Below, in pieces: positions 1-64,000 of a stretch of DNA of 64,000 bases (the stretch's first letter is position 1; each line of letters begins with the position of its first letter). The notes under the pieces are model-generated. The model was not told where the DNA came from and made no database searches. It saw only the letters and a list, made by a program, of their open reading frames with translations. The DNA lies in NCBI RefSeq assembly GCF_003932715.1, contig NZ_CP020700.1, forward strand, positions 5,664,501 to 5,728,500, given 5' to 3'. A program made the translations under genes and the position numbers. The DNA is from Streptomyces tsukubensis (GTDB lineage: Bacteria; Actinomycetota; Actinomycetes; Streptomycetales; Streptomycetaceae).

Positions 1-59
1 GCTGTGACCGCCCGCCGAACTCTCCACTCAGTAACACCAGTTCCAGGGAGCTGTTTTCC

Positions 60-650
60 ATGAGCGCCGACTCCATGGCCACCGGGCAGAACGAACACGT
101 CCTCCGCGTCCTTCTGCGGCGGTTCCGTAACTGGCGGTGGCAGCGGCCGTTCTGGGCGGGGCTGTTCACCATGCTCGGCGGCGTTCCGATCGCCTACTTC
201 CCCTATGCCACCCTGAGCGTGGGGAACGTCACGCTGTCCATGTCGACCACGGCGGGCGCCGGATCCCTGATCATCGGCGTGCTGCTGGTCACCCTGGGCT
301 TCACGATGTGGTTCCACCACATCGTCCGGGTGTTCGCCGGTATCGCCGCGATCCTGCTGGCCCTGATCTCCATCCCGGTCGCCAACCTCGGCGGCTTCGG
401 CATGGGTTTCCTGCTCGCGCTGGTGGGCGGTGCGCTCTCCGTCGCGTGGGCGCCGGGCGAGCCCGTCCTCCCGGCGGCCGTCCCACCCCACACCGCGGGG
501 GAGGTTCCAGCACCCCCCGCCGTATCCGTACCGCCGCAAGCGGGCCCCCCGGTGCCGCCCGCGGGTCCGGCCGTCCCGGCCGGGCAGTCCGAGATCTCCC
601 GGGAGGCCGTCGCCACCGAACCGGACGGCGGGAGGAACAGTGCAGGGTGA
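60..650 (+). CDS. DUF6114-type integral membrane protein
   Basis: A 196-residue protein with four hydrophobic segments between about residues 30 and 130 (the first around FWAGLFTMLGGVPIAYF, then MSTTAGAGSLIIGVLLVTLG, a third around VFAGIAAILLALISI and a fourth around GMGFLLALVGGALSVAW), followed by a Pro/Ala/Val-rich, probably cytoplasmic or linker tail. The layout and the RRFRNWRWQRPFWAGLF entry resemble the streptomycete DUF6114 family as I remember it; function unknown. The ATG is supported by GGAG at 47-50. The 3' end overlaps the next gene by 11 bases, so the two are almost certainly co-translated. Confidence 0.8.
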   Translation: MSADSMATGQNEHVLRVLLRRFRNWRWQRPFWAGLFTMLGGVPIAYFPYATLSVGNVTLSMSTTAGAGSLIIGVLLVTLGFTMWFHHIVRVFAGIAAILLALISIPVANLGGFGMGFLLALVGGALSVAWAPGEPVLPAAVPPHTAGEVPAPPAVSVPPQAGPPVPPAGPAVPAGQSEISREAVATEPDGGRNSAG

Positions 651-2088
651 TGTCGTGCCGCCGGACCCGGCCGCGGCGGGCGGGGGGCGCGGCAGGAGGG
701 GGCCGCGGCACGCGGCTCCCCGTAAATCACTGCTGAGCAAGCTCCAGCGGCCCGCGGGCAAGGCGATAGCCCTGGCCGCGATGCCGACCGCGGTGCTCGT
801 GGGGATGGGGTTCACCCCCCGCCTCGCCCTCGCGGAGAGCAAGGACATACCGTTCGCCCCCGGCCCGTGTGTGACCCGGTCCGACGAGGCCCCGGCCGGG
901 GAACCGCCCGCTCCGAAGCCGTCGGAGACCGCGAAGCCTCCCGAGCGGACGGAGCCGGCCGACCCGCCTCCGCCCTCCCGGCCCCCGGTCCCGCAGCCCG
1001 ATGCGTCCGAGGAAGCGGGGGAGTCCGGGGAGAACGACGAGGCGCCGGAGCGGGAGACTTCGGAGGAGCACGGGGAGCCGGGCGAACTGCCGTCCGCGCA
1101 GGAGGCGGCGGAGGGGCGGCGGCCCAAGGCCCGTGAGCCCGCTGCCCCGGCTGCCGCACCGGGCACCGTCGGGGCGAGCCCCGCCGCGAGCCGTGACCCA
1201 TGGGATCCGCTGGGTCTCGGCGACGCTCTCAAGGATCTCTTCGGCCTTCCCGACGGGAAGAAGCCGCCCACGACCGCACCGCCTACCGGCCCCCCGGGCA
1301 CCACCCCGCCCGCACCTCCCTCGACGGCCGAACCGCCGGGGAAGCCGGGTAAAGCAGGCAAGCCGGGCAAGCCGGGTGAGCCGGGGAACGGGCAGGGGAA
1401 GACCCCGCCGTCCACCGGTTCGGGAAAGCAGCCCGCGGCCCGGCCGGACGGCGGCGCCGCGGACCGTACGAAAGAGGCCGTCGCGGACGCGGCTGCCCGG
1501 GCCGGGGCCGAGGTGGCGGAGCTCGACGAGAGCGCCAAGGGCCTCGAACCCCGGAAGGACGAGGACATCCCCGAGGGCGCCAAACCGCGCATTCCGTGCG
1601 CCACCCCGGATCCGGAGGCGCTCGCCGCCGCGGAGGAGGAGCCGGGCATACCGGCGGTCCCCGACGATCCGTGGATCCTGAAGAGCTCGGCGCTCACCCT
1701 CAAGGGCCTCAAGTACCACGGCATCGTCGAGGTCCGCACCGGCGGCGGGGAGCTGAAGCCCGTCCTGAAGTTCACGGCGAAGGCCGTGGACATCAGGGAC
1801 CTCCACCAGCTCGCGGTCGGCCCGCTGGGGCGGACCATGCACGTCGAGGCGCGCAAGGGCTCCGTATCGACGATCACCGAAGGCCCGGTGACCATGTACA
1901 CGGAGGAGCTGAAGGGCAACCTCTTCGGCATCTTCCCGGTGACCTTCGGCCCCGGGACGCCCCCGCCGCTCGATGTGCCGTACGCCGTCTTCACCGATGT
2001 GACGGTGAAACAGGCCGGCCAGTTCGGCGGCAGACTGACCGTTCCCGGTCTGCACAACTACCTCACGGACGGTCAGGCGTCCTGGTAG
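640..2088 (+). CDS. Pro/Glu-rich secreted or membrane-anchored protein with C-terminal globular domain
   Basis: The open frame extends upstream, but only the GTG at 640, inside the end of the preceding gene, makes biological sense; it gives 482 residues. A basic stretch precedes a hydrophobic segment near residues 45-65 (AIALAAMPTAVLVGMGFTPRLALA), which looks like a signal or anchor. Next comes a long disordered Pro/Glu/Ser region, then a Gly-Pro-Lys collagen-like run near residues 235-255 (KPGKAGKPGKPGEPG), then a more ordered domain from about residue 340 to the end (starting DDPWILKSSALTLKG) with alternating hydrophobic strands. Function is not recognised. Overlap with the upstream DUF6114 gene suggests the pair acts together at the cell envelope. 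Confidence 0.75.
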   Translation: MQGDVVPPDPAAAGGGRGRRGPRHAAPRKSLLSKLQRPAGKAIALAAMPTAVLVGMGFTPRLALAESKDIPFAPGPCVTRSDEAPAGEPPAPKPSETAKPPERTEPADPPPPSRPPVPQPDASEEAGESGENDEAPERETSEEHGEPGELPSAQEAAEGRRPKAREPAAPAAAPGTVGASPAASRDPWDPLGLGDALKDLFGLPDGKKPPTTAPPTGPPGTTPPAPPSTAEPPGKPGKAGKPGKPGEPGNGQGKTPPSTGSGKQPAARPDGGAADRTKEAVADAAARAGAEVAELDESAKGLEPRKDEDIPEGAKPRIPCATPDPEALAAAEEEPGIPAVPDDPWILKSSALTLKGLKYHGIVEVRTGGGELKPVLKFTAKAVDIRDLHQLAVGPLGRTMHVEARKGSVSTITEGPVTMYTEELKGNLFGIFPVTFGPGTPPPLDVPYAVFTDVTVKQAGQFGGRLTVPGLHNYLTDGQASW

Positions 2089-2190
2089 GCACGGGATACT
2101 TCCCGGCTCCCGGGTGACAGGCCCGGAGCCGGATGCACCACGGGCAGGCCGTGGGCCGTTTCAGGTGCGGTCCACGGTCTGCCCGTTTCG

Positions 2191-2226
2191 GTGTGCAGAT
2201 GTGTGCAGGTGTGTGCAGGTGGGTGC
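2191..2226. repeat. 10-bp tandem repeat between convergent genes
   Basis: Three tandem copies of GTGTGCAGRT and a partial fourth lie in the convergent gap between the gene ending at 2088 and pyk ending at 2235. No function is apparent; replication slippage in a non-coding spacer is the simplest explanation. Confidence 0.7.
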
Positions 2227-2234
2227 GGCTCTGC

Positions 2235-3659
2235 TCAGGCCTGGGAGCCCAGGTGGTGCACCCGCACCATGTTGGTGGTGCCCGGGACACCCGGCGGGGA
2301 ACCGGCCGTGATGATCATGATGTCGCCGGCGTTGTGGCGCTGGAGCTTCAGCAGCTCGGCGTCGACCAGATCGACCATCGCGTCGGTGTTGTCGACGTGC
2401 GGCACCACGAAGGACTCGATGCCCCAGCTCAGGGTGAGCTGGTTGCGGGTCGACTCCTCGGTGGTGAAGGCGAGGATCGGCTGGCAGACCCGGTAGCGCG
2501 AGAGCCGGCGGGCGGTGTCGCCGGACTGGGTGAAGGCCACCAGGGCCTTGCCGTCCAGGAAGTCCGCGATCTCGCAGGCCGCGCGGGCGACGGAACCGCC
2601 CTGGGTACGGGGCTTCTTGCCGGGGACCAGCGGCTGCAGGCCCTTCGAGAGCAGCTCCTCCTCCGCCGCGACCACGATGCGGGACATCGTCTTCACGGTC
2701 TCCAGCGGATAGGCGCCCACCGAGGACTCCGCCGAGAGCATGACCGCGTCCGCGCCGTCGAGGATCGCATTGGCGACGTCGGAGGCCTCGGCGCGGGTCG
2801 GACGGGAGTTGGTGATCATCGACTCCATCATCTGGGTCGCGACGATCACCGGCTTGGCGTTGCGGCGGCAGAGCTCGATCAGCCGCTTCTGGACCATCGG
2901 GACCTTTTCGAGCGGATACTCGACGGCCAGGTCGCCGCGGGCCACCATCACACCGTCGAACGCCATCACGACGGCTTCCATGTTCTCGACGGCCTGCGGC
3001 TTCTCCACCTTGGCGATGACGGGGACCCGGCGGCCCACCTCGTCCATCACCTTGTGGACGTCCTTGACGTCCTCGGCGTCCCGGACGAAGGAGAGGGCGA
3101 CCAGATCGCAGCCCATCCGCAGGGCGAAGCGCAGGTCCTCGACGTCCTTCTCGGACAGGGCGGGGACGTTCACCGCGGCACCGGGGAGGTTGATGCCCTT
3201 GTGGTCGGAGATGACGCCGCCCTCGACGACGATCGTCTTCACCCGCTGCCCGTCGACCTCGACGACCCGCAGTTCGACGTTGCCGTCGTTGATCAGGACC
3301 TGGTCGCCCTTGGAGACGTCCCCGGGCAGGCCCTTGTAGGTGGTGCCGCAGATGGTCTTGTCGCCGGGCACGTCCTCGGTGGTGATGGTGAACTCGTCAC
3401 CGCGCACCAGCTCGACGGGACCGTCGGCGAAGGTCTCCAGACGGATCTTGGGGCCCTGCAGGTCGGCCAGTACGCCGATCGCCCGGCCCGTGTCCTCCTG
3501 CGCCTTGCGCAGCCGGTGGTACCGGCCCTCGTGATCGGCGTGGGACCCGTGGCTCATATTGAAGCGGGCCACGTTCATACCGGCCTCGATGAGCGCTTTC
3601 AACTGCTCGTACGAGTCGACGGCGGGGCCCAGTGTGCAGACGATTTTGGAACGGCGCAT
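2235..3659 (-). CDS. pyk: pyruvate kinase
   Basis: A 474-residue pyruvate kinase of normal length, catalysing phosphoenolpyruvate + ADP to pyruvate + ATP in the cytoplasm. It starts MRRSKIVCTLGPA, the usual N-terminus. The substrate and metal loop is present (VLADLQGPKIRLETF), as are the B domain, the ARGDLAVEYPLEKVP signature and the MMESMI catalytic motif. The C-terminal allosteric domain ends in GSPPGVPGTTNMVRVHHL. Gene order (pyk, ackA, pta, then divergent pfkA) matches the second pyruvate kinase locus of S. coelicolor as I remember it (SCO5423), placing both irreversible glycolytic steps next to the overflow acetate pathway. A 12-bp palindrome lies 30 bp upstream of the start. Confidence 0.97.
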   Translation of the reverse strand: MRRSKIVCTLGPAVDSYEQLKALIEAGMNVARFNMSHGSHADHEGRYHRLRKAQEDTGRAIGVLADLQGPKIRLETFADGPVELVRGDEFTITTEDVPGDKTICGTTYKGLPGDVSKGDQVLINDGNVELRVVEVDGQRVKTIVVEGGVISDHKGINLPGAAVNVPALSEKDVEDLRFALRMGCDLVALSFVRDAEDVKDVHKVMDEVGRRVPVIAKVEKPQAVENMEAVVMAFDGVMVARGDLAVEYPLEKVPMVQKRLIELCRRNAKPVIVATQMMESMITNSRPTRAEASDVANAILDGADAVMLSAESSVGAYPLETVKTMSRIVVAAEEELLSKGLQPLVPGKKPRTQGGSVARAACEIADFLDGKALVAFTQSGDTARRLSRYRVCQPILAFTTEESTRNQLTLSWGIESFVVPHVDNTDAMVDLVDAELLKLQRHNAGDIMIITAGSPPGVPGTTNMVRVHHLGSQA

Positions 3660-3688
3660 AAGGCGGATCCTATCGGTTTGTTTCGACT

Positions 3689-3700
3689 CGGAATATTCCG
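3689..3700. promoter_or_regulatory. perfect 12-bp palindrome in the pyk promoter region
   Basis: CGGAATATTCCG is a perfect palindrome in the 74-bp, relatively AT-rich gap upstream of pyk and downstream of ackA. Its position would let a bound repressor or activator act on pyk. No known regulator motif is recognised. Confidence 0.35.
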
Positions 3701-3733
3701 TCTGGTGGAAGATACAAATGGGCGGGTATTCGC

Positions 3734-4972
<1,239 letters not shown>

Positions 4973-5012
4973 GGTCGGTGCCTTCTGGTCGGGGGAGAGG
5001 GTGCTGCGGGGC

Positions 5013-7154
5013 TCAGGCGGGCGTCGCGGCGGTCTCGGCCGCCGGACGTACGGGACGGTCCGGCGCGGGCGCCGGCTGGGCCTGGATCGCGGTGATCGCC
5101 ACCGTGTTCACGATGTCGCCGACCAGCGCGCCGCGGGACAGGTCGTTCACCGGCTTCCGCAGGCCCTGGAGGACCGGGCCCACGGCCACCGCGCCCGCCG
5201 AGCGCTGGACGGCCTTGTAGGTGTTGTTGCCGGTGTTCAGGTCCGGGAAGATCAGCACGGTGGCCCGGCCCGCGACCTCGGACTCCGGCAGCTTGGTCGC
5301 GGCGACGGACGGCTCCACGGCCGCGTCGTACTGGATCGGGCCCTCGATCCGCAGGTCCGGCCGGGACCTGCGGACCAGCTCGGTGGCCTCCCGCACCTTG
5401 TCGACGTCGGCGCCCGAACCCGAGGTGCCGGTGGAGTACGAGAGCATCGCGATCCGCGGTTCGACACCGAACCGGGCCGCGGTCGCCGCCGACTGGACGG
5501 CGATGTCCGCGAGCTGCTCGGCGTTCGGGTCCGGGTTGACCGCGCAGTCGCCGTACACCAGCACCTTGTCGGCCAGGCACATGAAGAAGACCGAGGAGAC
5601 GATCGCCGCGCCGCCCCCGGGGTCCGTCGGCCGCCGGGTCTTGATGATCTCGAAGGCGGGGCGGATGGTGGCGGCCGTGGAGTGCACCGAACCCGACACC
5701 ATGCCGTCGGCCAGCCCCTCCTCGACCATCAGGGTGCCGAAGTAGTTGACGTCCGCGACGACGTCGTACGCCAGCTCCACCGAGATGCCCTTGTGGGCGC
5801 GCAGCTCCGCGTACCGCTCGGCGAAGGGCTGCCGCAGCTCGGAGGTGTTCGGGTCGATGAGCTGGACCGAGGAGAGGTCGATGCCCAGGTCGGCGGCCTT
5901 CTTCCGGATGATGTCCGGATCACCGAGGAGGGTCAGATCGCAGACGTCGCGGCGGACCAGGACGTCCGCGGCGCGGAGCACCCGCTCCTCGGTGCCCTCC
6001 GGGAGCACCACCCGGCGGCGGTCTGCCCTGGCCTGCTCCAGCAGCTCGTGCTCGAACATCATGGGGGTCACCCGGCCGCTGCGGGCCACGGCGAGCCGGT
6101 CCAGCAGTCCGGCGCTGTCGACATGGCGTTCGAAGAGGCCGAGGGCGGTCTCCGCCTTGCGCGGGGTGGCGCCGCTGAGCTTGCCCTCCAGCTTGAACAG
6201 CTCGGCGGCGGTGGGGAAGCTGGTGGCGGCGACGGAGACCACCGGGGTGCCGGGGGCGAGCTTGGCCGCCAGGGTGAGGACCTCGTCGGTGGGCCGCTCG
6301 TCGAGGGTGAGGAGGACGCCCGCGATGGGCGGGGTGCCCGCGGAGTGCGCGGCCAGTGCGCCGACCACCAGATCGGCCCGGTCGCCGGGGGTGACCACCA
6401 TGCAGCCGGGGGTCAGGGCGGTGAGGAAGTTCGGCAGGGTCGCGCCGCCGAAGACGAAGTCGAGGGCGTCGCGCGCGAGCCCGGAGTCGTCGCCCAGCAG
6501 CACCGTGCCGTGGAGGGCCTGGGTGATCTGGGCGACCGTGGGCGCGGCGAGCGCGGGCTCGTCCGGGAGGACGTAGCAGGGGACGGGGAGGCGGGCCGCG
6601 AGCCGCTCGGCTATGGACTCCCGGTCGGCGGGCGCCACCCGGTTCACCGTCAGGGCGAGGATGTCGCAGCCCAGGGCCTCGTAGGCGCGGAAGGCGTTAC
6701 GGGCCTCGGCCCGTACCGATTCCGCGGTCTGGCCGCGGCCGCCGACGACGGGGATCACGGAGGCGCCGAACTCGTTGGCGAGCCGGGCGTTCAGCGCCAG
6801 CTCGTCGGGGAGCTGGGTGGCGGCGAAGTCGGTGCCCAGCACCAGGACGACCTCGTACTCCCGGGCGACCCGGTGGAAGCGGTCGACGAGCCGGGAGACC
6901 AGCTCGTCGGTGCCCTGCTCGGCCTGGAGCGCGGAGGCCTCGTGGTAGTCGAGGCCGTAGACGGTCCCCGGGTCCTGGGTCAGCCGGTACCGGGCCCGGA
7001 GCAGTTCGAAGAGCCGGTCGGGGCCGTCGTGCACCAGCGGCCGGAAGACGCCCACCCGGTCCACCTGGCGGGTGAGGAGTTCCATGACCCCCAGCTCCAC
7101 GACCTGCCGGCCGTCCCCGCGGTCGATTCCGGTCACGTACACGCTGCGCGTCAC
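5013..7154 (-). CDS. pta: phosphate acetyltransferase (long, two-domain form)
   Basis: A 713-residue phosphotransacetylase, making acetyl phosphate from acetyl-CoA. It is the long form: an N-terminal P-loop/BioD-like domain (residues 1 to about 220), a central DRTGG domain, and the catalytic PTA_PTB domain from about residue 380 (VVLPEGTEERVLRAADVL, then DGMVSGSVHSTAATIRP, then SYSTGTSGSGADVDKV). First gene of the pta-ackA pair. The upstream region contains an imperfect inverted repeat at 7242-7278. Start ATG at 7154 gives the typical MTRSVYVTGID opening. Confidence 0.96.
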   Translation of the reverse strand: MTRSVYVTGIDRGDGRQVVELGVMELLTRQVDRVGVFRPLVHDGPDRLFELLRARYRLTQDPGTVYGLDYHEASALQAEQGTDELVSRLVDRFHRVAREYEVVLVLGTDFAATQLPDELALNARLANEFGASVIPVVGGRGQTAESVRAEARNAFRAYEALGCDILALTVNRVAPADRESIAERLAARLPVPCYVLPDEPALAAPTVAQITQALHGTVLLGDDSGLARDALDFVFGGATLPNFLTALTPGCMVVTPGDRADLVVGALAAHSAGTPPIAGVLLTLDERPTDEVLTLAAKLAPGTPVVSVAATSFPTAAELFKLEGKLSGATPRKAETALGLFERHVDSAGLLDRLAVARSGRVTPMMFEHELLEQARADRRRVVLPEGTEERVLRAADVLVRRDVCDLTLLGDPDIIRKKAADLGIDLSSVQLIDPNTSELRQPFAERYAELRAHKGISVELAYDVVADVNYFGTLMVEEGLADGMVSGSVHSTAATIRPAFEIIKTRRPTDPGGGAAIVSSVFFMCLADKVLVYGDCAVNPDPNAEQLADIAVQSAATAARFGVEPRIAMLSYSTGTSGSGADVDKVREATELVRRSRPDLRIEGPIQYDAAVEPSVAATKLPESEVAGRATVLIFPDLNTGNNTYKAVQRSAGAVAVGPVLQGLRKPVNDLSRGALVGDIVNTVAITAIQAQPAPAPDRPVRPAAETAATPA

Positions 7155-7241
7155 GTGTGCTCTCCTGTTCGCTTCGCTCTTCTTGAAGGCTCGGTTCGCC
7201 TGTGCATACGTCGTGCGACCCGTATCACACGCCGTCCTGAT

Positions 7242-7278
7242 CTTTTCTGTGCGGCCGCGGTACGACCGCGCAGAAAAG
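7242..7278. promoter_or_regulatory. 13-bp inverted repeat upstream of pta
   Basis: CTTTTCTGTGCGG (7242-7254) pairs with CCGCGCAGAAAAG (7266-7278) with one G-U-type mismatch and an 11-base loop. It sits about 90 bases upstream of pta and could be an operator, or a leader hairpin if transcription starts upstream of it. It is 270 bp from pfkA, so pta is the likelier target. Confidence 0.4.
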
Positions 7279-7419
7279 CCGCCGAAGAGCGGCCTTTCCC
7301 TCTTGACGATACCTCCGTCGGTGCGCTAAGTGCCTGGCGGGTCGGCAGGGAGGGGAGGGGCGTACGTCCCGGCGGCCCGGGCGGCCCGGTGTACGGCGGT
7401 CGTCCCCGGGTAGCCGCTC

Positions 7420-7450
7420 CCCGACCCACCCCCGACCCACCCCCGACCCA
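7420..7450. repeat. three 11-bp tandem repeats (CCCGACCCACC) before pfkA
   Basis: Three near-identical copies of CCCGACCCACC lie about 95 bp upstream of the pfkA start codon. Within the 391-bp pta-pfkA gap this is the only other structure I see. It may be slippage-prone spacer DNA. Confidence 0.6.
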
Positions 7451-7545
7451 TGCCGGACTGCAGAAGCGGCAGCGGCGGTCTCCGCCGCGTGGAACAATTG
7501 ATTTCCGGCTCAAACGTCCCATTGACGAGCAGGAGACACAGCGCG

Positions 7546-8571
7546 ATGCGTATCGGAGTGCTCACCGCCGGAGGCGACTGCCCCGGACTGAACGCGGTCA
7601 TCCGGTCGGTCGTGCACCGGGCCATCACCGGGTACGGCGACGAGGTCATCGGTTTCGAGGACGGCTTCAAGGGCCTGCTGGACGGGCACTACCGCCCCCT
7701 CGACCTCAACGCCGTCAGCGGAATCCTGGCCCGGGGCGGCACCATCCTCGGCTCGGCCCGGCTGGAGCGGGCCCGGCTGCGCGAGGCGGCCGAGAACTGC
7801 GGCGAGATCCAGCGGCGCTACGGGATCGACGTCCTCATCCCCATCGGCGGCGAGGGCACCCTCACCGCCTCCCGGATGCTCTCCGAGGCGGGCATGCCCG
7901 TGGTGGGCGTCCCGAAGACCATCGACAACGACATCTCCGCCACCGACCGGACCTTCGGCTTCGACACCGCGGTGACCGTCGCCACCGAGGCCATCGACCG
8001 GCTGAAGACCACCGCCGAATCGCATCAGCGGGTGATGGTCGTCGAGGTCATGGGACGGCACGCGGGCTGGATCGCCCTGGAGTCCGGGATGGCGGGCGGC
8101 GCCCACGGCATCTGCCTTCCGGAGCGGTCCTTCCAGGTCGAGGACCTGGTCAAGATGGTCGAGGAGCGGTTCGACCGGGGCAAGAAGTTCGCCGTCATCT
8201 GTGTGGCCGAGGGCGCGCATCCCGCCGAGGGCTCCATGGACTACCGCAAGGGCGAGATCGACCAGTTCGGCCACGAGCGTTTCCAGGGCATCGGCAACCG
8301 GCTGGCGGCCGAGCTGGAGCACCGGCTCGGCAAGGAGGCCAAGCCGGTGATCCTCGGACACGTCCAGCGCGGCGGTGTGCCGACGGCGTACGACAGGGTG
8401 CTCGCCACCCGCTTCGGCTGGCACGCCGTCGAGGCGGCGCACCGCGGCGACTTCGGCCGGATGACCTCGCTGCGCGGGACGGACATCGTGATGGCGCCGC
8501 TGGCCGACGCGGTGACGCAGCTCAAGAAGGTCCCGACGGACCGGATGAACGAGGCGGAGTCCGTCTTCTGA
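7546..8571 (+). CDS. pfkA: ATP-dependent 6-phosphofructokinase
   Basis: Phosphorylates fructose 6-phosphate to fructose 1,6-bisphosphate. The ATG at 7546 follows AGGAGA at 7531-7536 and gives 341 residues starting MRIGVLTAGGDCPGLNAVI, matching streptomycete PfkA length; the open frame further upstream is not coding. Motifs: GGEGTL (Gly at the position that distinguishes ATP from PPi enzymes), PKTIDNDI for the sugar phosphate, and MGRHAGWIAL. The Lys in PKTIDND replaces the Gly of E. coli GTIDND, a combination typical of group III actinobacterial enzymes. A strong terminator hairpin follows at 8642-8687. Confidence 0.97.
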   Translation: MRIGVLTAGGDCPGLNAVIRSVVHRAITGYGDEVIGFEDGFKGLLDGHYRPLDLNAVSGILARGGTILGSARLERARLREAAENCGEIQRRYGIDVLIPIGGEGTLTASRMLSEAGMPVVGVPKTIDNDISATDRTFGFDTAVTVATEAIDRLKTTAESHQRVMVVEVMGRHAGWIALESGMAGGAHGICLPERSFQVEDLVKMVEERFDRGKKFAVICVAEGAHPAEGSMDYRKGEIDQFGHERFQGIGNRLAAELEHRLGKEAKPVILGHVQRGGVPTAYDRVLATRFGWHAVEAAHRGDFGRMTSLRGTDIVMAPLADAVTQLKKVPTDRMNEAESVF

Positions 8572-8641
8572 CCTCGCCCGCCCGACCGTACCCCCCGACC
8601 GGGGCCCCCTGATCTCAAGGGCGCAGCCGGCCGGAGGGGAG

Positions 8642-8687
8642 ACGAGTGGCCTTGGCCGATCCCCGTGCTTCGGCCAGGGCCACTCGT
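8642..8687 (+). terminator. 18-bp stem terminator after pfkA
   Basis: Positions 8642-8659 pair with 8670-8687 over 18 bp with one T-G wobble and a 10-base loop (tccccgtgct), 70 bases past the pfkA stop. There is no T-run, as is usual in Streptomyces. Confidence 0.75.
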
Positions 8688-8690
8688 GTA

Positions 8691-8721
8691 TCCCCCGTGC
8701 TTCCCCCGTGTTTCCCCCGAT
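8691..8721. repeat. 11-bp tandem repeat (TCCCCCGTGYT)
   Basis: Two full copies and one partial copy of TCCCCCGTGYT lie just past the pfkA terminator. The rest of the 401-bp pfkA-to-iminopeptidase gap shows no gene. Confidence 0.6.
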
Positions 8722-8972
8722 ACGTCCGCACCCACGGGCAGTGCCCCTGCCCCGGGGAGCGGCCGGTGCCCCTACTCTTGCCCGGCCCGTACGGCCCCGG
8801 CAAGGGAGTGCGCCGTCCGGGACATGTCCCGCCCTGTCCCACCGCTGTCCCGGCAGGTCGGCGCGGGTCGGAGGAGTCCCCGATCCGCCGCCGCAGGGCC
8901 ACGAAATTGCTTCGCCGGCGAGCGCGCCCGGCGGATACGATTCCCGGCCGAGAAGGGGAGCCCGCCTTGCCC

Positions 8973-10109
8973 GTGGAGCCGCCGCCGCACCCGGTCCCGC
9001 CGTCCGCCGAAGCTCCGCGCGAGCTGTATCCGCCCATCCGTCCGTACGATGCGGGCCTGCTCGACGTCGGTGACGGACAGCACGTGTACTGGGAGGTCTG
9101 CGGCAATCCGCGCGGAAAGCCCGCAGTCGTCGTCCACGGCGGGCCCGGCAGCGGCTGCACCGAGCGCATGCGCCGCTACTGCGATCCCGAGCGCTACCGC
9201 ATCGTCCTCTTCGACCAGCGGGGCTGCGGCCGCAGCACTCCGCACGCCGCCGACCCCACGGCCGCTCTGCGCCACAACACCACCGGCCGGCTCGTCGCCG
9301 ATATGGAGCGGCTCCGCACCCTGCTGGGCATCGAGAGCTGGCTGCTCTTCGGCGGCTCCTGGGGTTCGACGCTGATCCTCGCCTATGCACAGGAGCATCC
9401 GGAACGGGTGTCGGAGATCGTCCTGTCGAGCGTCACCACCACCCGGCGCTCCGAGATCGACTGGCTGTACCGGGGCGCGGGCCGGTTCTTCCCCCGGGAG
9501 TGGGAGCGCTTCCTCGCCGGTGCCCCGGGCACACCCCGCGACGGCGATGTCGTCGGCGCCTACGCCGCGCTGATGAACCACCCGAACACTGCCGTCCGCG
9601 AGCGGGCGGCGCTCGACTGGTGCGACTGGGAGGATGCCGTACTCTCCGGGGAGCCCGCGGCCCGAACCAGCCCCCGGCCGTACGGCGACCGGCCGCCGGC
9701 CGCCCGGCTCGCGATGGTCCGCATCTGCTCCCACTACTTCAGCCACGGCGCCTGGCTGGAGGAGGGCGTCCTGCTGCGCGAGGCACACCGGCTGGCCGGG
9801 ATCCCGGGCGTACTCACCCATGGACGGCTCGACCTCAGCACCCCCCTCGACACTGCCTGGGAGCTCTCCCGGGCCTGGCCGGGCGCGGAGCTGACCGTCG
9901 TCGAGGACGCGGGGCATCAGGTCCTGTCCGGGCGATCTTCGAGGATCAGCCCGCGGCGTCAGATGCGGTGCATCGCAAGGCGGAGGTCCACGGCTCGTAC
10001 GTATGGGGGCACCCCCGCGCCCGGAGGGCTGCGGGGGAGTACTTGCGTGGTCCGACAACGCGGCGTGGGGGTCCCTCCCGGGCCGCCAGGCCCAGGGGGA
10101 GTGCCGTAG
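8973..10109 (+). CDS. pip: proline iminopeptidase-like alpha/beta hydrolase, C-terminus replaced by an inserted element
   Basis: Family S33 aminopeptidase removing N-terminal proline. Motifs: VHGGPGSGC oxyanion segment, FDQRGCGRSTPH, the nucleophile elbow GGSWGS, the acid in THGRLDLSTP and the catalytic His in EDAGHQ. The native frame runs to 9920 (316 residues from GTG 8973). Two residues after the catalytic His it enters a 223-bp element, which supplies 62 foreign residues and a TAG at 10107. The missing native end (AWGGDTTRTHLL... to SAR) survives in the same frame at 10146-10229. All triad residues remain, but the C-terminal helix is lost, so activity is uncertain. GGGGAG at 8955-8960 would also fit a TTG start at 8967. 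Confidence 0.85.
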   Translation: MEPPPHPVPPSAEAPRELYPPIRPYDAGLLDVGDGQHVYWEVCGNPRGKPAVVVHGGPGSGCTERMRRYCDPERYRIVLFDQRGCGRSTPHAADPTAALRHNTTGRLVADMERLRTLLGIESWLLFGGSWGSTLILAYAQEHPERVSEIVLSSVTTTRRSEIDWLYRGAGRFFPREWERFLAGAPGTPRDGDVVGAYAALMNHPNTAVRERAALDWCDWEDAVLSGEPAARTSPRPYGDRPPAARLAMVRICSHYFSHGAWLEEGVLLREAHRLAGIPGVLTHGRLDLSTPLDTAWELSRAWPGAELTVVEDAGHQVLSGRSSRISPRRQMRCIARRRSTARTYGGTPAPGGLRGSTCVVRQRGVGVPPGPPGPGGVP

Positions 10110-10145
10110 CTGTCGTCGCGGGCCCGACAAGATCGCCCGGACAGG
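9923..10145. mobile_element. MITE-like element, 223 bp, 17-bp perfect terminal inverted repeats
   Basis: CCTGTCCGGGCGATCTT at 9923-9939 is the exact reverse complement of 10129-10145. Removing 9921-10145 (225 bp, 75 codons) restores an uninterrupted iminopeptidase reading frame, which shows directly that this is an insertion. It has no transposase ORF. The interior contains G- and C-run inverted segments (around 10003-10035 and 10068-10100). I could not identify a target-site duplication with confidence: the ends are flanked by catcaggt on the left and gcctggg on the right. It was presumably mobilised in trans by an IS element elsewhere in the genome. Confidence 0.85.
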
Positions 10146-10229
10146 GCCTGGGGCGGGGACACCACCCGCACCCATCTGCTGCGCTCCCTCGACCGCTTCG
10201 CGGACGGCGGGCGGCTCAGCGCCCGCTGA
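10146..10229 (+). pseudogene. orphaned C-terminal segment of the iminopeptidase
   Basis: Twenty-seven codons and a TGA, in the same reading frame as the iminopeptidase and encoding AWGGDTTRTHLLRSLDRFAD and then a short basic tail, fit the expected C-terminal helix of the family (a catalytic GHQ followed by a helix ending LDRFA). They are cut off from the gene by the stop inside the inserted element. The last 14 bases overlap the convergent response regulator gene. Confidence 0.85.
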
Positions 10230-10911
10230 CCCAGCGGTACTGGAGTTCGGGGCGGCCTATCTGGCCGTACTGCGGGCTGCGCACCGCACGGTCCTGGGTG
10301 ACGAGGTGTTCCAGATAGCGGCGGGCGGTGATCCGGGAGATCCCGACCGCCGCACCCGCCTCCGCCGCCGTCAAACCTGCGGGGGTGCCGCGCAGGGTCC
10401 GGGTCACCGCCTCCAGCGTCGGCCCGCTCAGCCCCTTCGGCAGCGCCCCGCCCTCCGGGGCGCGCAGGGTCGCCAGGGCGCGGTCGACCTCCTCCTGGCC
10501 GCTGGCCTCGCCCGCCGCGGCGCGGAATTCGGCGTACCGGCCCAGCCGGTCCCGCAGCGTCGCGAACGTGAACGGCTTGAGGACGTACTGCACCACCCCC
10601 AGCGATACGCCCTCCCGCACGATCGCCAGATCCCGCGCCGAGGTCACCGCGATCACGTCCGCGCCGTGCCCCGCGGCCCGCAGCGACCGGACCAGACCGA
10701 GACCGTGCCCGTCGGGGAGGTAGAGGTCCAGCAGCAGCAGATCGACCCGGGTGCGCTCCAGCACCCGTACCGCCTCCGACCGGGAGTGGGCCACGCCCGC
10801 GACGGAGAAACCGGCGATCCGGCCCACGTACAGGGCGTGCGCGTCGGCGGCGACCGGGTCGTCCTCGACGACCAGGACCCTGATGGTCCGAGCGGTTCCG
10901 TCCGCGGTCAT
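10216..10911 (-). CDS. CitB/DcuR-family response regulator
   Basis: A 231-residue regulator: receiver domain (residues 9-125; acidic pocket EDD at 16-18, phosphoacceptor Asp62 in LLLDLYLP, Lys111 in LKPF), then a linker and a C-terminal winged HTH of the CitB/DpiA type (GLTAAEAGAAVGISRITARRYLEHL). It follows its sensor kinase with a 76-bp gap; both face away from the dicarboxylate transporter at 12807. From family knowledge the pair should sense an extracellular C4/C5-carboxylate and activate the transporter. Confidence 0.93.
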   Translation of the reverse strand: MTADGTARTIRVLVVEDDPVAADAHALYVGRIAGFSVAGVAHSRSEAVRVLERTRVDLLLLDLYLPDGHGLGLVRSLRAAGHGADVIAVTSARDLAIVREGVSLGVVQYVLKPFTFATLRDRLGRYAEFRAAAGEASGQEEVDRALATLRAPEGGALPKGLSGPTLEAVTRTLRGTPAGLTAAEAGAAVGISRITARRYLEHLVTQDRAVRSPQYGQIGRPELQYRWVSGR

Positions 10912-10987
10912 GGCTGCTGCACCTCCCCGGTGCCGTGGGGCAGCGGCGATCGTACGCCACGTCCCCGGGCGGGCCCCCGGCGCGGTC

Positions 10988-12649
10988 TCACGCGGGTACC
11001 GCCGCCGTCAGCGGCAGCGTGACGGTGAACTGCGCGCCGCCGTCCGGGCCGGTGCCCAGTTCGATGGCGCCGCCCGCCCGGTGCACGGCCTGCCGGACCA
11101 GGGCGAGGCCGAGGCCGCGGCCCGAACCGCGGGTCGACCAGCCCCGGTGGAAGACGTCGGCCGCCCGGTCCGGATCGACCCCGGTGCCCGTGTCGTGCAC
11201 CCGGATCAGCAGTTCGCCCCCGCCGCCGGACGGATTCTCCGCGCGGGCGGTGACCGTCACCCTGGCCCGGCCCGTACGGGCCCCGGAGACCGCCGCCTCC
11301 GATGCCGCCTCGACCGCGTTGTCGACGAGATTGCCCAGGATGGTGACCAGATCGCGGGCCGGGAGCGACGGCGGGAGCACCCCGTCGTCGATCCGGCTGT
11401 CCTCGGCCAGCACCAGCTCCACCCCCCGCTCGTTCGCCTGGGACGCCTTGCCCAGCAGCAGCGCCGCGAGGACCGGCTCCCCGACCGCGCCCACCACCCG
11501 GTCGGTCAGCACCTGCGCCAGCTCCAGTTCGGCGGTGGCGAAGTCGACCGCCTCGTCGACCCGGCCCAGTTCGATCAGCGAGACCACGGTGTGCAGCCGG
11601 TTCGCCGCCTCGTGGGCCTGGGAGCGCAGGGCGTGGCTGAAGCCCCGCTCGGAGTCCAGCTCGCCGGAGAGCGCCTGGAGCTCGGTGTGGTCCCGCAGGG
11701 TCACCACCGTGCCGCGGTGCTCCCCGCCGATCACCGGGCTGGTGTTGACCACGACGATCCGGTCCGCGGTCAGATGCACCTCGTCGACCCGGGGCTCGGA
11801 CGCCAGCAGCGCGCCGGTCAGCGCGGGCGGCAGCCCCAGCTCGGCGACCGGCCGCCCCACGGAGTCCTCCCCGAGGCCGAGCAGCTCCCGGGCCCCGTCG
11901 TTGACCAGGGCGATCCGGCGGCGGCCGTCGAGCATCAGCAGCCCCTCGCGCACCGCGTGCAGCGCCGCCTGGTGGTAGTCGTGCATCCGGCTCAGCTCGC
12001 CCGCGTTCATCCCGTGGGTATGGCGGCGCAGCCGGGCGTTGATGACATGGGTGCCCAGGCCGCCCAGCGCCAGGGCGCCGCCCGCGGCCAGCAGCAGCCC
12101 CATGACCTGCTCCCGCACCTGCTCGCTGATCCGTTCGATGGTGATCCCGGCGCTGACCAGCGCGATCACCTTCCGCCCTGTGGAGGGTGCCGCCGGATCG
12201 CCGGGGGCCGCCGGGGCGAAGACCGGGACGACGGTCCGGATGGACGAGCCGAGCACTCCCACGGTTGTTTCGCTGTGGACCTCGCCCCGCAGCGCCTGCT
12301 CCGTCTCGCCGAGGTAGCGGCGGCCGATCTCCCCGGGCTGCGGATGGGTCCAGCGGGTGCCGTCCGGCGCCATGATCGTGACAAACGCGACGCCCGCGTC
12401 GCGGCGGACCCGTTCCGCGTACGGCTGGAGGACCGCGGTCGGATCGGCGGAGCGCGCGGCGGCGGCGACCGACGGCGAGTCCGCGACGGCCGCCGCGGTT
12501 GCGGTGGACTGGCGCCGGGCGGTCTCCTCGGCCTGGGAGCGGTCGATCACATAGGCGAAGAGGGCGCCGCTCGCCACGATCACCGCTACCAGGACCACCT
12601 GCATCGCGAAGAGCTGGCCCGCCAGGCTGCGGGGGCGGGGTATGCGCAT
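10988..12649 (-). CDS. CitA/DcuS-type sensor histidine kinase
   Basis: A 553-residue membrane kinase: TM1 at about 11-34, an extracytoplasmic PDC-like sensor domain (residues 40-180, with a YAERVRRDAGVAFVTIM core as in citrate/fumarate sensors), TM2 at about 183-203, a PAS domain (about 225-325), a SpoOB-type dimerisation helix with phosphoacceptor His346 (SQAHEAANRLH), and a HATPase domain (LGNLVDNAVEAA N-box; HDTGTGVDPD; RGLGLALV). The architecture and adjacency to dctA point to a dicarboxylate or related carboxylate ligand; the exact ligand is inference. Start ATG 12649, divergent from dctA. Confidence 0.93.
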   Translation of the reverse strand: MRIPRPRSLAGQLFAMQVVLVAVIVASGALFAYVIDRSQAEETARRQSTATAAAVADSPSVAAAARSADPTAVLQPYAERVRRDAGVAFVTIMAPDGTRWTHPQPGEIGRRYLGETEQALRGEVHSETTVGVLGSSIRTVVPVFAPAAPGDPAAPSTGRKVIALVSAGITIERISEQVREQVMGLLLAAGGALALGGLGTHVINARLRRHTHGMNAGELSRMHDYHQAALHAVREGLLMLDGRRRIALVNDGARELLGLGEDSVGRPVAELGLPPALTGALLASEPRVDEVHLTADRIVVVNTSPVIGGEHRGTVVTLRDHTELQALSGELDSERGFSHALRSQAHEAANRLHTVVSLIELGRVDEAVDFATAELELAQVLTDRVVGAVGEPVLAALLLGKASQANERGVELVLAEDSRIDDGVLPPSLPARDLVTILGNLVDNAVEAASEAAVSGARTGRARVTVTARAENPSGGGGELLIRVHDTGTGVDPDRAADVFHRGWSTRGSGRGLGLALVRQAVHRAGGAIELGTGPDGGAQFTVTLPLTAAVPA

Positions 12650-12689
12650 GCCACCAGTGTGCCTTCCGTTTCACGGCGTTTAACGCCCG

Positions 12690-12712
12690 GTGAACGATTC
12701 GGTCGTGAACGA
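12690..12712. promoter_or_regulatory. GTGAACGA direct repeats in the kinase-dctA divergent promoter
   Basis: GTGAACGA occurs at 12690-12697 and 12705-12712, 15 bp apart on the same face of the helix apart from half a turn, and TTTCAC (12669-12674) lies upstream in inverted orientation. This is a reasonable binding-site candidate for the adjacent response regulator, since it lies about 100 bp upstream of dctA. Confidence 0.35.
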
Positions 12713-12806
12713 AATGCACGCAACGGTGACCCGGGTCACAGCGTGATGGATATTCACCGAAATCCATACGGGACATGGACCTGGCAATTTTTCCGAGGAG
12801 GACCCC

Positions 12807-14186
12807 TTGGCTGCGACAGCAGGCAGAAGGGACCGTACGCACTACCTGTACATCGCCGTGATCATCGCGGTCGTGGCGGGTATCGCCGTGGGCTTCGCAG
12901 CCCCCGGGGTCGCGGTCGAGCTCAAGCCCATCGGTACGGGCTTCGTCAATCTGATCAAAATGATGATCGCGCCGGTCATCTTCTGCACCATCGTGCTCGG
13001 CATCGGCTCGGTACGGCAGGCCGCGAAGGTCGGTGCCGTCGGCGGGCTCGCGCTCGGCTACTTCGTGGTGATGTCCACGGTCGCGCTCGCCATCGGCCTG
13101 CTCGTCGGCAACTTCCTGGAGCCGGGCTCCGGCCTCTCGATCACCGAGGAGGCCAAGGCCGCCGGTGACAAGGCGGCCGAGGGCGCGGGCGGCGAGTCCA
13201 CGGTGGACTTCCTGCTCGGGATCATCCCCAAGACCCTGGTCTCCGCCTTCACCGAGGGCGAGGTCCTCCAGGCGCTGCTCATCGCCCTGCTGGCCGGCTT
13301 TGCGCTCCAGGCGATGGGCAAGGCGGGCGAGCCCGTCCTCCGCGGTATCGGCCATATCCAGCGGCTGGTCTTCCGCATCCTGGCGATGATCATGTGGGTG
13401 GCCCCGATCGGCGCCTTCGGCGCGATCGCCGCGGTCGTCGGCGAGACCGGTATGGACGCCCTGAAGTCGCTCGCGGTCATCATGATCGGCTTCTATGTCA
13501 CCTGCGCCCTCTTCGTCTTCGTCGTCCTCGGCGCGCTGCTGAAGCTGGTGGCCGGGATCAACCTCTGGTCGCTGATGAAGTACCTCGGCCGGGAGTTCCT
13601 GCTCATCGTCTCCACCTCCTCCTCCGAGTCGGCGCTGCCGCGGCTGATCGCCAAGCTGGAGCACATGGGCGTCAGCAAGCCCGTGGTCGGCATCACCGTG
13701 CCCACCGGCTACTCCTTCAACCTCGACGGCACCGCGATCTATCTGACGATGGCGTCGCTGTTCATCGCCAACGCGATGGGCGACCCGCTGAGCGCCTCCG
13801 AGCAGATCTCCCTGCTGATCTTCATGATCATCGCCTCGAAGGGTGCCGCGGGCGTCACCGGCGCCGGGCTGGCGACCCTGGCGGGCGGCCTCCAGTCGCA
13901 CAAGCCCGAGTTGGTGGACGGCGTCGGTCTGATCGTCGGCATCGACCGCTTTATGAGCGAGGCACGCGCCCTGACCAACTTCGCGGGCAACGCGGTCGCG
14001 ACGATCCTGGTCGGCACCTGGACCAAGGAGATCGACAAGGAGCGGGCGGCGGAAGTGCTGGCGGGCCGTATCCCGTTCGACGAGTCGACGCTGCTCGACG
14101 ACGGCCACGGCGCGCTGCCGGACGACGACGACGCTGCCGCGGTGCCGGAAGCCCGGCCGGAGAAGAACGTGCCCGTGAAGGTCTGA
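12807..14186 (+). CDS. dctA: C4-dicarboxylate:cation symporter
   Basis: A 459-residue member of the DAACS family (proton or sodium:dicarboxylate symport into the cell). The start is TTG 12807, chosen because GAGGAGGA at 12795-12802 sits 4-6 bases upstream. It has eight hydrophobic helices plus re-entrant loops, the serine-rich STSSSESALP hairpin and the PTGYSFNLDGTAIY transport motif. The C-terminus is acidic (ALPDDDDAA). It is controlled, by inference, by the divergent two-component system. The stop codon region has been duplicated downstream (14175-14220) and a perfect hairpin follows. Confidence 0.95.
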   Translation: MAATAGRRDRTHYLYIAVIIAVVAGIAVGFAAPGVAVELKPIGTGFVNLIKMMIAPVIFCTIVLGIGSVRQAAKVGAVGGLALGYFVVMSTVALAIGLLVGNFLEPGSGLSITEEAKAAGDKAAEGAGGESTVDFLLGIIPKTLVSAFTEGEVLQALLIALLAGFALQAMGKAGEPVLRGIGHIQRLVFRILAMIMWVAPIGAFGAIAAVVGETGMDALKSLAVIMIGFYVTCALFVFVVLGALLKLVAGINLWSLMKYLGREFLLIVSTSSSESALPRLIAKLEHMGVSKPVVGITVPTGYSFNLDGTAIYLTMASLFIANAMGDPLSASEQISLLIFMIIASKGAAGVTGAGLATLAGGLQSHKPELVDGVGLIVGIDRFMSEARALTNFAGNAVATILVGTWTKEIDKERAAEVLAGRIPFDESTLLDDGHGALPDDDDAAAVPEARPEKNVPVKV

Positions 14187-14220
14187 GCCCTCTGTGAAGG
14201 TCTGAGCCCCTGTGAAGGTC
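14175..14220. repeat. microduplication of the dctA stop-codon region
   Basis: GTGAAGGTCTGAGCCC, which contains the last dctA codons and the stop, recurs at 14175, 14194 and (first 9 bases) 14212, with periods of 19 and 18 bp. It looks like a slippage event immediately before the terminator. Confidence 0.8.
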
Positions 14221-14245
14221 GGACCGCCGTGAGGGCGGTCCGACC
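14217..14245 (+). terminator. 12-bp perfect hairpin after dctA
   Basis: GGTCGGACCGCC (14217-14228) pairs perfectly with 14234-14245 around a 5-base loop (gtgag), 30 bases past the dctA stop. The remainder of the 214-bp gap leads into the promoter of the next gene. Confidence 0.8.
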
Positions 14246-14346
14246 CCGGTGAGGGCCCGGCCTCCTTCCACTGCGGAGCCCGGCGGTCCGTGCGTACTTC
14301 CCCGACGCACGGGCCGCCCGGCATTTCCGGCGGGGCCGCGGAAACT

Positions 14347-14391
14347 TACCTTCAGGTGGGTAGCCCCACTTCAAAGTGCGTACTTGTGGGG
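14347..14391. promoter_or_regulatory. two inverted repeats directly upstream of the imine-reductase-like gene
   Basis: TACC (14347-14350) and GGTA (14359-14362) flank an 8-base centre, and CCCCAC (14364-14369) and GTGGGG (14386-14391) flank 16 bases. The second dyad ends in the ribosome-binding region of the ATG at 14401, so either could act as an operator or as a translation-masking hairpin. Which one matters is not decidable from sequence. Confidence 0.3.
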
Positions 14392-14400
14392 GTTCCCGGC

Positions 14401-15351
14401 ATGGAAAACGATGGTCGTATGCCAACCGGAACCACTGTTTCTTCAGCCGTCTCTTCTCCTGTTACTCCTCCCCTTGCCGTGACCGTGATCGGCCTCGGCG
14501 CCATGGGCAGCGCCCTCGCCGGTGCCTTCCTCGACGCCGGGCACTCCGTCACCGTCTGGAACCGCACCCCCGGAAAGGGCGACGCCCTCGCCGCCCGCGG
14601 CGCCGTGGTGGCCGCGACCGCGGAGGAGGCCGTGACCGCGAGCGAACTGATCGTCGTCTGCCTCGTCGACTACGACGCTTCCGAGGCGATTCTGACCCCG
14701 CTGGCGAAGGCCCTCTCCGGCCGGACGCTGGTCAATGTGACTGCCGATGTCCCCGACCGCGCCCGGACCGCGGCGGCCTGGGCCGCGGAGCACGGCATCG
14801 CCTATCTGGACGGCGCGGTGATGGTGCCGACCGCGGTCGTCGGAACCCCCGCCGGACTGCTCTTCTACTCCGGCGACCCCACGACCTTCGAACGGTACGA
14901 GCCCGTCCTGCGGGCTCTCGGCGGCCGGACGGTCCATGTCGGCGACAGCCCGGACCGGGCGGCGGTGTTCGATGTGGCGCTGCTGGACCTCTTCTACGGC
15001 GCCATGGGCGCGATGATCCACGCCTTCGCGCTGGCCCGGGCGCACGGCGTCCCCGCGGCCGAGGTGGTGCCGTACATGACGAGCATCGTCGACCTGCTCC
15101 CCGAGGCACTGGAGGCGATGGCCGGGGACATCGACGCCCGGTCCTACCCTGCGCTCACCGCCGGGCTCGGGACGATGGCCGCTTCCGTCGACCACATCGT
15201 GCACGCCGGACGGGCCGCGGGCATCGACTCGGCCCAGATGGAGGGCATCCAGCGGATGACGGACCGGGCCCGAGAGCTGGGACACGCGGACTCCGGATGG
15301 GCGGCGAACTACGAGGCCCTGATCAACCCCCGTACCCGAGACCGGAGCTGA
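14401..15351 (+). CDS. NADPH-dependent imine-reductase-like oxidoreductase (beta-hydroxyacid dehydrogenase fold)
   Basis: 316 residues from ATG 14401; a second in-frame ATG at 14419 is possible. The N-terminal Rossmann domain carries GLGAMGSALAGAFLDAGH and WNRTPGK, the Arg/Thr pair typical of NADPH users. A long linking helix follows and then an all-helical C-terminal domain (VFDVALLDLFYGAMGAMIHAFALA; MTSIVDLLPEALEAM) like that of streptomycete imine reductases and reductive aminases. The physiological substrate is unknown. It is monocistronic, with its own promoter, and lies upstream of an independently promoted MerR gene. Confidence 0.85.
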   Translation: MENDGRMPTGTTVSSAVSSPVTPPLAVTVIGLGAMGSALAGAFLDAGHSVTVWNRTPGKGDALAARGAVVAATAEEAVTASELIVVCLVDYDASEAILTPLAKALSGRTLVNVTADVPDRARTAAAWAAEHGIAYLDGAVMVPTAVVGTPAGLLFYSGDPTTFERYEPVLRALGGRTVHVGDSPDRAAVFDVALLDLFYGAMGAMIHAFALARAHGVPAAEVVPYMTSIVDLLPEALEAMAGDIDARSYPALTAGLGTMAASVDHIVHAGRAAGIDSAQMEGIQRMTDRARELGHADSGWAANYEALINPRTRDRS

Positions 15352-15396
15352 GACCGGACCCGAGACCCGAATCCGTACTCCCCGCGGCGGGCGCTC

Positions 15397-15427
15397 TTGC
15401 CCTGACCTCGGCGTCAAGGTCTACGTT
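15397..15427 (+). promoter_or_regulatory. MerR-type promoter with 19-bp spacer, leaderless transcript
   Basis: TTGCCC (15397-15402) and TACGTT (15422-15427) are separated by exactly 19 bp, the over-long spacer that MerR-family activators untwist. Centred in the spacer is the dyad TGAC-N6-GTCA (15403-15416). The predicted transcription start falls at about 15434, at the ATG of the regulator gene (15435), so the mRNA should be leaderless and the regulator autoregulatory. Confidence 0.65.
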
Positions 15428-15434
15428 CGTCGGT

Positions 15435-15836
15435 ATGCGCATCGGTGAACTCGCGGAGCGGGCCGGGACCACCACCCGTGCCCTCCGTTACTACGAGTCG
15501 CGCGGGCTGCTGCCCGCGCGGCGCACGGAGAACGGCTACCGCGCCTACGACGAGAGCGATCTCCGACTGCTCGACGAGATCCGGACCCTCCGGAGCTTCG
15601 GCTTCGACCTGGAGGAGACCCGGCCGTTCCTGGAGTGTCTGCGCGCCGGGAACCCGGCGGGTGACGCCTGCCCGGCGTCGATCGCGGTCTACCGGGCCAA
15701 GCTCGGCGAACTCGATGCGCTCATCGGGAAGCTGACGGCCGTACGGGCACAGGTCGGGGCGCAGCTGGAGCAGGCGGAGGCGCGGCGGCGGGAGCCACAG
15801 CCGCGCTGCGGATTCGGATTCGGATACGGGGAGTGA
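15435..15836 (+). CDS. MerR-family transcriptional regulator
   Basis: 133 residues starting MRIGELAERAGTTTRALRYYESRGLLP, a textbook MerR winged-helix N-terminus, followed by a dimerisation coiled coil (residues 75-115). Two cysteines (LECLRAG and DACPAS, residues about 77 and 87) sit where thiol- or metal-sensing members keep ligands, so redox sensing is plausible but unproven. It overlaps the thioredoxin gene by one base (TGATG), so the pair is translationally coupled. Transcribed from the 19-bp-spacer promoter immediately upstream. Confidence 0.93.
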   Translation: MRIGELAERAGTTTRALRYYESRGLLPARRTENGYRAYDESDLRLLDEIRTLRSFGFDLEETRPFLECLRAGNPAGDACPASIAVYRAKLGELDALIGKLTAVRAQVGAQLEQAEARRREPQPRCGFGFGYGE

Positions 15837-16195
15837 TGGCCATGGCGGGAACGGGTACGGGTACGGGAGCGGGAGCGGTGTCCGAGGTGACGGACGCGGA
15901 CTTCGCCCGGGAGGTACTGGCCGCCGGGCGGCCCGTGCTGGTGAAGTTCACCGCCGACTGGTGCCCGCCGTGCCGGCAGATCGCACCGGTCCTGGCCGAG
16001 ATCGCCCGCGAGGAGGCGGACCGGCTCAAGGTGGTCCGGCTCGACGTGGACCGCAACCCCCTGACGGCCCAGCGGTACGGAGTGCTGTCGATGCCGACGC
16101 TGATGGTCTTCCGCGACGGCGAGCCGGTCCACTCGTCCGTGGGCGCACGGGCCAAGCGGAGACTCCTGGAGGACCTGGCGGGTGCACTGGACTGA
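15836..16195 (+). CDS. thioredoxin with WCPPC active site
   Basis: A 119-residue thioredoxin-fold protein. The active site is WCPPC (FTADWCPPCRQIAP) instead of the usual WCGPC; the cis-proline is in SMPTLMVF. The N-terminus is a short Gly/Thr-rich extension (MAMAGTGTGTGAGA). The start at 15836 overlaps the MerR stop; a further ATG at 15842 is possible. Pro for Gly between the cysteines should raise the thiol pKa and redox potential relative to TrxA, from general knowledge of CXXC chemistry. Its regulation by the coupled MerR protein is inferred from the operon. Confidence 0.92.
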   Translation: MAMAGTGTGTGAGAVSEVTDADFAREVLAAGRPVLVKFTADWCPPCRQIAPVLAEIAREEADRLKVVRLDVDRNPLTAQRYGVLSMPTLMVFRDGEPVHSSVGARAKRRLLEDLAGALD

Positions 16196-16229
16196 AGGGT
16201 GCGTCCACGTCCGGGCGGCTCCACCGCCC

Positions 16230-16955
16230 TCAGCCGATCAGCACCGCGCAGCCCCGCCGCTCCAGCTCCGCCACCGGCCCGTCCTGCGGGGCCAGGGCGT
16301 TCCAGCGCAGGTCGAGCTTCTCCAGGGCGGGCAGCCCGAGCACCCACTCCGGGAGCTCCCGCAGCCGGTTGGAGCGCAGGTCCAGCTCCCGCAGCCGGGG
16401 GAGGGCCGACAGACAGCGGGGGAGTTCGGTGAGGGCGTTCTCCCTCAGTTCGACGCGGCGCAGTTCGGTGAGGGCGGCGAACGAGTCCGGCAGGGCGGTC
16501 AGCGCATTGCCCCGCAGCCACAGTTCACGGAGGCCGCCGAGCCCGCCCAGGGAGCCGGGCAGGGCGGTGAGCCCGCAGTGCTGGGCCCGCAGTTCCCGCA
16601 GCGACGCCAGCCCGCCGAGCGCGCCGGGGAGCGCCCCGAGCGGGTTCCCGCCGATGTTGAGGTAGCGCAGTGCGGCCAGTTCGCCGAGGGCGGCGGGCAG
16701 GGCGGTGAGCCGGTTGTCGTGGAGATAGAGGAACCGGCTCAGCCCGGTCAGCAGGCCCAGCTCCTCCGGCAGGGCCGTCAGCGCGTTGTGGCCCAGGTCC
16801 AGCGTCCGCAGCCGCCGCAGCCCGCCGATCCGCGGGGACAGCTCCGTCAGCCCGTTGTCCGCGAGGATCAGGATCTCCGTCTCCGTCCGGTCCCAGACGG
16901 ACTCCGGCACCCTGCCGAGCCCCGCCCGCCACAGGTTCACCTCATGTGTCGTCAC
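16230..16955 (-). CDS. leucine-rich-repeat protein
   Basis: 241 residues made almost entirely of about nine 22-23-residue LRRs of the bacterial/plant-intracellular type (consensus LTALPxxLGxLxxLRxLxLxxN). No signal peptide is seen, so it is probably cytoplasmic. The start is GTG 16955, which overlaps the stop of the upstream flavoprotein gene as GTGA, implying coupled translation. LRR solenoids bind proteins; the partner could be the coupled oxidoreductase, but nothing in the sequence proves it. Confidence 0.88.
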   Translation of the reverse strand: MTTHEVNLWRAGLGRVPESVWDRTETEILILADNGLTELSPRIGGLRRLRTLDLGHNALTALPEELGLLTGLSRFLYLHDNRLTALPAALGELAALRYLNIGGNPLGALPGALGGLASLRELRAQHCGLTALPGSLGGLGGLRELWLRGNALTALPDSFAALTELRRVELRENALTELPRCLSALPRLRELDLRSNRLRELPEWVLGLPALEKLDLRWNALAPQDGPVAELERRGCAVLIG

Positions 16956-17944
16956 GCCCCCGTTGTAGCCGATACCGCCCGGGCCGCGGCGACCGCCCCG
17001 GCCACGTCCTCCGCCACCAGCCCGTTGTTGATGTCCATCGCGGCGGCAGCGCCCGCCCCCACCGCGACGGGGACCTGCGCCCGGGCGTCGGTGACATTGC
17101 CGACGGCCCATACCCCGGCCACGGACGTCCGGCCCGTTCCGTCGGTGACCACCGCGCCGGTGGTCTCGTCCCGGGCACAGCCCAGCGGGGTCAGCAGCCC
17201 GTCCCGGGGCACCATCCGCGGGGCGGTGAAGACGGCGGTACGGGGTACGACCCGGCCGTCCGTCAGCTCCACGCCCCGCAGCGCACCGTCCGCGACGGCC
17301 AGCCGCTTGACCGGTGTTTCCTCGATGCGCACCCCGCGCGCGGCCAGTTGCTCGCGCTGCTCCGCGTCCGGTTCGACGCCCTGGGCGAAGAGCACCACGT
17401 CGCCGGACCACTGGCGGACCATCAGCGCTTGGTGCACCGAGCCCGGACCGGTGCCGAGCACGCCCAGCGGTTCGTCCCGGACCTCGTATCCGTGGCAGTA
17501 CGGGCAGTGCAGCACGTCCCGGCCCCAGCGCTCCCGGACCCCGGGCAGGTCGGGCAGTTCGTCCCGCAGCCCGGTCGCGACCAGCACCCGGCGCGCCGTC
17601 AGCAGCGCGCCCCCGGCGAGCCGTAGCCCGAATCCACCTCCGTCCGCGGTGATCTCGTCCGCGAGGGCGTCGAAGAACTCCACCCCGTACCGGCCGGCCT
17701 CGGCCCGGCCCACGGCCAGCAGTTCCGCCGGGGGCATCCCGTCCCGGGAGAGAAAGCCGTGCATCTGCGCGGCCGGGGCATTGCGCGGCTCACCGGAGTC
17801 CACCACGGCCACCCGGCGCCGGGCCCTGCCCAGCACCAGCGCGGCGCTCAGCCCGGCGGCTCCCGCGCCCACCACGATCACGTCGTACCCGGTGTCCGTG
17901 CCGGTGGATCCCGTGCCGTCGCCGCTTCCGTTCGTCGCGCCCAT
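16952..17944 (-). CDS. thioredoxin-reductase-like FAD/NAD(P) disulfide oxidoreductase
   Basis: 330 residues from ATG 17944, chosen for the strong GGAGGTG site 6-7 bases upstream; the open frame beyond it is non-coding. The FAD dinucleotide fold VIVVGAGAAGLSAALVLGRARR opens the protein, an NADPH fold (GVLGTGPGSVHQAL) lies in the middle, and GVWAVGNVTD contacts FAD near the end. The redox pair is CPYC in HCPYCHGYEVRD, a variant seen in stand-alone thioredoxin-reductase-like enzymes instead of CATC. It may reduce a disulfide carrier or small molecule; the WCPPC thioredoxin on the opposite strand is a tempting but unproven partner. Confidence 0.9.
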   Translation of the reverse strand: MGATNGSGDGTGSTGTDTGYDVIVVGAGAAGLSAALVLGRARRRVAVVDSGEPRNAPAAQMHGFLSRDGMPPAELLAVGRAEAGRYGVEFFDALADEITADGGGFGLRLAGGALLTARRVLVATGLRDELPDLPGVRERWGRDVLHCPYCHGYEVRDEPLGVLGTGPGSVHQALMVRQWSGDVVLFAQGVEPDAEQREQLAARGVRIEETPVKRLAVADGALRGVELTDGRVVPRTAVFTAPRMVPRDGLLTPLGCARDETTGAVVTDGTGRTSVAGVWAVGNVTDARAQVPVAVGAGAAAAMDINNGLVAEDVAGAVAAARAVSATTGA

Positions 17945-17997
17945 CGCGATCACCTCCGCCCACAGCGTCACCGCCGCGGGCGCGCAGCGGCAAGTGT

Positions 17998-18049
17998 CTT
18001 TGCCGATCCGGCAAAGGCCCCGGCAGGGCCCGCCGCGGCCGCGGCGGGC
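17998..18049. promoter_or_regulatory. two palindromes upstream of the flavoprotein gene
   Basis: CTTTGCC (17998-18004) and GGCAAAG (18010-18016) form a small dyad 54 bp upstream of the flavoprotein start, and 18028-18049 is a perfect 22-bp all-G/C palindrome centred on GGCC. The AT-rich strip 18061-18190 beyond them, with tatatt near 18107, probably holds the divergent promoters. Confidence 0.4.
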
Positions 18050-18189
18050 GGGCCCGGGCATAAAAGAAACCCTCCACCGAATTGACCGGCGAGGGCTTTG
18101 GCTGCGTATATTAGTGAATTGGCCTCCGGCGAGAACGAACTGAATGCCGTTCACGGGGGCGCCACTAAAACTACTTTATCGCGGCGGGA

Positions 18190-20556
18190 GTGGAATTGTC
18201 AAGCACGGGGACCGGAAAAGCCGGAAAAAGCCGGGAAGAAATTCAGCGCGGAGAATTGCGCCGGGAGCAGGAGACCCTCGACCGGCTGCTCCTGCGCCTG
18301 GCCGAACTGCGCCGGGAGGCCGCGGCCGGCCTCCGTACCACCCTCGCCCTCCAGGGCACCCATCTCCAGGCCAGACTGGAACGCGATGTCGCCGCCGGGG
18401 AGGGCGCCGGCCGGCTCGCCGCGCTCGACGCCGTCGAATCCGGACTCTGCTTCGGCCGGATCGACCACCGCGACGGCATCAGCCGCCCCATCGGCCGGAT
18501 CGGCATCCGCGACGGCGACCCCGAACGCACCCCGCTCCTCATCGACTGGCGCGCACCCGTCGCCCGCCCCTTCTACCTCGCCACCGGCCATGAGCCGATG
18601 GGCCTCACCCGCCGCCGCCACATCACCACCGAGGGCCCCACCGTCACCGATCTCCACGACGAGATCCTCGACCTCACCGACCCCACCCGCACCGGCTACG
18701 AGGACCATGACGCCGATGCCGTCCTCCTCGCCGCCCTCGGCTCCGCCCGCACCGGCCGGATGGCCGACATCGTCCGTACCATCCAGGCCGAACAGGACCG
18801 GATCATCCGCGCCCCGCGCCGCGGCGTCCTCGTCGTCGAGGGCGGACCCGGCACCGGCAAGACCGCCGTCGCCCTGCACCGCGCCGCCTACCTCCTCTAC
18901 GCCGAGCGGGAGCAGCTGGCCCGCCGCGCCGTCCTGATCGTCGGGCCCAATCCGGCGTTCCTCGGCTATATCGGGGACGTCCTGCCCTCCCTCGGGGAGA
19001 CCGGGGTACTGCTGGCGAGCCTCGGGGAGCTGTTCCCCGGAGTCCGGGCCGACGGCACCGAATCCGTACGGTCCGCGGCCGTCAAGGGCCGGGCCGCGAT
19101 GGCGGACGCGCTGGCGCGGGCGGTCCGCGACCGGCAGCTGCTCCCGGAGACCGTCCCCGCGCTCCCCGGCCACCGCGCCGACCCCGCAGCCCGCCCCGAC
19201 CCCGGCGACTACGAAGCGGAGAACACCCTTCCCGAGCCCGCCCTGCTCGTCGACCACGAGCAGCACGGCACTCTGTGGCTGTACCGCGAGATGGCGTACG
19301 CAGCCCGGGACCGGGCCCGTGCCACCGGGCTCCCGCACAACCTCGCCCGCCCCCACTTCGCCTACGCCGTCGTGGACGCCCTCACCGCGCAGGTCGCGGA
19401 CCGGCTCGGCGCCGATCCCTACGGCGGGCCGAACCTCCTCGGCCCCGACGACCTCGCCCAGATCGGCAAGGAGATCGCCACCAGTGCCGACGTGCACTCC
19501 GCGATCGACGAACTCTGGCCGCCGCTGACCCCGCAGGAGCTGGTCACCGGGTTCCTCGCCGACCCCGGGCGCTACCTCCCCGAGGGCGATGCGGCGGCGA
19601 TCCGCCGTACCGGCGGCCCGTGGACCCCCGCCGATGTGCCCCTCCTGGACGAGGCCGCCGAACTCCTCGGCGTCGACGACAGCGCCCGGCTCGCCGCCGA
19701 GGAGGCCGAGCGCCAGGAGCGGATCGCCTATGCGCAGGGCGTCCTCGACCTGTCGGCGGGTTCGGAGACGTACGAGTTCGAGGACGAGGAGTCCGAGGTG
19801 CTCGCCGCGCACGACATCGTCGACGCCGAGCGGATGGCGGAGCGCCAGGAGGAGGCCGACCACCGCACCGCGGCCGAACGGGCCGCCGCCGACCGCACCT
19901 GGGCCTTCGGCCATATCGTCGTCGACGAGGCGCAGGAGCTGTCCCCGATGGCCTGGCGGCTGCTGATGCGCCGCTGCCCGGCCCGTTCGATGACCCTGGT
20001 CGGGGATCCGGCGCAGACCGCCGACGAGTCCGGTGCCGGATCGTGGGCGCAGATCCTCCGGCCGTACGTCGGGGACCGCTGGACCCACACCCGGCTGGGC
20101 GTCAACTACCGGACACCCGCCGAGATCATGGCGCGGGCGGCCGCCGTCAGGCGGGCCGTACACCCGGAATTCGAGCCGCCGCGCTCGGTCCGCTCGACGG
20201 GCACCGAGCCCTGGTTCGAACGGGTCGCGCCGGACGGGCTGGCCGCGGCCGTCCTCGCGGCCGTCCGCCGGGAGACCCCCGACGAGGGCCGGCTCGCCGT
20301 GATCGCCCCCGCCGCACTCCACCCCGCGCTGTCTGCCCTGGCCGGAGACGGCCTCGACCTGACCCGGCAGGTCGTCCTGCTCGCGCCGCGCGACGCCAAG
20401 GGCCTGGAGTTCGACGGGGTGATCGTCGTCGAACCGGCCGCGTTCGGAGACAGCGATCTGTACGTGGCGCTGACCCGGGCCACCCAGTGGCTGGGCGTCG
20501 TCCACGCGGCGCCGCTGCCGCCGGGCCTGGGCGACGATCCGGTACGGGAGAACTGA
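18190..20556 (+). CDS. HelD/HelR-like RNA polymerase-associated motor ATPase (superfamily 1 helicase fold)
   Basis: 788 residues from GTG 18190; TTG 18196 fits the GGGAG site better. An N-terminal antiparallel coiled coil (residues about 15-75), which in HelD enters the RNA polymerase secondary channel, precedes Walker A EGGPGTGKT (217-225), the DEAQELS Walker B/Q-type motif, GDPAQTAD, a GVNYRTP motif and a C-terminal VALTRATQ motif VI. HelD proteins remove stalled polymerase from DNA; the HelR branch also displaces rifamycins. I cannot tell HelD from HelR by eye. Followed convergently by glgB. Confidence 0.88.
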   Translation: MELSSTGTGKAGKSREEIQRGELRREQETLDRLLLRLAELRREAAAGLRTTLALQGTHLQARLERDVAAGEGAGRLAALDAVESGLCFGRIDHRDGISRPIGRIGIRDGDPERTPLLIDWRAPVARPFYLATGHEPMGLTRRRHITTEGPTVTDLHDEILDLTDPTRTGYEDHDADAVLLAALGSARTGRMADIVRTIQAEQDRIIRAPRRGVLVVEGGPGTGKTAVALHRAAYLLYAEREQLARRAVLIVGPNPAFLGYIGDVLPSLGETGVLLASLGELFPGVRADGTESVRSAAVKGRAAMADALARAVRDRQLLPETVPALPGHRADPAARPDPGDYEAENTLPEPALLVDHEQHGTLWLYREMAYAARDRARATGLPHNLARPHFAYAVVDALTAQVADRLGADPYGGPNLLGPDDLAQIGKEIATSADVHSAIDELWPPLTPQELVTGFLADPGRYLPEGDAAAIRRTGGPWTPADVPLLDEAAELLGVDDSARLAAEEAERQERIAYAQGVLDLSAGSETYEFEDEESEVLAAHDIVDAERMAERQEEADHRTAAERAAADRTWAFGHIVVDEAQELSPMAWRLLMRRCPARSMTLVGDPAQTADESGAGSWAQILRPYVGDRWTHTRLGVNYRTPAEIMARAAAVRRAVHPEFEPPRSVRSTGTEPWFERVAPDGLAAAVLAAVRRETPDEGRLAVIAPAALHPALSALAGDGLDLTRQVVLLAPRDAKGLEFDGVIVVEPAAFGDSDLYVALTRATQWLGVVHAAPLPPGLGDDPVREN

Positions 20557-20595
20557 CGGCCCGCGCCGGGGCGGGCCCCGCCCCGGCGCACCGCC

Positions 20596-23022
20596 TCAGG
20601 AGGTACGGACCGGCCGCAGCCAGACCGTCGCCAGCGGCGGCAGCGTCAGCAGCAGACTCGAACCCCTGCCGTGCGACGGCTCCGGCTCCGGCACCAGCGG
20701 CCCCCGGTCACCCTCGCCGCCGGTCACCGCGGCGCCGCTGCGGATGCCCCCGCCGCCGTACCGCTCCTCGTCCGTGTTGAGCGCCTCCGCCCAGGCCGGA
20801 ACCCACTCCGGCACCCCGATCCGGTAGCCCTCCCGCACCACCGGCGAGAAGTTGCTCACCGACACCAGCGGCTCCCGCTTGGCGTCGAAGCGGACGAAGG
20901 CCAGCACATTGTCCTCGGCCGCTTCGCAGTCGATCCAAGCGAAGCCCTCCGGCACGGTGTCCCGCTCCCACAGCGCGGGCGTCCGCCCGTACACCGTGTT
21001 CAGATCCCGCACCAGCAGCCGTACGCCCCGGTGGTCCGGCTCCGCCGCGTACGACGGGTCCAGCAGCCACCAGTCGGGCCCGTGCGCCTCCGACCACTCG
21101 GCGCCCTGGGCGAACTCCTGCCCCATGAAGAGGAGCTGCTTGCCCGGGTGCGCCCACATGAACCCGAGGTACGCCCGGTGGTTGGCGCGCTGCTGCCACC
21201 AGTCGCCCGGCATCTTGCCGACCAGGGCGCCCTTTCCGTGCACGACTTCGTCGTGGGAGACCGGCAGAACGTAGTTCTCGGTGTACGCGTACACCATCGA
21301 GAACGTCATCTCGTGGTGGTGGAAGCGGCGGTGCACCGGCTCACGGGCCATGTACTCCAGGGAGTCGTGCATCCAGCCCATGTTCCACTTCAGCCCGAAA
21401 CCGAGGCCGCCGTGCTCGGTGGCGCGGGTGACGCCGTCCCAGGCCGTGGACTCCTCCGCGATCGTCACCACACCGGGGCACCGCCGGTAGACCGTGGCGT
21501 TCATCTCCTTCAGGAAGGCCACCGCGTCCAGATCCTCCCGGCCGCCGTGCTCGTTCGGAGTCCACCGGCCCTCCTCGCGCGAATAGTCGAGATAGAGCAT
21601 CGACGCGACCGCATCCACCCGCAGCCCGTCGATATGGAACTCCTCGCACCAGTAGACCGCATTGGCCACCAGGAAGTTCCGGACCTCCTTGCGCCCGTAG
21701 TCGAATTCGAGCGTCCCCCAGTCCGGGTGCGCGGCCCGGACCGGATCCCCGTGCTCGTACAGCGGCCGTCCGTCGAATTCGGCCAGCGCCCATTCGTCGC
21801 GCGGGAAGTGCGCCGGCACCCAGTCCATGATCACGCCGATGCCCGCGCGGTGCAGCGCTTCGATCAGGAACCGGAAGTCGTCCGGACTGCCCATCCGGGA
21901 CGTCGGCGCGTAGAAGCCGGTGACCTGGTAGCCCCAGGAGCCGCCGAAGGGGTGCTCGGCCAGCGGCATCAGCTCCACATGGGTGAAGCCGAGGTCCTTC
22001 ACATAGGAGGGGAGCTGCTCGGCGAGCTGCCGGTAGTTCAGCCCGGGCCGCCAGGAGGCGAGATGGACCTCGTAGACGGAGAACGGCGCCTCGTGGGCCG
22101 GGCGGGCCGCACGCCGCTCCATCCAGTCGGCATCGTCCCACTCGTGCCGGGAGACCGTGACGACGGAGGCGTTGGCGGGCGGCACCTCGGTGTGCCGGGC
22201 CATCGGGTCGGCGCGCAGGGTGTGCGTACCGTCCGGGCGCATGATCTCGAACTTGTACAGGGTGCCCTCGCCGACCCCGGGCACGAACAGCTCCCACACC
22301 CCCGAAGCGCCCAGCGAGCGCATCGGGAAGCCGCCGCCGTCCCAGTGGTTGAAGCTCCCTGCGATCCGCACCCCGCGCGCGTTCGGCGCCCAGAGCGTGA
22401 AACGGGTGCCGGTGACGCCCTGGTGGACCATCGGGTGCGCGCCGAGGGCCCGCCACAGCTGCTCGTGCCGGCCCTCGCCGATGAGGTGCAGGTCGAGTTC
22501 GCCGAGTGCGGGCAGCAGACGGTACGGATCGTCGGTCTCGACCTCGTGGAGACCGCGGCCGTCGGGGCTGTCGTAGGTGATCAGCAGCCGGTAGTCGGGG
22601 ACCGACCGCATCGGGAGCACCCCGGAGAACAGCCCGTCGCCGTGGTCGTGCAGTTCGGCCCGGAGGCCCTTGGCGAGCACGGTGACGGACCGGGCGTACG
22701 GGCGCAGGACACGCACCTCGACGCCGTGGCGGCCGAGATGCGCGCCGAGGAGGGCGTGCGGATCGTGGTGGCCGCCGGAGAGGAGGCGCTGCCGGTCCGC
22801 CTCGGGGAGCGCGGGGGCGGTGCGCACACCGTGGGCGGCGGAGCCGGGGCGGGGCGCGGACGGCGGGGCGGCCGGCGGCTTCTTCGGGGGCCGGGCGGCG
22901 CGCGCGGGCGCCGCGGGGCGCTTCGCGGTCCGGGGGGACGGCGCGGCGGGTGGCGCGGGCGAGGGCGTGCGGGGTGCGCCGGTGCCGGGGGATTCCTGGT
23001 ACGGAGGGCGGGCGGCGGTCAC
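20596..23022 (-). CDS. glgB: 1,4-alpha-glucan branching enzyme
   Basis: 808 residues from GTG 23022, which follows an AAGGAGGC site with 7-base spacing; the huge open frame upstream is a shadow of mak. A Pro/Ala-rich extension (about 75 residues) precedes two CBM48-like N-terminal domains and the GH13 barrel: DGLRVDAVASMLYLDYSR (nucleophile Asp), TIAEESTAW (acid/base Glu) and LPVSHDEVVHGKG. Introduces alpha-1,6 branches into glucan made by GlgE. Downstream of mak with an 80-bp gap, probably one transcript. Confidence 0.97.
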   Translation of the reverse strand: MTAARPPYQESPGTGAPRTPSPAPPAAPSPRTAKRPAAPARAARPPKKPPAAPPSAPRPGSAAHGVRTAPALPEADRQRLLSGGHHDPHALLGAHLGRHGVEVRVLRPYARSVTVLAKGLRAELHDHGDGLFSGVLPMRSVPDYRLLITYDSPDGRGLHEVETDDPYRLLPALGELDLHLIGEGRHEQLWRALGAHPMVHQGVTGTRFTLWAPNARGVRIAGSFNHWDGGGFPMRSLGASGVWELFVPGVGEGTLYKFEIMRPDGTHTLRADPMARHTEVPPANASVVTVSRHEWDDADWMERRAARPAHEAPFSVYEVHLASWRPGLNYRQLAEQLPSYVKDLGFTHVELMPLAEHPFGGSWGYQVTGFYAPTSRMGSPDDFRFLIEALHRAGIGVIMDWVPAHFPRDEWALAEFDGRPLYEHGDPVRAAHPDWGTLEFDYGRKEVRNFLVANAVYWCEEFHIDGLRVDAVASMLYLDYSREEGRWTPNEHGGREDLDAVAFLKEMNATVYRRCPGVVTIAEESTAWDGVTRATEHGGLGFGLKWNMGWMHDSLEYMAREPVHRRFHHHEMTFSMVYAYTENYVLPVSHDEVVHGKGALVGKMPGDWWQQRANHRAYLGFMWAHPGKQLLFMGQEFAQGAEWSEAHGPDWWLLDPSYAAEPDHRGVRLLVRDLNTVYGRTPALWERDTVPEGFAWIDCEAAEDNVLAFVRFDAKREPLVSVSNFSPVVREGYRIGVPEWVPAWAEALNTDEERYGGGGIRSGAAVTGGEGDRGPLVPEPEPSHGRGSSLLLTLPPLATVWLRPVRTS

Positions 23023-23102
23023 GGAAGGAGCCTCCTTCGGGGCGTGGCTGAGGAAGGGCGAATGCTGCGTCGGGCGGTCTCGGACGGTCCTGGAGGGGGG
23101 CG

Positions 23103-24518
23103 TCAGCCGGGGGCGGCCAGCCGGTCGATCGCCGCCATCGGGACCGGCAGCCAGTCGGGGCGGTGCCGGGCCTCGTACACCACCTCGTAGACGGCCTTGT
23201 CGGTCTCGTACGCGCGCAGCAGCGCGGGCTCGGCGCGCGGATCGCGCCCCGACACCTCCGCGTAGCCCTCGCAGTACGCGGTCCGGCAGCCGTCCGCCCA
23301 GGACGGGTTCCACGGGCGGTGGGTGCGGGCCGCGTAGTCGAAGGAGCGGAGCATTCCGGCGATATCGCGGACGGGCGGCTGGGGGGTGCGGCGTTCGGCG
23401 AGGGGCCGGGCGGGTTCGCCCTCGAAGTCGATGACGGACCAGTAGGCGCCGGAGCGCAGGGTCTGGCCGAGGTGGAGGTCGCCGTGGACGCGCTGGACGC
23501 GGTGCCCGGTGCCTGCCGTGGAGCGGCCGAGGGCGGCGAGCGCGTCGAAGGCGGTGCGGAGCCGGGGCAGATAGGGCAGCAGGGCGGGGACCGCGAGCGC
23601 GGCTTCGTCGAGCCGGCTGCTCATTCCGGCGGCCAGCCGGGCGGTGAGCGCGGGTCCGAGGGCGACCGTGGGCAGTTCGGCGGCGAGTGCGGCGTGCACA
23701 TCGGCGGTGACCCGGCCCAGCTCCCTGGCCTCTCCGGTGAACGGGCGGCCCGCGGCCAGCGCTTCGAGGGCGAGCTGCCAGCCGTCGCGGGAGCCGCTGA
23801 GATAGGGCTGGAGCACTCCGAGGGTGTACGGGTGCGGATCCGCCGACTCGTACCAGGCGACCGGCAGCGGCACCCGGTCGCAGCCCGCGCGGGCGAGGGC
23901 GAGCGGCAGTTCCAGATCGGGGTGCGGGCCGGGCTCGACCCGGCGGAGCACCTTGAGGATGTACGCATCGCCGTACACCAGGGAGGTGTTGGACTGTTCG
24001 GCGTCGAGGGGGCGGGCCGGGAGGCCGCCGGGGACGGCGGGTGCGCCGCCGGAGCGGGCGAACCGGAGGGTGCCGTGGGGGCCCGGGGTCCGCAGCCGTT
24101 CCAGGAGGAGTTCGGTGAGCCGGGGGTCGCGCAGCCCCTCGTACACCGTGCGGCCCGCCAGCGGTCCGGTCGCCGGACGGCCGATCAGCGCCGGGGCGAG
24201 CCGCGGCGGCAGCGTCCGGCGGACGCCCAGCAGGAGTTGGTAGCAGTCCGCCGGGCGGCCGGGCGGTCCGGCGGCCCCGGGTTCGTCCTGGTGGACCGCC
24301 ACCAGCAGATGCAGCAGACCGGGCCCGTCGCCCCCGGGCCCGGTTCCGGCCACCGGCAGCAGTTCGGCCGCCGACACCAGGGAGAAGCCGGTGACCGGAC
24401 GCCCCTTCCCGGCGAACCAGCGCCGGTCCGGCAGCCAGGAGCGCAGCAGCGGGGCGAGGGAGGTGAGCAGCGATGACGGACGGGCGACCGGGGTCCGGGT
24501 GGCAGCAGCCTCCGACAT
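23103..24518 (-). CDS. mak: maltokinase (Pep2)
   Basis: 471 residues from ATG 24518. Phosphorylates maltose with ATP to maltose 1-phosphate, the GlgE donor. Aminoglycoside-phosphotransferase-like kinase fold: WLPDRRWFAGKGRP at the N-terminus is characteristic of Mak/Pep2, SNTSLVYGDAYILKVLRR supplies the ATP-binding Lys, HRVQRVHGDLHLGQTL is the Brenner catalytic motif and SVIDFEGEPARPLAERR the metal-binding segment. It is a separate protein here (in some actinobacteria it is fused to TreS). Promoter repeats lie just upstream at 24557-24586. Confidence 0.96.
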   Translation of the reverse strand: MSEAAATRTPVARPSSLLTSLAPLLRSWLPDRRWFAGKGRPVTGFSLVSAAELLPVAGTGPGGDGPGLLHLLVAVHQDEPGAAGPPGRPADCYQLLLGVRRTLPPRLAPALIGRPATGPLAGRTVYEGLRDPRLTELLLERLRTPGPHGTLRFARSGGAPAVPGGLPARPLDAEQSNTSLVYGDAYILKVLRRVEPGPHPDLELPLALARAGCDRVPLPVAWYESADPHPYTLGVLQPYLSGSRDGWQLALEALAAGRPFTGEARELGRVTADVHAALAAELPTVALGPALTARLAAGMSSRLDEAALAVPALLPYLPRLRTAFDALAALGRSTAGTGHRVQRVHGDLHLGQTLRSGAYWSVIDFEGEPARPLAERRTPQPPVRDIAGMLRSFDYAARTHRPWNPSWADGCRTAYCEGYAEVSGRDPRAEPALLRAYETDKAVYEVVYEARHRPDWLPVPMAAIDRLAAPG

Positions 24519-24556
24519 TGGCAACGTGCCCCTTCCCTCTGACGAAACTCATGAGG

Positions 24557-24586
24557 TGTATGTCGCATATGGTGCATATGTCGCAA
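24557..24586 (-). promoter_or_regulatory. candidate promoter and direct-repeat operator of mak-glgB
   Basis: On the minus strand TTGCGA (24586-24581) and CATACA (24562-24557) are 18 bp apart and suitably placed for a transcript with a leader of about 30 bases before mak. The plus-strand 9-mer TATGTCGCA occurs at 24559-24567 and 24577-24585, overlapping both elements 18 bp apart, as expected for a repressor site. The strip is clearly more AT-rich than its surroundings. Confidence 0.5.
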
Positions 24587-24736
24587 ATATACGAATGCCC
24601 AGAGTGTTCCGGATCTTTGCGGCGACAGTCCGGCGGCGCGCGGAGCCGCTCCCGCTTTGGGGTGCCGCACCCCCTCGGGTCGGCCGCCGTCCGGAAGCGT
24701 GCGGACGGGCTCCGGCCACCGGGCCCGGGGACGGGG

Positions 24737-24768
24737 CGAGCCCCCTGCGCCGGGGCGCCGGGGGCTCG
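24737..24768 (-). terminator. 9-bp G/C hairpin downstream of treS
   Basis: CGAGCCCCC (24737-24745) pairs with GGGGGCTCG (24760-24768) around a 14-base loop, 20 bases beyond the treS stop. With the mak promoter just downstream, it suggests that glgE-treS and mak-glgB are separate transcription units. Confidence 0.65.
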
Positions 24769-24787
24769 GACGAGGGTCTCCGTACCG

Positions 24788-26526
<1,739 letters not shown>

Positions 26527-26530
<4 letters not shown>

Positions 26531-28515
26531 GGTGTGGGTGACCCTCCGATCGGCGGGGACGGTCGCAGAGCCACGATGTGCGCGGGCGTGACGCCCGGCT
26601 CCAGGCGCACGAAGGCGGCTCTGCCCCAGTGATAGGTCTCACCGGTGAGCAGATCGCGCACCGGGGCGGTCTCGTGCCATGCGAAGCCGAGTCGCGGCAT
26701 GTCCAACGAGACCGTCCCCTCCTGGGTGTGGTGGGGGTCGAGGTTCGCGACGACGAGCACGGTGTCCTGGCCCGACCGTTTCGAATAGGCGATCACCGCG
26801 TCGTTGTCGGTGTCGTGGAAGTGGAGGTCCCGCAGCTGCTGGAGCGCCGGATGGCGGCGTCTGATCCGGTTCAGCGCGGTGATCAGGGGGGCGATCGTCC
26901 GGCCCTCGCGGGCTGCGGACTCCCAGTCCCGGGGCCGGAGTTCGTACTTCTCCGACCGAAGGTACTCCTCGCTGCCCTCCCGCAGCGCGGTGTTCTCGCA
27001 GAGTTCGTACCCCGCGTACATCCCCCAGGACGGCGAGAGCGTCGCGGCCAGCACCGCCCGTACCTCGAAGGCCGGGCGGCCGCCGCGCTGCAGCGTCTCG
27101 TGGAGGATGTCCGGGGTGTTCACGAAGAGGTTCGGGCGGAGCACCGCCGCGCTCTCCCCGGCCAGCTCGGTCAGATACTCCGTCAGCTCGCTTTTGGTGT
27201 TCCGCCAGGTGAAGTAGGTGTACGACTGCTGGAAGCCGACCGCGGCCAGCGTCCGCATCATCGCCGGGCGGGTGAATGCCTCCGCCAGGAAGATCACGTC
27301 CGGATCGGTGCCGTTGACCTCCGCGATGACCTGCTCCCAGAACACCACCGGCTTGGTGTGCGGATTGTCCACCCGGAAGATGCGCACCCCCCGCTCGGCC
27401 CAGAAGCGCAGGACCCGCACCGTCTCCCGGACCAGGCCCCGCAGATCGGCGTCGAAGGCGACGGGGAAGATGTCCTGGTACTTCTTCGGCGGGTTCTCGG
27501 CGTACGCGATCGTGCCGTCGGCCCGGTGCCGGAACCACTCGGGGTGCTCGGTGACCCAGGGGTGGTCCGGCGAGCACTGGAGCGCGAAGTCGAGGGCCAC
27601 CTCCATCCGCAGCGCCTGCGCGGTCCGGACGAAGTGGTCGAAGTCGGCGAAGGTGCCGAGGTCGGGGTGGAGCGCATCGTGCCCGCCGTCGGCCGAGCCG
27701 ATCGCCCACGGCACGCCGACGTCGTACGGACCGGCGGTCAGGCTGTTGTCCGGGCCCTTGCGGTGGGTCGTCCCGATCGGGTGCACCGGCGGCAGGTACA
27801 CCACGTCGAAGCCCATCGCGGCGATCGCGGGCAGCCGTTCGGCGGCGGTGCGGAAGGTGCCCGAGACCGGGGGCGCGCCGGGCGCGACCACCGCCCCCTC
27901 GGAGCGGGGGAACAGCTCGTACCAGGACCCGAAGAGGGCCCGGCGGCGCTCCACCAGCAGCGGCAACGGACGGGACATGGTGACGAGTTCCCGCAGCGGA
28001 TGCCGGTCGAGGACGGCGGCGACCCCGGCACCGGCCGCGGCGGCCAGCCGGGCCCGGGGCCGCTTCGCGCTGTCCCGCAGCGCGTCCACCACCGCGAGCA
28101 CGGCCTCCCGCCCGTCGCTCTTGGGCACGTCCCGCGCCGCCCGCTCGTACAGCCGCGCCCCCTCCTCCAGCACCAGCTCGGTGTCGATCCCGGCCGGAAT
28201 CTTGATCCCGGCCTCCCGCAGCCAGCTCGCCACCGGATCGCTCCAGGCCTCCACGGCGTAGCTCCAGAGCCCCTCGGAGTCCGGCACCACGACCGCACTC
28301 CACCGGTCGCTCCCCGGCGCGGCCTCCCGCATCGGCGTCCACGGCCCCGGCTGCCCGGCCGGATCGCGCAGCACCACATTCGCGGCGACGGCGTCGTGCC
28401 CCTCCCGGAACACGGTGGCCCCGATCTCGATGGCCTCACCGACCACGGCCTTGGCGGGCCTGCGCCCGCAGTCGACGAGAGGACTGACGTCCAGAACGGG
28501 GATCCGACCGATCAT
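26527..28515 (-). CDS. glgE: alpha-1,4-glucan:maltose-1-phosphate maltosyltransferase
   Basis: 662 residues from ATG 28515 ([20 protein letters not shown]). GH13_3 enzyme extending alpha-1,4-glucan by maltosyl units from maltose 1-phosphate. N-terminal helical-bundle and beta domains (1-200), then the barrel with [30 protein letters not shown] (nucleophile Asp) and [12 protein letters not shown] (acid/base Glu). First gene of glgE-treS, followed on the same strand by treS and then mak-glgB: the full trehalose-to-glucan route. Its upstream neighbour here is the accessory cassette instead of glgP. Confidence 0.97.
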
Positions 28516-28854
28516 GGGCTCACCTGTGGGGGGCGGTACGGGCAGTACGGAGGCAAGCACGCGGGCACGCCGTAGCGCTATGCGGCTTTTAATGAAAGTT
28601 GCCCCTATTTGTAACCGCTGGATTACCGAGACCCGGCCCGGGACGCGGACGGCCCGTACCGATGGGGGGCGCGTTCACCCGGGGGGCGCAACGCCCCGCC
28701 GACGGGCCCACCGCCCGGCCCGGAACGGCGTCGAGCCCCGTACGGCACGGTGCCGTACAGGGCTCGGGAGTTCCCGGGGCGTCAGGACGGGAGCAGTTCC
28801 CAGCTCGGTTCCTTCGCTCCCGGGCGGAACAGCGCGAGGGCGGGGGGAAGGGTC
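28516..28854. other. 339-bp gap: glgE promoter region and reductase terminator
   Basis: No gene is seen. The strip 28580-28625 is AT-rich (ttttaatgaaagtt) and probably holds the glgE promoter on the minus strand. A 33-bp palindrome lies at 28733-28765. Confidence 0.5.
28733..28765 (-). terminator. palindromic hairpin downstream of the NmrA-type gene
   Basis: GAGCCC-C-GTACGGCAC (28733-28748) pairs with GTGCCGTAC-A-GGGCTC (28750-28765), 15 of 16 positions matching around a single central base. It lies about 90 bases past the stop of the gene at 28855 and marks the boundary between the accessory cassette and the glg cluster. Confidence 0.7.
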
Positions 28855-29796
28855 TTACGCGTCATACGAGTGCTCCGATTCGGTCCACATCTGCCAGGGC
28901 TGGCGGGCCACCCACTCCTCGGCCCGCGCGGGTTTCACCGACAGAGCGGTGGACGACAGCCCCTCGTCGCCCGTCAGCAGCGAGGGATCCGCGCCCGCCG
29001 CCATGTAGTGGTAGACACCGGAGACACCCGCCGCGGCCTCCGCCCCCAGCAGATGCGAGAGCCCCTGCTCGAAGACCGCCGGCTCCAGGGGGACGTACCG
29101 CACATCCCGGCCCAGTCCGCGGCCGAACTCCTCGGCCAGCTCCGGGCCGGTCAGCACGGCCGGTCCGCCGATGTCGAAGGCGCGGCCCGCGATCCCGTCG
29201 ACCGTCAGGGCCGCGAACACCGCCTCCGCGAGATCGCGGTGGGAGAGCCACGCCACCTGCGCGTCCTCGGGCAGCGGATAGGCCAGCACGCCCTCCGTCA
29301 TCAGCGCCGGACCGTTCCACGGACTGAACAGATTGTCGAGATAGACCGGCGGCCGGACCACGACCAGTTCCACCCCGCTGCCCGAAAGCCCCTCCCGGAA
29401 CACCGTCTCCGACAGCCGCCGGGTCTCGAAGCCGACCACGTTCGTCGTCCGGTCCGGGATCCGGACGTTCGTGTTGAACACCAGCCGCCGCACCCCGGAC
29501 TCCCGGGCCGCCCGCGCGATGTTCTGCGCGTACCGCAGGACCTTCTCCGCCTGGTAGACCAGCGGAAGCACCACCGCCGCATGGGTGGCGCCCTCGAACA
29601 GTTGCCGTACGTCCTCGAAACGCCCCAGGTCACCCCCGCCGCAGGAGATACCGGGAAGCTGCGGCCGCTCACCCTCCGGCCGGCGGCTGAGGGTACGGAC
29701 CTGATGGCCGCGCTCCACGAGCAGCCGCGCGGTGGCACCGCCCTGGAAGCCGGTCGCCCCCACGACGGCCACCCGCATCGGAATGTGATCGGACAT
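28855..29796 (-). CDS. NmrA-family NAD(P)-binding reductase
   Basis: 313 residues from ATG 29796. An atypical short-chain dehydrogenase: N-terminal VAVVGATGFQGGATARLL and RTLSRRPEGE (NADP-type Arg), a middle segment VFNTNVRIPDRTTNV, and VELVVVRPPVYLDNLF. The typical Tyr-x-x-x-Lys catalytic pair is not evident, as in NmrA regulators and some quinone or phenylpropanoid reductases, so it could be an enzyme or a redox sensor. Divergent from the AraC gene with a 119-bp shared promoter region; probably regulated by it. Confidence 0.85.
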   Translation of the reverse strand: MSDHIPMRVAVVGATGFQGGATARLLVERGHQVRTLSRRPEGERPQLPGISCGGGDLGRFEDVRQLFEGATHAAVVLPLVYQAEKVLRYAQNIARAARESGVRRLVFNTNVRIPDRTTNVVGFETRRLSETVFREGLSGSGVELVVVRPPVYLDNLFSPWNGPALMTEGVLAYPLPEDAQVAWLSHRDLAEAVFAALTVDGIAGRAFDIGGPAVLTGPELAEEFGRGLGRDVRYVPLEPAVFEQGLSHLLGAEAAAGVSGVYHYMAAGADPSLLTGDEGLSSTALSVKPARAEEWVARQPWQMWTESEHSYDA

Positions 29797-29915
29797 ATGT
29801 CTGAAGAGCCCTTCGATAAGGTTGAGGCCGCTGCCGGGTACCGCTCTTCCAGGCTCGCGGCGGCGGCTTCGGCCGATCAATTAACAAACCGGGTCGGAGG
29901 TTGAAGGATCGTCCA

Positions 29916-30899
29916 ATGGACTCTGTTGACACTGCCCGGACCGAGGGCGACGACCTTCTGAGCGAGCTGATGAGGCCACTGCGGCTCACCGGCGTGTTCG
30001 ACAGCCGGTGGAACCTCCGCGGCCCCTGGGCCATCGAGGGCGACGCCGAGGAGAGCTGTGCCGTCCTGCACTTCATCACCGAAGGCGACTGCTGGATCAC
30101 CGGGGACGGGCGGACCTCCTTCCGGCTCCACGAAGGCGATCTCGCGGTCTTCCCGACCGGAACGGCGCACCGGCTCTCCGACCACCCCGACCGGCGCGGC
30201 GGCGTCGCGCTCGGCAGCGTGCTGCCCGAGCGCGAACCCGGCACCTCCGGCGAGATCCGGATCGACGGGGAGGGGCCGGTGACCAGGCTGCTCTGCGCCG
30301 GACTCCACTACGACGCGTCCGCCGCCGGCGGGCTCTACCGGGCCCTGCCCTGGGCCCTGGTCCTCGACCGCTCCCAGGTCGACCAGGAACCGCTGCTCCG
30401 GGACACCCTCCGGCTGCTCGCCACCACCGACCGCCCGGTCGGCCCCGGCGACCGGCTGGTCACCCTGCGCACCTTCGAGATGGCGCTGGTGCTGGCGCTC
30501 CGCCCGCTGCTGCGGGAACTCGCCGACAACCCCGCCACGCTGCCCCTGCTGCGGCACCCGGGGATCAGCAAGGCGATGGTGATCATCTCGACCCGGTTCG
30601 CGGAGCCCTGGACCATCGAATCGCTGGCCCGCGAGGTCGGGATGTCCCGGTCCGCCTTCACCGCCGCCTTCCGGGAACTGGTCGGGGAGGCCCCCGCCCG
30701 CCATCTCACCGGACGGCGGATGCAGGAGGCCGCCCGGCTGCTGGGGGAGACGTCGCTGCCCCAGTCCGCGGTGCCGCAGCGGGTCGGCTACCAGAGCGCC
30801 GTCGGCTTCCATCTGGCCTTCCGCAAATGGTTCGGTGTGACCCCCGGCGAATACCGGGCAGGCAACCGTCCGGCCGCCGCACGGCTGGCTGGTTCTTAA
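29916..30899 (+). CDS. AraC-family regulator with cupin sensor domain
   Basis: 327 residues from ATG 29916 (AAGGA at 29904-29908); a TTG at 29901 is a poorer start. The cupin-like N-terminal half (CAVLHFITEGDCWITGDG; LHEGDLAVFPTGTAHRL) should bind an effector. The C-terminal double HTH comprises WTIESLAREVGMSRSAFTAAF and the second AraC helix pair SAVPQRVGYQSAVGFHLAFRKWFGVTPGEYR. It lies between the divergent reductase and the HpaB-like gene and is the obvious cassette regulator. Confidence 0.93.
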   Translation: MDSVDTARTEGDDLLSELMRPLRLTGVFDSRWNLRGPWAIEGDAEESCAVLHFITEGDCWITGDGRTSFRLHEGDLAVFPTGTAHRLSDHPDRRGGVALGSVLPEREPGTSGEIRIDGEGPVTRLLCAGLHYDASAAGGLYRALPWALVLDRSQVDQEPLLRDTLRLLATTDRPVGPGDRLVTLRTFEMALVLALRPLLRELADNPATLPLLRHPGISKAMVIISTRFAEPWTIESLAREVGMSRSAFTAAFRELVGEAPARHLTGRRMQEAARLLGETSLPQSAVPQRVGYQSAVGFHLAFRKWFGVTPGEYRAGNRPAAARLAGS

Positions 30900-30989
30900 T
30901 CACCACTGGACGCTCTCTCATTGCCCAGCCGTCCCGGACCGGGTGAGGCTCGGTACGGACGGGGGATGTGTTCCGTTTGAGGAGAAACG

Positions 30990-32471
30990 TTGATCAGGTC
31001 TGGCTCGCACTATCTCGATGCGCTGGACGACGGCCGGGAGATCTGGCTGGACGGCGAGCGCGTCAAGGGCGTGTCCTCCCACCCCGCCTTCCGCGGCACC
31101 GCCGCGTCCATCGCGGGTCTGTACGACCTGGCGCACGCCTCCGACCAGAGCCCGGTGCTCACCAGTGACGGGATCCACCGGGCGTACGCGATCCCCCGCA
31201 CCCACGCCGATCTGGTGGCCCGCCGCCAGGCCTACAAGGTGTGGGCGGAGGCGAGCTACGGCTTCCTCGGCCGCACCCCGGACTACATGGCGAGCGGCGC
31301 CGCGGGGTTCGCGGCCCTGCCCCGGCTGTTCACGACGGACACCTTCGACGGGTCGGACAACGTTCTCGCATACCACCGAAGACTGGCCGAGAACGATCTG
31401 TACTGCGCGTTCACCATCACCAACCCCCGCCCCCGGCCCGGCGGCGACGACCCCGTGGTGCGGGTCGTCGCCGAACGCGACGGGGGCGTCGTGGTGCGCG
31501 GCGCCAAGACCATCGGCTCCGGAGCGGTCTTCGCCGACGAGGTCATCGTCGGCACCATCGAACCGCTCGCCCCGGACGACGTCGAACACGCGCTCTGCTT
31601 CTCGCTGCCCGTCGACACGCCCGGACTGAAGCTGATCTCACGGACCTCGTACGAGGGCCGGGCCCGCAGCGTCTTCGACAATCCGCTCTCCTCGCGCTTC
31701 GACGAGAACGACGCGATGCTCGTCTGCGACGACGTGTTCGTGCCCTGGGAGCGGGTGCTGACCTACCGGAACGTGGCGGCGACCGCCGCGATGTGGTGGC
31801 GCACCCCCGCCTACCTCAACTTCGTCCACCAGGCCGCCACCCGCTTCTGGACCAAACTGGAGTTCCTCACCGGGCTCGCGATCCTGCTCACCCGGGACAA
31901 CGGCACCCATGGACTGCCCGCCGTCACCGAATCCGTGGGACGGCTCCTCGGCATGGTCGCCCAGGCCAAGGCGTTCGTCCTGGCCGCCGAAGCGTCCTTC
32001 GAGGAGGTCGACGGCGGCTGCGGAGGGGTGGCCCCGGGCACGGAGATATCCTTCGCCCAGCGCATCATGGCCGGTGAGCTGTACCCCCGCGCCGTCCAGG
32101 AGATCAAGAGCCTGGCCGGCGGGTCGGTCATCCAGCTCCCGGCGTCCGGCGAGGACCTCCTCCACCCCGAACTCGGCCCGCTGATGCAGCCGTACCTGAA
32201 CTCGGCGGAGAGCACCGCCGAGGACCGGGTGAAGCTGCTGAAGCTGGTCTGGGACGCCCTCGGCTCCGAATTCGCCTCCCGCCACGAACAGTACGAACGC
32301 TTCTACCACGGCGCCCCGCACGTCTATCTGATGATGCAGCACGGCGCCGGCGGCGCGGAGGGCTGCGAGCGGCTGGCCCGCGCCTGCCTCGACGGATACG
32401 ACCTCACCGGTCCCGGCCGGGGGCCCGGGGTGAGCACGGCGGGAGGCGCCGGCGGCGGGACCCGCCGGTGA
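30990..32471 (+). CDS. HpaB-type FADH2-dependent aromatic hydroxylase (4-hydroxyphenylacetate 3-monooxygenase family)
   Basis: 493 residues from TTG 30990, supported by GAGGAG at 30979-30984. Acyl-CoA-dehydrogenase fold; family marks are GRTPDYMASGAAGF near residue 95, YCAFTITNPRPRPG, KTIGSGAVFADEVIVG and FVPWERVLTYRN. The family hydroxylates a phenol ortho to the OH (4-hydroxyphenylacetate, tyrosine derivatives, chlorophenols) using FADH2 from a separate reductase. No reductase gene is in the cassette, so it must be shared. The tail (last 25 residues) is Gly-rich. A perfect 21-bp hairpin follows 12 bases after the stop. Confidence 0.9.
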   Translation: MIRSGSHYLDALDDGREIWLDGERVKGVSSHPAFRGTAASIAGLYDLAHASDQSPVLTSDGIHRAYAIPRTHADLVARRQAYKVWAEASYGFLGRTPDYMASGAAGFAALPRLFTTDTFDGSDNVLAYHRRLAENDLYCAFTITNPRPRPGGDDPVVRVVAERDGGVVVRGAKTIGSGAVFADEVIVGTIEPLAPDDVEHALCFSLPVDTPGLKLISRTSYEGRARSVFDNPLSSRFDENDAMLVCDDVFVPWERVLTYRNVAATAAMWWRTPAYLNFVHQAATRFWTKLEFLTGLAILLTRDNGTHGLPAVTESVGRLLGMVAQAKAFVLAAEASFEEVDGGCGGVAPGTEISFAQRIMAGELYPRAVQEIKSLAGGSVIQLPASGEDLLHPELGPLMQPYLNSAESTAEDRVKLLKLVWDALGSEFASRHEQYERFYHGAPHVYLMMQHGAGGAEGCERLARACLDGYDLTGPGRGPGVSTAGGAGGGTRR

Positions 32472-32483
32472 CGCACGCGCCCC

Positions 32484-32537
32484 CGCCGGTCGGGCTCCCC
32501 GCGGAGCCGCCCGGCACCGCGGGGAGCCCGACCGGCG
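32484..32537 (+). terminator. perfect 21-bp hairpin after the HpaB-like gene
   Basis: 32484-32504 is the exact reverse complement of 32517-32537, with a 12-base loop (agccgcccggca). It is the longest perfect stem I found in the window and should end the HpaB transcript, so the downstream PrnB-like gene needs its own promoter. Confidence 0.85.
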
Positions 32538-33115
32538 CGGGCGCGCGCCATGACAGCGTTTTCCCCGCGGTACGCCTCCCCTCTCATGGGTCTACCGGGC
32601 TTCCGCCCCGTCCCGGCGCGCCCACCGCGACGGCCCTACGCCGCCCCGGGCCCGACCGTCACCGGGCTCCCGGGATCCTCGCCACGGCCGCCCCCGGCGC
32701 AGGGGGCGGCTCCGGCGTGCACACGCAGCGGCACAGCGCTCACCCGGCGCTCGTCCCGGGCGCGGGGAGCGCGGGGCATGCCGCGCTCCTGCCCGTACGA
32801 CTGGGTACGACAGCCGCGGGTACCCAAGCTCCAGGGTCCGGCGAGCCGTCCCGCCCCGGCCCCGGACAGCACCCCGGCCCCGCCGTCCGGCCGGAATCCG
32901 TCACCAGGGGCCCGACCAGCCCCGGGCACGGGCCCTTACCGGGGTCCGCCACCGGCCGCGCGGCCGGACAGGAGCGCCGCAGCACCCCGGAGTGAGGGGC
33001 GCACGGCAGGCGTGCGGGCGCGTACCGCGCCGGGCGGCGGGGGGCCGCCCCCGTACGACCGTCCATTTGACCCGCACTTTCTTTCCCGTCGCGATGTGTC
33101 CGAGGGGGGCCTCCG
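32538..33115. other. 578-bp gap before the PrnB-like gene
   Basis: Open frames exist, but their composition (Pro, Arg, Gly, Ala) and lack of any recognisable domain argue against coding. TTGACC at 33066-33071 could be a -35 element for the gene at 33116; GGGGGG at 33103-33108 is its likely ribosome-binding site. Nothing else is seen. Confidence 0.4.
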
Positions 33116-34432
33116 ATGACCTTGCACGACCTTGTCGTACCCGGTTTCGCAGCACGCACCGAACCGTATTTCCGCATTCCCGAGATCCGGGCCGCCGATC
33201 CGCTCGGCGCCGATGCGCCACTGGCCCGGCTCCCCGCCATGAACGCCGCCGCCGACGTCCCCGCGCTCGCCGCGGCCCTGCGCGCCCTGCTCCCCGAACC
33301 CGAGGACGTCGCCCGCTACGACGTCCCCCACGCCCTCGCCGCCATGCGCGACCTGGGCATGTTCCTCGGCTCCCTCAAACGCCACGGCACCGAGCCGGTC
33401 GCCGCCGTCCCCTATGTCCTGCCCGTCCTCGAACACCTCGGCCGGATCACGGACATGGTGCCGCGCGACACCGTCCACCACTACACCACCTGGAACCCGC
33501 CCGGCGAACGCCTGCGCACCTACACCGGGCTGACCGCCGAAGCCCGGCTCCAGGACGCCGTCCGGATGGTGATACCCGGACTGGTCGCCGCCCTCGAACA
33601 CTGTGCCGAGCTGGCCGGGCTCGAACCGTACGACCCCGGATTCGCCACCGCCCTCGACCGGATCGCCGACTCCCTCGGCGCGATGGTCGAGTCCATCGAC
33701 TTCACCATCGCCCATGTCCCCCCGGTGGTCTTCGCCACCGATATCCGCCCCTACTTCGAGGAGATCGGCGTCGACGGCGTCGACTACCTCGGCCCGGCCG
33801 CCGCCCAGGTCCCCCTCTGGCTGGTGGACCTGACGCTCTGGCAGTGCGACCGGAGCGACCGCTCGTACGAGCAGTTCCTCGCCGAATCCGTCCGCTACAC
33901 CCTCCCGGGGTGGCGCGCCCACTACACGGCCCACCGCGACGGCACCTCCGCCGTCTCCAAGTTCTCCGCCGCCGTCAGCTGGGAGACCGAGGGCGGCCGG
34001 CCCCCCGCCCATCTGGTGCGATCCGGTTACTCACTCGTACGGGTGCTGCGTATCCTCAAGGCGTTCCGGGCCCGTCACATCACCGTGGCGCGCAAGGCGT
34101 ACGCGGAGGAAGTGCGGTTGTACGACAAGGGCAGCGGCGGTGCGCCCCTCGAACTGCTGCGCGCCGTCCTCGACCTGACGCGCGACAACGAGACCTTCGT
34201 GCGCCGGGCCGTTGAACCGGCGCGCGCCGGGGGACGTGCCCGACACGACGCGTGCGGGCCCGGCGACACCTGCGGGTCCGCCGCCGAGGGCTGCGCCTGC
34301 GGCGGGAACGACGGCCCCGGGAGACCCGGGGGAGACGGCGGCCGGAACGGCGGCGACGGCCGCGACGGCCGGAGCCGGAGCCGGAGCGTCCGGCGGGCAG
34401 GGACCGGAGAGGCCGGGGAGACGGAACAATGA
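33116..34432 (+). CDS. PrnB-like heme protein (indoleamine 2,3-dioxygenase superfamily, DUF1864) with Cys-cluster tail
   Basis: 438 residues. Similar over its first 365 residues to monodechloroaminopyrrolnitrin synthase PrnB as I recall it: MRDLGMFLGSLKRHG, HYTTWNPPGERLRTYTGL, MVESIDF, RPYFEEI, YLGPAAAQVPLWLVDLTLW and RILKAFRARHITVARKAY. His321 in that last motif aligns with the proximal heme ligand of PrnB. PrnB rearranges 7-chlorotryptophan; no halogenase or Rieske oxygenase lies nearby, so the product here must differ. Residues 372-438 are a Gly/Arg-rich extension with Cys380, 386, 393 and 395 (C-x5-C-x6-C-x-C). Overlaps the FAD monooxygenase gene by ATGA. Confidence 0.82.
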   Translation: MTLHDLVVPGFAARTEPYFRIPEIRAADPLGADAPLARLPAMNAAADVPALAAALRALLPEPEDVARYDVPHALAAMRDLGMFLGSLKRHGTEPVAAVPYVLPVLEHLGRITDMVPRDTVHHYTTWNPPGERLRTYTGLTAEARLQDAVRMVIPGLVAALEHCAELAGLEPYDPGFATALDRIADSLGAMVESIDFTIAHVPPVVFATDIRPYFEEIGVDGVDYLGPAAAQVPLWLVDLTLWQCDRSDRSYEQFLAESVRYTLPGWRAHYTAHRDGTSAVSKFSAAVSWETEGGRPPAHLVRSGYSLVRVLRILKAFRARHITVARKAYAEEVRLYDKGSGGAPLELLRAVLDLTRDNETFVRRAVEPARAGGRARHDACGPGDTCGSAAEGCACGGNDGPGRPGGDGGRNGGDGRDGRSRSRSVRRAGTGEAGETEQ

Positions 34433-35763
34433 CCCACTTCATGATCGCGGGCGGCGGTATCGCCGGGCTGACGGCGGCGCTCGCGCTCCACCGGGCCGGA
34501 TTCACCGCGGTCACGGTCGTCGAGGCGGCCCGCGAACTGCGCGCGGTCGGCGCCGGGCTGAACATCATGCCGAACGCCGTGCGTGAGCTCGACGAACTGG
34601 GGCTCATCGACGAGCTGTCGGCCCGCGGCCTCGCCACCCGTGAACTGCGCTACTACCACCGCAGCGGCGGGCTGATCTCCACCGAGCCCCGCGGTCTCGC
34701 CGCCGGGTACCGCTGGCCGCAGCTCTCCATCGGCCGCTGCGCCCTCCAGAGCGTCCTCGCGGACGCCGTACGGGAACGGCTCGGAGCCGAGGCCCTCGTC
34801 CCCGGCGTCCGGGTGGCCGCCGTGGAGCAGCAGCCCCACGGCCGCCCCCGGGTACGGATCCAGCACCGGGACGGCGTCCACCGGGGCAGCGGCTCCCTGG
34901 AGCCCGACGTCCTCATCGGCGCCGACGGGATCCGCTCCGCGGTCCGCGCCGGGCTCAACCCCGGCGAGGGCGAACCGCCGTGGAACGGGCAGCTGATCTG
35001 GCGCGGGGTGTCCCGGGTGCCCGCCGAACGTGCCGGAACGTTCATGTTCATCGCCGGTGACGACCGGCAGAAGGCCGTCGTCTACCCGATGGCCGCACCC
35101 GATCCGGAGGACGGTACGGTCCCGGTGAACTGGGCCCTCGCCATCCCCGCCGCACTGGCCGCCGAATCGGCGCCCCGGGACGGGTCCGGGGCGGCCGCCG
35201 AGTCCCCGGGCGCCCACCGCGGCGACTGGGACCGCCGGATCTCCGTCGAACGCGTCGCGCACCACTACCGCGGCTGGGAGTTCGGCGGTGTCGACGTGGC
35301 GGAGGTGGTGTCGGCGGCGGAGGCGGCGTACGAGTACCCGATGGTCGACCGGGAGCCGCTGGAGCGCTGGTCCCACGGCCGTACCACTCTGATCGGTGAC
35401 GCGGCGCACGCGATGTACCCGGCGGGCTCCAACGGCGCGACCCAGTCCGTCGTCGACGCCCGGGCGCTGGCCCAGGCGCTCTCCGTCCACCGCGACCCGA
35501 CCGACGCGCTCGCCGCCTACGAGGCCCACCGGCGCCCGGCCATGACGGAGATCCAGCGGGCGAACCGGAGGCACGGCCCCGAGGTCGTGATCGCCCTCGC
35601 CCATGAGCGCGCGCCCGGCGGCTTCACCGATATCGACGAGGTCGTCCCGCCCGCGGAGCGCGCGGAGATAGCGGCGCGGTACGCGGCGAAGGGCGCGTTC
35701 GACCCGGCGACGGTGAACCTCGGCTCCCCGTACGAACCGGGCCGCCCCCCGGCCCTGGACTGA
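34429..35763 (+). CDS. PhzS-like FAD-dependent aromatic monooxygenase
   Basis: 444 residues from ATG 34429, overlapping the PrnB-like stop. Class A flavoprotein hydroxylase: MIAGGGIAGLTAALAL dinucleotide fold, the DVLIGADGIRSAVR DG motif, and HGRTTLIGDAAHAMYPAGSNGATQSVVDARALA, whose MYPxGxNGAxQ form is that of PhzS and salicylate/3-hydroxybenzoate hydroxylases. It uses NAD(P)H and O2 to hydroxylate, often decarboxylatively, an activated aromatic ring. Tight coupling implies it acts directly on the product of the PrnB-like enzyme; that is inference. Confidence 0.9.
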   Translation: MTHFMIAGGGIAGLTAALALHRAGFTAVTVVEAARELRAVGAGLNIMPNAVRELDELGLIDELSARGLATRELRYYHRSGGLISTEPRGLAAGYRWPQLSIGRCALQSVLADAVRERLGAEALVPGVRVAAVEQQPHGRPRVRIQHRDGVHRGSGSLEPDVLIGADGIRSAVRAGLNPGEGEPPWNGQLIWRGVSRVPAERAGTFMFIAGDDRQKAVVYPMAAPDPEDGTVPVNWALAIPAALAAESAPRDGSGAAAESPGAHRGDWDRRISVERVAHHYRGWEFGGVDVAEVVSAAEAAYEYPMVDREPLERWSHGRTTLIGDAAHAMYPAGSNGATQSVVDARALAQALSVHRDPTDALAAYEAHRRPAMTEIQRANRRHGPEVVIALAHERAPGGFTDIDEVVPPAERAEIAARYAAKGAFDPATVNLGSPYEPGRPPALD

Positions 35764-35897
35764 CGCCCCGCCGGTACTGTCCCGCCGACAGGACCGGCCG
35801 CGCGGCCCGGGCAGCCGCCCCGTCTCGGCCCGGATCGGGGCGCCCCGGCGCCGGCGGGCCTTGCTGGTCACACGGCATGTGCAACATGCAGGCCGCC

Positions 35898-36088
35898 CCG
35901 GGCCCGGTGGGCCTTGCGGGTCTGGTGCCCGCGTCCGGCGGGGGTGTGCTGTGGTCCGTGTCCGGATGGGGTGGCTCGGGCGGGGCCGTGCGGGCCGCCG
36001 ACCCGTTCCGGTGGACTCCTGGGCCCTGGATCCCGACCCGGCCCCGGGTGGTCCGGGCCCGGTGGGCCTTGCGGGTCTGGTGCCCGCG
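35898..36088. repeat. 36-bp exact direct repeat, 155-bp period
   Basis: 35898-35933 and 36053-36088 are identical over 36 bases (core GGTGGGCCTTGCGGGTCTGG). A diverged fragment GGCGGGCCTTGCTGGTC precedes them at about 35853. These could be remnants of a duplicated segment or recombination scars beside the inserted cassette. Confidence 0.8.
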
Positions 36089-36357
36089 AATCCGGCGCGG
36101 GTGCGCCGCCGGGTCCCAGATGTGCCGCTCGTACGACGCGCTGCGGCCGGACGGCCGCCCGGGTCACCGGTTCGGGGCGACCGGACCCGTACCGTCCGCC
36201 CCGCGGCACCCGCCCGTCCCCGCCAGGTCGCTGGCCGCGGACGGCGGTGCGGCCGCCCCGGGGGCTCCGGAGCCGACGCCGGTCACGGCGCCTGCGGGAG
36301 GCGGCCGCACCGCCACCCGGCGCGGGACCCGCCGGGCCCGCGCCCCGGCAGGCTCTT

Positions 36358-36430
<73 letters not shown>

Positions 36431-36553
36431 GGGCCCGCGCCCGGCGGGGGCGCCTCACCCCGGTGCCCGCCCCGCCCTCCGCAGGAGACCCGCGGCGCGC
36501 GGGGGAGCGCGGGCGTCCGCGGGGATGGGGGTCGCTCCTGCGAAGGTGGGAGC

Positions 36554-39172
36554 GTGAAGGCCATCCGTCGGTTCACCGTCCGACCCGTCCTGCCCGAAGC
36601 CCTGCGCCCGCTCAGCGACCTGGCGCGCAATCTCCGCTGGTCGTGGCATACCGAAACCCGTGACCTGTTCCAGGCCGTCGACCCCGACGGCTGGCGGGCC
36701 TGCGACGGAGACCCCGTCCAACTGCTGGGAGCGGTACCGGCCGGGCGGCTCGCGGAGCTGGCCGCCGACCGGCGCTTCCTGCGCCGGCTCACCGCCGCCG
36801 CCGACGACCTCGACGACTATCTGCACGGCCGCCGCTGGTACCAGACCCACCCCCGGGCCGCCGAGTTCCCCGCCGCCGTCGCCTACTTCTCGCCCGAGTT
36901 CGGCGTCACCGCCGCCCTCCCGCAGTACTCCGGCGGCCTCGGCATCCTCGCCGGGGACCACCTCAAGGCCGCCAGCGACCTCGGCGCCCCCCTGATCGGT
37001 GTCGGTCTCCTCTACCGCCACGGCTACTTCCGCCAGTCGCTCTCCCGCGACGGCTGGCAGCAGGAGCACTATCCCCTCCTCGACCCCGACGAACTGCCCG
37101 TCACCCTGCTGCGGGAGCCCGGCGGCAGCCCCGCGCAGATCTCCCTCGCCCTGCCCGCCGGACGCTCGCTGCGCGCCCATGTCTGGGTCGCCCGGGTCGG
37201 CCGCGTCCCCCTGCTGATGCTCGACTCCGACGTCGAGGAGAACGGGCCCGGCGAACGCGATGTCACCGACCGGCTGTACGGCGGCGGCAGCGAGCACCGG
37301 CTGCTCCAGGAGATGCTGCTCGGCATCGGCGGCGTCCGCGCGGTCCGTACGTACTGCAGGCTCACCGGCCACCCCGGGCCCGAGGTCTTCCACACCAACG
37401 AGGGCCACGCCGGCTTCCTCGGCCTTGAACGCATCCGGGAGGCGGGCGAGGCCGGACTCGGTTTCGACGCCGCCCTCGAAGCCGTCCGCGCGGGCACCGT
37501 CTTCACCACCCACACCCCCGTCCCCGCCGGGATCGACCGCTTCGACCGCGAACTCGTCGCCCGGCACCTCGGCGACCGCGGCGCCCTGCCGGGCGTCCCC
37601 GTCGACCGGATCCTCCGGCTCGGCACCGAGACCTACCCCGGCGGCGACCCCCAGGTCTTCAACATGGCCGTCATGGGGCTGAGGCTCGCCCAGCGCGCCA
37701 ACGGCGTGTCCACGCTCCACGGCGCCGTCAGCCGCGGGATGTTCGCCGGTCTGTGGCCGGGCTTCGACGCCGAAGAGGTGCCCATCACCTCCGTCACCAA
37801 CGGCGTCCACGCCCCCACCTGGGTCGCCCCCGAGGTCTTCCGCCTCGGCGCCCGCCGGATCGGGGCCGGCCGGGCCGAGGACGCGCTCACCGTCGGCGGC
37901 TCCGAACTGTGGCACGCCGTCGAAGGCATCCCCGACGCCGAGATCTGGGAGCTCCGCCGCGAACTGCGCGAACAGCTCGTGACGGAGGTACGGACCCGGC
38001 TCCGGGCCTCCTGGCGGCAGCGCGGCGCGGGCGCCGCCGAACTCGGCTGGGTCGACGGGGTCCTCGACCCCGATGTCCTCACCATCGGCTTCGCCCGCCG
38101 GGTCCCCTCGTACAAACGCCTCACCCTGATGCTCCGCGACCGCGACCGGCTGCGGTCCCTGCTGCTGCACCCCGAACGCCCCGTCCAGATCGTCGTCGCG
38201 GGCAAGGCCCACCCCGCCGACGACGGCGGCAAACGCCTCGTCCAGGAGCTGGTGCGGTTCGCGGACGATCCGCGGGTCCGGCACCGGATCGCCTTCCTGC
38301 CCGACTACGGCATGGCCATGGCACAGAAGCTCTACCCCGGCTGCGACGTCTGGCTGAACAACCCGCTGCGCCCGCTGGAGGCCTGCGGCACCAGCGGAAT
38401 GAAGGCCGCCCTCAACGGCTGCCTCAACCTCTCCGTCCTCGACGGCTGGTGGGACGAGTGGTACGAGCCGGACTTCGGCTGGGCGATCCCCACCGCCGAC
38501 GGCGACGGTACGTCCGCGACGTCCACCATGGAGGAGGACCGCCGGGACGATCTGGAGGCGGCCGCGCTCTACGAGCTGATCGAGAACCGGGTCGCGCCCC
38601 GCTTCTACGACCGGGGACCGGGCGGACTGCCCCACCACTGGGTCGGGATGGTCCGCCGCACCCTCGCCGTACTCGGTCCGAAGGTCCTGGCCGGACGGAT
38701 GGTCCGGGAGTACGTGGAGCGGCTGTACGCCCCCGCGGCCGGCGCCCACCGGGCCCTGGACGCGGCGACCTCGGGCGATCTCGCCGGGTGGAAGGCCCGG
38801 GTGCGCGGCGCCTGGCCGAAGGTGGCCGTCGACCATGTGGAGGCGGTGGAGCACGCCCCCGCCGGGACCGCCGAGCTGGGCGTGGTGCTGGCCCTGCGGG
38901 TCCGGGTGGCCCTCGGGGATCTGACCCCGGACGATGTCGAGGTGCAGGCGGTCGCCGGTCGCGTCGACGCGGACGACGCGATCACCGAGGCCCGCCCCTA
39001 CCCCCTGAAGCCCGCGGGTGGTCCGGATCTGGAGGGGCGGGTGGTGTACGAGGGACCGCTGCCCCTGGACCGTACCGGCGCCTTCGGTTACACCATCCGG
39101 GTCCTCCCGTCCCACCCGCTGCTGGCGTCCCCGGCCGATCTCGGCCTGGTCGCCTGGCCGGGGACGCGCTGA
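36554..39172 (+). CDS. glgP: alpha-glucan (glycogen) phosphorylase
   Basis: 872 residues from GTG 36554 (MKAIRRFTVRPVLPEALRPL), preceded by GGTGGGAG. Releases glucose 1-phosphate from alpha-1,4-glucan; in the GlgE system this is the catabolic arm. GT35 short actinobacterial type: YFSPEFGVTAALPQYSGGLGILAGDHLK, HTNEGHAGFLGLERI, TNGVHAPTWV, GKAHPADDGGK, and the pyridoxal-phosphate Lys in EACGTSGMKAALNG. The long open frame upstream of 36554 is not conserved and is not included. Confidence 0.96.
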   Translation: MKAIRRFTVRPVLPEALRPLSDLARNLRWSWHTETRDLFQAVDPDGWRACDGDPVQLLGAVPAGRLAELAADRRFLRRLTAAADDLDDYLHGRRWYQTHPRAAEFPAAVAYFSPEFGVTAALPQYSGGLGILAGDHLKAASDLGAPLIGVGLLYRHGYFRQSLSRDGWQQEHYPLLDPDELPVTLLREPGGSPAQISLALPAGRSLRAHVWVARVGRVPLLMLDSDVEENGPGERDVTDRLYGGGSEHRLLQEMLLGIGGVRAVRTYCRLTGHPGPEVFHTNEGHAGFLGLERIREAGEAGLGFDAALEAVRAGTVFTTHTPVPAGIDRFDRELVARHLGDRGALPGVPVDRILRLGTETYPGGDPQVFNMAVMGLRLAQRANGVSTLHGAVSRGMFAGLWPGFDAEEVPITSVTNGVHAPTWVAPEVFRLGARRIGAGRAEDALTVGGSELWHAVEGIPDAEIWELRRELREQLVTEVRTRLRASWRQRGAGAAELGWVDGVLDPDVLTIGFARRVPSYKRLTLMLRDRDRLRSLLLHPERPVQIVVAGKAHPADDGGKRLVQELVRFADDPRVRHRIAFLPDYGMAMAQKLYPGCDVWLNNPLRPLEACGTSGMKAALNGCLNLSVLDGWWDEWYEPDFGWAIPTADGDGTSATSTMEEDRRDDLEAAALYELIENRVAPRFYDRGPGGLPHHWVGMVRRTLAVLGPKVLAGRMVREYVERLYAPAAGAHRALDAATSGDLAGWKARVRGAWPKVAVDHVEAVEHAPAGTAELGVVLALRVRVALGDLTPDDVEVQAVAGRVDADDAITEARPYPLKPAGGPDLEGRVVYEGPLPLDRTGAFGYTIRVLPSHPLLASPADLGLVAWPGTR

Positions 39173-39283
39173 CCCCCGGACGGACGGGACTCGACGGACT
39201 CGACGAACCCAACGGACACGGCCCGGGGCTCAGGCGGGCAGCTCCGTGTCGACCGACGGCACCCCGGGGGCGCCGCCGCCCGC

Positions 39284-40939
39284 TCAGGGGGAGGCGTCCC
39301 GGTCCTCCTCCCGGGGCACGTCCGTGACCAGGGTCTTGTGGGAGAGCCGGCCTTCCGTGAAGCAGAAGCGGTACGCGGGAGCGTCCCGGACCAGGTCCGC
39401 CCGGTGGTAGCGGCAGTGGTCCGCGTCCGGCGGTTCCGGATCGGTCCCGGCCGGACGCCCGGGCAGCGCCTGCCCTGGCAGGCGCGCGGTGACCTCGGAC
39501 TGGAGGTCACCGACCCGGACCGCGTCGTAGACCGCGCGCGGAACGAGCGTCCGCATCCTCGTGTACTGGTCGAAGCCGGCCATCAGCAGCCCCAGCACCG
39601 CCGCCACCGCCGCCGGAACGAGCACCGCCTGCCGCAGCCCGCGCCGGACCCGCCGCCGGGCCCGGTCGAGTTCGCGGGCGGCGGTGGGCGCCCGCCCGGG
39701 CGGGGCGGCCGCGTCGCGCAGCGGTGCCCCGTCGACGGGGAGGCGCGCGGTGACCGAGAAGCCGCCGTCCGGTGCGGGACCGTGCACGAGGGTGCCGCCC
39801 GCGAGCCGGACGCGTTCATGGAGTCCGACCAGCCCGGTACCGCCGGACGCGGGCCCCTGCGCCGGGCGGGCGGCGGGGCCGTTGGCGACGGTGACACCCA
39901 CCTCGCCGCCCCGGCGCACCACCCGTACCGTCACCTCCGCGCCGGGCGCGTGCCGGGCCGCGTTGGTGAGGGACTCCTGGACGACGCGGTGGACGGCCCG
40001 GTCGGTCATCTCGGGCAGCGGTACGGCCCCGGGCAACCCGGAGCCGGGATCGGGCCCGGGGCCCGTGTCCGTGGTGGCGGCCGGTTCGGCGAGGTGTACG
40101 GAGAGCCCCGAGGCCCGGGCCCGCTCCACCACCGCCCGTACCGTCTCGTCCCGCGGTGCCGTCGGCGCGCCCTCCTCGTCGGTGCGCAGCACCCCGACGA
40201 TGTCCCGCAGCCGGGCGGTCGCCCCGGCCGCCGCCAGCCGGAGCTCCCGGGCCGCGGCGCGCTGCGGCTCGCCCAGCTCCCGGTCGATCTCCAGGGCCGC
40301 CGCGCGCAGGGCGATCAGCGACAGTTCATGGCCGAGGGAGTCGTGCATGTCCCCGGCGATCCGGGACCGCTCCCGCAGCCGCTCCCGGTCCGCGACGGCC
40401 CGCTGCTCGCGCTCCAGCCGGTCCGCCAGCGTCCAGCCCGCCCGGACCAGGTCCGCGTACTGCCGTACCGAACGGCCCAGCAGCCACGGCACCACCACGG
40501 CCAGCAGGACCGCCGCCACCTGCATGAACCAGATCCACAGCTCGTCACCGGCGGCGAGGGTCAGCACCAGGCCGAGAGCGGTGACGGAGGCGAAGAGGGC
40601 GAGCGCCGGACGGGCCCGGGGCGAGCGGCGGCCGGCCAGAAAGGCGAAGACGACGAGCGCCGCGCTGTACTGGGGGGTGATCAGCTGGGTGCTGTACAGG
40701 GCGCCGAGGCCGAGCGCCGTACCGAGCGCGGCCAGGGGGAACCGGCGTCCCGCGGCGACGGCGGCGCCGAGCAGGACGATCCCGGCGGCGGTGGCCCAGC
40801 CCGTACCCGACCAGCTCGCGGTCCACGGCCGGACCCAGCCTCCCGCACCGCTCCGGCCCCCGTTGAACAGGACGGGCGCGCTCACGGCCGCCCAGAGCGA
40901 GAGGTCGAGGGCGGTACGGCGGATTCGTTCGCGGCGCAT
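39284..40939 (-). CDS. NarL-type sensor histidine kinase with extra C-terminal membrane segment
   Basis: 551 residues. Four to five N-terminal TM helices (residues 10-155), a HisKA_3 domain with His199 in GDMHDSLGHELS, and a HATPase (VQESLTNAARHAPGA; GGTGLVGLHERVRLAGG). Unusually, a further hydrophobic segment (about 437-456, AVLVPAAVAAVLGLLMAGF) follows the ATPase and leads to a 95-residue tail with SmpA/BamE-like features (YDAVRVGDLQSEVTARLPG) and two Cys (DHCRYHR, YRFCF) that should face outside. The adjacent response regulator completes the system; stimulus unknown. Confidence 0.9.
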   Translation of the reverse strand: MRRERIRRTALDLSLWAAVSAPVLFNGGRSGAGGWVRPWTASWSGTGWATAAGIVLLGAAVAAGRRFPLAALGTALGLGALYSTQLITPQYSAALVVFAFLAGRRSPRARPALALFASVTALGLVLTLAAGDELWIWFMQVAAVLLAVVVPWLLGRSVRQYADLVRAGWTLADRLEREQRAVADRERLRERSRIAGDMHDSLGHELSLIALRAAALEIDRELGEPQRAAARELRLAAAGATARLRDIVGVLRTDEEGAPTAPRDETVRAVVERARASGLSVHLAEPAATTDTGPGPDPGSGLPGAVPLPEMTDRAVHRVVQESLTNAARHAPGAEVTVRVVRRGGEVGVTVANGPAARPAQGPASGGTGLVGLHERVRLAGGTLVHGPAPDGGFSVTARLPVDGAPLRDAAAPPGRAPTAARELDRARRRVRRGLRQAVLVPAAVAAVLGLLMAGFDQYTRMRTLVPRAVYDAVRVGDLQSEVTARLPGQALPGRPAGTDPEPPDADHCRYHRADLVRDAPAYRFCFTEGRLSHKTLVTDVPREEDRDASP

Positions 40940-40997
40940 GGCCCCACTCTGCCGCAGGGGGAGAAAGGGGGTGGGGGGCCGGTGGGCTGCCGTGCCC

Positions 40998-41747
40998 TCA
41001 GGGCCTGGGGCCCGGGTCGGCCGCCGTGTCCCGGGCCACGGCCTCCGCCTCGTACGCCAGAATCGCCAGCTCGACGCGGTTCCGCAGCCCCAGCCGGGCC
41101 AGTACCGCGCTGACGTGCGCCTTCACCGTGCCCTCGACGATGTGCAGCCGTCCGGCGATCTCCGCGTTGGAGAGTCCGGCACCGACCAGGGCGACGACTT
41201 CGCCCTCCCGGCCGGTGAGCGGCGCCAGCCTGCGCCGGGCCTCGGCGGTACGGGACAGCCTGCCGCCCTCGAACCGGTCGATGACCCGCCGGGCCACGGC
41301 CGGGGAGAGGAACGCGGCACCTTCGGCCACCGCCCGTACCCCGCTCAGCAGTTCCCGCGGGTCGCCGGACTTCACCAGGAAGCCGCTCACTCCGGCCGCG
41401 AGTGCGCGGGCGATGTACTCGTCCTCGGAGAACGTGGTCAGCACGATCAGCCCGACCGAGGGCGCGACCCGGCGCAGTTCCTCCGCCGCCCGCAGCCCGT
41501 CGGTGCCCGGCATCCGGATGTCGAGGAGTGCCACATCGGGCCGGTGGCGCAGGGCCAGCTCGACGGCCTGCCGTCCGTCCCCGGCCTCCGCCACCACCTC
41601 GATACCGGGCTCGGTCGCGAGGATGGCCCGGACGCCCGCCCGGATCATGGTCTCGTCGTCGGCGAGCAGGACACGTACCGGCGGCGTCCCGGGGGAGTGC
41701 CCGGCGGCTGAGTCTGCGGAGTAGGCGGAGTCGGCGGGAGCGGTCAC
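40998..41747 (-). CDS. NarL/LuxR-family response regulator
   Basis: 249 residues from GTG 41747. Receiver domain with LADDE (29-33), phosphoacceptor Asp76 in ALLDIRMPG and Lys in GFLVKSGDP; C-terminal LuxR HTH (PLTGREGEVVALVGAGLSNAEIAGRLHIVEGTVKAHVSAVLARLGLRNR). It lies 58 bp upstream of its kinase on the same strand. Confidence 0.94.
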   Translation of the reverse strand: MTAPADSAYSADSAAGHSPGTPPVRVLLADDETMIRAGVRAILATEPGIEVVAEAGDGRQAVELALRHRPDVALLDIRMPGTDGLRAAEELRRVAPSVGLIVLTTFSEDEYIARALAAGVSGFLVKSGDPRELLSGVRAVAEGAAFLSPAVARRVIDRFEGGRLSRTAEARRRLAPLTGREGEVVALVGAGLSNAEIAGRLHIVEGTVKAHVSAVLARLGLRNRVELAILAYEAEAVARDTAADPGPRP

Positions 41748-41834
41748 GGCTCCACCCTAAGGTCCCCGGGGTCCAGGCATCCCAGGGTCCCGGTCCGGCC
41801 ACCGGCGGGCGGAGGGTGGGCCCGGGACATGGGT

Positions 41835-41875
41835 GCGCCCGGGAGGGGGCGGCGTGCGGTTCCCCTCCCGGGCGC
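41835..41875 (-). terminator. 14-bp hairpin downstream of the metalloprotease
   Basis: GCGCCCGGGAGGGG (41835-41848) pairs perfectly with 41862-41875 around a 13-base loop, 23 bases past the protease stop. Confidence 0.75.
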
Positions 41876-41898
41876 GGTTCGGACGGACGCCCGGGGCG

Positions 41899-43926
41899 TC
41901 AGAAGGTGAGCTTGACCCGGTTGATGTACCCGGTGTCCTGCGCGGCCCGGTCCTGGACCCGCAGCGCCCAGGCCCCGTTCGCGACCTCCGACGAGGCGTT
42001 GACGGTGTACGTCTCCTGGACGTTGTCCGCGGAGTCGTTGGCGCTGAAGGGCTTCAGGTTGTAGACCGTCCCGTCGGGGGCGACGAGATCCACGACCAGG
42101 TCACCGCGCCAGGTGTGGACGATGTCGACCTCGACCTGAAGGGCGGCCGGGGCGTTGCCGGTGACCCCGGAGACGGTCACCGGGGAGGTGACGGCGGCGC
42201 CGTTGTCCGGGATCGCCACATCGGCGGCGTTCTCGAAGGACGGGCCTCCCGGGTTGCCGCCGCCGGGCCGGGCGCCGACGTTGATCCCGGCCCAGGCGTC
42301 GGTGACGGACTTCACCTCGGCACTGGCCGCCCCGTACAGCTCGGTCGCGACGGCGATGGTGCCGGTGCGCGCCCCGGCGTAGTTGGTGGTGGAGGTGAAC
42401 TTGGTGGTGAGCGCCTTGTACCAGATCAGCGCGGCCTTCTCGCGGCCGATGCCGGTCACGGGCAGCCCGTCGGAGGTCGGGGAGTCGTAGGCGACCCCGT
42501 TGACGGTCTTGGCCCCGCTGCCCTCGGAGAGCAGATAGAACCAGTGGTTCGCCGGTCCCGAGGAGTAGTGGACGTCGATGCTGCCGATGCCCGAGTACCA
42601 GGCGTCCTTGGAGGAGCCGTCCCGGCTGGGCCGGTCCATGTACCGCAGCGGCGTCCCGTTGCCCCGGATGTCGATCTTCTCGCCGACGAGGTAGTCGCCG
42701 GGGTCGTTCGGATTGGCCGCGTGGAACTCGACCGCGGCGGCGAAGATGTCCGAGGTGGCCTCGTTCAGACCGCCGGACTCGCCGCTGTAGACCAGGCGGG
42801 CGGTGTTGGAGGTGACGCCGTGCGTCATCTCGTGGGCGGCGACGTCGATGGACGTCAGCGGCTTGGCGTTGCCCGCGCCGTCGCCGTACGTCATGCAGAA
42901 GCAGGAGTCCTGCCAGAAGGCGTTGACGTAGTTGTTGCCGTAGTGGACGCGCGAGGAAGCGCCGACCCCGTCGCCGCGGATCCCGGAACGCCCGTGGACG
43001 TTCTTGTAGTAGTCCCAGGTGAGCCCGGCGCCGTAGGCGGCGTCGGCGGCGGCGGTCTCGGTGTTGGCCGCCTGTCCGTTGCCCCAGATGTCGTCCGGCC
43101 CGCTGAACAGGGTCCCGGTGCCGCTGGTGCCCCTGTTGAGGTTGGTGGTGCGGTGGTTGCCGCGTCCGCTGTCGGTGAGCTGGAAGGTGCTGCCGGACTG
43201 GACCGAGCCGACCGTCACCTGGCCGCTGTACTGGGTGTTGCCGGTCCCGGTGTGCACGGCCTGCCACCGGAAGAGTTCGGCGCCGGTACCGGCGTCGGTG
43301 ACGACGTGCAGTTCGCTGGGCGTCCCGTCGTGCTGGAGCCCGCCGACCACCGTCTCGTACGCGAGCACCGGCTCGTTGCCCTGCGTCAGCCAGACGACCT
43401 TCCGGGGCGCCCGGGCCGCTTCGGCCTGCTTCCCGCCTTCGGCGGCGGCAGCGCCGAGGGCCCGGCTCTCGGCCGTGGCCGGGCTGATCCGGGCGGTGGT
43501 GCCGGCCAGACCGGTGAGCGCGGTGCGGGAGGCCCGGGCGACGGTTTCGGTGGCGCCCGACGGTGCCTCGCTGACGACGAGGTCGCCGCCGAGGACGGGG
43601 AGCCCGCGGTAGGTGCGCTCGTAGCGGGTGTGGGTGGTGCCGTCCCGGTCCTGTGCCACATCGCGGACCAGGAGCTTCTCGTCGGCCGTCAGCCCGAGTT
43701 GCTGCGCGGTGGCCGGGGTGTCGGCGGTGGCCGCCTTGACGAGGGCGGTGCGCTGGGCGGGGGAGAGGGCGCGGGGGAGCGCGCCGGGGTCGGCCTGTGC
43801 GGCCGGGGCGCGGTCGGCGCCGGTGGGGGCGGCGGCCTGGGCGCCGGTCGGGACACCGAGGGCGAGCAGGGCGACGGCGGCGACGAGAGCGCCGGCCGCC
43901 GTGGCGCGGCGGGGCTTGGGTCTCAC
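41899..43926 (-). CDS. secreted M4 (thermolysin-like) metalloprotease with P-domain
   Basis: 675 residues from GTG 43926 (AAGGAG 5 bases upstream). Signal peptide (RRATAAGALVAAVALLALGVPTGAQAA), FTP/PepSY propeptide (50-200), catalytic domain with zinc-binding HEMTHG and ESGGLNEATSDIF (third ligand Glu), then a C-terminal P/homoB domain (about 555-675, VAIPDNGAAVTSPVTVSG ... VDIVHTWRGDLVVDLVAPDG). A typical extracellular protein-degrading enzyme needing autocatalytic propeptide removal. Monocistronic: hairpin downstream, 619-bp gap upstream. Confidence 0.95.
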   Translation of the reverse strand: MRPKPRRATAAGALVAAVALLALGVPTGAQAAAPTGADRAPAAQADPGALPRALSPAQRTALVKAATADTPATAQQLGLTADEKLLVRDVAQDRDGTTHTRYERTYRGLPVLGGDLVVSEAPSGATETVARASRTALTGLAGTTARISPATAESRALGAAAAEGGKQAEAARAPRKVVWLTQGNEPVLAYETVVGGLQHDGTPSELHVVTDAGTGAELFRWQAVHTGTGNTQYSGQVTVGSVQSGSTFQLTDSGRGNHRTTNLNRGTSGTGTLFSGPDDIWGNGQAANTETAAADAAYGAGLTWDYYKNVHGRSGIRGDGVGASSRVHYGNNYVNAFWQDSCFCMTYGDGAGNAKPLTSIDVAAHEMTHGVTSNTARLVYSGESGGLNEATSDIFAAAVEFHAANPNDPGDYLVGEKIDIRGNGTPLRYMDRPSRDGSSKDAWYSGIGSIDVHYSSGPANHWFYLLSEGSGAKTVNGVAYDSPTSDGLPVTGIGREKAALIWYKALTTKFTSTTNYAGARTGTIAVATELYGAASAEVKSVTDAWAGINVGARPGGGNPGGPSFENAADVAIPDNGAAVTSPVTVSGVTGNAPAALQVEVDIVHTWRGDLVVDLVAPDGTVYNLKPFSANDSADNVQETYTVNASSEVANGAWALRVQDRAAQDTGYINRVKLTF

Positions 43927-44545
43927 GCGTACTCCTTCTGCGAGGGGGGTACCGGGGGCGGCGGGGGCGCCGGCCGGGCAGAGCGACAGAGCGGCGGAGC
44001 GGTGCTGGTACTGGTGTTGCGGTACGTGCTGTACGGCGCGTGCGGATGCCGTACGGCGTGCTGTGCGGGCCGCGTGCCCCGGCGCGCGCCGCCGGAGCCC
44101 GTGGCCGTCTCCCGGATACCGGATCCCGGTGTTCGTTCAGGTGTCCGGTAAACGGGTGTGCGGGGAGGGTGAACCGGGGTGAAGAGTCGCAGGAGTGGCG
44201 GGTTTCTGTCAGGAGCGCGTCAAGAAGTTGACCGGAATGCGTCCGTTCAACGAAGGGGGCCGTCCGCTGAGCGAACGCCGGGACGGCCGTTCGACGGCCC
44301 GTCATGTGCAGGTAAAGCCGGGGCAACGTGCGGGTATCCGCCCCGGGTCCCGACCGCGGCCCACGGCACGCCCCCCGGCCGTCCCCGCCGGGCCGGGGAA
44401 GGCCCCCACCGGCCGGGACCGCCCGCCCGGCCCCCGGGCAACGACCGGCACCGGCCGGGGCATCTGGCCGGTTTACGACCGCGGGACCGCCCCGCCCGGA
44501 CGCGGCGCTTCTTACCTTCTGCCTCCGCGGTCCGGCCGCGACGGC
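43927..44545. other. 619-bp gap between protease and ABC exporter genes
   Basis: No gene is seen. The protease promoter should lie here: GTACGGCGYG is directly repeated at 44031 and 44051, and GTACGGC (44031-44037) and GCCGTAC (44048-44054) form a dyad about 110 bp upstream of the protease start. Both are candidate operator elements. The exporter transcript ends on this side as well, without a convincing long stem. Confidence 0.4.
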
Positions 44546-46429
44546 TCAGACCAGACTGTCCCGCCACGCCCGGTGCAGACCGGCGAACCGGCCCCCCGAC
44601 GCCGTGATCAGCTCGCCCGGCGCCCCGTCCTCCACGATCCGCCCGTGCTCCATCACCAGCACCCGGTCCGCGACCTCGACCGTCGACAGCCGGTGCGCGA
44701 TGACCAGCGCCGTACGGCCGTGGAGCACCGTGTCCATGGCCCGCTGCACCGCCCGCTCGCCCGGTACGTCCAGCGAACTGGTGGCCTCGTCCAGGATCAG
44801 CACCGCGGGGTCGGCCAGCAGCGCCCGGGCGAAGGCGACCAGTTGGCGCTGGCCCGCCGAGATCCGCCCGCCCCGCTTGCGGACATCGGTGTCGTAGCCG
44901 TCGGGCAGCGCCGCGATGAAGTCGTGCGCGCCGATCGCCTTCGCCGCCGCTTCGATCTCCGCACGGCTCGCGTCCGGGCGGCCCACGGCGATGTTCTCGG
45001 CGACCGTCCCCGAGAAGAGGAACGCCTCCTGGGTCACCATCACCACCCCGCGCCGCAGCTCCGCCGTCTCCAGCTCGCCCAGGGGCACCCCGTCGAGCAG
45101 CACCCGGCCCTCGGTGGGGTCGTAGAACCGGGCCAGCAGCTTGGCGACCGTGGACTTGCCCGCACCGGTCGAGCCGACCACCGCGACCGTCTGCCCGGCC
45201 GGAATCACCAGGTCGAGACGGGGCAGCACCTCACCGCCGGTGCGGTAGGAGAACCGCACCCGGTCGAAGACCACCTCGCGGCCGGGCCGTCCGGCGGCGC
45301 GCTCCGGCAGCGGCACCGGCTCCCGCGGCTCCCGCACCGACGGCCCCTGCGCCAGCAGCCCGGCGATCTTCTGCAGCGAGGCGGCGGCCGACTCGTACGA
45401 GTTCAGGAACATCCCGAGCCGGTCGATCGGGTCGTACAGCCGCCGCAGATACAGCGCGCACGCCGCCAGCACACCCAGCGCCAGCGTGCCGTCCGCGACC
45501 CGGTAGGCACCCCACAGCACCATGCCCGCGACCGCGGTGTTCGCCACCAGCCGGGACCCCATCACGAACAGCGCCAGCTCCAGCATCGCGTCGCCGTTGC
45601 TGCGGCGGTGGTCCGCGTTGAGCCGGGCGAAGGCCTCGTCGTTCGCCCGCTCGCGGCGGAAGGCCCGGACCGGCCGGATGCCGTTCATCGTCTCCGTGAA
45701 CTTCACGATGACCGCTGCCATCGCCGTCGACTTCCGGCTGTACACCGCGGCGCAGCGCCGCCGGTACAGCCGGATCAGCAGCGCGAGCGGGAGGAAGGTG
45801 GCGACCGCGACGGCGCCGATGCCCAGATCCAGCCAGAGCAGCAGGGCCGCGATATAGACGAACGCCAGCAGGACGTTGATCAGTTCCTGGAGGCCCTCGT
45901 CGAGCAGCTCCCGCAGCGATTCCACGTCCGCAGTCGACCGGGAGATCAGCCGGCCCGAGGTGTACCGCTCGTGGAAGTCGACGCTGAGGGCCTGCGCGTG
46001 CCGGAAGATCCGGGCCCGGAGATCGACCAGGACGTCCTGGCTGAGCCGGCCGATGGTGGTGACGAAGAAGTACTGGAGCAGCCCGGCGCCGGTGGCGGCG
46101 GACGCATAGCCCGCGGCGACCGCGATCAGCGGCCCGTAGTCGTGGTCGCGGACCGCCGGGACGCCCCGGTCGATCGCGTACGCGACCAGCAGCGGGCCCG
46201 CCTGCACCGCGGCCTGCTGGAGCAGCAGGAGCAGCGCCACCAGGACCACACGGCCGCGGTACGGGGAGAGCAGCGAGCGCAGCAGGTCCCGGGTCGCGCC
46301 CGCCGTGGCGGGAAGGTCGTCCCGGTCGAAGGGGTCGCCGCCGGGCGCGGTGAGCGGGCCCCCGGCTTCCTGCGCATTCTCCGGCGCGTTCTCCGGGAGC
46401 GTTCCGGCGGATCCGGTCGGCTGGGTCAT
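44546..46429 (-). CDS. ABC exporter subunit B (catalytically complete Walker B)
   Basis: 627 residues, a half-transporter: six-helix exporter TMD (residues about 55-340) and a C-terminal NBD with Walker A GSTGAGKST, Walker B VLILDEATSSLD with the catalytic Glu, and the H-loop IAHRLST. Its signature is ISAGQ (RISAGQRQLVAFARALL), not LSGGQ. ATG overlaps the stop of the upstream half-transporter (ATGA). Together they form a TM287/288-like heterodimer, exporting lipids, drugs or peptides; substrate unknown. Confidence 0.95.
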   Translation of the reverse strand: MTQPTGSAGTLPENAPENAQEAGGPLTAPGGDPFDRDDLPATAGATRDLLRSLLSPYRGRVVLVALLLLLQQAAVQAGPLLVAYAIDRGVPAVRDHDYGPLIAVAAGYASAATGAGLLQYFFVTTIGRLSQDVLVDLRARIFRHAQALSVDFHERYTSGRLISRSTADVESLRELLDEGLQELINVLLAFVYIAALLLWLDLGIGAVAVATFLPLALLIRLYRRRCAAVYSRKSTAMAAVIVKFTETMNGIRPVRAFRRERANDEAFARLNADHRRSNGDAMLELALFVMGSRLVANTAVAGMVLWGAYRVADGTLALGVLAACALYLRRLYDPIDRLGMFLNSYESAAASLQKIAGLLAQGPSVREPREPVPLPERAAGRPGREVVFDRVRFSYRTGGEVLPRLDLVIPAGQTVAVVGSTGAGKSTVAKLLARFYDPTEGRVLLDGVPLGELETAELRRGVVMVTQEAFLFSGTVAENIAVGRPDASRAEIEAAAKAIGAHDFIAALPDGYDTDVRKRGGRISAGQRQLVAFARALLADPAVLILDEATSSLDVPGERAVQRAMDTVLHGRTALVIAHRLSTVEVADRVLVMEHGRIVEDGAPGELITASGGRFAGLHRAWRDSLV

Positions 46430-48342
46430 GGACGCGTTCCTTCCGACAGCTCCGACAGCTCCGACAGCTCCGCAGTTTTCTCGGTGCTCGTACGCGGCGC
46501 CGGGGCCCGCTCCGTGCCCGACATCAGCCAGGCGTACTCCGCACTCGTCCGCAGCAGTTCGTGGTGGGTGCCGACGGCCGCGATCCGCCCGCCGGACAGC
46601 AGGGCCACCCGGTCGGCGAGCAGTACCGTCGACGGCCGGTGCGCGACGACCAGAGCGGTGGTGTCCTTCAGTACGTGCCGGAGCGCGGCCTCCACCCGGG
46701 CCTCCGTATGGACGTCGAGCGCGGACAGCGGATCGTCCAGCACCAGGAAGCGCGGGCGGGCCGCGACCGCGCGGGCCAGCGCCAGCCGCTGCCGCTGCCC
46801 GCCCGACAGGGTCAGCCCCTGCTCACCGACCTCGGTGTCGGCACCGAGGGGAAGCGCCGGTACGAAATCGGCCTGGGCCACCCCGAGCGCCCGGTCCAGG
46901 GTCTCCGGGCCGGAACCGTCCGCGCCCATCAGGACGTTCTCCGCGACGGTCGCAGAGAAGAGCGTGGGCTCCTCGAACGCGACCGACACCAGCGTCCGCA
47001 GCTCCGTGCGAGGCATCGCCGTGATGTCGACGCCGTCCAGGGTGATCCGCCCGGCGGTCACCTCGTGGAGCCGCGGCACCAGGGCGGTCAGGGTCGTCTT
47101 GCCGCTGCCGGTCGCGCCGACGAGGGCCATCGTCTCCCCGGGACGGATCTGCAGATCGACGCCGTCGAGCACCGGAACGGCGGTCGCGGGCGCGTCCGGG
47201 AAGCGGAACGCCACCCCCTCGAACCGGATTCCGGCACCCCCCGGACCCGTACCCCCGTCCCCGCCCCGCGTTTCCCCGGCGCCGTCGTGGCCCGACTCCT
47301 CCGGCTCGTCCATCACCTCGAAGTACCGCTCCGTCGCGGTCGCCGCCTCCTGGCAGAGCGCCAGCAGGAACCCCATCGACTCCACCGGCCAGCGCAGCGC
47401 CAGCGCCGTCGACAGGAACGCCACCAGCGTGCCCGCGGACAGCTCGCCGTCCGCCACCTGCACCGTGCCGAGCACCAGCGCCGCACCGATCGCGGTCTCC
47501 GGGATGACGGTGATCGCCGCCCAGATGCCCGCCACCATCCGCGATTTCAGCAGCTCCGTACCGCGGAGCAGCCCCGCCAGACCGTGGAAGGACCGCTCCT
47601 GGCTGCGGTGGCGGCCGAAGCCCTTGATGACGCGGATGCCGAGGACGCTCTCCTCCATGACCGTCGCCAGATCCCCGGCCTGGTCCTGGGCGCGCCGGGA
47701 CGCGATGGAGTACCGGGCCTCGAAATAGGAGCAGATCACCACCAGCGGCACGATCGGCAGCATCAGGATCAGCCCCAGCGTCCACTGCTGCACCAGCAGG
47801 ATCACCAGACCGATGAGGATGGTCACCCCGTTGACCAGCAGGAAGGTCAGTGGGAAGGACAGGAAGATCCGGACCAGGCTGAGATCCGTCGTACCGCGTG
47901 ACAGCAACTGCCCCGACGGCCAGCGGTCGTGGAACGCCAGCGGCACCCGCTGGAGGTGCCGGTAGAGATCCGCCCGCATCGCCGCCTCCACCGCTGCCAG
48001 CGGGCGGGCCACCAGCCACCGGCGGAAGCCGAAGAGCACCGCCTCCGCGACACCGAGCAGCAGCAGCGCCAGCGCGCCCAGCCAGACCCCGCCGGGATCG
48101 CGGCCGGCGACCGGCCCGTCGACGATCCACTTCAGTACGAGGGGGATCACCAGGCTCAGGGACGAGGCGACGATCGCCACACCGGCGGCGATGAACAGCC
48201 GGGTGCGCACCGGCCTGACGTACGGCCAGAGCCGCAGCAGCACCCGGGCGACGGACCGTTTCCGCGCCGGGGGATCGTCCGGCGCGGCGGGGGGCGGGGG
48301 CTCGGCGGCCGCCTTCTCCTGGGGTGAAGGGTAAGTGGGCAT
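46426..48342 (-). CDS. ABC exporter subunit A (Walker B Glu replaced by Asp)
   Basis: 638 residues. Exporter TMD (about 35-330) and NBD with GATGSGKTT, canonical LSGGQRQRLALARA, and Walker B FLVLDDPLSALD, in which the catalytic Glu is Asp. With the ISAGQ of its partner this builds one degenerate ATP site, the other being complete. The C-terminus ends in a SELSELSEL run from a 9-bp triplicate (46442-46468). Start ATG 48342, divergent from the L,D-transpeptidase. Confidence 0.95.
   Translation of the reverse strand: MPTYPSPQEKAAAEPPPPAAPDDPPARKRSVARVLLRLWPYVRPVRTRLFIAAGVAIVASSLSLVIPLVLKWIVDGPVAGRDPGGVWLGALALLLLGVAEAVLFGFRRWLVARPLAAVEAAMRADLYRHLQRVPLAFHDRWPSGQLLSRGTTDLSLVRIFLSFPLTFLLVNGVTILIGLVILLVQQWTLGLILMLPIVPLVVICSYFEARYSIASRRAQDQAGDLATVMEESVLGIRVIKGFGRHRSQERSFHGLAGLLRGTELLKSRMVAGIWAAITVIPETAIGAALVLGTVQVADGELSAGTLVAFLSTALALRWPVESMGFLLALCQEAATATERYFEVMDEPEESGHDGAGETRGGDGGTGPGGAGIRFEGVAFRFPDAPATAVPVLDGVDLQIRPGETMALVGATGSGKTTLTALVPRLHEVTAGRITLDGVDITAMPRTELRTLVSVAFEEPTLFSATVAENVLMGADGSGPETLDRALGVAQADFVPALPLGADTEVGEQGLTLSGGQRQRLALARAVAARPRFLVLDDPLSALDVHTEARVEAALRHVLKDTTALVVAHRPSTVLLADRVALLSGGRIAAVGTHHELLRTSAEYAWLMSGTERAPAPRTSTEKTAELSELSELSEGTRP
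46442..46468. repeat. three 9-bp tandem copies (TCCGACAGC) in an exporter gene
   Basis: TCCGACAGC is repeated three times in frame near the 3' end of the exporter A gene, encoding Ser-Glu-Leu repeats in a tail that should tolerate length change. Confidence 0.85.
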
Positions 48343-48479
48343 CAGGACCGAGAGTACGGTTCACCACTGACGCGCTCATCCGGTTTTCCGCCGGGGCCCG
48401 GTACCCCGCCCAGTACCCCGCCCGGGGCCGCCGTCCCCGGCCCACGTTTCCCCGGCGGGCCCGTGGTCGTTGGACCGGC

Positions 48480-49715
48480 GTGAGACACGTACTCAAGCGA
48501 ACGGGCCGGGGCGCACTGATCGCCGTGGCACGGGTCGGACTGGCAGGACTGTTGGCGGGGCTCTCCGGCTGTGCCCCGGGCGGCGGCGAGGGGGGCGACC
48601 CCGGGGTCGTACCACCGCAGCTGGTGTCGGGGGAGGTGATCCGGGTGACCCCCGAGGACGGCGCCCGGGGCGTCGACCCCAAGAGCCGCCTCGAAGTGCG
48701 GCTCACCAGCGGCCGGCTGGAGCGCGTCACGGTCAACCGGATCGAGAACGAGGCCCCGACCGCCGTGCGCGGCGCGATCTCCGGGGACGGGCTGCGCTGG
48801 CGGCCCGCCGAGGGCACCCGGCTCGGACTCGCCGCCAAGTACTCCGTCGACGTCGTCGCCCTCGACGGCCACGGCAGGCGCACCGCCCGCCACACCACGT
48901 TCACCACCAAGGTCCCCGAGAGCCGCTTCATCGGCTACTTCAAGCCGGAGCACCGCTCCACCGTCGGCACCGGGATGATCGTCTCCTTCGACTTCAACCG
49001 GAAGATCACCGACCGGGCCGCCGTCCGGCAGGCGATCCGGGTGACCTCCGATCCGCCGGTCGAGATCGCCGGGCACTGGTTCGGCGACCAGCGGCTGGAC
49101 TTCCGGCCCGAGCAGTACTGGACGCCCGGCACGAAGGTCACGGTCGATATCGGGCTGCGGGACGTGGAAGCCGCCTCCGGCGCCTACGGCATCCAGGACA
49201 AGACCGTCGTCTTCACCGTCGGCCGTTCGCAGATCTCCCTGGTCGACGCCGAGGCCAAGACGATGGAGGTACGGCAGGACGGCAGCCTGATCGCCACGCT
49301 GCCGATCACCGCCGGGGCGCCGAACGCGATGACGTACAACGGGAAGATGGTCGTCAGCGAGATGCACGACGTCACCCGGATGAACGGCGCGACCGTCGGC
49401 TTCACCGACTCCGACGGCAAGGGCGAGTACGACATCAAGGACGTGCCCCACGCCATGCGGCTCACCCGGACCGGCACCTTCCTGCACGGCAACTACTGGG
49501 CTTCGGCGGATATCTTCGGCTCGGCCAACGTCAGCCACGGCTGTGTGGGGCTGCGCGATGTGAAGGGCGGCAGCGGGGACACCCCGGCGGGCTGGTTCTT
49601 CGACCGCACCCTGATCGGCGATGTGGTGGAGGTGGTCAACTCCCGCGACAAGACGGTCGCCCCCGACAACGGGCTGAGCGGCTGGAACATGACGTGGGAG
49701 GAGTGGAAGAAGTGA
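48480..49715 (+). CDS. L,D-transpeptidase lipoprotein (YkuD catalytic domain with Ig-like domains)
   Basis: 411 residues from GTG 48480; no convincing ribosome-binding site, so possibly leaderless. Signal with lipobox LSGC (Cys31). Two Ig-like domains (about 50-245) precede the YkuD domain, which carries FLHGNYW and the SHGCVGLRD catalytic Cys motif near residue 360. Forms 3-3 peptidoglycan cross-links at the outer membrane-facing side of the cytoplasmic membrane; ends with the NMTWEEWKK tail seen in actinobacterial Ldts. Confidence 0.95.
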   Translation: MRHVLKRTGRGALIAVARVGLAGLLAGLSGCAPGGGEGGDPGVVPPQLVSGEVIRVTPEDGARGVDPKSRLEVRLTSGRLERVTVNRIENEAPTAVRGAISGDGLRWRPAEGTRLGLAAKYSVDVVALDGHGRRTARHTTFTTKVPESRFIGYFKPEHRSTVGTGMIVSFDFNRKITDRAAVRQAIRVTSDPPVEIAGHWFGDQRLDFRPEQYWTPGTKVTVDIGLRDVEAASGAYGIQDKTVVFTVGRSQISLVDAEAKTMEVRQDGSLIATLPITAGAPNAMTYNGKMVVSEMHDVTRMNGATVGFTDSDGKGEYDIKDVPHAMRLTRTGTFLHGNYWASADIFGSANVSHGCVGLRDVKGGSGDTPAGWFFDRTLIGDVVEVVNSRDKTVAPDNGLSGWNMTWEEWKK

Positions 49716-49789
49716 CCCGGGGGCGGCGCGGGGCGGCTGTGATCCAACGCACGGCCTGCCCCGCCGCCCCTCGCGGTTAGCCTCCTCGT

Positions 49790-50575
49790 ATGAGCACTGT
49801 CTCCCTCGAAGTAGCCGGCGGCGTCGGTACGATCCGGCTCGACCGCCCCCCGATGAACGCGCTCGACATCGCCCTCCAGGACCGGCTGCGGGAGCTGGCC
49901 GAGGAGGCCGGGGAGCGCCCCGACGTCCGGGCCGTGATCCTGTACGGCGGTGAGAAGGTGTTCGCCGCCGGTGCGGACATCAAGGAGATGCTGGAGATCG
50001 ACCATGCGGGCATGGTCGCCCGGTCGCGGGCGCTCCAGGACGCGTTCACGGCCGTCGCCCGGATCCCCAAGCCGGTGGTGGCCGCGGTGACCGGATACGC
50101 CCTGGGCGGCGGGTGCGAGCTGGCCCTCTGCGCCGACTACCGGATCGCCGCGGACAACGCGAAGCTGGGCCAGCCCGAGATCCTCCTCGGGCTGATCCCC
50201 GGCGCAGGCGGCACCCAGCGGCTGTCCCGGCTGATCGGCCCCTCGCGGGCCAAGGACCTCATCTTCACCGGGCGTCAGGTGAAGGCGGCCGAGGCGCTGG
50301 AGATCGGCCTGGTGGACCGGGTCGTCCCCGCCGGCGAGGTCTACGAGGCCGCCCGCGCCTGGGCCGCCCGGCTCGCCAAGGGCCCCGCACTGGCGCTGCG
50401 GGCGGCGAAGGAGTCCGTAGACGTCGGTCTGGAGACGGACATCGACACCGGTCTCGCGGTCGAACGGAACTGGTTCGCCGGGCTGTTCGCCACGGAGGAC
50501 AAGGAGCGCGGGATGCGCAGCTTTGTGGCGGAGGGCCCCGGGAAAGCGGTCTTCACCGGCACCGAGGACCTCTGA
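49790..50575 (+). CDS. enoyl-CoA hydratase/isomerase (crotonase family)
   Basis: 261 residues. FAAGADIKEM oxyanion hole, YALGGGCELALCADYRIA and GQPEILLGLIPGAGGTQRL supply both catalytic glutamates of a hydratase, so it should hydrate 2-enoyl-CoA in fatty acid beta-oxidation. TAGCCT (49778-49783) ends 6 bases before the ATG, and there is no Shine-Dalgarno sequence; a leaderless transcript is likely. Confidence 0.94.
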   Translation: MSTVSLEVAGGVGTIRLDRPPMNALDIALQDRLRELAEEAGERPDVRAVILYGGEKVFAAGADIKEMLEIDHAGMVARSRALQDAFTAVARIPKPVVAAVTGYALGGGCELALCADYRIAADNAKLGQPEILLGLIPGAGGTQRLSRLIGPSRAKDLIFTGRQVKAAEALEIGLVDRVVPAGEVYEAARAWAARLAKGPALALRAAKESVDVGLETDIDTGLAVERNWFAGLFATEDKERGMRSFVAEGPGKAVFTGTEDL

Positions 50576-50741
50576 CCCGTACCGCTGACCCGTTACCGCC
50601 GACCCGTACCGCACCGGCCGTCGCCGGACCGTCCCGTGCCACCGTGCCGGATGCCGCCGGACGCCCCCGGACGCCCCCGGGCGCCCCCGGGCGCCCGGCG
50701 GCGGGCCGGTGTCCCGTGGCCGGTTGCGGGGCCCGTACCTT

Positions 50742-50785
50742 GCCGTTTCCTTAAGGCCGCCTTACCTGCGCCTTAAGGAAACGGC
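50742..50785. terminator. perfect 16-bp hairpin between the crotonase and kinase genes
   Basis: GCCGTTTCCTTAAGGC (50742-50757) pairs exactly with 50770-50785; the 12-base loop itself repeats cgcctta. It may terminate the crotonase transcript although it lies 167 bases past the stop. Confidence 0.65.
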
Positions 50786-50809
50786 TCCCCCCGATCCCCG
50801 GGGCGCGCT

Positions 50810-50826
50810 GTTGACAGGGTGTCAAC
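50810..50826. promoter_or_regulatory. GTTGAC-N5-GTCAAC palindrome
   Basis: A perfect 6-bp dyad with 5-base centre whose TTGACA could also be a -35 element for the gene at 50963. A repressor bound there would block it. Confidence 0.4.
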
Positions 50827-50962
50827 GCAGCTCAGGGTGGGCACAACTCGCCTCATGGGGCCACTGACATATGCCGCCGCAACCCTCCGGAATGTGCAGT
50901 TCCGGGGGCCCTATTCCGCTGGAAAGGCCACGGAATCCGCGCTCAGCAGCCATGATGGGGGC

Positions 50963-51475
50963 ATGGCGGGCCTCGAAGGTGCGGAACAACCGCGGCAGCG
51001 CGACGGCGTGACCGCGATCCGTTGGATGACCGCCATCGAGGACGAGCAGGGCCTGAAAGCGCTGGAGCTGTTCGGTGACCCTTCGCTGGAGGAGGTACGG
51101 CTCCCGTCCCGCCCCGAATCCGCGGCCACGGCCCGGCGGCTGACCCACTCCGTGATCGTCCGTCAGTGGACGCTCCCCGCCCAGACCGCCGAATCGGCCG
51201 TCCTCCTCGTCTCCGAACTGGTGGGGAACGCGGTCCGGCACACCGGCGCCCGGGTCTTCGGGCTGCGAATGACGCGCCGTCCCGGCTGGATCAGGGTCGA
51301 GGTGCGCGACCCCTCGCGCGGACTGCCCTGTCTGCTGCCGGTCCAGCCGATGGACATCAGCGGGCGGGGGCTCTTCCTGGTGGACAAGCTCTCCGACCGG
51401 TGGGGGGTGGACCTGCTGCCGCGCGGCAAGACGACCTGGTTCGAGATGAGGATCCCGCACCCCGGTTCGAGATGA
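50963..51475 (+). CDS. ATP-binding anti-sigma-factor-type kinase (HATPase_c_2)
   Basis: 170 residues from ATG 50963 (GGGGG just upstream); the open frame continues further upstream without conserved sequence. GHKL fold with LLVSELVGNAVRHTGA (N-box) and DISGRGLFLVDKLSDRWGVD (G1/G2 boxes), ending in GKTTWFEMRI, the usual close of streptomycete RsbW-like proteins. Likely binds or phosphorylates an antagonist of an alternative sigma factor. No sigma factor or antagonist gene is adjacent. Confidence 0.88.
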   Translation: MAGLEGAEQPRQRDGVTAIRWMTAIEDEQGLKALELFGDPSLEEVRLPSRPESAATARRLTHSVIVRQWTLPAQTAESAVLLVSELVGNAVRHTGARVFGLRMTRRPGWIRVEVRDPSRGLPCLLPVQPMDISGRGLFLVDKLSDRWGVDLLPRGKTTWFEMRIPHPGSR

Positions 51476-51629
51476 GGACCGCCCGGAGGGGCTGCCCCGA
51501 CCTCCCCGGATACCCCAGAAGCCCCCACGGGTGCCGGTGTGCGGCGGGCGGGGGCTTCTGGGGAGCGCCGTGGACAGGGGGGTGTTTCCACGGCTGCTGA
51601 TAACGACCGAGCTCGGGTCGGAGGAGGTC

Positions 51630-51872
51630 GTGTCCCCGACTATGGCAGACCATGAAACAACTCCCAAATTCGCCAATCGGTCATATCTCATCAAAATGGG
51701 TGGTTCTCGCGAGAATCTCAGGTGAGATGGGGCACTTGCCTCGCAAATCTTGCTGAATCGCCGGTGTGAGGGCGTGTTTTTACGGTGCGATGATATTGCA
51801 CTCCACTCGCGAAACTACCTAAATCGGTCTAATCGGTACTTTCGTAGCATTCCCTGCCTAACGTCCTCTACT
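51630..51872 (+). promoter_or_regulatory. AT-rich regulatory island before the deacetylase-like gene
   Basis: In a 397-bp gap the stretch 51630-51872 is conspicuously AT-rich. It carries TTCTCGCGAGAA (51704-51715) directly abutting ATCTCA-GG-TGAGAT (51715-51728), both perfect palindromes, and a directly repeated AATCGGT near 51822-51838. TAACGT (51859-51864) lies 8 bases before the GTG start at 51873, which lacks a Shine-Dalgarno sequence, so the mRNA is probably leaderless. Confidence 0.55.
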
Positions 51873-52676
51873 GTGACCCCGATCGACCGCCGTCGTGCCC
51901 TGCGGGCCGCAGCCGGGGCCGCTGCCGCCGGTGCCCTCGCCACAAGCTGCGCCGACGGCGGCCGGGCCCCCGCCGCGCCCCCGCCCGCCCGTCCTGCCGC
52001 CACCGCATCGGCGGGCGCGGCGGCCCGCCCCGCGGGGCAGCCGCCCGCCGCTCCCGCGCCCCGCCGCCACCCCGGGCAGCCCGCCCAGATCAGCCACGGC
52101 CCCACCGGCCGGGACCGGGTCGCCCTCACCTTCCACGGCGCCGGCGACCCGGCCACCGCCCGCGCCGTCCTGGCCGAGGCCGAACGCGCCGGAGCCCGGA
52201 TCACCGTCCTCGCCGTCGGCAGCTGGCTCGACCAGTACCCCGGGATGGCCCGCCGGATCCTCGACGGCGGACACGACCTGGGCAACCACACGATGAACCA
52301 TGTCTCGGTCAACGAACTGCCCGAGGCCGAGGCCTATGCCGAGATCACCGGCTGCGCCGACCGGCTGCGCAGGCTCACCGGCTCCATCGGCACCTGGTTC
52401 CGGCCCTCGCGGACCCGGACCGCGACCCCGCTCGTCGTCCGGCTCGCCGGGCGCGCCGGATATCCGCACGTCCTCTCCTACGACCTCGACTCCCTCGACG
52501 CCACCTCGCCCGGCGCCGCGGCCGTCACCCGCACGGTCGCCGGGCAGATCCACCGCGGATCGGTGGTCAGCCTCCACTTCGGCTATGCGGACACGGTCGC
52601 CGCACTGCCCGCCCTCCTCGACGACCTCCACCGCCGCGGACTGCGCGCGGTGACCACCACGGAGCTGCTGAGCTGA
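51873..52676 (+). CDS. polysaccharide deacetylase-fold secreted protein, variant motif 1
   Basis: 267 residues from GTG 51873. Twin-arginine-like signal (DRRRALRAAAG) ending in LATSC (Cys26), so perhaps a Tat lipoprotein. NodB fold with motif 2 NHTMNH intact, but motif 1, normally TFDDG, reads TFHGAGD, and motif 3 is FRPSRT. This HGxGD variant lacks the usual base and metal Asp, so chitin/peptidoglycan deacetylase activity is doubtful or mechanistically different. Overlaps the next gene by TGATG. Confidence 0.85.
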   Translation: MTPIDRRRALRAAAGAAAAGALATSCADGGRAPAAPPPARPAATASAGAAARPAGQPPAAPAPRRHPGQPAQISHGPTGRDRVALTFHGAGDPATARAVLAEAERAGARITVLAVGSWLDQYPGMARRILDGGHDLGNHTMNHVSVNELPEAEAYAEITGCADRLRRLTGSIGTWFRPSRTRTATPLVVRLAGRAGYPHVLSYDLDSLDATSPGAAAVTRTVAGQIHRGSVVSLHFGYADTVAALPALLDDLHRRGLRAVTTTELLS

Positions 52677-53896
52677 TGCACCCTCCCCACTGCCCGACGC
52701 CCGTCCGGCGCCGCCCCCGGCAGCCCGCCCGCCGCACCCGGGTGCTGCTCGCCGCCGCCGCGCTCGCCCTGATCGCGGGCTGCGGTACCGACACCGGCAC
52801 CTCCACCACTTCGGAGAAGACCGGCGCCGCCGCCGCACGCAAACCCGCGAAGCCCCCGGTCCCCGCCGGACTGCCCGGGATGCCGCCGGTCCTCGACCCC
52901 AAGGACCTCTACGCGGCCGACCGCCCCAACAAGCTCTCGCCCGTCGTGAAGAACTTCCCCACCAAGGTGTACGTCCCCAACACCAACTCCAACACCGTCT
53001 CCGTGATCGACCCCACCACCTACAAGGTCGTCGAGACGATCCCGGTCGGCATCCAGCCCCAGCACGTCGTGCCGTCCTGGGATCTGAAGACCCTCTGGGT
53101 CAACAACAACCGGGGCCACACCCTCACCCCCATCGACCCCGCCACCGGCAAGGCGGGCAAGGAGGTCGAGGTCCACGACCCGTACAACCTCTACTTCACA
53201 CCCGACGGCAAATACGCCGTCGTGATGGCCTCCATGGACCGGGAACTCGTCTTCCGCGACCCCCACACCATGGAGCGGAAGAAGACCACCCCCGTCACCT
53301 GCTACGGCGTCAACCACGCCGACTTCTCCGCCGACGGGCGCTACTTCATCGTCTCCTGCGAGTTCTCCGGAGAACTCCTGAAGGTCGATACGGCCCGGAT
53401 GGAGGTCGTCGGCCAGCAGAAGCTCCCCCTCGACGGCGCGATGCCGCAGGACGTGAAGATCTCCCCGGACGGAAAGACCTTCTACATCGCCGACATGATG
53501 GCCCACGGCATCTGGGTGCTGGACGGCGAGAAGTTCACCACCCCCACCCTGCTCCCCACCGGCGAGGGCGCGCACGGCCTCTACATCAGCCGGGACTCCA
53601 AGGAGATGTACATCCCCAACCGGGGCGAGGGCTCCGTCTCCGTCTTCGACTTCCCCAGCAACAAGCTGACCAAGAAGTGGTGGCTGCCCGACGGCGGCAG
53701 CCCCGATATGGGCGGCGTCTCCGCCGACGGCAAGGTCCTCTGGCTCTCCGGACGCTACGACTCCGAGGTCTATGCCATCGACACCGCCACCGGCAAGCAA
53801 CTGGCCCGCATCCCGGTCGGCGACGGCCCCCACGGCCTGGCGTTCTATCCCCAGCCGGGACGCTACTCCCTGGGCCACACCGGCGTCTTCCGCTGA
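52676..53896 (+). CDS. YVTN/YncE-like beta-propeller lipoprotein
   Basis: 406 residues. Lipobox ALIAGC (Cys36), a Pro/Ala/Lys linker, then repeated blades (KVYVPNTNSNTVSVIDPTTYKVV; TLWVNNNRGHTLTPID; KTFYIADMMAHGIWVLD; EMYIPNRGEGSVSVFD; LWLSGRYDSEVYAIDTATGKQLARIPVG), giving a seven-bladed propeller of the extracellular YVTN class. Coupled by one-base overlap to the deacetylase-like gene, so the pair likely forms a surface complex. Confidence 0.9.
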   Translation: MHPPHCPTPVRRRPRQPARRTRVLLAAAALALIAGCGTDTGTSTTSEKTGAAAARKPAKPPVPAGLPGMPPVLDPKDLYAADRPNKLSPVVKNFPTKVYVPNTNSNTVSVIDPTTYKVVETIPVGIQPQHVVPSWDLKTLWVNNNRGHTLTPIDPATGKAGKEVEVHDPYNLYFTPDGKYAVVMASMDRELVFRDPHTMERKKTTPVTCYGVNHADFSADGRYFIVSCEFSGELLKVDTARMEVVGQQKLPLDGAMPQDVKISPDGKTFYIADMMAHGIWVLDGEKFTTPTLLPTGEGAHGLYISRDSKEMYIPNRGEGSVSVFDFPSNKLTKKWWLPDGGSPDMGGVSADGKVLWLSGRYDSEVYAIDTATGKQLARIPVGDGPHGLAFYPQPGRYSLGHTGVFR

Positions 53897-54105
53897 CCCC
53901 GGGCCCCCACCCCCACCCCCGCCCCCCTGCCCCCCGCCCCCTCGGCCCACGGCCCCACGGGATCCGCTCGTCGATCCGGAAAGGCTCCGGAAGTCGGGGA
54001 AGGGCGGGCGGCCCGGTCCGCGACGGGTCAAGGCGGCGGGTCAACCCGCCTACGGGTGGGTGACCTTGCCCCGCACCGCGCCGCCGGACCGGGATGGTGA
54101 TCATC

Positions 54106-54873
54106 ATGATGATCTCGTCCCGTCCGCGGCGCCGTGCCGCCGTGGTCGCCCTCGCCCTGTCCGCCGCGCTGCTCCCGGCCGCCGGCGCGGCCACCGCCGG
54201 CCCCGTCGCCCCCGCCCGGCCTGCGGCGGCCCCCGCGGCCCCTGCGGCGGCCGCCGCGCCCGCCAACTCCTGTCCCGCGGTCGAGGACCGGCTCTACGCC
54301 GCCGCCGACAAGCGCGTCGACATCAACCGCATCACCCCCGCTCCCTCCTGGCGCACCAACTGTCTCCAGCTCTACCGCACCGACGGACGCGGCCCCGAGA
54401 TCGTCTTCGAGGAGGGCTTCCACCCCAAGGCCCCGCTCGACGGCCAGTACGACATCGAGAAGTACGTCCTCGTCAACCAGCCGTCCCCCTATGTCTCCAC
54501 CAGCTACAACCACGATCTGTACAAGTCGTGGAAGAACGGGTGGAACTACTACATCGACGCGCCGGGCGGGGTCGATGTGAACAAGACCATCGGCGACACC
54601 CACAAGTACGCCGACCAGGTCGAGGTGGCCTTCCCCGGCGGGGTGGCCCGGCAGTTCATCGTCGGGGTCTGCCCCGTCGACAAGGAGAAGAAGATCGAAA
54701 TCATGAACGAGTGCCGGGACAACCCGCACTACGAGCCCTGGCGGGCCGGATATCCGGCGGCGACCGTGGAGAAGGCGCCCGGCGGGAGCGTCCCCGCCAC
54801 CACCCAGCCGGCGCCCGTGACCGCCCCGCAGGCGATCCCCGCCCAGCGCCCCGTGCTCGTGCCCGCGGCCTGA
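54106..54873 (+). CDS. secreted pierisin-like ADP-ribosyltransferase (ScARP type)
   Basis: 255 residues from ATG 54106 (GGTGA at 54096-54100); ATGs at 54094 and 54109 are alternatives. Sec signal peptide (AAVVALALSAALLPAAGAATA) and Ala/Pro linker. Catalytic core: LYRTDGRGPEIVFEEGF (NAD-binding Arg), YVLVNQPSPYVSTSYNH (STS motif) and YADQVEVAFPGG (QxE motif, characteristic of guanine-modifying rather than Arg-modifying ARTs). It closely resembles S. coelicolor ScARP (SCO5461, from memory), which ADP-ribosylates guanosine and its nucleotides. Four Cys probably form two disulfides. A Pro/Ala tail of about 35 residues follows the core. Confidence 0.92.
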   Translation: MMISSRPRRRAAVVALALSAALLPAAGAATAGPVAPARPAAAPAAPAAAAAPANSCPAVEDRLYAAADKRVDINRITPAPSWRTNCLQLYRTDGRGPEIVFEEGFHPKAPLDGQYDIEKYVLVNQPSPYVSTSYNHDLYKSWKNGWNYYIDAPGGVDVNKTIGDTHKYADQVEVAFPGGVARQFIVGVCPVDKEKKIEIMNECRDNPHYEPWRAGYPAATVEKAPGGSVPATTQPAPVTAPQAIPAQRPVLVPAA

Positions 54874-54970
54874 GGACCGCCTCCCCTTCTCCCGCCGGGT
54901 GATCCGCGGCGCCCCCGTCCGGGCTCGTGCCCCGCCGATGGTCCGGCAAGGCGTCATGGTGCGCGGCCGG

Positions 54971-55609
54971 TCAGCCGGAGGAGAAGAGGGCCTCCGAGCC
55001 CACCACGGAGAAGCCTGCCGACTGGAACGCCCGCACACTGCGGGCGTTCCCCGGGGCTATCTGCGCCCAGACCGTCCGCCCCGGCACCAATCGCCGGGCG
55101 GCCAGGGCCAGAGCGGTACCGAGCCCCTTGCCTCCGGCCTCCTCGTCCACCTCGACCGCGCACTCCCAGCGGCCGGCCAGCCCCCGCCCCAGCAGTACGA
55201 TGCCGCCGTCGGCCGCCCAGACCCGTACCCCGTCCCGGTACTTCCGGGCCCGGACCACCCGGGGGTGCGAGGGGTTGTCGATCTCCCGGAGCGGCACCTC
55301 CGGTCTCCCGGGGAGCGCCGGAGCCGCCGTCATCATGTCGATCGTGCTCATCCGGCGGCGCGTACGCTCCAGCATCGCGGCCAGGAAGTGCGGATTCATC
55401 GCGGCCGCGAACGGGTCGGCCGGGGCTGCCGCGAGCTGCTTCCGTACCCACTCCGGGTCCTCGTCCGTGAAGACGACCGAATGCGCGGTGAAGGCCAGCA
55501 CGCCTTCGTCCCGGGCACCGGGCCGGCCGGTCACGACGGTCCGGCCGTCGGGCGCGGGGAACCTGCCGTGCGCCGCGGCGTCGAGGATCTGCCACAGTTC
55601 GTCGCTCAT
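54971..55609 (-). CDS. GNAT-family N-acetyltransferase
   Basis: 212 residues from ATG 55609. The C-terminal half holds the acetyl-CoA motif A (VDEEAGGKGLGTALALAARRL) and motif B-like GNARSVRAFQSAGFSVVG. The N-terminal half (DELWQILDAAAHGRFPAPDG) is not recognised. Substrate unknown. Convergent with the ADP-ribosyltransferase gene and divergent from the EF-hand gene. Confidence 0.85.
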   Translation of the reverse strand: MSDELWQILDAAAHGRFPAPDGRTVVTGRPGARDEGVLAFTAHSVVFTDEDPEWVRKQLAAAPADPFAAAMNPHFLAAMLERTRRRMSTIDMMTAAPALPGRPEVPLREIDNPSHPRVVRARKYRDGVRVWAADGGIVLLGRGLAGRWECAVEVDEEAGGKGLGTALALAARRLVPGRTVWAQIAPGNARSVRAFQSAGFSVVGSEALFSSG

Positions 55610-55714
55610 GGCCCCATGCTGCCCGACCGCACGGTCCGCCCCTTGGAGTTGTCCACAGGGCCGCCCCGATAATCTGATCTCCGTCAACAGAGCACCGAGA
55701 AGGGGCGGAACACA

Positions 55715-55930
55715 GTGGCGGACATCGACGAGGCCCGCAAAGCGTTCGACCGGTACGACCTCGACGGCGACGGTCTGATCACCGCGGCCGAGTACAAGAG
55801 CGTGATGGCGCAGTTGGGTGACTTCAACGTCACCGAGACGGTCGCCGAGGCGGTCATCAAGTCGAAGGACGGCAACGGCGACGGCATGCTGACCTTCGAC
55901 GAGTTCTGGGACTCCTTCAAGAAGGCCTGA
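55715..55930 (+). CDS. small two-EF-hand calcium-binding protein
   Basis: 71 residues from GTG 55715 with AAGGGG upstream. Two canonical 12-residue loops, D15-E26 (DLDGDGLITAAE) and D52-E63 (DGNGDGMLTFDE), each with Asp/Asn at 1, 3, 5 and Glu at 12. Cytoplasmic calmodulin-like calcium buffer or sensor, matching the streptomycete CabB group as I recall (SCO5464). A hairpin follows. Confidence 0.93.
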   Translation: MADIDEARKAFDRYDLDGDGLITAAEYKSVMAQLGDFNVTETVAEAVIKSKDGNGDGMLTFDEFWDSFKKA

Positions 55931-55937
55931 CCCGCAC

Positions 55938-55995
55938 GGGACCGGCCGCCCGCCGGGCCCGCGAGCGCGGGACCTCCCGGGCGGCGGCCGGTCCC
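55938..55995 (+). terminator. 13-bp stem after the EF-hand gene
   Basis: GGGACCGGCCGCC (55938-55950) pairs with 55983-55995; the 32-base interior contains a second small G/C hairpin. Confidence 0.65.
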
Positions 55996-56063
55996 GGAGC
56001 CGTACCCCCCGCCCGTACTGCGCCGGACACCCCACCGGCCGCGGGCGTACCGCCGACCTGCCG

Positions 56064-56876
56064 TCAGCAGGCCCCGAACGACCAGAAGACGCCCACCTCG
56101 CCGTCGGCCACCGCGATCAGGCCGAGGTCCTCCACGAGGTCGATGCCGTTGAGGTACTCGGAGGTGAGGAAGCCGTGGGACCGGGTGCCCCGCAGGCCTG
56201 ATGCGACGAAGTCGTGGGCCGGGTCCGATGCGGCGGCGGTCGCGTTGGTCCAGTAGCGCGCGCCGGGGCCGTACCGGCCGAGCAGGGTCCGGGCATCCGC
56301 CAGTACCGCATCCCGGTCCGGCCGGAAGCGCACGGGGGCGGGCTCCGCCTGCCACTCCTCGGCCATCACGGCCAGCGCGGCGACCGCCGCCTCCCGCTCC
56401 AGCGGATACAGACGCCCGGCCAGCTCCGGCGCGTCCGGCGGGTCGAAGGGATAGGCGGGCACCGTCCAGCGGACGTCGTTGGTGCGGTCCTGGTCCAGCC
56501 GGACCCAGCCCCGGGGATCGGGGACCGACCGGTGCAGTACGGCGTGGACGTCGTACGCCCAGTCCTCGTGCCGCCGGGGGCCGGTCGCCACGAAGGTGTA
56601 CGGATCGTCGAGCAGCCGCAGTGCCGCCGCGTTCCAGGGGCACCGGCGGGAGCGGAAATCCACCAGCAGACCCCCGACCCTGAGGGCGAAAGCGTCCTTC
56701 GGCTCGCGAGGGATGCGCCCGAGCCGGTCGAGGGCCCAGAGGGCGAGGCCACCGCCTTCTTCCCCTGCCGTACGGACCGGACCCTCCGGAAGCCCAAGAT
56801 CCGCTCCGTCCCGGAGCGCCTCCAGATGGGCATCGAGCAGGTCCAGTGCAGTCCGACGGTCGACAGGCAGTGACAT
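56064..56876 (-). CDS. hypothetical protein
   Basis: 270 residues, no signal peptide or membrane segment; no family recognised. Composition and frame bias support coding. Notable features are GGLLVDFRSRRCPWN and an aromatic, Asp-rich C-terminal half (YGPGARYWTNATAAA; LGLIAVADGEVGVFWSFGAC) ending in Cys. It lies divergent from the CsoR-box operon and may share its regulatory region. Confidence 0.7.
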   Translation of the reverse strand: MSLPVDRRTALDLLDAHLEALRDGADLGLPEGPVRTAGEEGGGLALWALDRLGRIPREPKDAFALRVGGLLVDFRSRRCPWNAAALRLLDDPYTFVATGPRRHEDWAYDVHAVLHRSVPDPRGWVRLDQDRTNDVRWTVPAYPFDPPDAPELAGRLYPLEREAAVAALAVMAEEWQAEPAPVRFRPDRDAVLADARTLLGRYGPGARYWTNATAAASDPAHDFVASGLRGTRSHGFLTSEYLNGIDLVEDLGLIAVADGEVGVFWSFGAC

Positions 56877-56966
56877 TTCCCCACTCTAAGCCGCCCTTCC
56901 GCGGCCGCTCCCGGCTCCCTCCGATGGACCGCTTGTCCGGCCTTCCCGGAAAACCCCCTGGACGGA

Positions 56967-56983
56967 ATACCCCCAGGGGGTAT
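56967..56983. promoter_or_regulatory. CsoR/CstR-type operator
   Basis: ATACCCCCAGGGGGTAT is a perfect 17-bp palindrome of the TACCCC..GGGGTA class bound by copper-sensing CsoR and related persulfide-sensing CstR repressors. It sits 64 bp upstream of the His-rich protein ATG, overlapping a TATACG that could serve as a -10 element. No csoR gene is in the window. Confidence 0.8.
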
Positions 56984-57047
56984 ACGGTTGTGATCGTTGT
57001 CCTGCAGGGGACACCGCCGGAAGGCGCAGCACACCCAGGGAGATGTC

Positions 57048-57947
57048 ATGACGAACCACTCCGGTCACGGCCAGGCCGACCACAGCGCTCACGGCGGTCA
57101 CGGCGACCACGCCGGACACGGCAGCCACGGCGGTCACGGTGCCCACGCCGCGCACGGCGGAGCCCGCCCCGGCGGCCTTTCGGTCTCCGAAAGCGGCTAC
57201 ACCCTCGAACTCGACACCACGATCTTCACCGCCGGTGCCCAACCGGTCCGCTTCCGGGTGATCGGCCCCGACGGGCAGCCGGTGACCGAGTACACGCCGG
57301 AGCACGAGAAGGAGCTGCACTTCATAGCCGTCCGCCGCGACACCGCCCACTTCCAGCACGTCCACCCGGTACGGGACGAGAAGGGCACCTGGAGCGTCGA
57401 ACTGGCCCTGGAGCCCGGGGACTGGCGGTTCTTCGCCGACGTCCACCCGGCCGGCCACGGCGGAACCATCACGCTGGGCATCGACGCCTCGGTCGCCGGA
57501 CCGTACGACCCGCAGCCGCTTCCCGAGGCCACCGGCACCGCACGGATCGGTGAGTACACCGTCGCACTCGACGGCGAACTCCTCCCGGGCGAGGCGAGCG
57601 AACTGACCCTCACCGTCAGCCGGAACGGCCGCCCCGTCACCGACCTCCAGCCCTATCTCGCCGCGTACGGGCACCTGGTGGCACTGAGGGCCGGAGACCT
57701 GGGCTACCTCCACGTCCACCCGGAGGGCGAACCCGGCGACGGCACCACCGCACCGGGCCCCGGGATCACCTTCATGGCGGTGGCCCCCTCGGCCGGAACC
57801 TACCGGCTGTACCTGGACTTCCAGCACGAAGGCACCGTCCGGACCGCCGAGTTCACCGTCCGTACCCCCGCACCCGGCCCCAGCACGGCACCCCAGGCCG
57901 CGCCCGAGCACCAGGGCCACCACCACGGCGCCCACGCGCACCACTGA
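57048..57947 (+). CDS. His-rich metal-binding protein (CsoR-box operon)
   Basis: 299 residues from ATG 57048 (CAGGGAGA at 57036-57043). The first 45 residues are a His/Gly run (HGGHGDHAGHGSHGGHG) and the last 15 are again His-rich (HQGHHHGAHAHH). Between them two beta-rich repeats share LHFIAVRRDTAHFQHVHPV and LVALRAGDLGYLHVHPEGE, each with a His cluster. No signal peptide is seen, so a cytoplasmic copper store or chaperone is plausible. First gene of a probable three-gene operon with a CMD-fold protein and an MFS transporter. Confidence 0.85.
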   Translation: MTNHSGHGQADHSAHGGHGDHAGHGSHGGHGAHAAHGGARPGGLSVSESGYTLELDTTIFTAGAQPVRFRVIGPDGQPVTEYTPEHEKELHFIAVRRDTAHFQHVHPVRDEKGTWSVELALEPGDWRFFADVHPAGHGGTITLGIDASVAGPYDPQPLPEATGTARIGEYTVALDGELLPGEASELTLTVSRNGRPVTDLQPYLAAYGHLVALRAGDLGYLHVHPEGEPGDGTTAPGPGITFMAVAPSAGTYRLYLDFQHEGTVRTAEFTVRTPAPGPSTAPQAAPEHQGHHHGAHAHH

Positions 57948-57966
57948 CCGTATGAACAGGAGCGTC

Positions 57967-58497
57967 ATGCCCCGCCTGACCCGACTCACGCCCGACACGG
58001 CGGTCGGAGCTTCGCGCGACCTCCTCGCCGATCTGGTCTCCCGCCACGGACGAGCCGGCGACATGGTCTCCACGATGGCGCATTCGCCGGCCGTACTGGG
58101 CGGATATCTCCAGCTCAGCCGGGCGATGGGACGAGCCAAGCTCGACCGCAGGATCAGCGAACGGATCTCGATCGCCGTCCAGGTCCGGCAGGGATGCGGA
58201 CTCTGTCTCGACGCGCACGTCGACGCCGCCCGCGCCCTGGGAGTGGACGAGGAGGAGATCGCGCGAGCCCGCGAGGGCACCTCGGCCGATCCCGCGATCG
58301 CGGCGATCATCGCCCTCGGCCTCCGCGTCCACCGCGAGCCGGCGTCGATCACCGACGAACAGATCACCGCACTGCGGGAGCACGGCTACAGCGACCGTGC
58401 GATAGCCGACGTCGTCGGCGTCGTCGCACTCAACGTCCTCACCGGCTCCTTCAATCTGCTCGCCGGCCTCACCCCGGGGAGCGACACCGATGAGTAG
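57967..58497 (+). CDS. AhpD/carboxymuconolactone decarboxylase-fold protein
   Basis: 176 residues from ATG 57967 (AGGAG at 57958-57962), 19 bp after the His-rich gene. It has the AhpD-like CxxCxxxH motif (Cys77, Cys80, His84 in GCGLCLDAH), so it is likely a peroxidase or thiol-reactive protein. In the CsoR-box operon it may deal with oxidative or sulfur stress accompanying metal load. Confidence 0.9.
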   Translation: MPRLTRLTPDTAVGASRDLLADLVSRHGRAGDMVSTMAHSPAVLGGYLQLSRAMGRAKLDRRISERISIAVQVRQGCGLCLDAHVDAARALGVDEEEIARAREGTSADPAIAAIIALGLRVHREPASITDEQITALREHGYSDRAIADVVGVVALNVLTGSFNLLAGLTPGSDTDE

Positions 58498-58577
58498 AGA
58501 CACCCCCGCCTGTATCCGCGGGGCACGGCCCCCGCCCCGGGGCCGTGCCCCGCCGCACGGAGACGGAAGGAACCGTC

Positions 58578-59852
58578 ATGAGTCTGTTCGCCATCCGCGA
58601 CTACCGGCGCCTGTTCGGCGCCCAGGTCATCGCCCTCTTCGGCACCGGGCTGACCACCGTGGCCCTCGGGCTCCTCGCGTACGACCTCGCCGGCCCGAGC
58701 GCCGGAATGGTGCTCGGCACCGCACTGACCGTCAAAATGGTGATGTACGTGGTCATAGCCCCGCTGGCCGCCGCATACGCCGACCGGCTCCCCAGAAGGA
58801 CCTTCCTCGTCGCCCTCGACGTGGTCCGCGGCGCCGTGGTCCTGGCCCTGCCGTTCGTCACCGAGATCTGGCACATCTACGTACTGATCGGACTGCTCCA
58901 GGCCGCCTCCGCAGCGTTCACCCCGACGTTCCAGGCCGTCATCCCCGATATCGTCACCGACGAGTCCGACTACACGCGCGCCCTCTCGGCCTCCCAGGTC
59001 GCCTACACGATGGAGAGCCTGCTCAGCCCCGTACTGGCGGCCGTCGCCCTGTCGTTCATGAGCTTCAACTGGCTGTTCCTGGGCACCTCCGCCGGATTCC
59101 TCGTCTCCGCCGTGCTCGTCCTGGCGACACGCATCCCGAACGCCCGCCCCAGCACCCACACCAAGGCCTGGGACAAGGCGGCCGCGGGCATCAGGACCTT
59201 CCTCGGGACACCGCGGCTGCGCGGCATCATGGCCCTCAACCTCGTGGTCGCGGCGGCAGGGTCGATCGTGGTCGTCAACACCGTCAACTACGTCCGTGAC
59301 GAGCTCGGCGGATCCCAGTCGGACGTCGCCCGGATGCTCGCCGCCTCCGGCGCCGGAACCCTCCTGGCCGCCCTCCTCCTGCCCCGCGTACTCGGCCGGA
59401 TCAGCGCCCGCACCACCATGATGACCGGCGCCGGAGTCCTCGTCGGCGGCACTGCCGCCGCGGTGACGCTCATCGCGTCCGGCCTCGCCACCGGCACCGG
59501 TACGGCGATCGTCTGGGCCGTGATCGGCATCGGCATGGCACTGATCGTCACCCCGACCGGCAAGGTCATCCGCGACTCCGTCGAACGGGACGCGATCCCC
59601 GCGGCGTTCGCCGCCCAGTTCTCCCTGTCGCACCTGGCCTGGCTGGTCACCTACCCCGTCGCGGGGTGGCTCGGAACGGCCGGAGGCTTCACCCTCACCT
59701 GGTCCGTCCTCGCGGCGCTGGCCGTGACGGGCACCGCCGGAGCGCTCCTCCTCTGGCCGCGCCACGACGGACGGGGTGCCGCGACCCGCCCGGCGGCCAC
59801 CGTCCACCACGCGACCCGCACCGACCGGTCCGCGTTGTCCAAGGCGGCGTGA
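58578..59852 (+). CDS. MFS transporter
   Basis: 424 residues, ATG 58578 after GGAAGGAA. Twelve predicted helices; FAIRDYRRLFGAQVIALFG at the N-terminus and the loop 2-3 motif AAYADRLPRRTFLV are those of DHA-like drug/proton antiporters. Last gene of the CsoR-box operon (80-bp gap from the previous gene); a strong terminator follows, so it probably exports a compound linked to the stress sensed. Substrate unknown. Confidence 0.92.
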   Translation: MSLFAIRDYRRLFGAQVIALFGTGLTTVALGLLAYDLAGPSAGMVLGTALTVKMVMYVVIAPLAAAYADRLPRRTFLVALDVVRGAVVLALPFVTEIWHIYVLIGLLQAASAAFTPTFQAVIPDIVTDESDYTRALSASQVAYTMESLLSPVLAAVALSFMSFNWLFLGTSAGFLVSAVLVLATRIPNARPSTHTKAWDKAAAGIRTFLGTPRLRGIMALNLVVAAAGSIVVVNTVNYVRDELGGSQSDVARMLAASGAGTLLAALLLPRVLGRISARTTMMTGAGVLVGGTAAAVTLIASGLATGTGTAIVWAVIGIGMALIVTPTGKVIRDSVERDAIPAAFAAQFSLSHLAWLVTYPVAGWLGTAGGFTLTWSVLAALAVTGTAGALLLWPRHDGRGAATRPAATVHHATRTDRSALSKAA

Positions 59853-59885
59853 GGCGGCTTGAGACACCGCACCGTACGAACGCAG

Positions 59886-59927
59886 AAGGCCCTGAACAGC
59901 GCCGCAGGAGGCGCTGTTCAGGGCCTT
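59886..59927 (+). terminator. perfect 18-bp bidirectional terminator
   Basis: 59886-59903 pairs perfectly with 59910-59927 around a 6-base loop (gcagga), between the convergent MFS and TetR genes; serves both. Confidence 0.9.
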
Positions 59928-59944
59928 TCGGCGTCGGCCATCGG

Positions 59945-60547
59945 CTATCCGGTGAACTGGGCCCGGGTCGGGGCGGGCACCGGCAGCGGACCGGCGGCCC
60001 CCGGACGGAGGCCGTCGAAGATCATCGAGAGATAGCGCTGCCAGAGGCCGGGAGCCTCCTCGCTGATGCTGAGGACCGCCTGGGACGCGGCGCTGAGCAG
60101 CAGCACGATGTCGAGACCGGTGATGTCGTCACGGACCGCCCCGGCCTCCTGGGCACGGGTGACGAGGATCTGGGCGACATCGGCGAGGCGTTCGCGGGAG
60201 GTGCGGACGGTGGCCTCGGAGCGGGAGAGCGCGGCGGCCGCCTGACAGAAGGAGCGGTCCCGGGCCTGGATCTCGGTTCCGACGGTCATGAACTCGAACA
60301 GCGCGGCCCCGGGGTCGTCGGCCCCCGACAGCCGCTCCCCGGCGGCGACCAGCTCTTCGAGGCGGTCGCTGAAGATCTCCGCCAGGAGCTGTTCCTTGGT
60401 GTCGAAGTGGCGGAAGACGGTTCCCTTGCCCACCCCGGCGCGCGTGGCGATGCGGGTGATCGACACGTCCATGCCGTTCTCGGCGAACTCGGCGGTCGCG
60501 GCGTCCATCAGCAGGCGTCGATTGCGTACGGCGTCGGCTCTTTGCAT
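59945..60547 (-). CDS. TetR-family repressor
   Basis: 200 residues from ATG 60547; an ATG at 60562 is also possible. N-terminal HTH (ITRIATRAGVGKGTVFRHFDTKEQLLAEIF) of the streptomycete TetR type, then a helical ligand domain. It faces three GACCG-N2-CGGTC palindromes in the gap before the divergent gene at 60710, so it probably represses itself and that gene. Confidence 0.93.
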   Translation of the reverse strand: MQRADAVRNRRLLMDAATAEFAENGMDVSITRIATRAGVGKGTVFRHFDTKEQLLAEIFSDRLEELVAAGERLSGADDPGAALFEFMTVGTEIQARDRSFCQAAAALSRSEATVRTSRERLADVAQILVTRAQEAGAVRDDITGLDIVLLLSAASQAVLSISEEAPGLWQRYLSMIFDGLRPGAAGPLPVPAPTRAQFTG

Positions 60548-60567
60548 GCCCCCATCGTACATAAGCG

Positions 60568-60649
60568 GACCGATCGGTCACATTCTCCATGGCTAAGCGG
60601 ACCGTGCGGTCATGTTCTGTGCTACGGTTCAAAACATGACCGAGCGGTC
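60568..60649. promoter_or_regulatory. three GACCG-N2-CGGTC operators
   Basis: Palindromes at 60568-60579 (GACCGATCGGTC), 60600-60611 (GACCGTGCGGTC) and 60638-60649 (GACCGAGCGGTC), wider consensus CGGACCGNNCGGTCA, fill the divergent promoter region between the TetR gene and the gene at 60710. Two repeats spaced about 32 and 38 bp suggest cooperative binding. Confidence 0.75.
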
Positions 60650-60709
60650 CGGTTGTGATTCCGGATCGTACGGGCACCCCTACGCACTGTCAGTAAGAGA
60701 GGAAATGTC

Positions 60710-61474
60710 ATGGACGTCCGCGGCTACGAGACCGGACCCATCAAGGCGGAGGCGGCCTTCACCTCCGACTTCCCCCTGGATGACCGCTACTCGACGCAGG
60801 ACCTCGTCGACATGCTGGAGCGCGAGCGTCCCAACATGGACATCCGTCCCGGAATGCGGCACAAGTACACCCCGCTGCGCTTCGACCCGGCCACCGGTGT
60901 GAAGTACATCGGCGGTCGCTACCTCTTCGACACCTGGGAGAACGTCCTCGACTACAACCACTTCACCAACGAGGAGCTCTACCCCGAGCCGGGAGTGAAG
61001 TTCTGGTCGCGCTTCCCGGGTGTGGACAAGCACTACTGGAAGGTCACCGGCGCCCACGACTTCAAGCCGATGGCCACCTCGCACCACATCAACCGGTTCG
61101 AGCGCTACTCCTACACGGACGAGAACGTCGCGGAGCTGCTCGCCGAGGTGTGGCCCGCGATCCGCGACGAGGCCGAGAAGCAGGGTCTGTCCAGCGTCTG
61201 GCTGATGTTCCAGCCGGAGGAGAAGCAGATCGGCATCCTCACCGTCGCCGAGAAGTCGGGCGACGCCGACCCGGCCGTCGCCGTCTCCAAGGGCCTGGAG
61301 TACCTGGAGCGCCTGGACGCCTTCGGCCGCTTCCTGCCCGGGCAGCTCGGCGCCGAGCAGCTCATGGACCGGACCAGCCTGATCGTCTCGTCCTGGCTGC
61401 CCGAGTCCCGGGCGCTCGGCGGCGCGCACTCGTCCTTCGACGTGTCGCCGCCGCACCCGAAGCCGCAGATCTGA
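60710..61474 (+). CDS. hypothetical protein, target of the adjacent TetR regulator
   Basis: 254 residues from ATG 60710 (GAGAGGAAA just upstream). No family is recognised with confidence. Two similarly patterned halves (GGRYLFDTWENVLDYNHFTNEEL and later HHINRFERYSYTDEN... SSVWLMFQPEEKQIGILTV) suggest a dimeric alpha+beta-barrel/monooxygenase-like fold. No signal peptide. Preceded by three operators and followed by a strong terminator: a single regulated transcript. Confidence 0.75.
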   Translation: MDVRGYETGPIKAEAAFTSDFPLDDRYSTQDLVDMLERERPNMDIRPGMRHKYTPLRFDPATGVKYIGGRYLFDTWENVLDYNHFTNEELYPEPGVKFWSRFPGVDKHYWKVTGAHDFKPMATSHHINRFERYSYTDENVAELLAEVWPAIRDEAEKQGLSSVWLMFQPEEKQIGILTVAEKSGDADPAVAVSKGLEYLERLDAFGRFLPGQLGAEQLMDRTSLIVSSWLPESRALGGAHSSFDVSPPHPKPQI

Positions 61475-61502
61475 TCGCGGCTCCCGCCGGAAGGCGGGGT
61501 GA

Positions 61503-61541
61503 GCGCCCGGCCGGAGCCCCCTCACGGCTCCGGCCGGGCGC
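61503..61541 (+). terminator. perfect 16-bp hairpin
   Basis: 61503-61518 pairs exactly with 61526-61541 around a 7-base loop (ccctcac), 28 bases after the gene ending at 61474. Confidence 0.85.
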
Positions 61542-61712
61542 CCCATATCCGTCACCGGGCGGGACCGACGGACCGGCCGGCGACGACCGGCCTGCCCGCT
61601 CGGCCGGTACCGGCCCGACCCGGCTCGGCCGCCCCGCCCGGTCGTCGCCCAAAGCGCTGCCCCGGCCCGCCCGATCACCGCGGGCCACCCGATCGCCGCG
61701 GGCCGGGCCGGA

Positions 61713-62405
61713 TCAGTCGCTTCCGGCGGGCCGGGCCGTCAGGTCCAGACTCCCGGGTACGGCGGCGAACGCGCGGCCGGTCAGGGTGACCAGCTCCGCA
61801 CGGCCCGCGTCCGCCGGCCCGGTGGACCAGGCGTGGAGCGCGCACCGGAAGGCCGCCACCATGATCTCCAGTGCGATCCGCAGCCGCAGCTCGTCCGTTC
61901 CGGGCGCCTCCGGCAGCGTGTCGTCCGCGACCAGCGGCCCGATCCGGGCGGAGAGCAGCTCCAGGATCGCGTCCGCAGTCTCCGCGCAGTGCTGCAGGCT
62001 GTGGGCGGCGAGCGCCGGAGTCCGCTCCACGAGCCGGCGGCTCTCCGCGAACCGCCGCTCCCACACTCCGTCCATCCGTTCCAGTGCGGTGACCAGGGAC
62101 CGGTGCAGTACGTCGAGGACCGGCCCGGCCAACTCTGCCTCCGCCAGCACGCCGAGGAACGCGTCCCAGAACTCCTTCTCCGGCGCCAGCGCCACGTCCT
62201 CCTTGGAGGCGAAGTAGCGGAAGAAGGTCCGTTTGGAGATCTCCACCTCGTCGGTGAGGTCGTCCAGCGTCGTGTGCTCGAACCCGTCCCGCGTGTAGCG
62301 CGCGAGCGCCGTCTCGACCAGGGCGCGCCGGGTGCGCAGCCGCTTGCGCTCGCGCAGCGGCAGCTCCCGCTCCGATGGCTCGGTCTGCTCGGTCGCCGTC
62401 GTCAT
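61713..62405 (-). CDS. TetR-family repressor
   Basis: 230 residues from ATG 62405 (MTTATEQTEPSER). HTH segment FEHTTLDDLTDEVEISKRTFFRYFASKEDV; the ligand domain is typical in length. TACACT (complement of 62413-62418) lies 7 bases before the ATG without a Shine-Dalgarno sequence, so the mRNA is probably leaderless. Divergent from a quinone oxidoreductase; operators at 62461-62492. Confidence 0.93.
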   Translation of the reverse strand: MTTATEQTEPSERELPLRERKRLRTRRALVETALARYTRDGFEHTTLDDLTDEVEISKRTFFRYFASKEDVALAPEKEFWDAFLGVLAEAELAGPVLDVLHRSLVTALERMDGVWERRFAESRRLVERTPALAAHSLQHCAETADAILELLSARIGPLVADDTLPEAPGTDELRLRIALEIMVAAFRCALHAWSTGPADAGRAELVTLTGRAFAAVPGSLDLTARPAGSD

Positions 62406-62460
62406 ACCGGCGAGTGTAGGCAGAAACGGCCGCCGGAATACGCCGGCCGAACCGCGCGTT

Positions 62461-62492
62461 TGCCTCTCATAGGCACATGCCACTGAGTGACA
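62461..62492. promoter_or_regulatory. tandem TGCCW-N5-WGGCA boxes
   Basis: TGCCT-ctcat-AGGCA (62461-62475) and TGCCA-ctgag-TGACA (62478-62492, one mismatch) lie 17 bp apart between the TetR gene and the oxidoreductase ATG at 62516; likely the repressor's operator. Confidence 0.6.
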
Positions 62493-62515
62493 TTTTTGGA
62501 CTTACGGAGGACCCC

Positions 62516-63442
62516 ATGCGCGCCCTGACCGTCGACCGCTCCGCCCCGGGGCAGCTGCGCCTCGCCGAAGCGCCCGACCCCGTTCCCGCGCCCCACCAGG
62601 CCCTTGTCCGGGTCACGGCGATCTCGCCCAACCCGGCCGAGTTCCGCTACATCCTGCCCGCCGCGCCGGACGGCGCGGTGATCGGCTGGGACGCCGCCGG
62701 GGTGGTCGAGCGGGCCGCCGCCGACGGTTCGGGGCCGGCCGCGGGCACCCCCGTCACCACCCTCGGCCTCAGCGAGGGCTGGGCGGAGCTGCGCGCCGTC
62801 GACACCGCGCTGATCGGCACCGTCCCCGAGGGTGCCGACCTCGGCGTCATGAGCACCCTGCCCGTCTCCGCCGGGACCGCGCTGCGGGCCCTGCGCAGGC
62901 TGGGTCCGCTCCTGGGCCGCCGGGTGCTGATCACCGGTGCCTCGGGCGCGGTCGGCCGCTTCGCCGTCCAGCTCGCCGCCCGGGGCGGCGCGCACATCAC
63001 CGCCGTCGCCCGGAAGCCGGAGTTGGCGGACGAGCTGCGCGCCCTGGGTGCCCATGAGGTCGTCACCGGTCCCGAGGCGGTCACCGCACCCGTGGACGGC
63101 GTTCTCGACCAGGTCGGCGGGCCCGGCCTCGCCGCCGCCTTCAACGCCCTGGGCGAGGGCGGCACGCTGGTCCTGACCGGCGCTGCCTCCGGTGCCGCGA
63201 CGGAGTTCCCGCCGGGCGCCCTGCTCGCCGACCCCGCCCGTCAGGACCGTTCGATCGTCACGTTCTTCGAGATGACCGGCGGCGGCATCGACCGCGATCT
63301 GACCTGGCTGGCCGCCGAGACGGCCGAGGGCAGGCTCCGTCCGCATATCGCCACGCGCGGCGACTGGACCGATGCGAGGGCCACCCTGGACGCCGTACGG
63401 GAGAGCCGTCTCGCCGGAAAGGCCGTCCTGGACCTGTCCTGA
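62516..63442 (+). CDS. zinc-less quinone oxidoreductase (MDR superfamily)
   Basis: 308 residues from ATG 62516 (ACGGAGG 5 bases upstream). GroES-like N-terminal domain ([25 protein letters not shown]), then NADPH fold [22 protein letters not shown]. No zinc ligands are seen, as in quinone or enone reductases. Likely induced when its divergent TetR repressor binds an electrophile. Confidence 0.93.
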
Positions 63443-63510
63443 CGCGACCGGGACCCGGCCGCCCGTCCGACCGGGTCCCCGGACCCGGTCGGACACCCCG
63501 CACCGCCGAA

Positions 63511-63609
63511 CAGCCACTGAAAAACCCCCAAACAAACCCCCAACAAGCCACTGACAAGCCCCCGACAAGCCCCTGGCAAACCACTGAACAGCCACTGACA
63601 CCACTGAAA
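63511..63609 (+). repeat. G-poor, C-rich strip with five CCACTGA copies
   Basis: CCACTGA begins at 63514, 63548, 63581, 63592 and 63601 in a strip of about 100 bases with hardly any G on the plus strand. It forms the intergenic leader between the oxidoreductase and the LLM gene. A C-over-G bubble of this length is a typical Rho-utilisation (rut) signature, here inferred. Confidence 0.7.
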
Positions 63610-63618
63610 GAAACGGAA

Positions 63619-64000
63619 ATGAACAGCTCCACCGGAACCCCGCTCTCCGTCCTCGACCTCTCCCCGATCCGCAACGACGGGACGGCCGCCGAGGCCCTCG
63701 CGAACACCGTCGCGCTGGCCCGCGCCACCGAGGCGTACGGCTACCGCCGCTTCTGGATCTCCGAGCACCACAACACCCCGGCCATGGCGTCCTCCGCGAC
63801 GTCGATCATCATCGGCCAGGTCGCCGCGGCCACCGAGCGGATCAGCGTCGGCGCGGGCGGTGTCATGCTGCCCAACCACGCCCCGTACATCGTCGCCGAG
63901 CAGTTCGGCACCCTCGCCGCGTACCACCCCGGCCGGATCGACCTCGGTCTCGGCCGCGCCCCGGGCACCGACCCCTGGACCACCCGTGCCCTGCGGCGCG
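63619..64000 (+). CDS. LLM-class flavin-dependent oxidoreductase (partial, 3' end beyond window)
   Basis: 127 residues visible from ATG 63619. Starts [19 protein letters not shown] and continues [46 protein letters not shown], then [15 protein letters not shown], all hallmarks of the luciferase-like F420/FMN family. Uses a reduced flavin or deazaflavin; substrate unknown. Continues past position 64000. Confidence 0.9.

Follow-up and report, generated by a model that had tools for sequence, protein, structure and literature searches.

Five genes lying between glgE and glgP in a 64,000-nucleotide stretch of Streptomyces tsukubensis DNA (the window) probably make, from tryptophan, a small molecule that is new to us, by way of a relative of PrnB, the enzyme that forms the skeleton of the antifungal compound pyrrolnitrin. 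In the reading to which we give about an even chance, the cassette is a pathway to a tryptophan-derived metabolite, retained at this one chromosomal site in part of Streptomyces, in which unchlorinated tryptophan would become a 3-(2-aminophenyl)pyrrole-type product and then be oxidised by flavoproteins. The five open frames follow each other in the order NmrA, divergent AraC, HpaB, PrnB and PhzS-like flavoprotein; with their neighbours, they are as follows.

26527-28560, minus strand: glgE, neighbour of the cassette
28855..29796, minus strand: NmrA-type NAD(P)-binding reductase (PF05368, E 7.3e-23; likely ATG start 29796)
29916..30899, plus strand: AraC-family regulator with a Cupin_6 domain (PF12852, E 1.4e-36; PF12833 (HTH_18), E 3.1e-20; likely ATG start 29916)
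30990..32471, plus strand: HpaB-type two-component flavin monooxygenase, oxygenase part (PF11794 (HpaB_N), E 3.4e-78; PF03241 (HpaB), E 2.4e-51)
32472..33115, plus strand: interval without an exporter, opening with a G+C-rich hairpin; site of an MFS exporter gene in 37 of 45 loci
33116..34432, plus strand: heme protein of the PrnB family, 438 aa (PF08933; 141.3 bits, gathering cut-off 27)
34429..35763, plus strand: PhzS-like single-component FAD monooxygenase (PF01494 (FAD_binding_3), NF005720, PDB 2rgj)
35861-39172, plus strand: alpha-glucan phosphorylase, glgP (TIGR02094; phosphorylase homology only from near 36536)

All five genes named in an earlier note on this DNA proved real, their families being identified by domain matches, and the ATGA overlap it described is present (flavoprotein ATG at 34429, PrnB stop at 34430-34432), although an ATGA/GTGA overlap at this junction occurs in only 8 of 49 cassette loci. 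The NmrA protein carries the nucleotide-binding motif GATGFQGG; its gene and that of the AraC regulator are present in all 45 loci for which glgE, PrnB and glgP were all in hand (the basis of every 45-locus count given here), and HpaB is present in 43 of them. The HpaB gene has a TTG start behind GAGGAG. Directly behind it stands the hairpin (about 32475-32548; -82.5 kcal/mol, z -10.09), a very stable one; neither it nor the missing exporter figures in the earlier note. A search of the gap at 32472..33115 for a remnant of the exporter yielded only short, weak matches (best tblastn E 0.004); elsewhere in the genome, the best match to the exporter was 45%, and no orthologue was called. A scan for sigma-70 promoters found none.

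The heme protein ends in a Cys/Gly-rich tail of about 60 residues, a low-confidence section. By alignment, its His321 and Ser340 correspond to His313 and Ser332 of PrnB, where His313 is the iron ligand, i.e., the axial heme histidine; Ser340 also aligns with Ser319 of FbPrnB. The latter is a carboxylate-binding serine according to the accessible text of PMC11791213, which assigns PrnB together with IDO/TDO to a superfamily of histidine-ligated heme aromatic oxygenases and states that isolated PrnB gives no product in vitro. Identity with the pyrrolnitrin PrnB is 37%, and a tree of 58 rows separates a 39-row clade that includes the window protein from a 16-row clade that includes the pyrrolnitrin PrnB (both 100/99). 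In the alignment, near-pocket positions differ as well: Tyr replaces Val117, Ala-Ala replaces Gly223-Ala224, Gln replaces Glu226 and Ala replaces Tyr335. The separate clade and these differences suggest that the reaction may differ from that of the pyrrolnitrin enzyme. Among the tree rows compared, the heme protein groups with no primary-metabolic family; such a grouping would, by the earlier note's own criterion, have refuted its proposal of a new pathway.

That proposal had put tryptophan and tyrosine on an equal footing as substrates. Tryptophan is strongly favoured, since trp genes lie beside PrnB in five loci of a sister architecture and the cluster of a Glycomyces PrnB copy includes a tryptophan halogenase, whereas no observation made here pointed to tyrosine; the equal weighting did not hold. 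The sister architecture is that of actinobacterial, ketosynthase (KS)-bearing clusters (L050-L052, L054, L055, L057, L058, L060 and L095) located away from glgE-glgP. They share AraC, HpaB, MFS, NmrA, PrnB and the PhzS-like flavoprotein with the cassette (L050 is without HpaB and MFS), and their PrnB falls in the same larger clade as that of the glg-type loci. In addition, they carry a second flavoprotein (except L050) and a stand-alone ketosynthase, in which Gln replaces the catalytic Cys wherever the motif was read; in the first set of eight such loci, all with the ketosynthase, DsbA is present in eight and BBE in six. No trp genes were found at L051, L052 and L060 in the DNA covered, at L050 before the contig end, or in the glg-type loci and the 64-kb window. 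The trpC-like matches at L050 and L060 were rejected as the BBE gene, being lost with a trpC-only query.

In the pathway that we propose, the heme protein would bind L-tryptophan in the manner of PrnB, with the amino group on the iron and the carboxylate held by Ser340, and, with no prior chlorination, would rearrange and decarboxylate it to the 3-(2-aminophenyl)pyrrole-type product. The PhzS-like flavoprotein may carry out the next oxidation. The HpaB-type oxygenase, supplied with FADH2 by a reductase encoded elsewhere, could add a further oxygenation of the aniline or pyrrole ring, or of the amine, without a phenol-activating histidine, while the NmrA-type protein might reduce an oxidised (quinoid or imine) intermediate. 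The divergent pair would be under AraC control, and the product would leave by the MFS exporter in most relatives and by another exporter in the window strain. In the accessible text of PMC2630848, aminophenylpyrrole appears as a possible dead-end product.

The accessible part of PMC10537072 gives the catalytic triad of HpaB as Arg100-Tyr104-His142; the HpaB-type oxygenase of the window keeps Arg95 and Tyr99 and has Phe141 at the position of the catalytic His. Over 56 cassette copies, the Arg column is invariant (56/56), the Tyr column holds Tyr in 45 and Cys in 11, and the His column holds His in none and Phe in all 56. Both NCBIfam equivalog cut-offs for HpaB are missed (276 against 480.2 bits and 268.5 against 885.2 bits). 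The “two flavin hydroxylations” of the earlier note presuppose an ordinary HpaB; with the phenol-activating His replaced throughout, a second phenol hydroxylation is not to be assumed. The same note rightly observed that an HpaB flavin reductase is missing from the five genes: PF01613 has five places elsewhere in the genome and none in the window. Cassette HpaB proteins do have another invariant histidine (His280 in the window), in a column where His is lacking from E. coli HpaB, from 4oo2 and from five further relatives, although 4oo2 and three of those five (trichlorophenol monooxygenase included) have a His one column aside. We do not equate His280 with the catalytic base of HadA (accessible text of PMC8342789), in view of that column offset in the relatives, HadA itself being outside the alignment.

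This Phe also weighs against the reading, unlikely in our view, that the heme protein hydroxylates tryptophan as Luz15 does, forming 5-, 6- or 7-hydroxytryptophan, and that the flavoproteins then make a quinone-type compound from the hydroxyindole. Luz15 is reported to be an actinobacterial heme-dependent tryptophan 5-hydroxylase (Shi et al. 2023, as cited in the accessible parts of PMC13036774, PMC11904535 and PMC12921851), and a hydroxyindole would be a fitting substrate for two flavin monooxygenases; the HpaB, however, has lost the phenol-deprotonating His in every copy. The PrnB homologue of the paenidepsin cluster has been proposed as an indole hydroxylase but does not clade with Luz15, both according to the available text of PMC13036774. 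Quite unlikely as a whole is a more detailed proposal, in which the cassette would belong to a halogen-free, pyrrolnitrin-like aminophenylpyrrole family fixed in many Streptomyces chromosomes, the HpaB that has lost its phenol base would oxygenate the aniline nitrogen or ring in place of PrnD, and the KS-bearing sisters would add an acyl unit.

We consider it very unlikely that the cassette serves detoxification or the stress response, with AraC sensing an aromatic compound, the oxidases and the exporter clearing it, and PrnB acting on exogenous indole. The Cupin_6 AraC protein is related to RclR (121 bits, below the equivalog cut-off of 400), and the frequent exporter and the NmrA-type reductase would fit such a role, but the trp biosynthesis genes in some sister clusters and the ketosynthase in all eight of the first set are biosynthetic rather than degradative.

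Still less credence goes to an IDO-like opening of the tryptophan ring followed by a kynurenine-monooxygenase-like flavoprotein, i.e., a catabolic or kynurenine-type route with no pyrrole. The heme protein matches PrnB by sequence and was rejected as an IDO member: PF01231 (IDO) gave no match to it at E up to 1, and 5 of 50 relatives match at 0.0018 or weaker. Neither a formamidase nor a kynureninase is among the five cassette genes, and the flavoprotein is far closer to 2rgj, its best PDB match (E 1.5e-78), which, like 3c96, is PhzS of Pseudomonas aeruginosa. PhzS proper acts on 5-methylphenazine-1-carboxylate. The flavoprotein (frame P0006) exceeds the NCBIfam NF005720/PRK07538 subfamily cut-off, with 479.5 against 400 bits, and shows FAD motifs at 66, 223 and 380.

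The cassette occurs between glgE and glgP in 11 of 100 sampled Streptomyces genomes, the sample consisting of genomes in which glgE and glgP were measured on one contig. It is thus accessory, as had been supposed, and the interval is not shared by all relatives; neither of the two outcomes that the earlier note had named as refuting came about. The idea of a local insertion fares worse: the cassette adjoins glgP in 48 of 60 fetched loci, and PrnB distances correlate with glgP distances (r = 0.81). On these sequence comparisons, the cassette is old and shared rather than strain-specific. A survey of plasmids found PrnB relatives on six records, none at 60% identity or above. Least probable of all is a decayed remnant of a larger KS-bearing cluster, yielding no product any more in the window strain: although the window is without exporter, KS, DsbA and BBE partners, and the genome offers only a 36% best match for DsbA, 49% for KS (66 matches, mostly in very large frames) and the above 45% for the exporter, with no orthologue called for any, its five frames are open, active-site residues are kept, and the same reduced gene set recurs across the 45 glg-type loci, whose PrnB proteins form one clade, which argues that the cassette is stable in its reduced form.

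A paper reportedly deals with aminophenylpyrrole-derived alkaloids (marinoquinoline clusters). Titles and abstract openings, with most subscription papers outside this coverage, revealed no publication on the cassette. The carriers include cultured streptomycetes, namely S. gardneri (L031), S. narbonensis (L024), S. exfoliatus (L044) and S. zaomyceticus (L033), so that a knock-out with metabolite comparison is practical. PrnB performs an unusual heme reaction that has not been reconstituted with the isolated enzyme (accessible text of PMC11791213); a large divergent PrnB clade, found repeatedly with the same flavoproteins, offers a candidate redox context for it and, probably, a new class of tryptophan-derived metabolites. 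The mansouramycin pathway, which starts from tryptophan, was rejected as a home for the cassette, as heme, PrnB and 4-hydroxyphenylacetate have no occurrence in the main text of PMC12690601.

Compared with known systems, the heme protein shares its heme aromatic oxygenase superfamily with IDO/TDO and the heme hydroxytryptophan enzymes (PMC11791213, accessible text), the window protein having no IDO sequence match. With HpaB (4-hydroxyphenylacetate 3-hydroxylase), the cassette oxygenase has PF11794/PF03241, the Arg and mostly the Tyr of the triad in common; it differs in the Phe for the catalytic His and has no adjoining HpaC. PhzS of P. aeruginosa is the closest solved structure to the cassette flavoprotein, whose partner is a heme protein and not phenazine genes. 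As the earlier note pointed out, the tryptophan halogenase (PrnA/PrnC type) and the Rieske oxygenase (PrnD) are absent, the latter from the five cassette genes, while PF04820 gives in the genome just two short matches at the beginning of the FAD-binding part, the cassette flavoprotein being one. Set against pyrrolnitrin prnABCD (Pseudomonas, Burkholderia, Serratia, Myxococcus), the cassette PrnB stands in a separate clade, is altered at the pocket and has HpaB, PhzS-like and NmrA proteins as its partners.

The cassette between glgE and glgP consists of five genes, all named in the earlier note and each borne out by the six-frame list and domain scans:

Genes of the cassette (window coordinates)
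28855-29796, minus strand: NmrA-type reductase
29916-30899, plus strand: AraC with Cupin_6
30990-32471, plus strand: HpaB-type oxygenase
33116-34432, plus strand: PrnB-family heme protein
34429-35763, plus strand: PhzS-like flavoprotein, with an ATGA overlap with the PrnB gene

To the left, on the minus strand, the cassette is flanked by glgE and a gene of the alpha-amylase family, a putative trehalose synthase; the right neighbour is an alpha-glucan phosphorylase gene. The remaining long frames of the six-frame list are taken as mechanical. The C-terminal ~60 residues of the PrnB protein (34240-34432) form a low-confidence Cys/Gly-rich tail, before which the solved PrnB chains (361 and 370 residues) stop.

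Of 150 Streptomyces genomes, 19 have a member of the PrnB family (PF08933), including the genome from which the window comes, as do two of 396 genomes of a phylum-wide sample, one of these again being the window's own. The 150 genomes gave a glgE match in 130 cases and a glgP match in 139; among the matches listed, the gene places of 112 and 102 genomes were used, and in 100 genomes the two genes lie on one contig, at most 40 kb apart. PrnB is found at glgE-glgP in 11 of these 100 (interval of 7,979-16,984 bp), 84 are PrnB-free (357-10,813 bp, median 1,588), and in the remaining five a PrnB relative lies elsewhere, the interval being short (338-748 bp). The cassette is thus not found at this site in all relatives, and the comparison upholds the earlier note's view that it is accessory. 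Eight PrnB-free genomes measure 5.1-10.8 kb (slightly overestimated in two, which rest on partial glgP matches), and other content can thus occupy the site as well; long intervals were noted at loci L096 (genome G034), L099 (genome G055) and others. The 19 PF08933 genomes comprise the 11 with PrnB at glgE-glgP ("glg-type"), one with a ketosynthase (KS)-bearing cluster (G098) and seven more distant, of which three have glgE and glgP without a same-contig measurement.

Scanning genome contigs with window PrnB peptides, which is biased to close relatives, yielded 60 loci. In 48, glgP adjoins the cassette; the other 12 are two loci cut by contig ends (L014 and L027), eight KS-bearing loci and two others (L053 and L056). 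Gene content was counted in 45 loci, the window included, in which glgE, PrnB and glgP were all found: NmrA and AraC are present in every one, the PhzS-like gene in 44, HpaB in 43 (L032 being scored HpaB-less despite an HpaB fragment), and the HpaB-PrnB interval contains an MFS exporter gene in 37 (L023 being scored exporter-less despite a partial match). The closest PrnB proteins, 90-95% identical, are from S. qinzhouensis and an NPDC strain. PrnB and glgP distances correlate over 51 loci (r = 0.814; none of 2000 permutations as high), and on a quick glgP tree built from 51 carriers plus 40 selected non-carriers, the carrier label changes seven times versus 30.0 in shuffles, with at least four changes forced by starred branches. 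The agreement in distance and the few label changes show that the cassette has mostly been passed down together with the flanking gene, although some gains or losses have occurred. The glgP tree does not establish a single origin at glgE-glgP, though glg-type PrnB is one clade in the PrnB tree (16 rows, support 100/99). Adjoining this clade (support 94/63) is the PrnB of a gammaproteobacterial MAG (L053, 8915-12416), where a DsbA-like gene, PrnB and a flavoprotein gene lie beside fatty-acid and other housekeeping genes. In L097 (G025; 10447-16197), a 1,916-codon frame, which we take to be a putative Rhs/YD-repeat protein, is found inside the cassette, between HpaB and AraC.

The MFS exporter is absent from the window cassette, as it is from L002, L016, L031-L033 and L043. 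A remnant was sought in the 644-bp hpaB-PrnB interval of the window, and nothing convincing was found; the sister-type exporter has 28 matches in the window genome, the best at 45%. Directly 3' of hpaB is a G+C-rich hairpin without a T-run (32475-32548; -82.5 kcal/mol, z -10.09); transcription of PrnB and the flavoprotein gene may thus be separate from that of hpaB. The hairpin occupies the place of the relatives' exporter gene.

The related KS-bearing ("sister") clusters lie outside glgE-glgP, in the order AraC (minus strand), FMO, HpaB, MFS, NmrA, KS, PrnB, FMO, DsbA and BBE; L050 is without the first FMO, HpaB and MFS. Among the eight sister loci from the peptide scan, DsbA is present in all and BBE in six. 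Four sister loci (L054, L055, L057 and L095) include trpC, trpD, trpG and trpE, and a fifth (L058) trpC and trpD as far as the contig end; the domains were verified for trpC of L055 and for trpD, trpG and trpE of L095. No trp genes were found in the retrieved DNA of L051, L052 and L060, nor in L050 before its contig end, and trp queries had no match in any glg-type locus or anywhere in the 64-kb window. In the Glycomyces copy (L056), PrnB is accompanied by a tryptophan halogenase (E 9.8e-163), a flavin reductase and a KS.

The stand-alone KS beside PrnB has Gln at the place of the catalytic Cys (e.g., VDCAQASSL, VDTAQASSL) in L050, L051, L052, L054, L055, L057, L058 and L060, as do the loading-module KSQ decarboxylases; the Cys is kept in the Glycomyces copy and in a plasmid copy of Streptomyces sp. 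NBC_01717 (L120). The latter, a DoxX-PrnB-flavoprotein-KS set (13389-18039) adjoining genes annotated MazE7 and Doc, recalls the Glycomyces set. A second, distant PrnB group in Streptomyces, of about 29-37% identity (L088, L089, L091-L094), adjoins a putative PLP-dependent decarboxylase and a GHMP-kinase-like protein, the domains being verified for L089 only.

Glg-type and sister-type PrnB are nearly identical in the compared columns. The earlier note had proposed tryptophan or tyrosine as the substrate; the trp genes in sister loci and the Glycomyces halogenase favour tryptophan, which we consider the probable substrate of the window PrnB. Plain L-Trp is accepted by known PrnB (PMC11791213), and PMC2630848 reports plain aminophenylpyrrole from a marine bacterium, a possible dead end according to its authors. 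For a product of the aminophenylpyrrole type, we see the chances as even.

The two flavin hydroxylations envisaged in the earlier note, read as a pair of phenol hydroxylations, are made less likely by the HpaB-type active site. The PhzS-like protein has the FAD motifs and matches a curated subfamily (PRK07538/NF005720; 479.5 vs 400 bits). The HpaB alignment comprises 56 cassette rows, 55 of them distinct (the incomplete L001, L032 and L102 being excluded), with the Arg of the HpaB triad in all 56, and at the Tyr position Tyr in 45 and Cys in 11. In HpaB, a catalytic His deprotonates the phenol (PMC10537072); this residue is Phe in all 56 cassette rows, which makes a plain phenol an unlikely substrate unless its activation follows another route. 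His280 (window numbering), on a nearby helix, is invariant in the 56 rows, whereas E. coli HpaB, 4oo2 and five other relatives have no His in that column.

In the pathway that we propose, tryptophan would enter the heme protein with its amine binding the iron, and oxidation, rearrangement and decarboxylation, as expected from the family, would give an aminophenylpyrrole. The PhzS-like and HpaB-type proteins would oxygenate it, the latter drawing FADH2 from a reductase encoded elsewhere (the window genome has five PF01613 flavin reductase candidates), the NmrA-type protein may reduce an intermediate, and the arrangement suggests regulation by AraC.

A search of titles and abstract starts, with most subscription papers outside its scope, found no published account of the cassette. 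Its interest lies in its conservation, the evidence for tryptophan and the altered HpaB site. The constituent protein families are already known; the cassette is a PrnB-family pathway with partners different from those of the known one.
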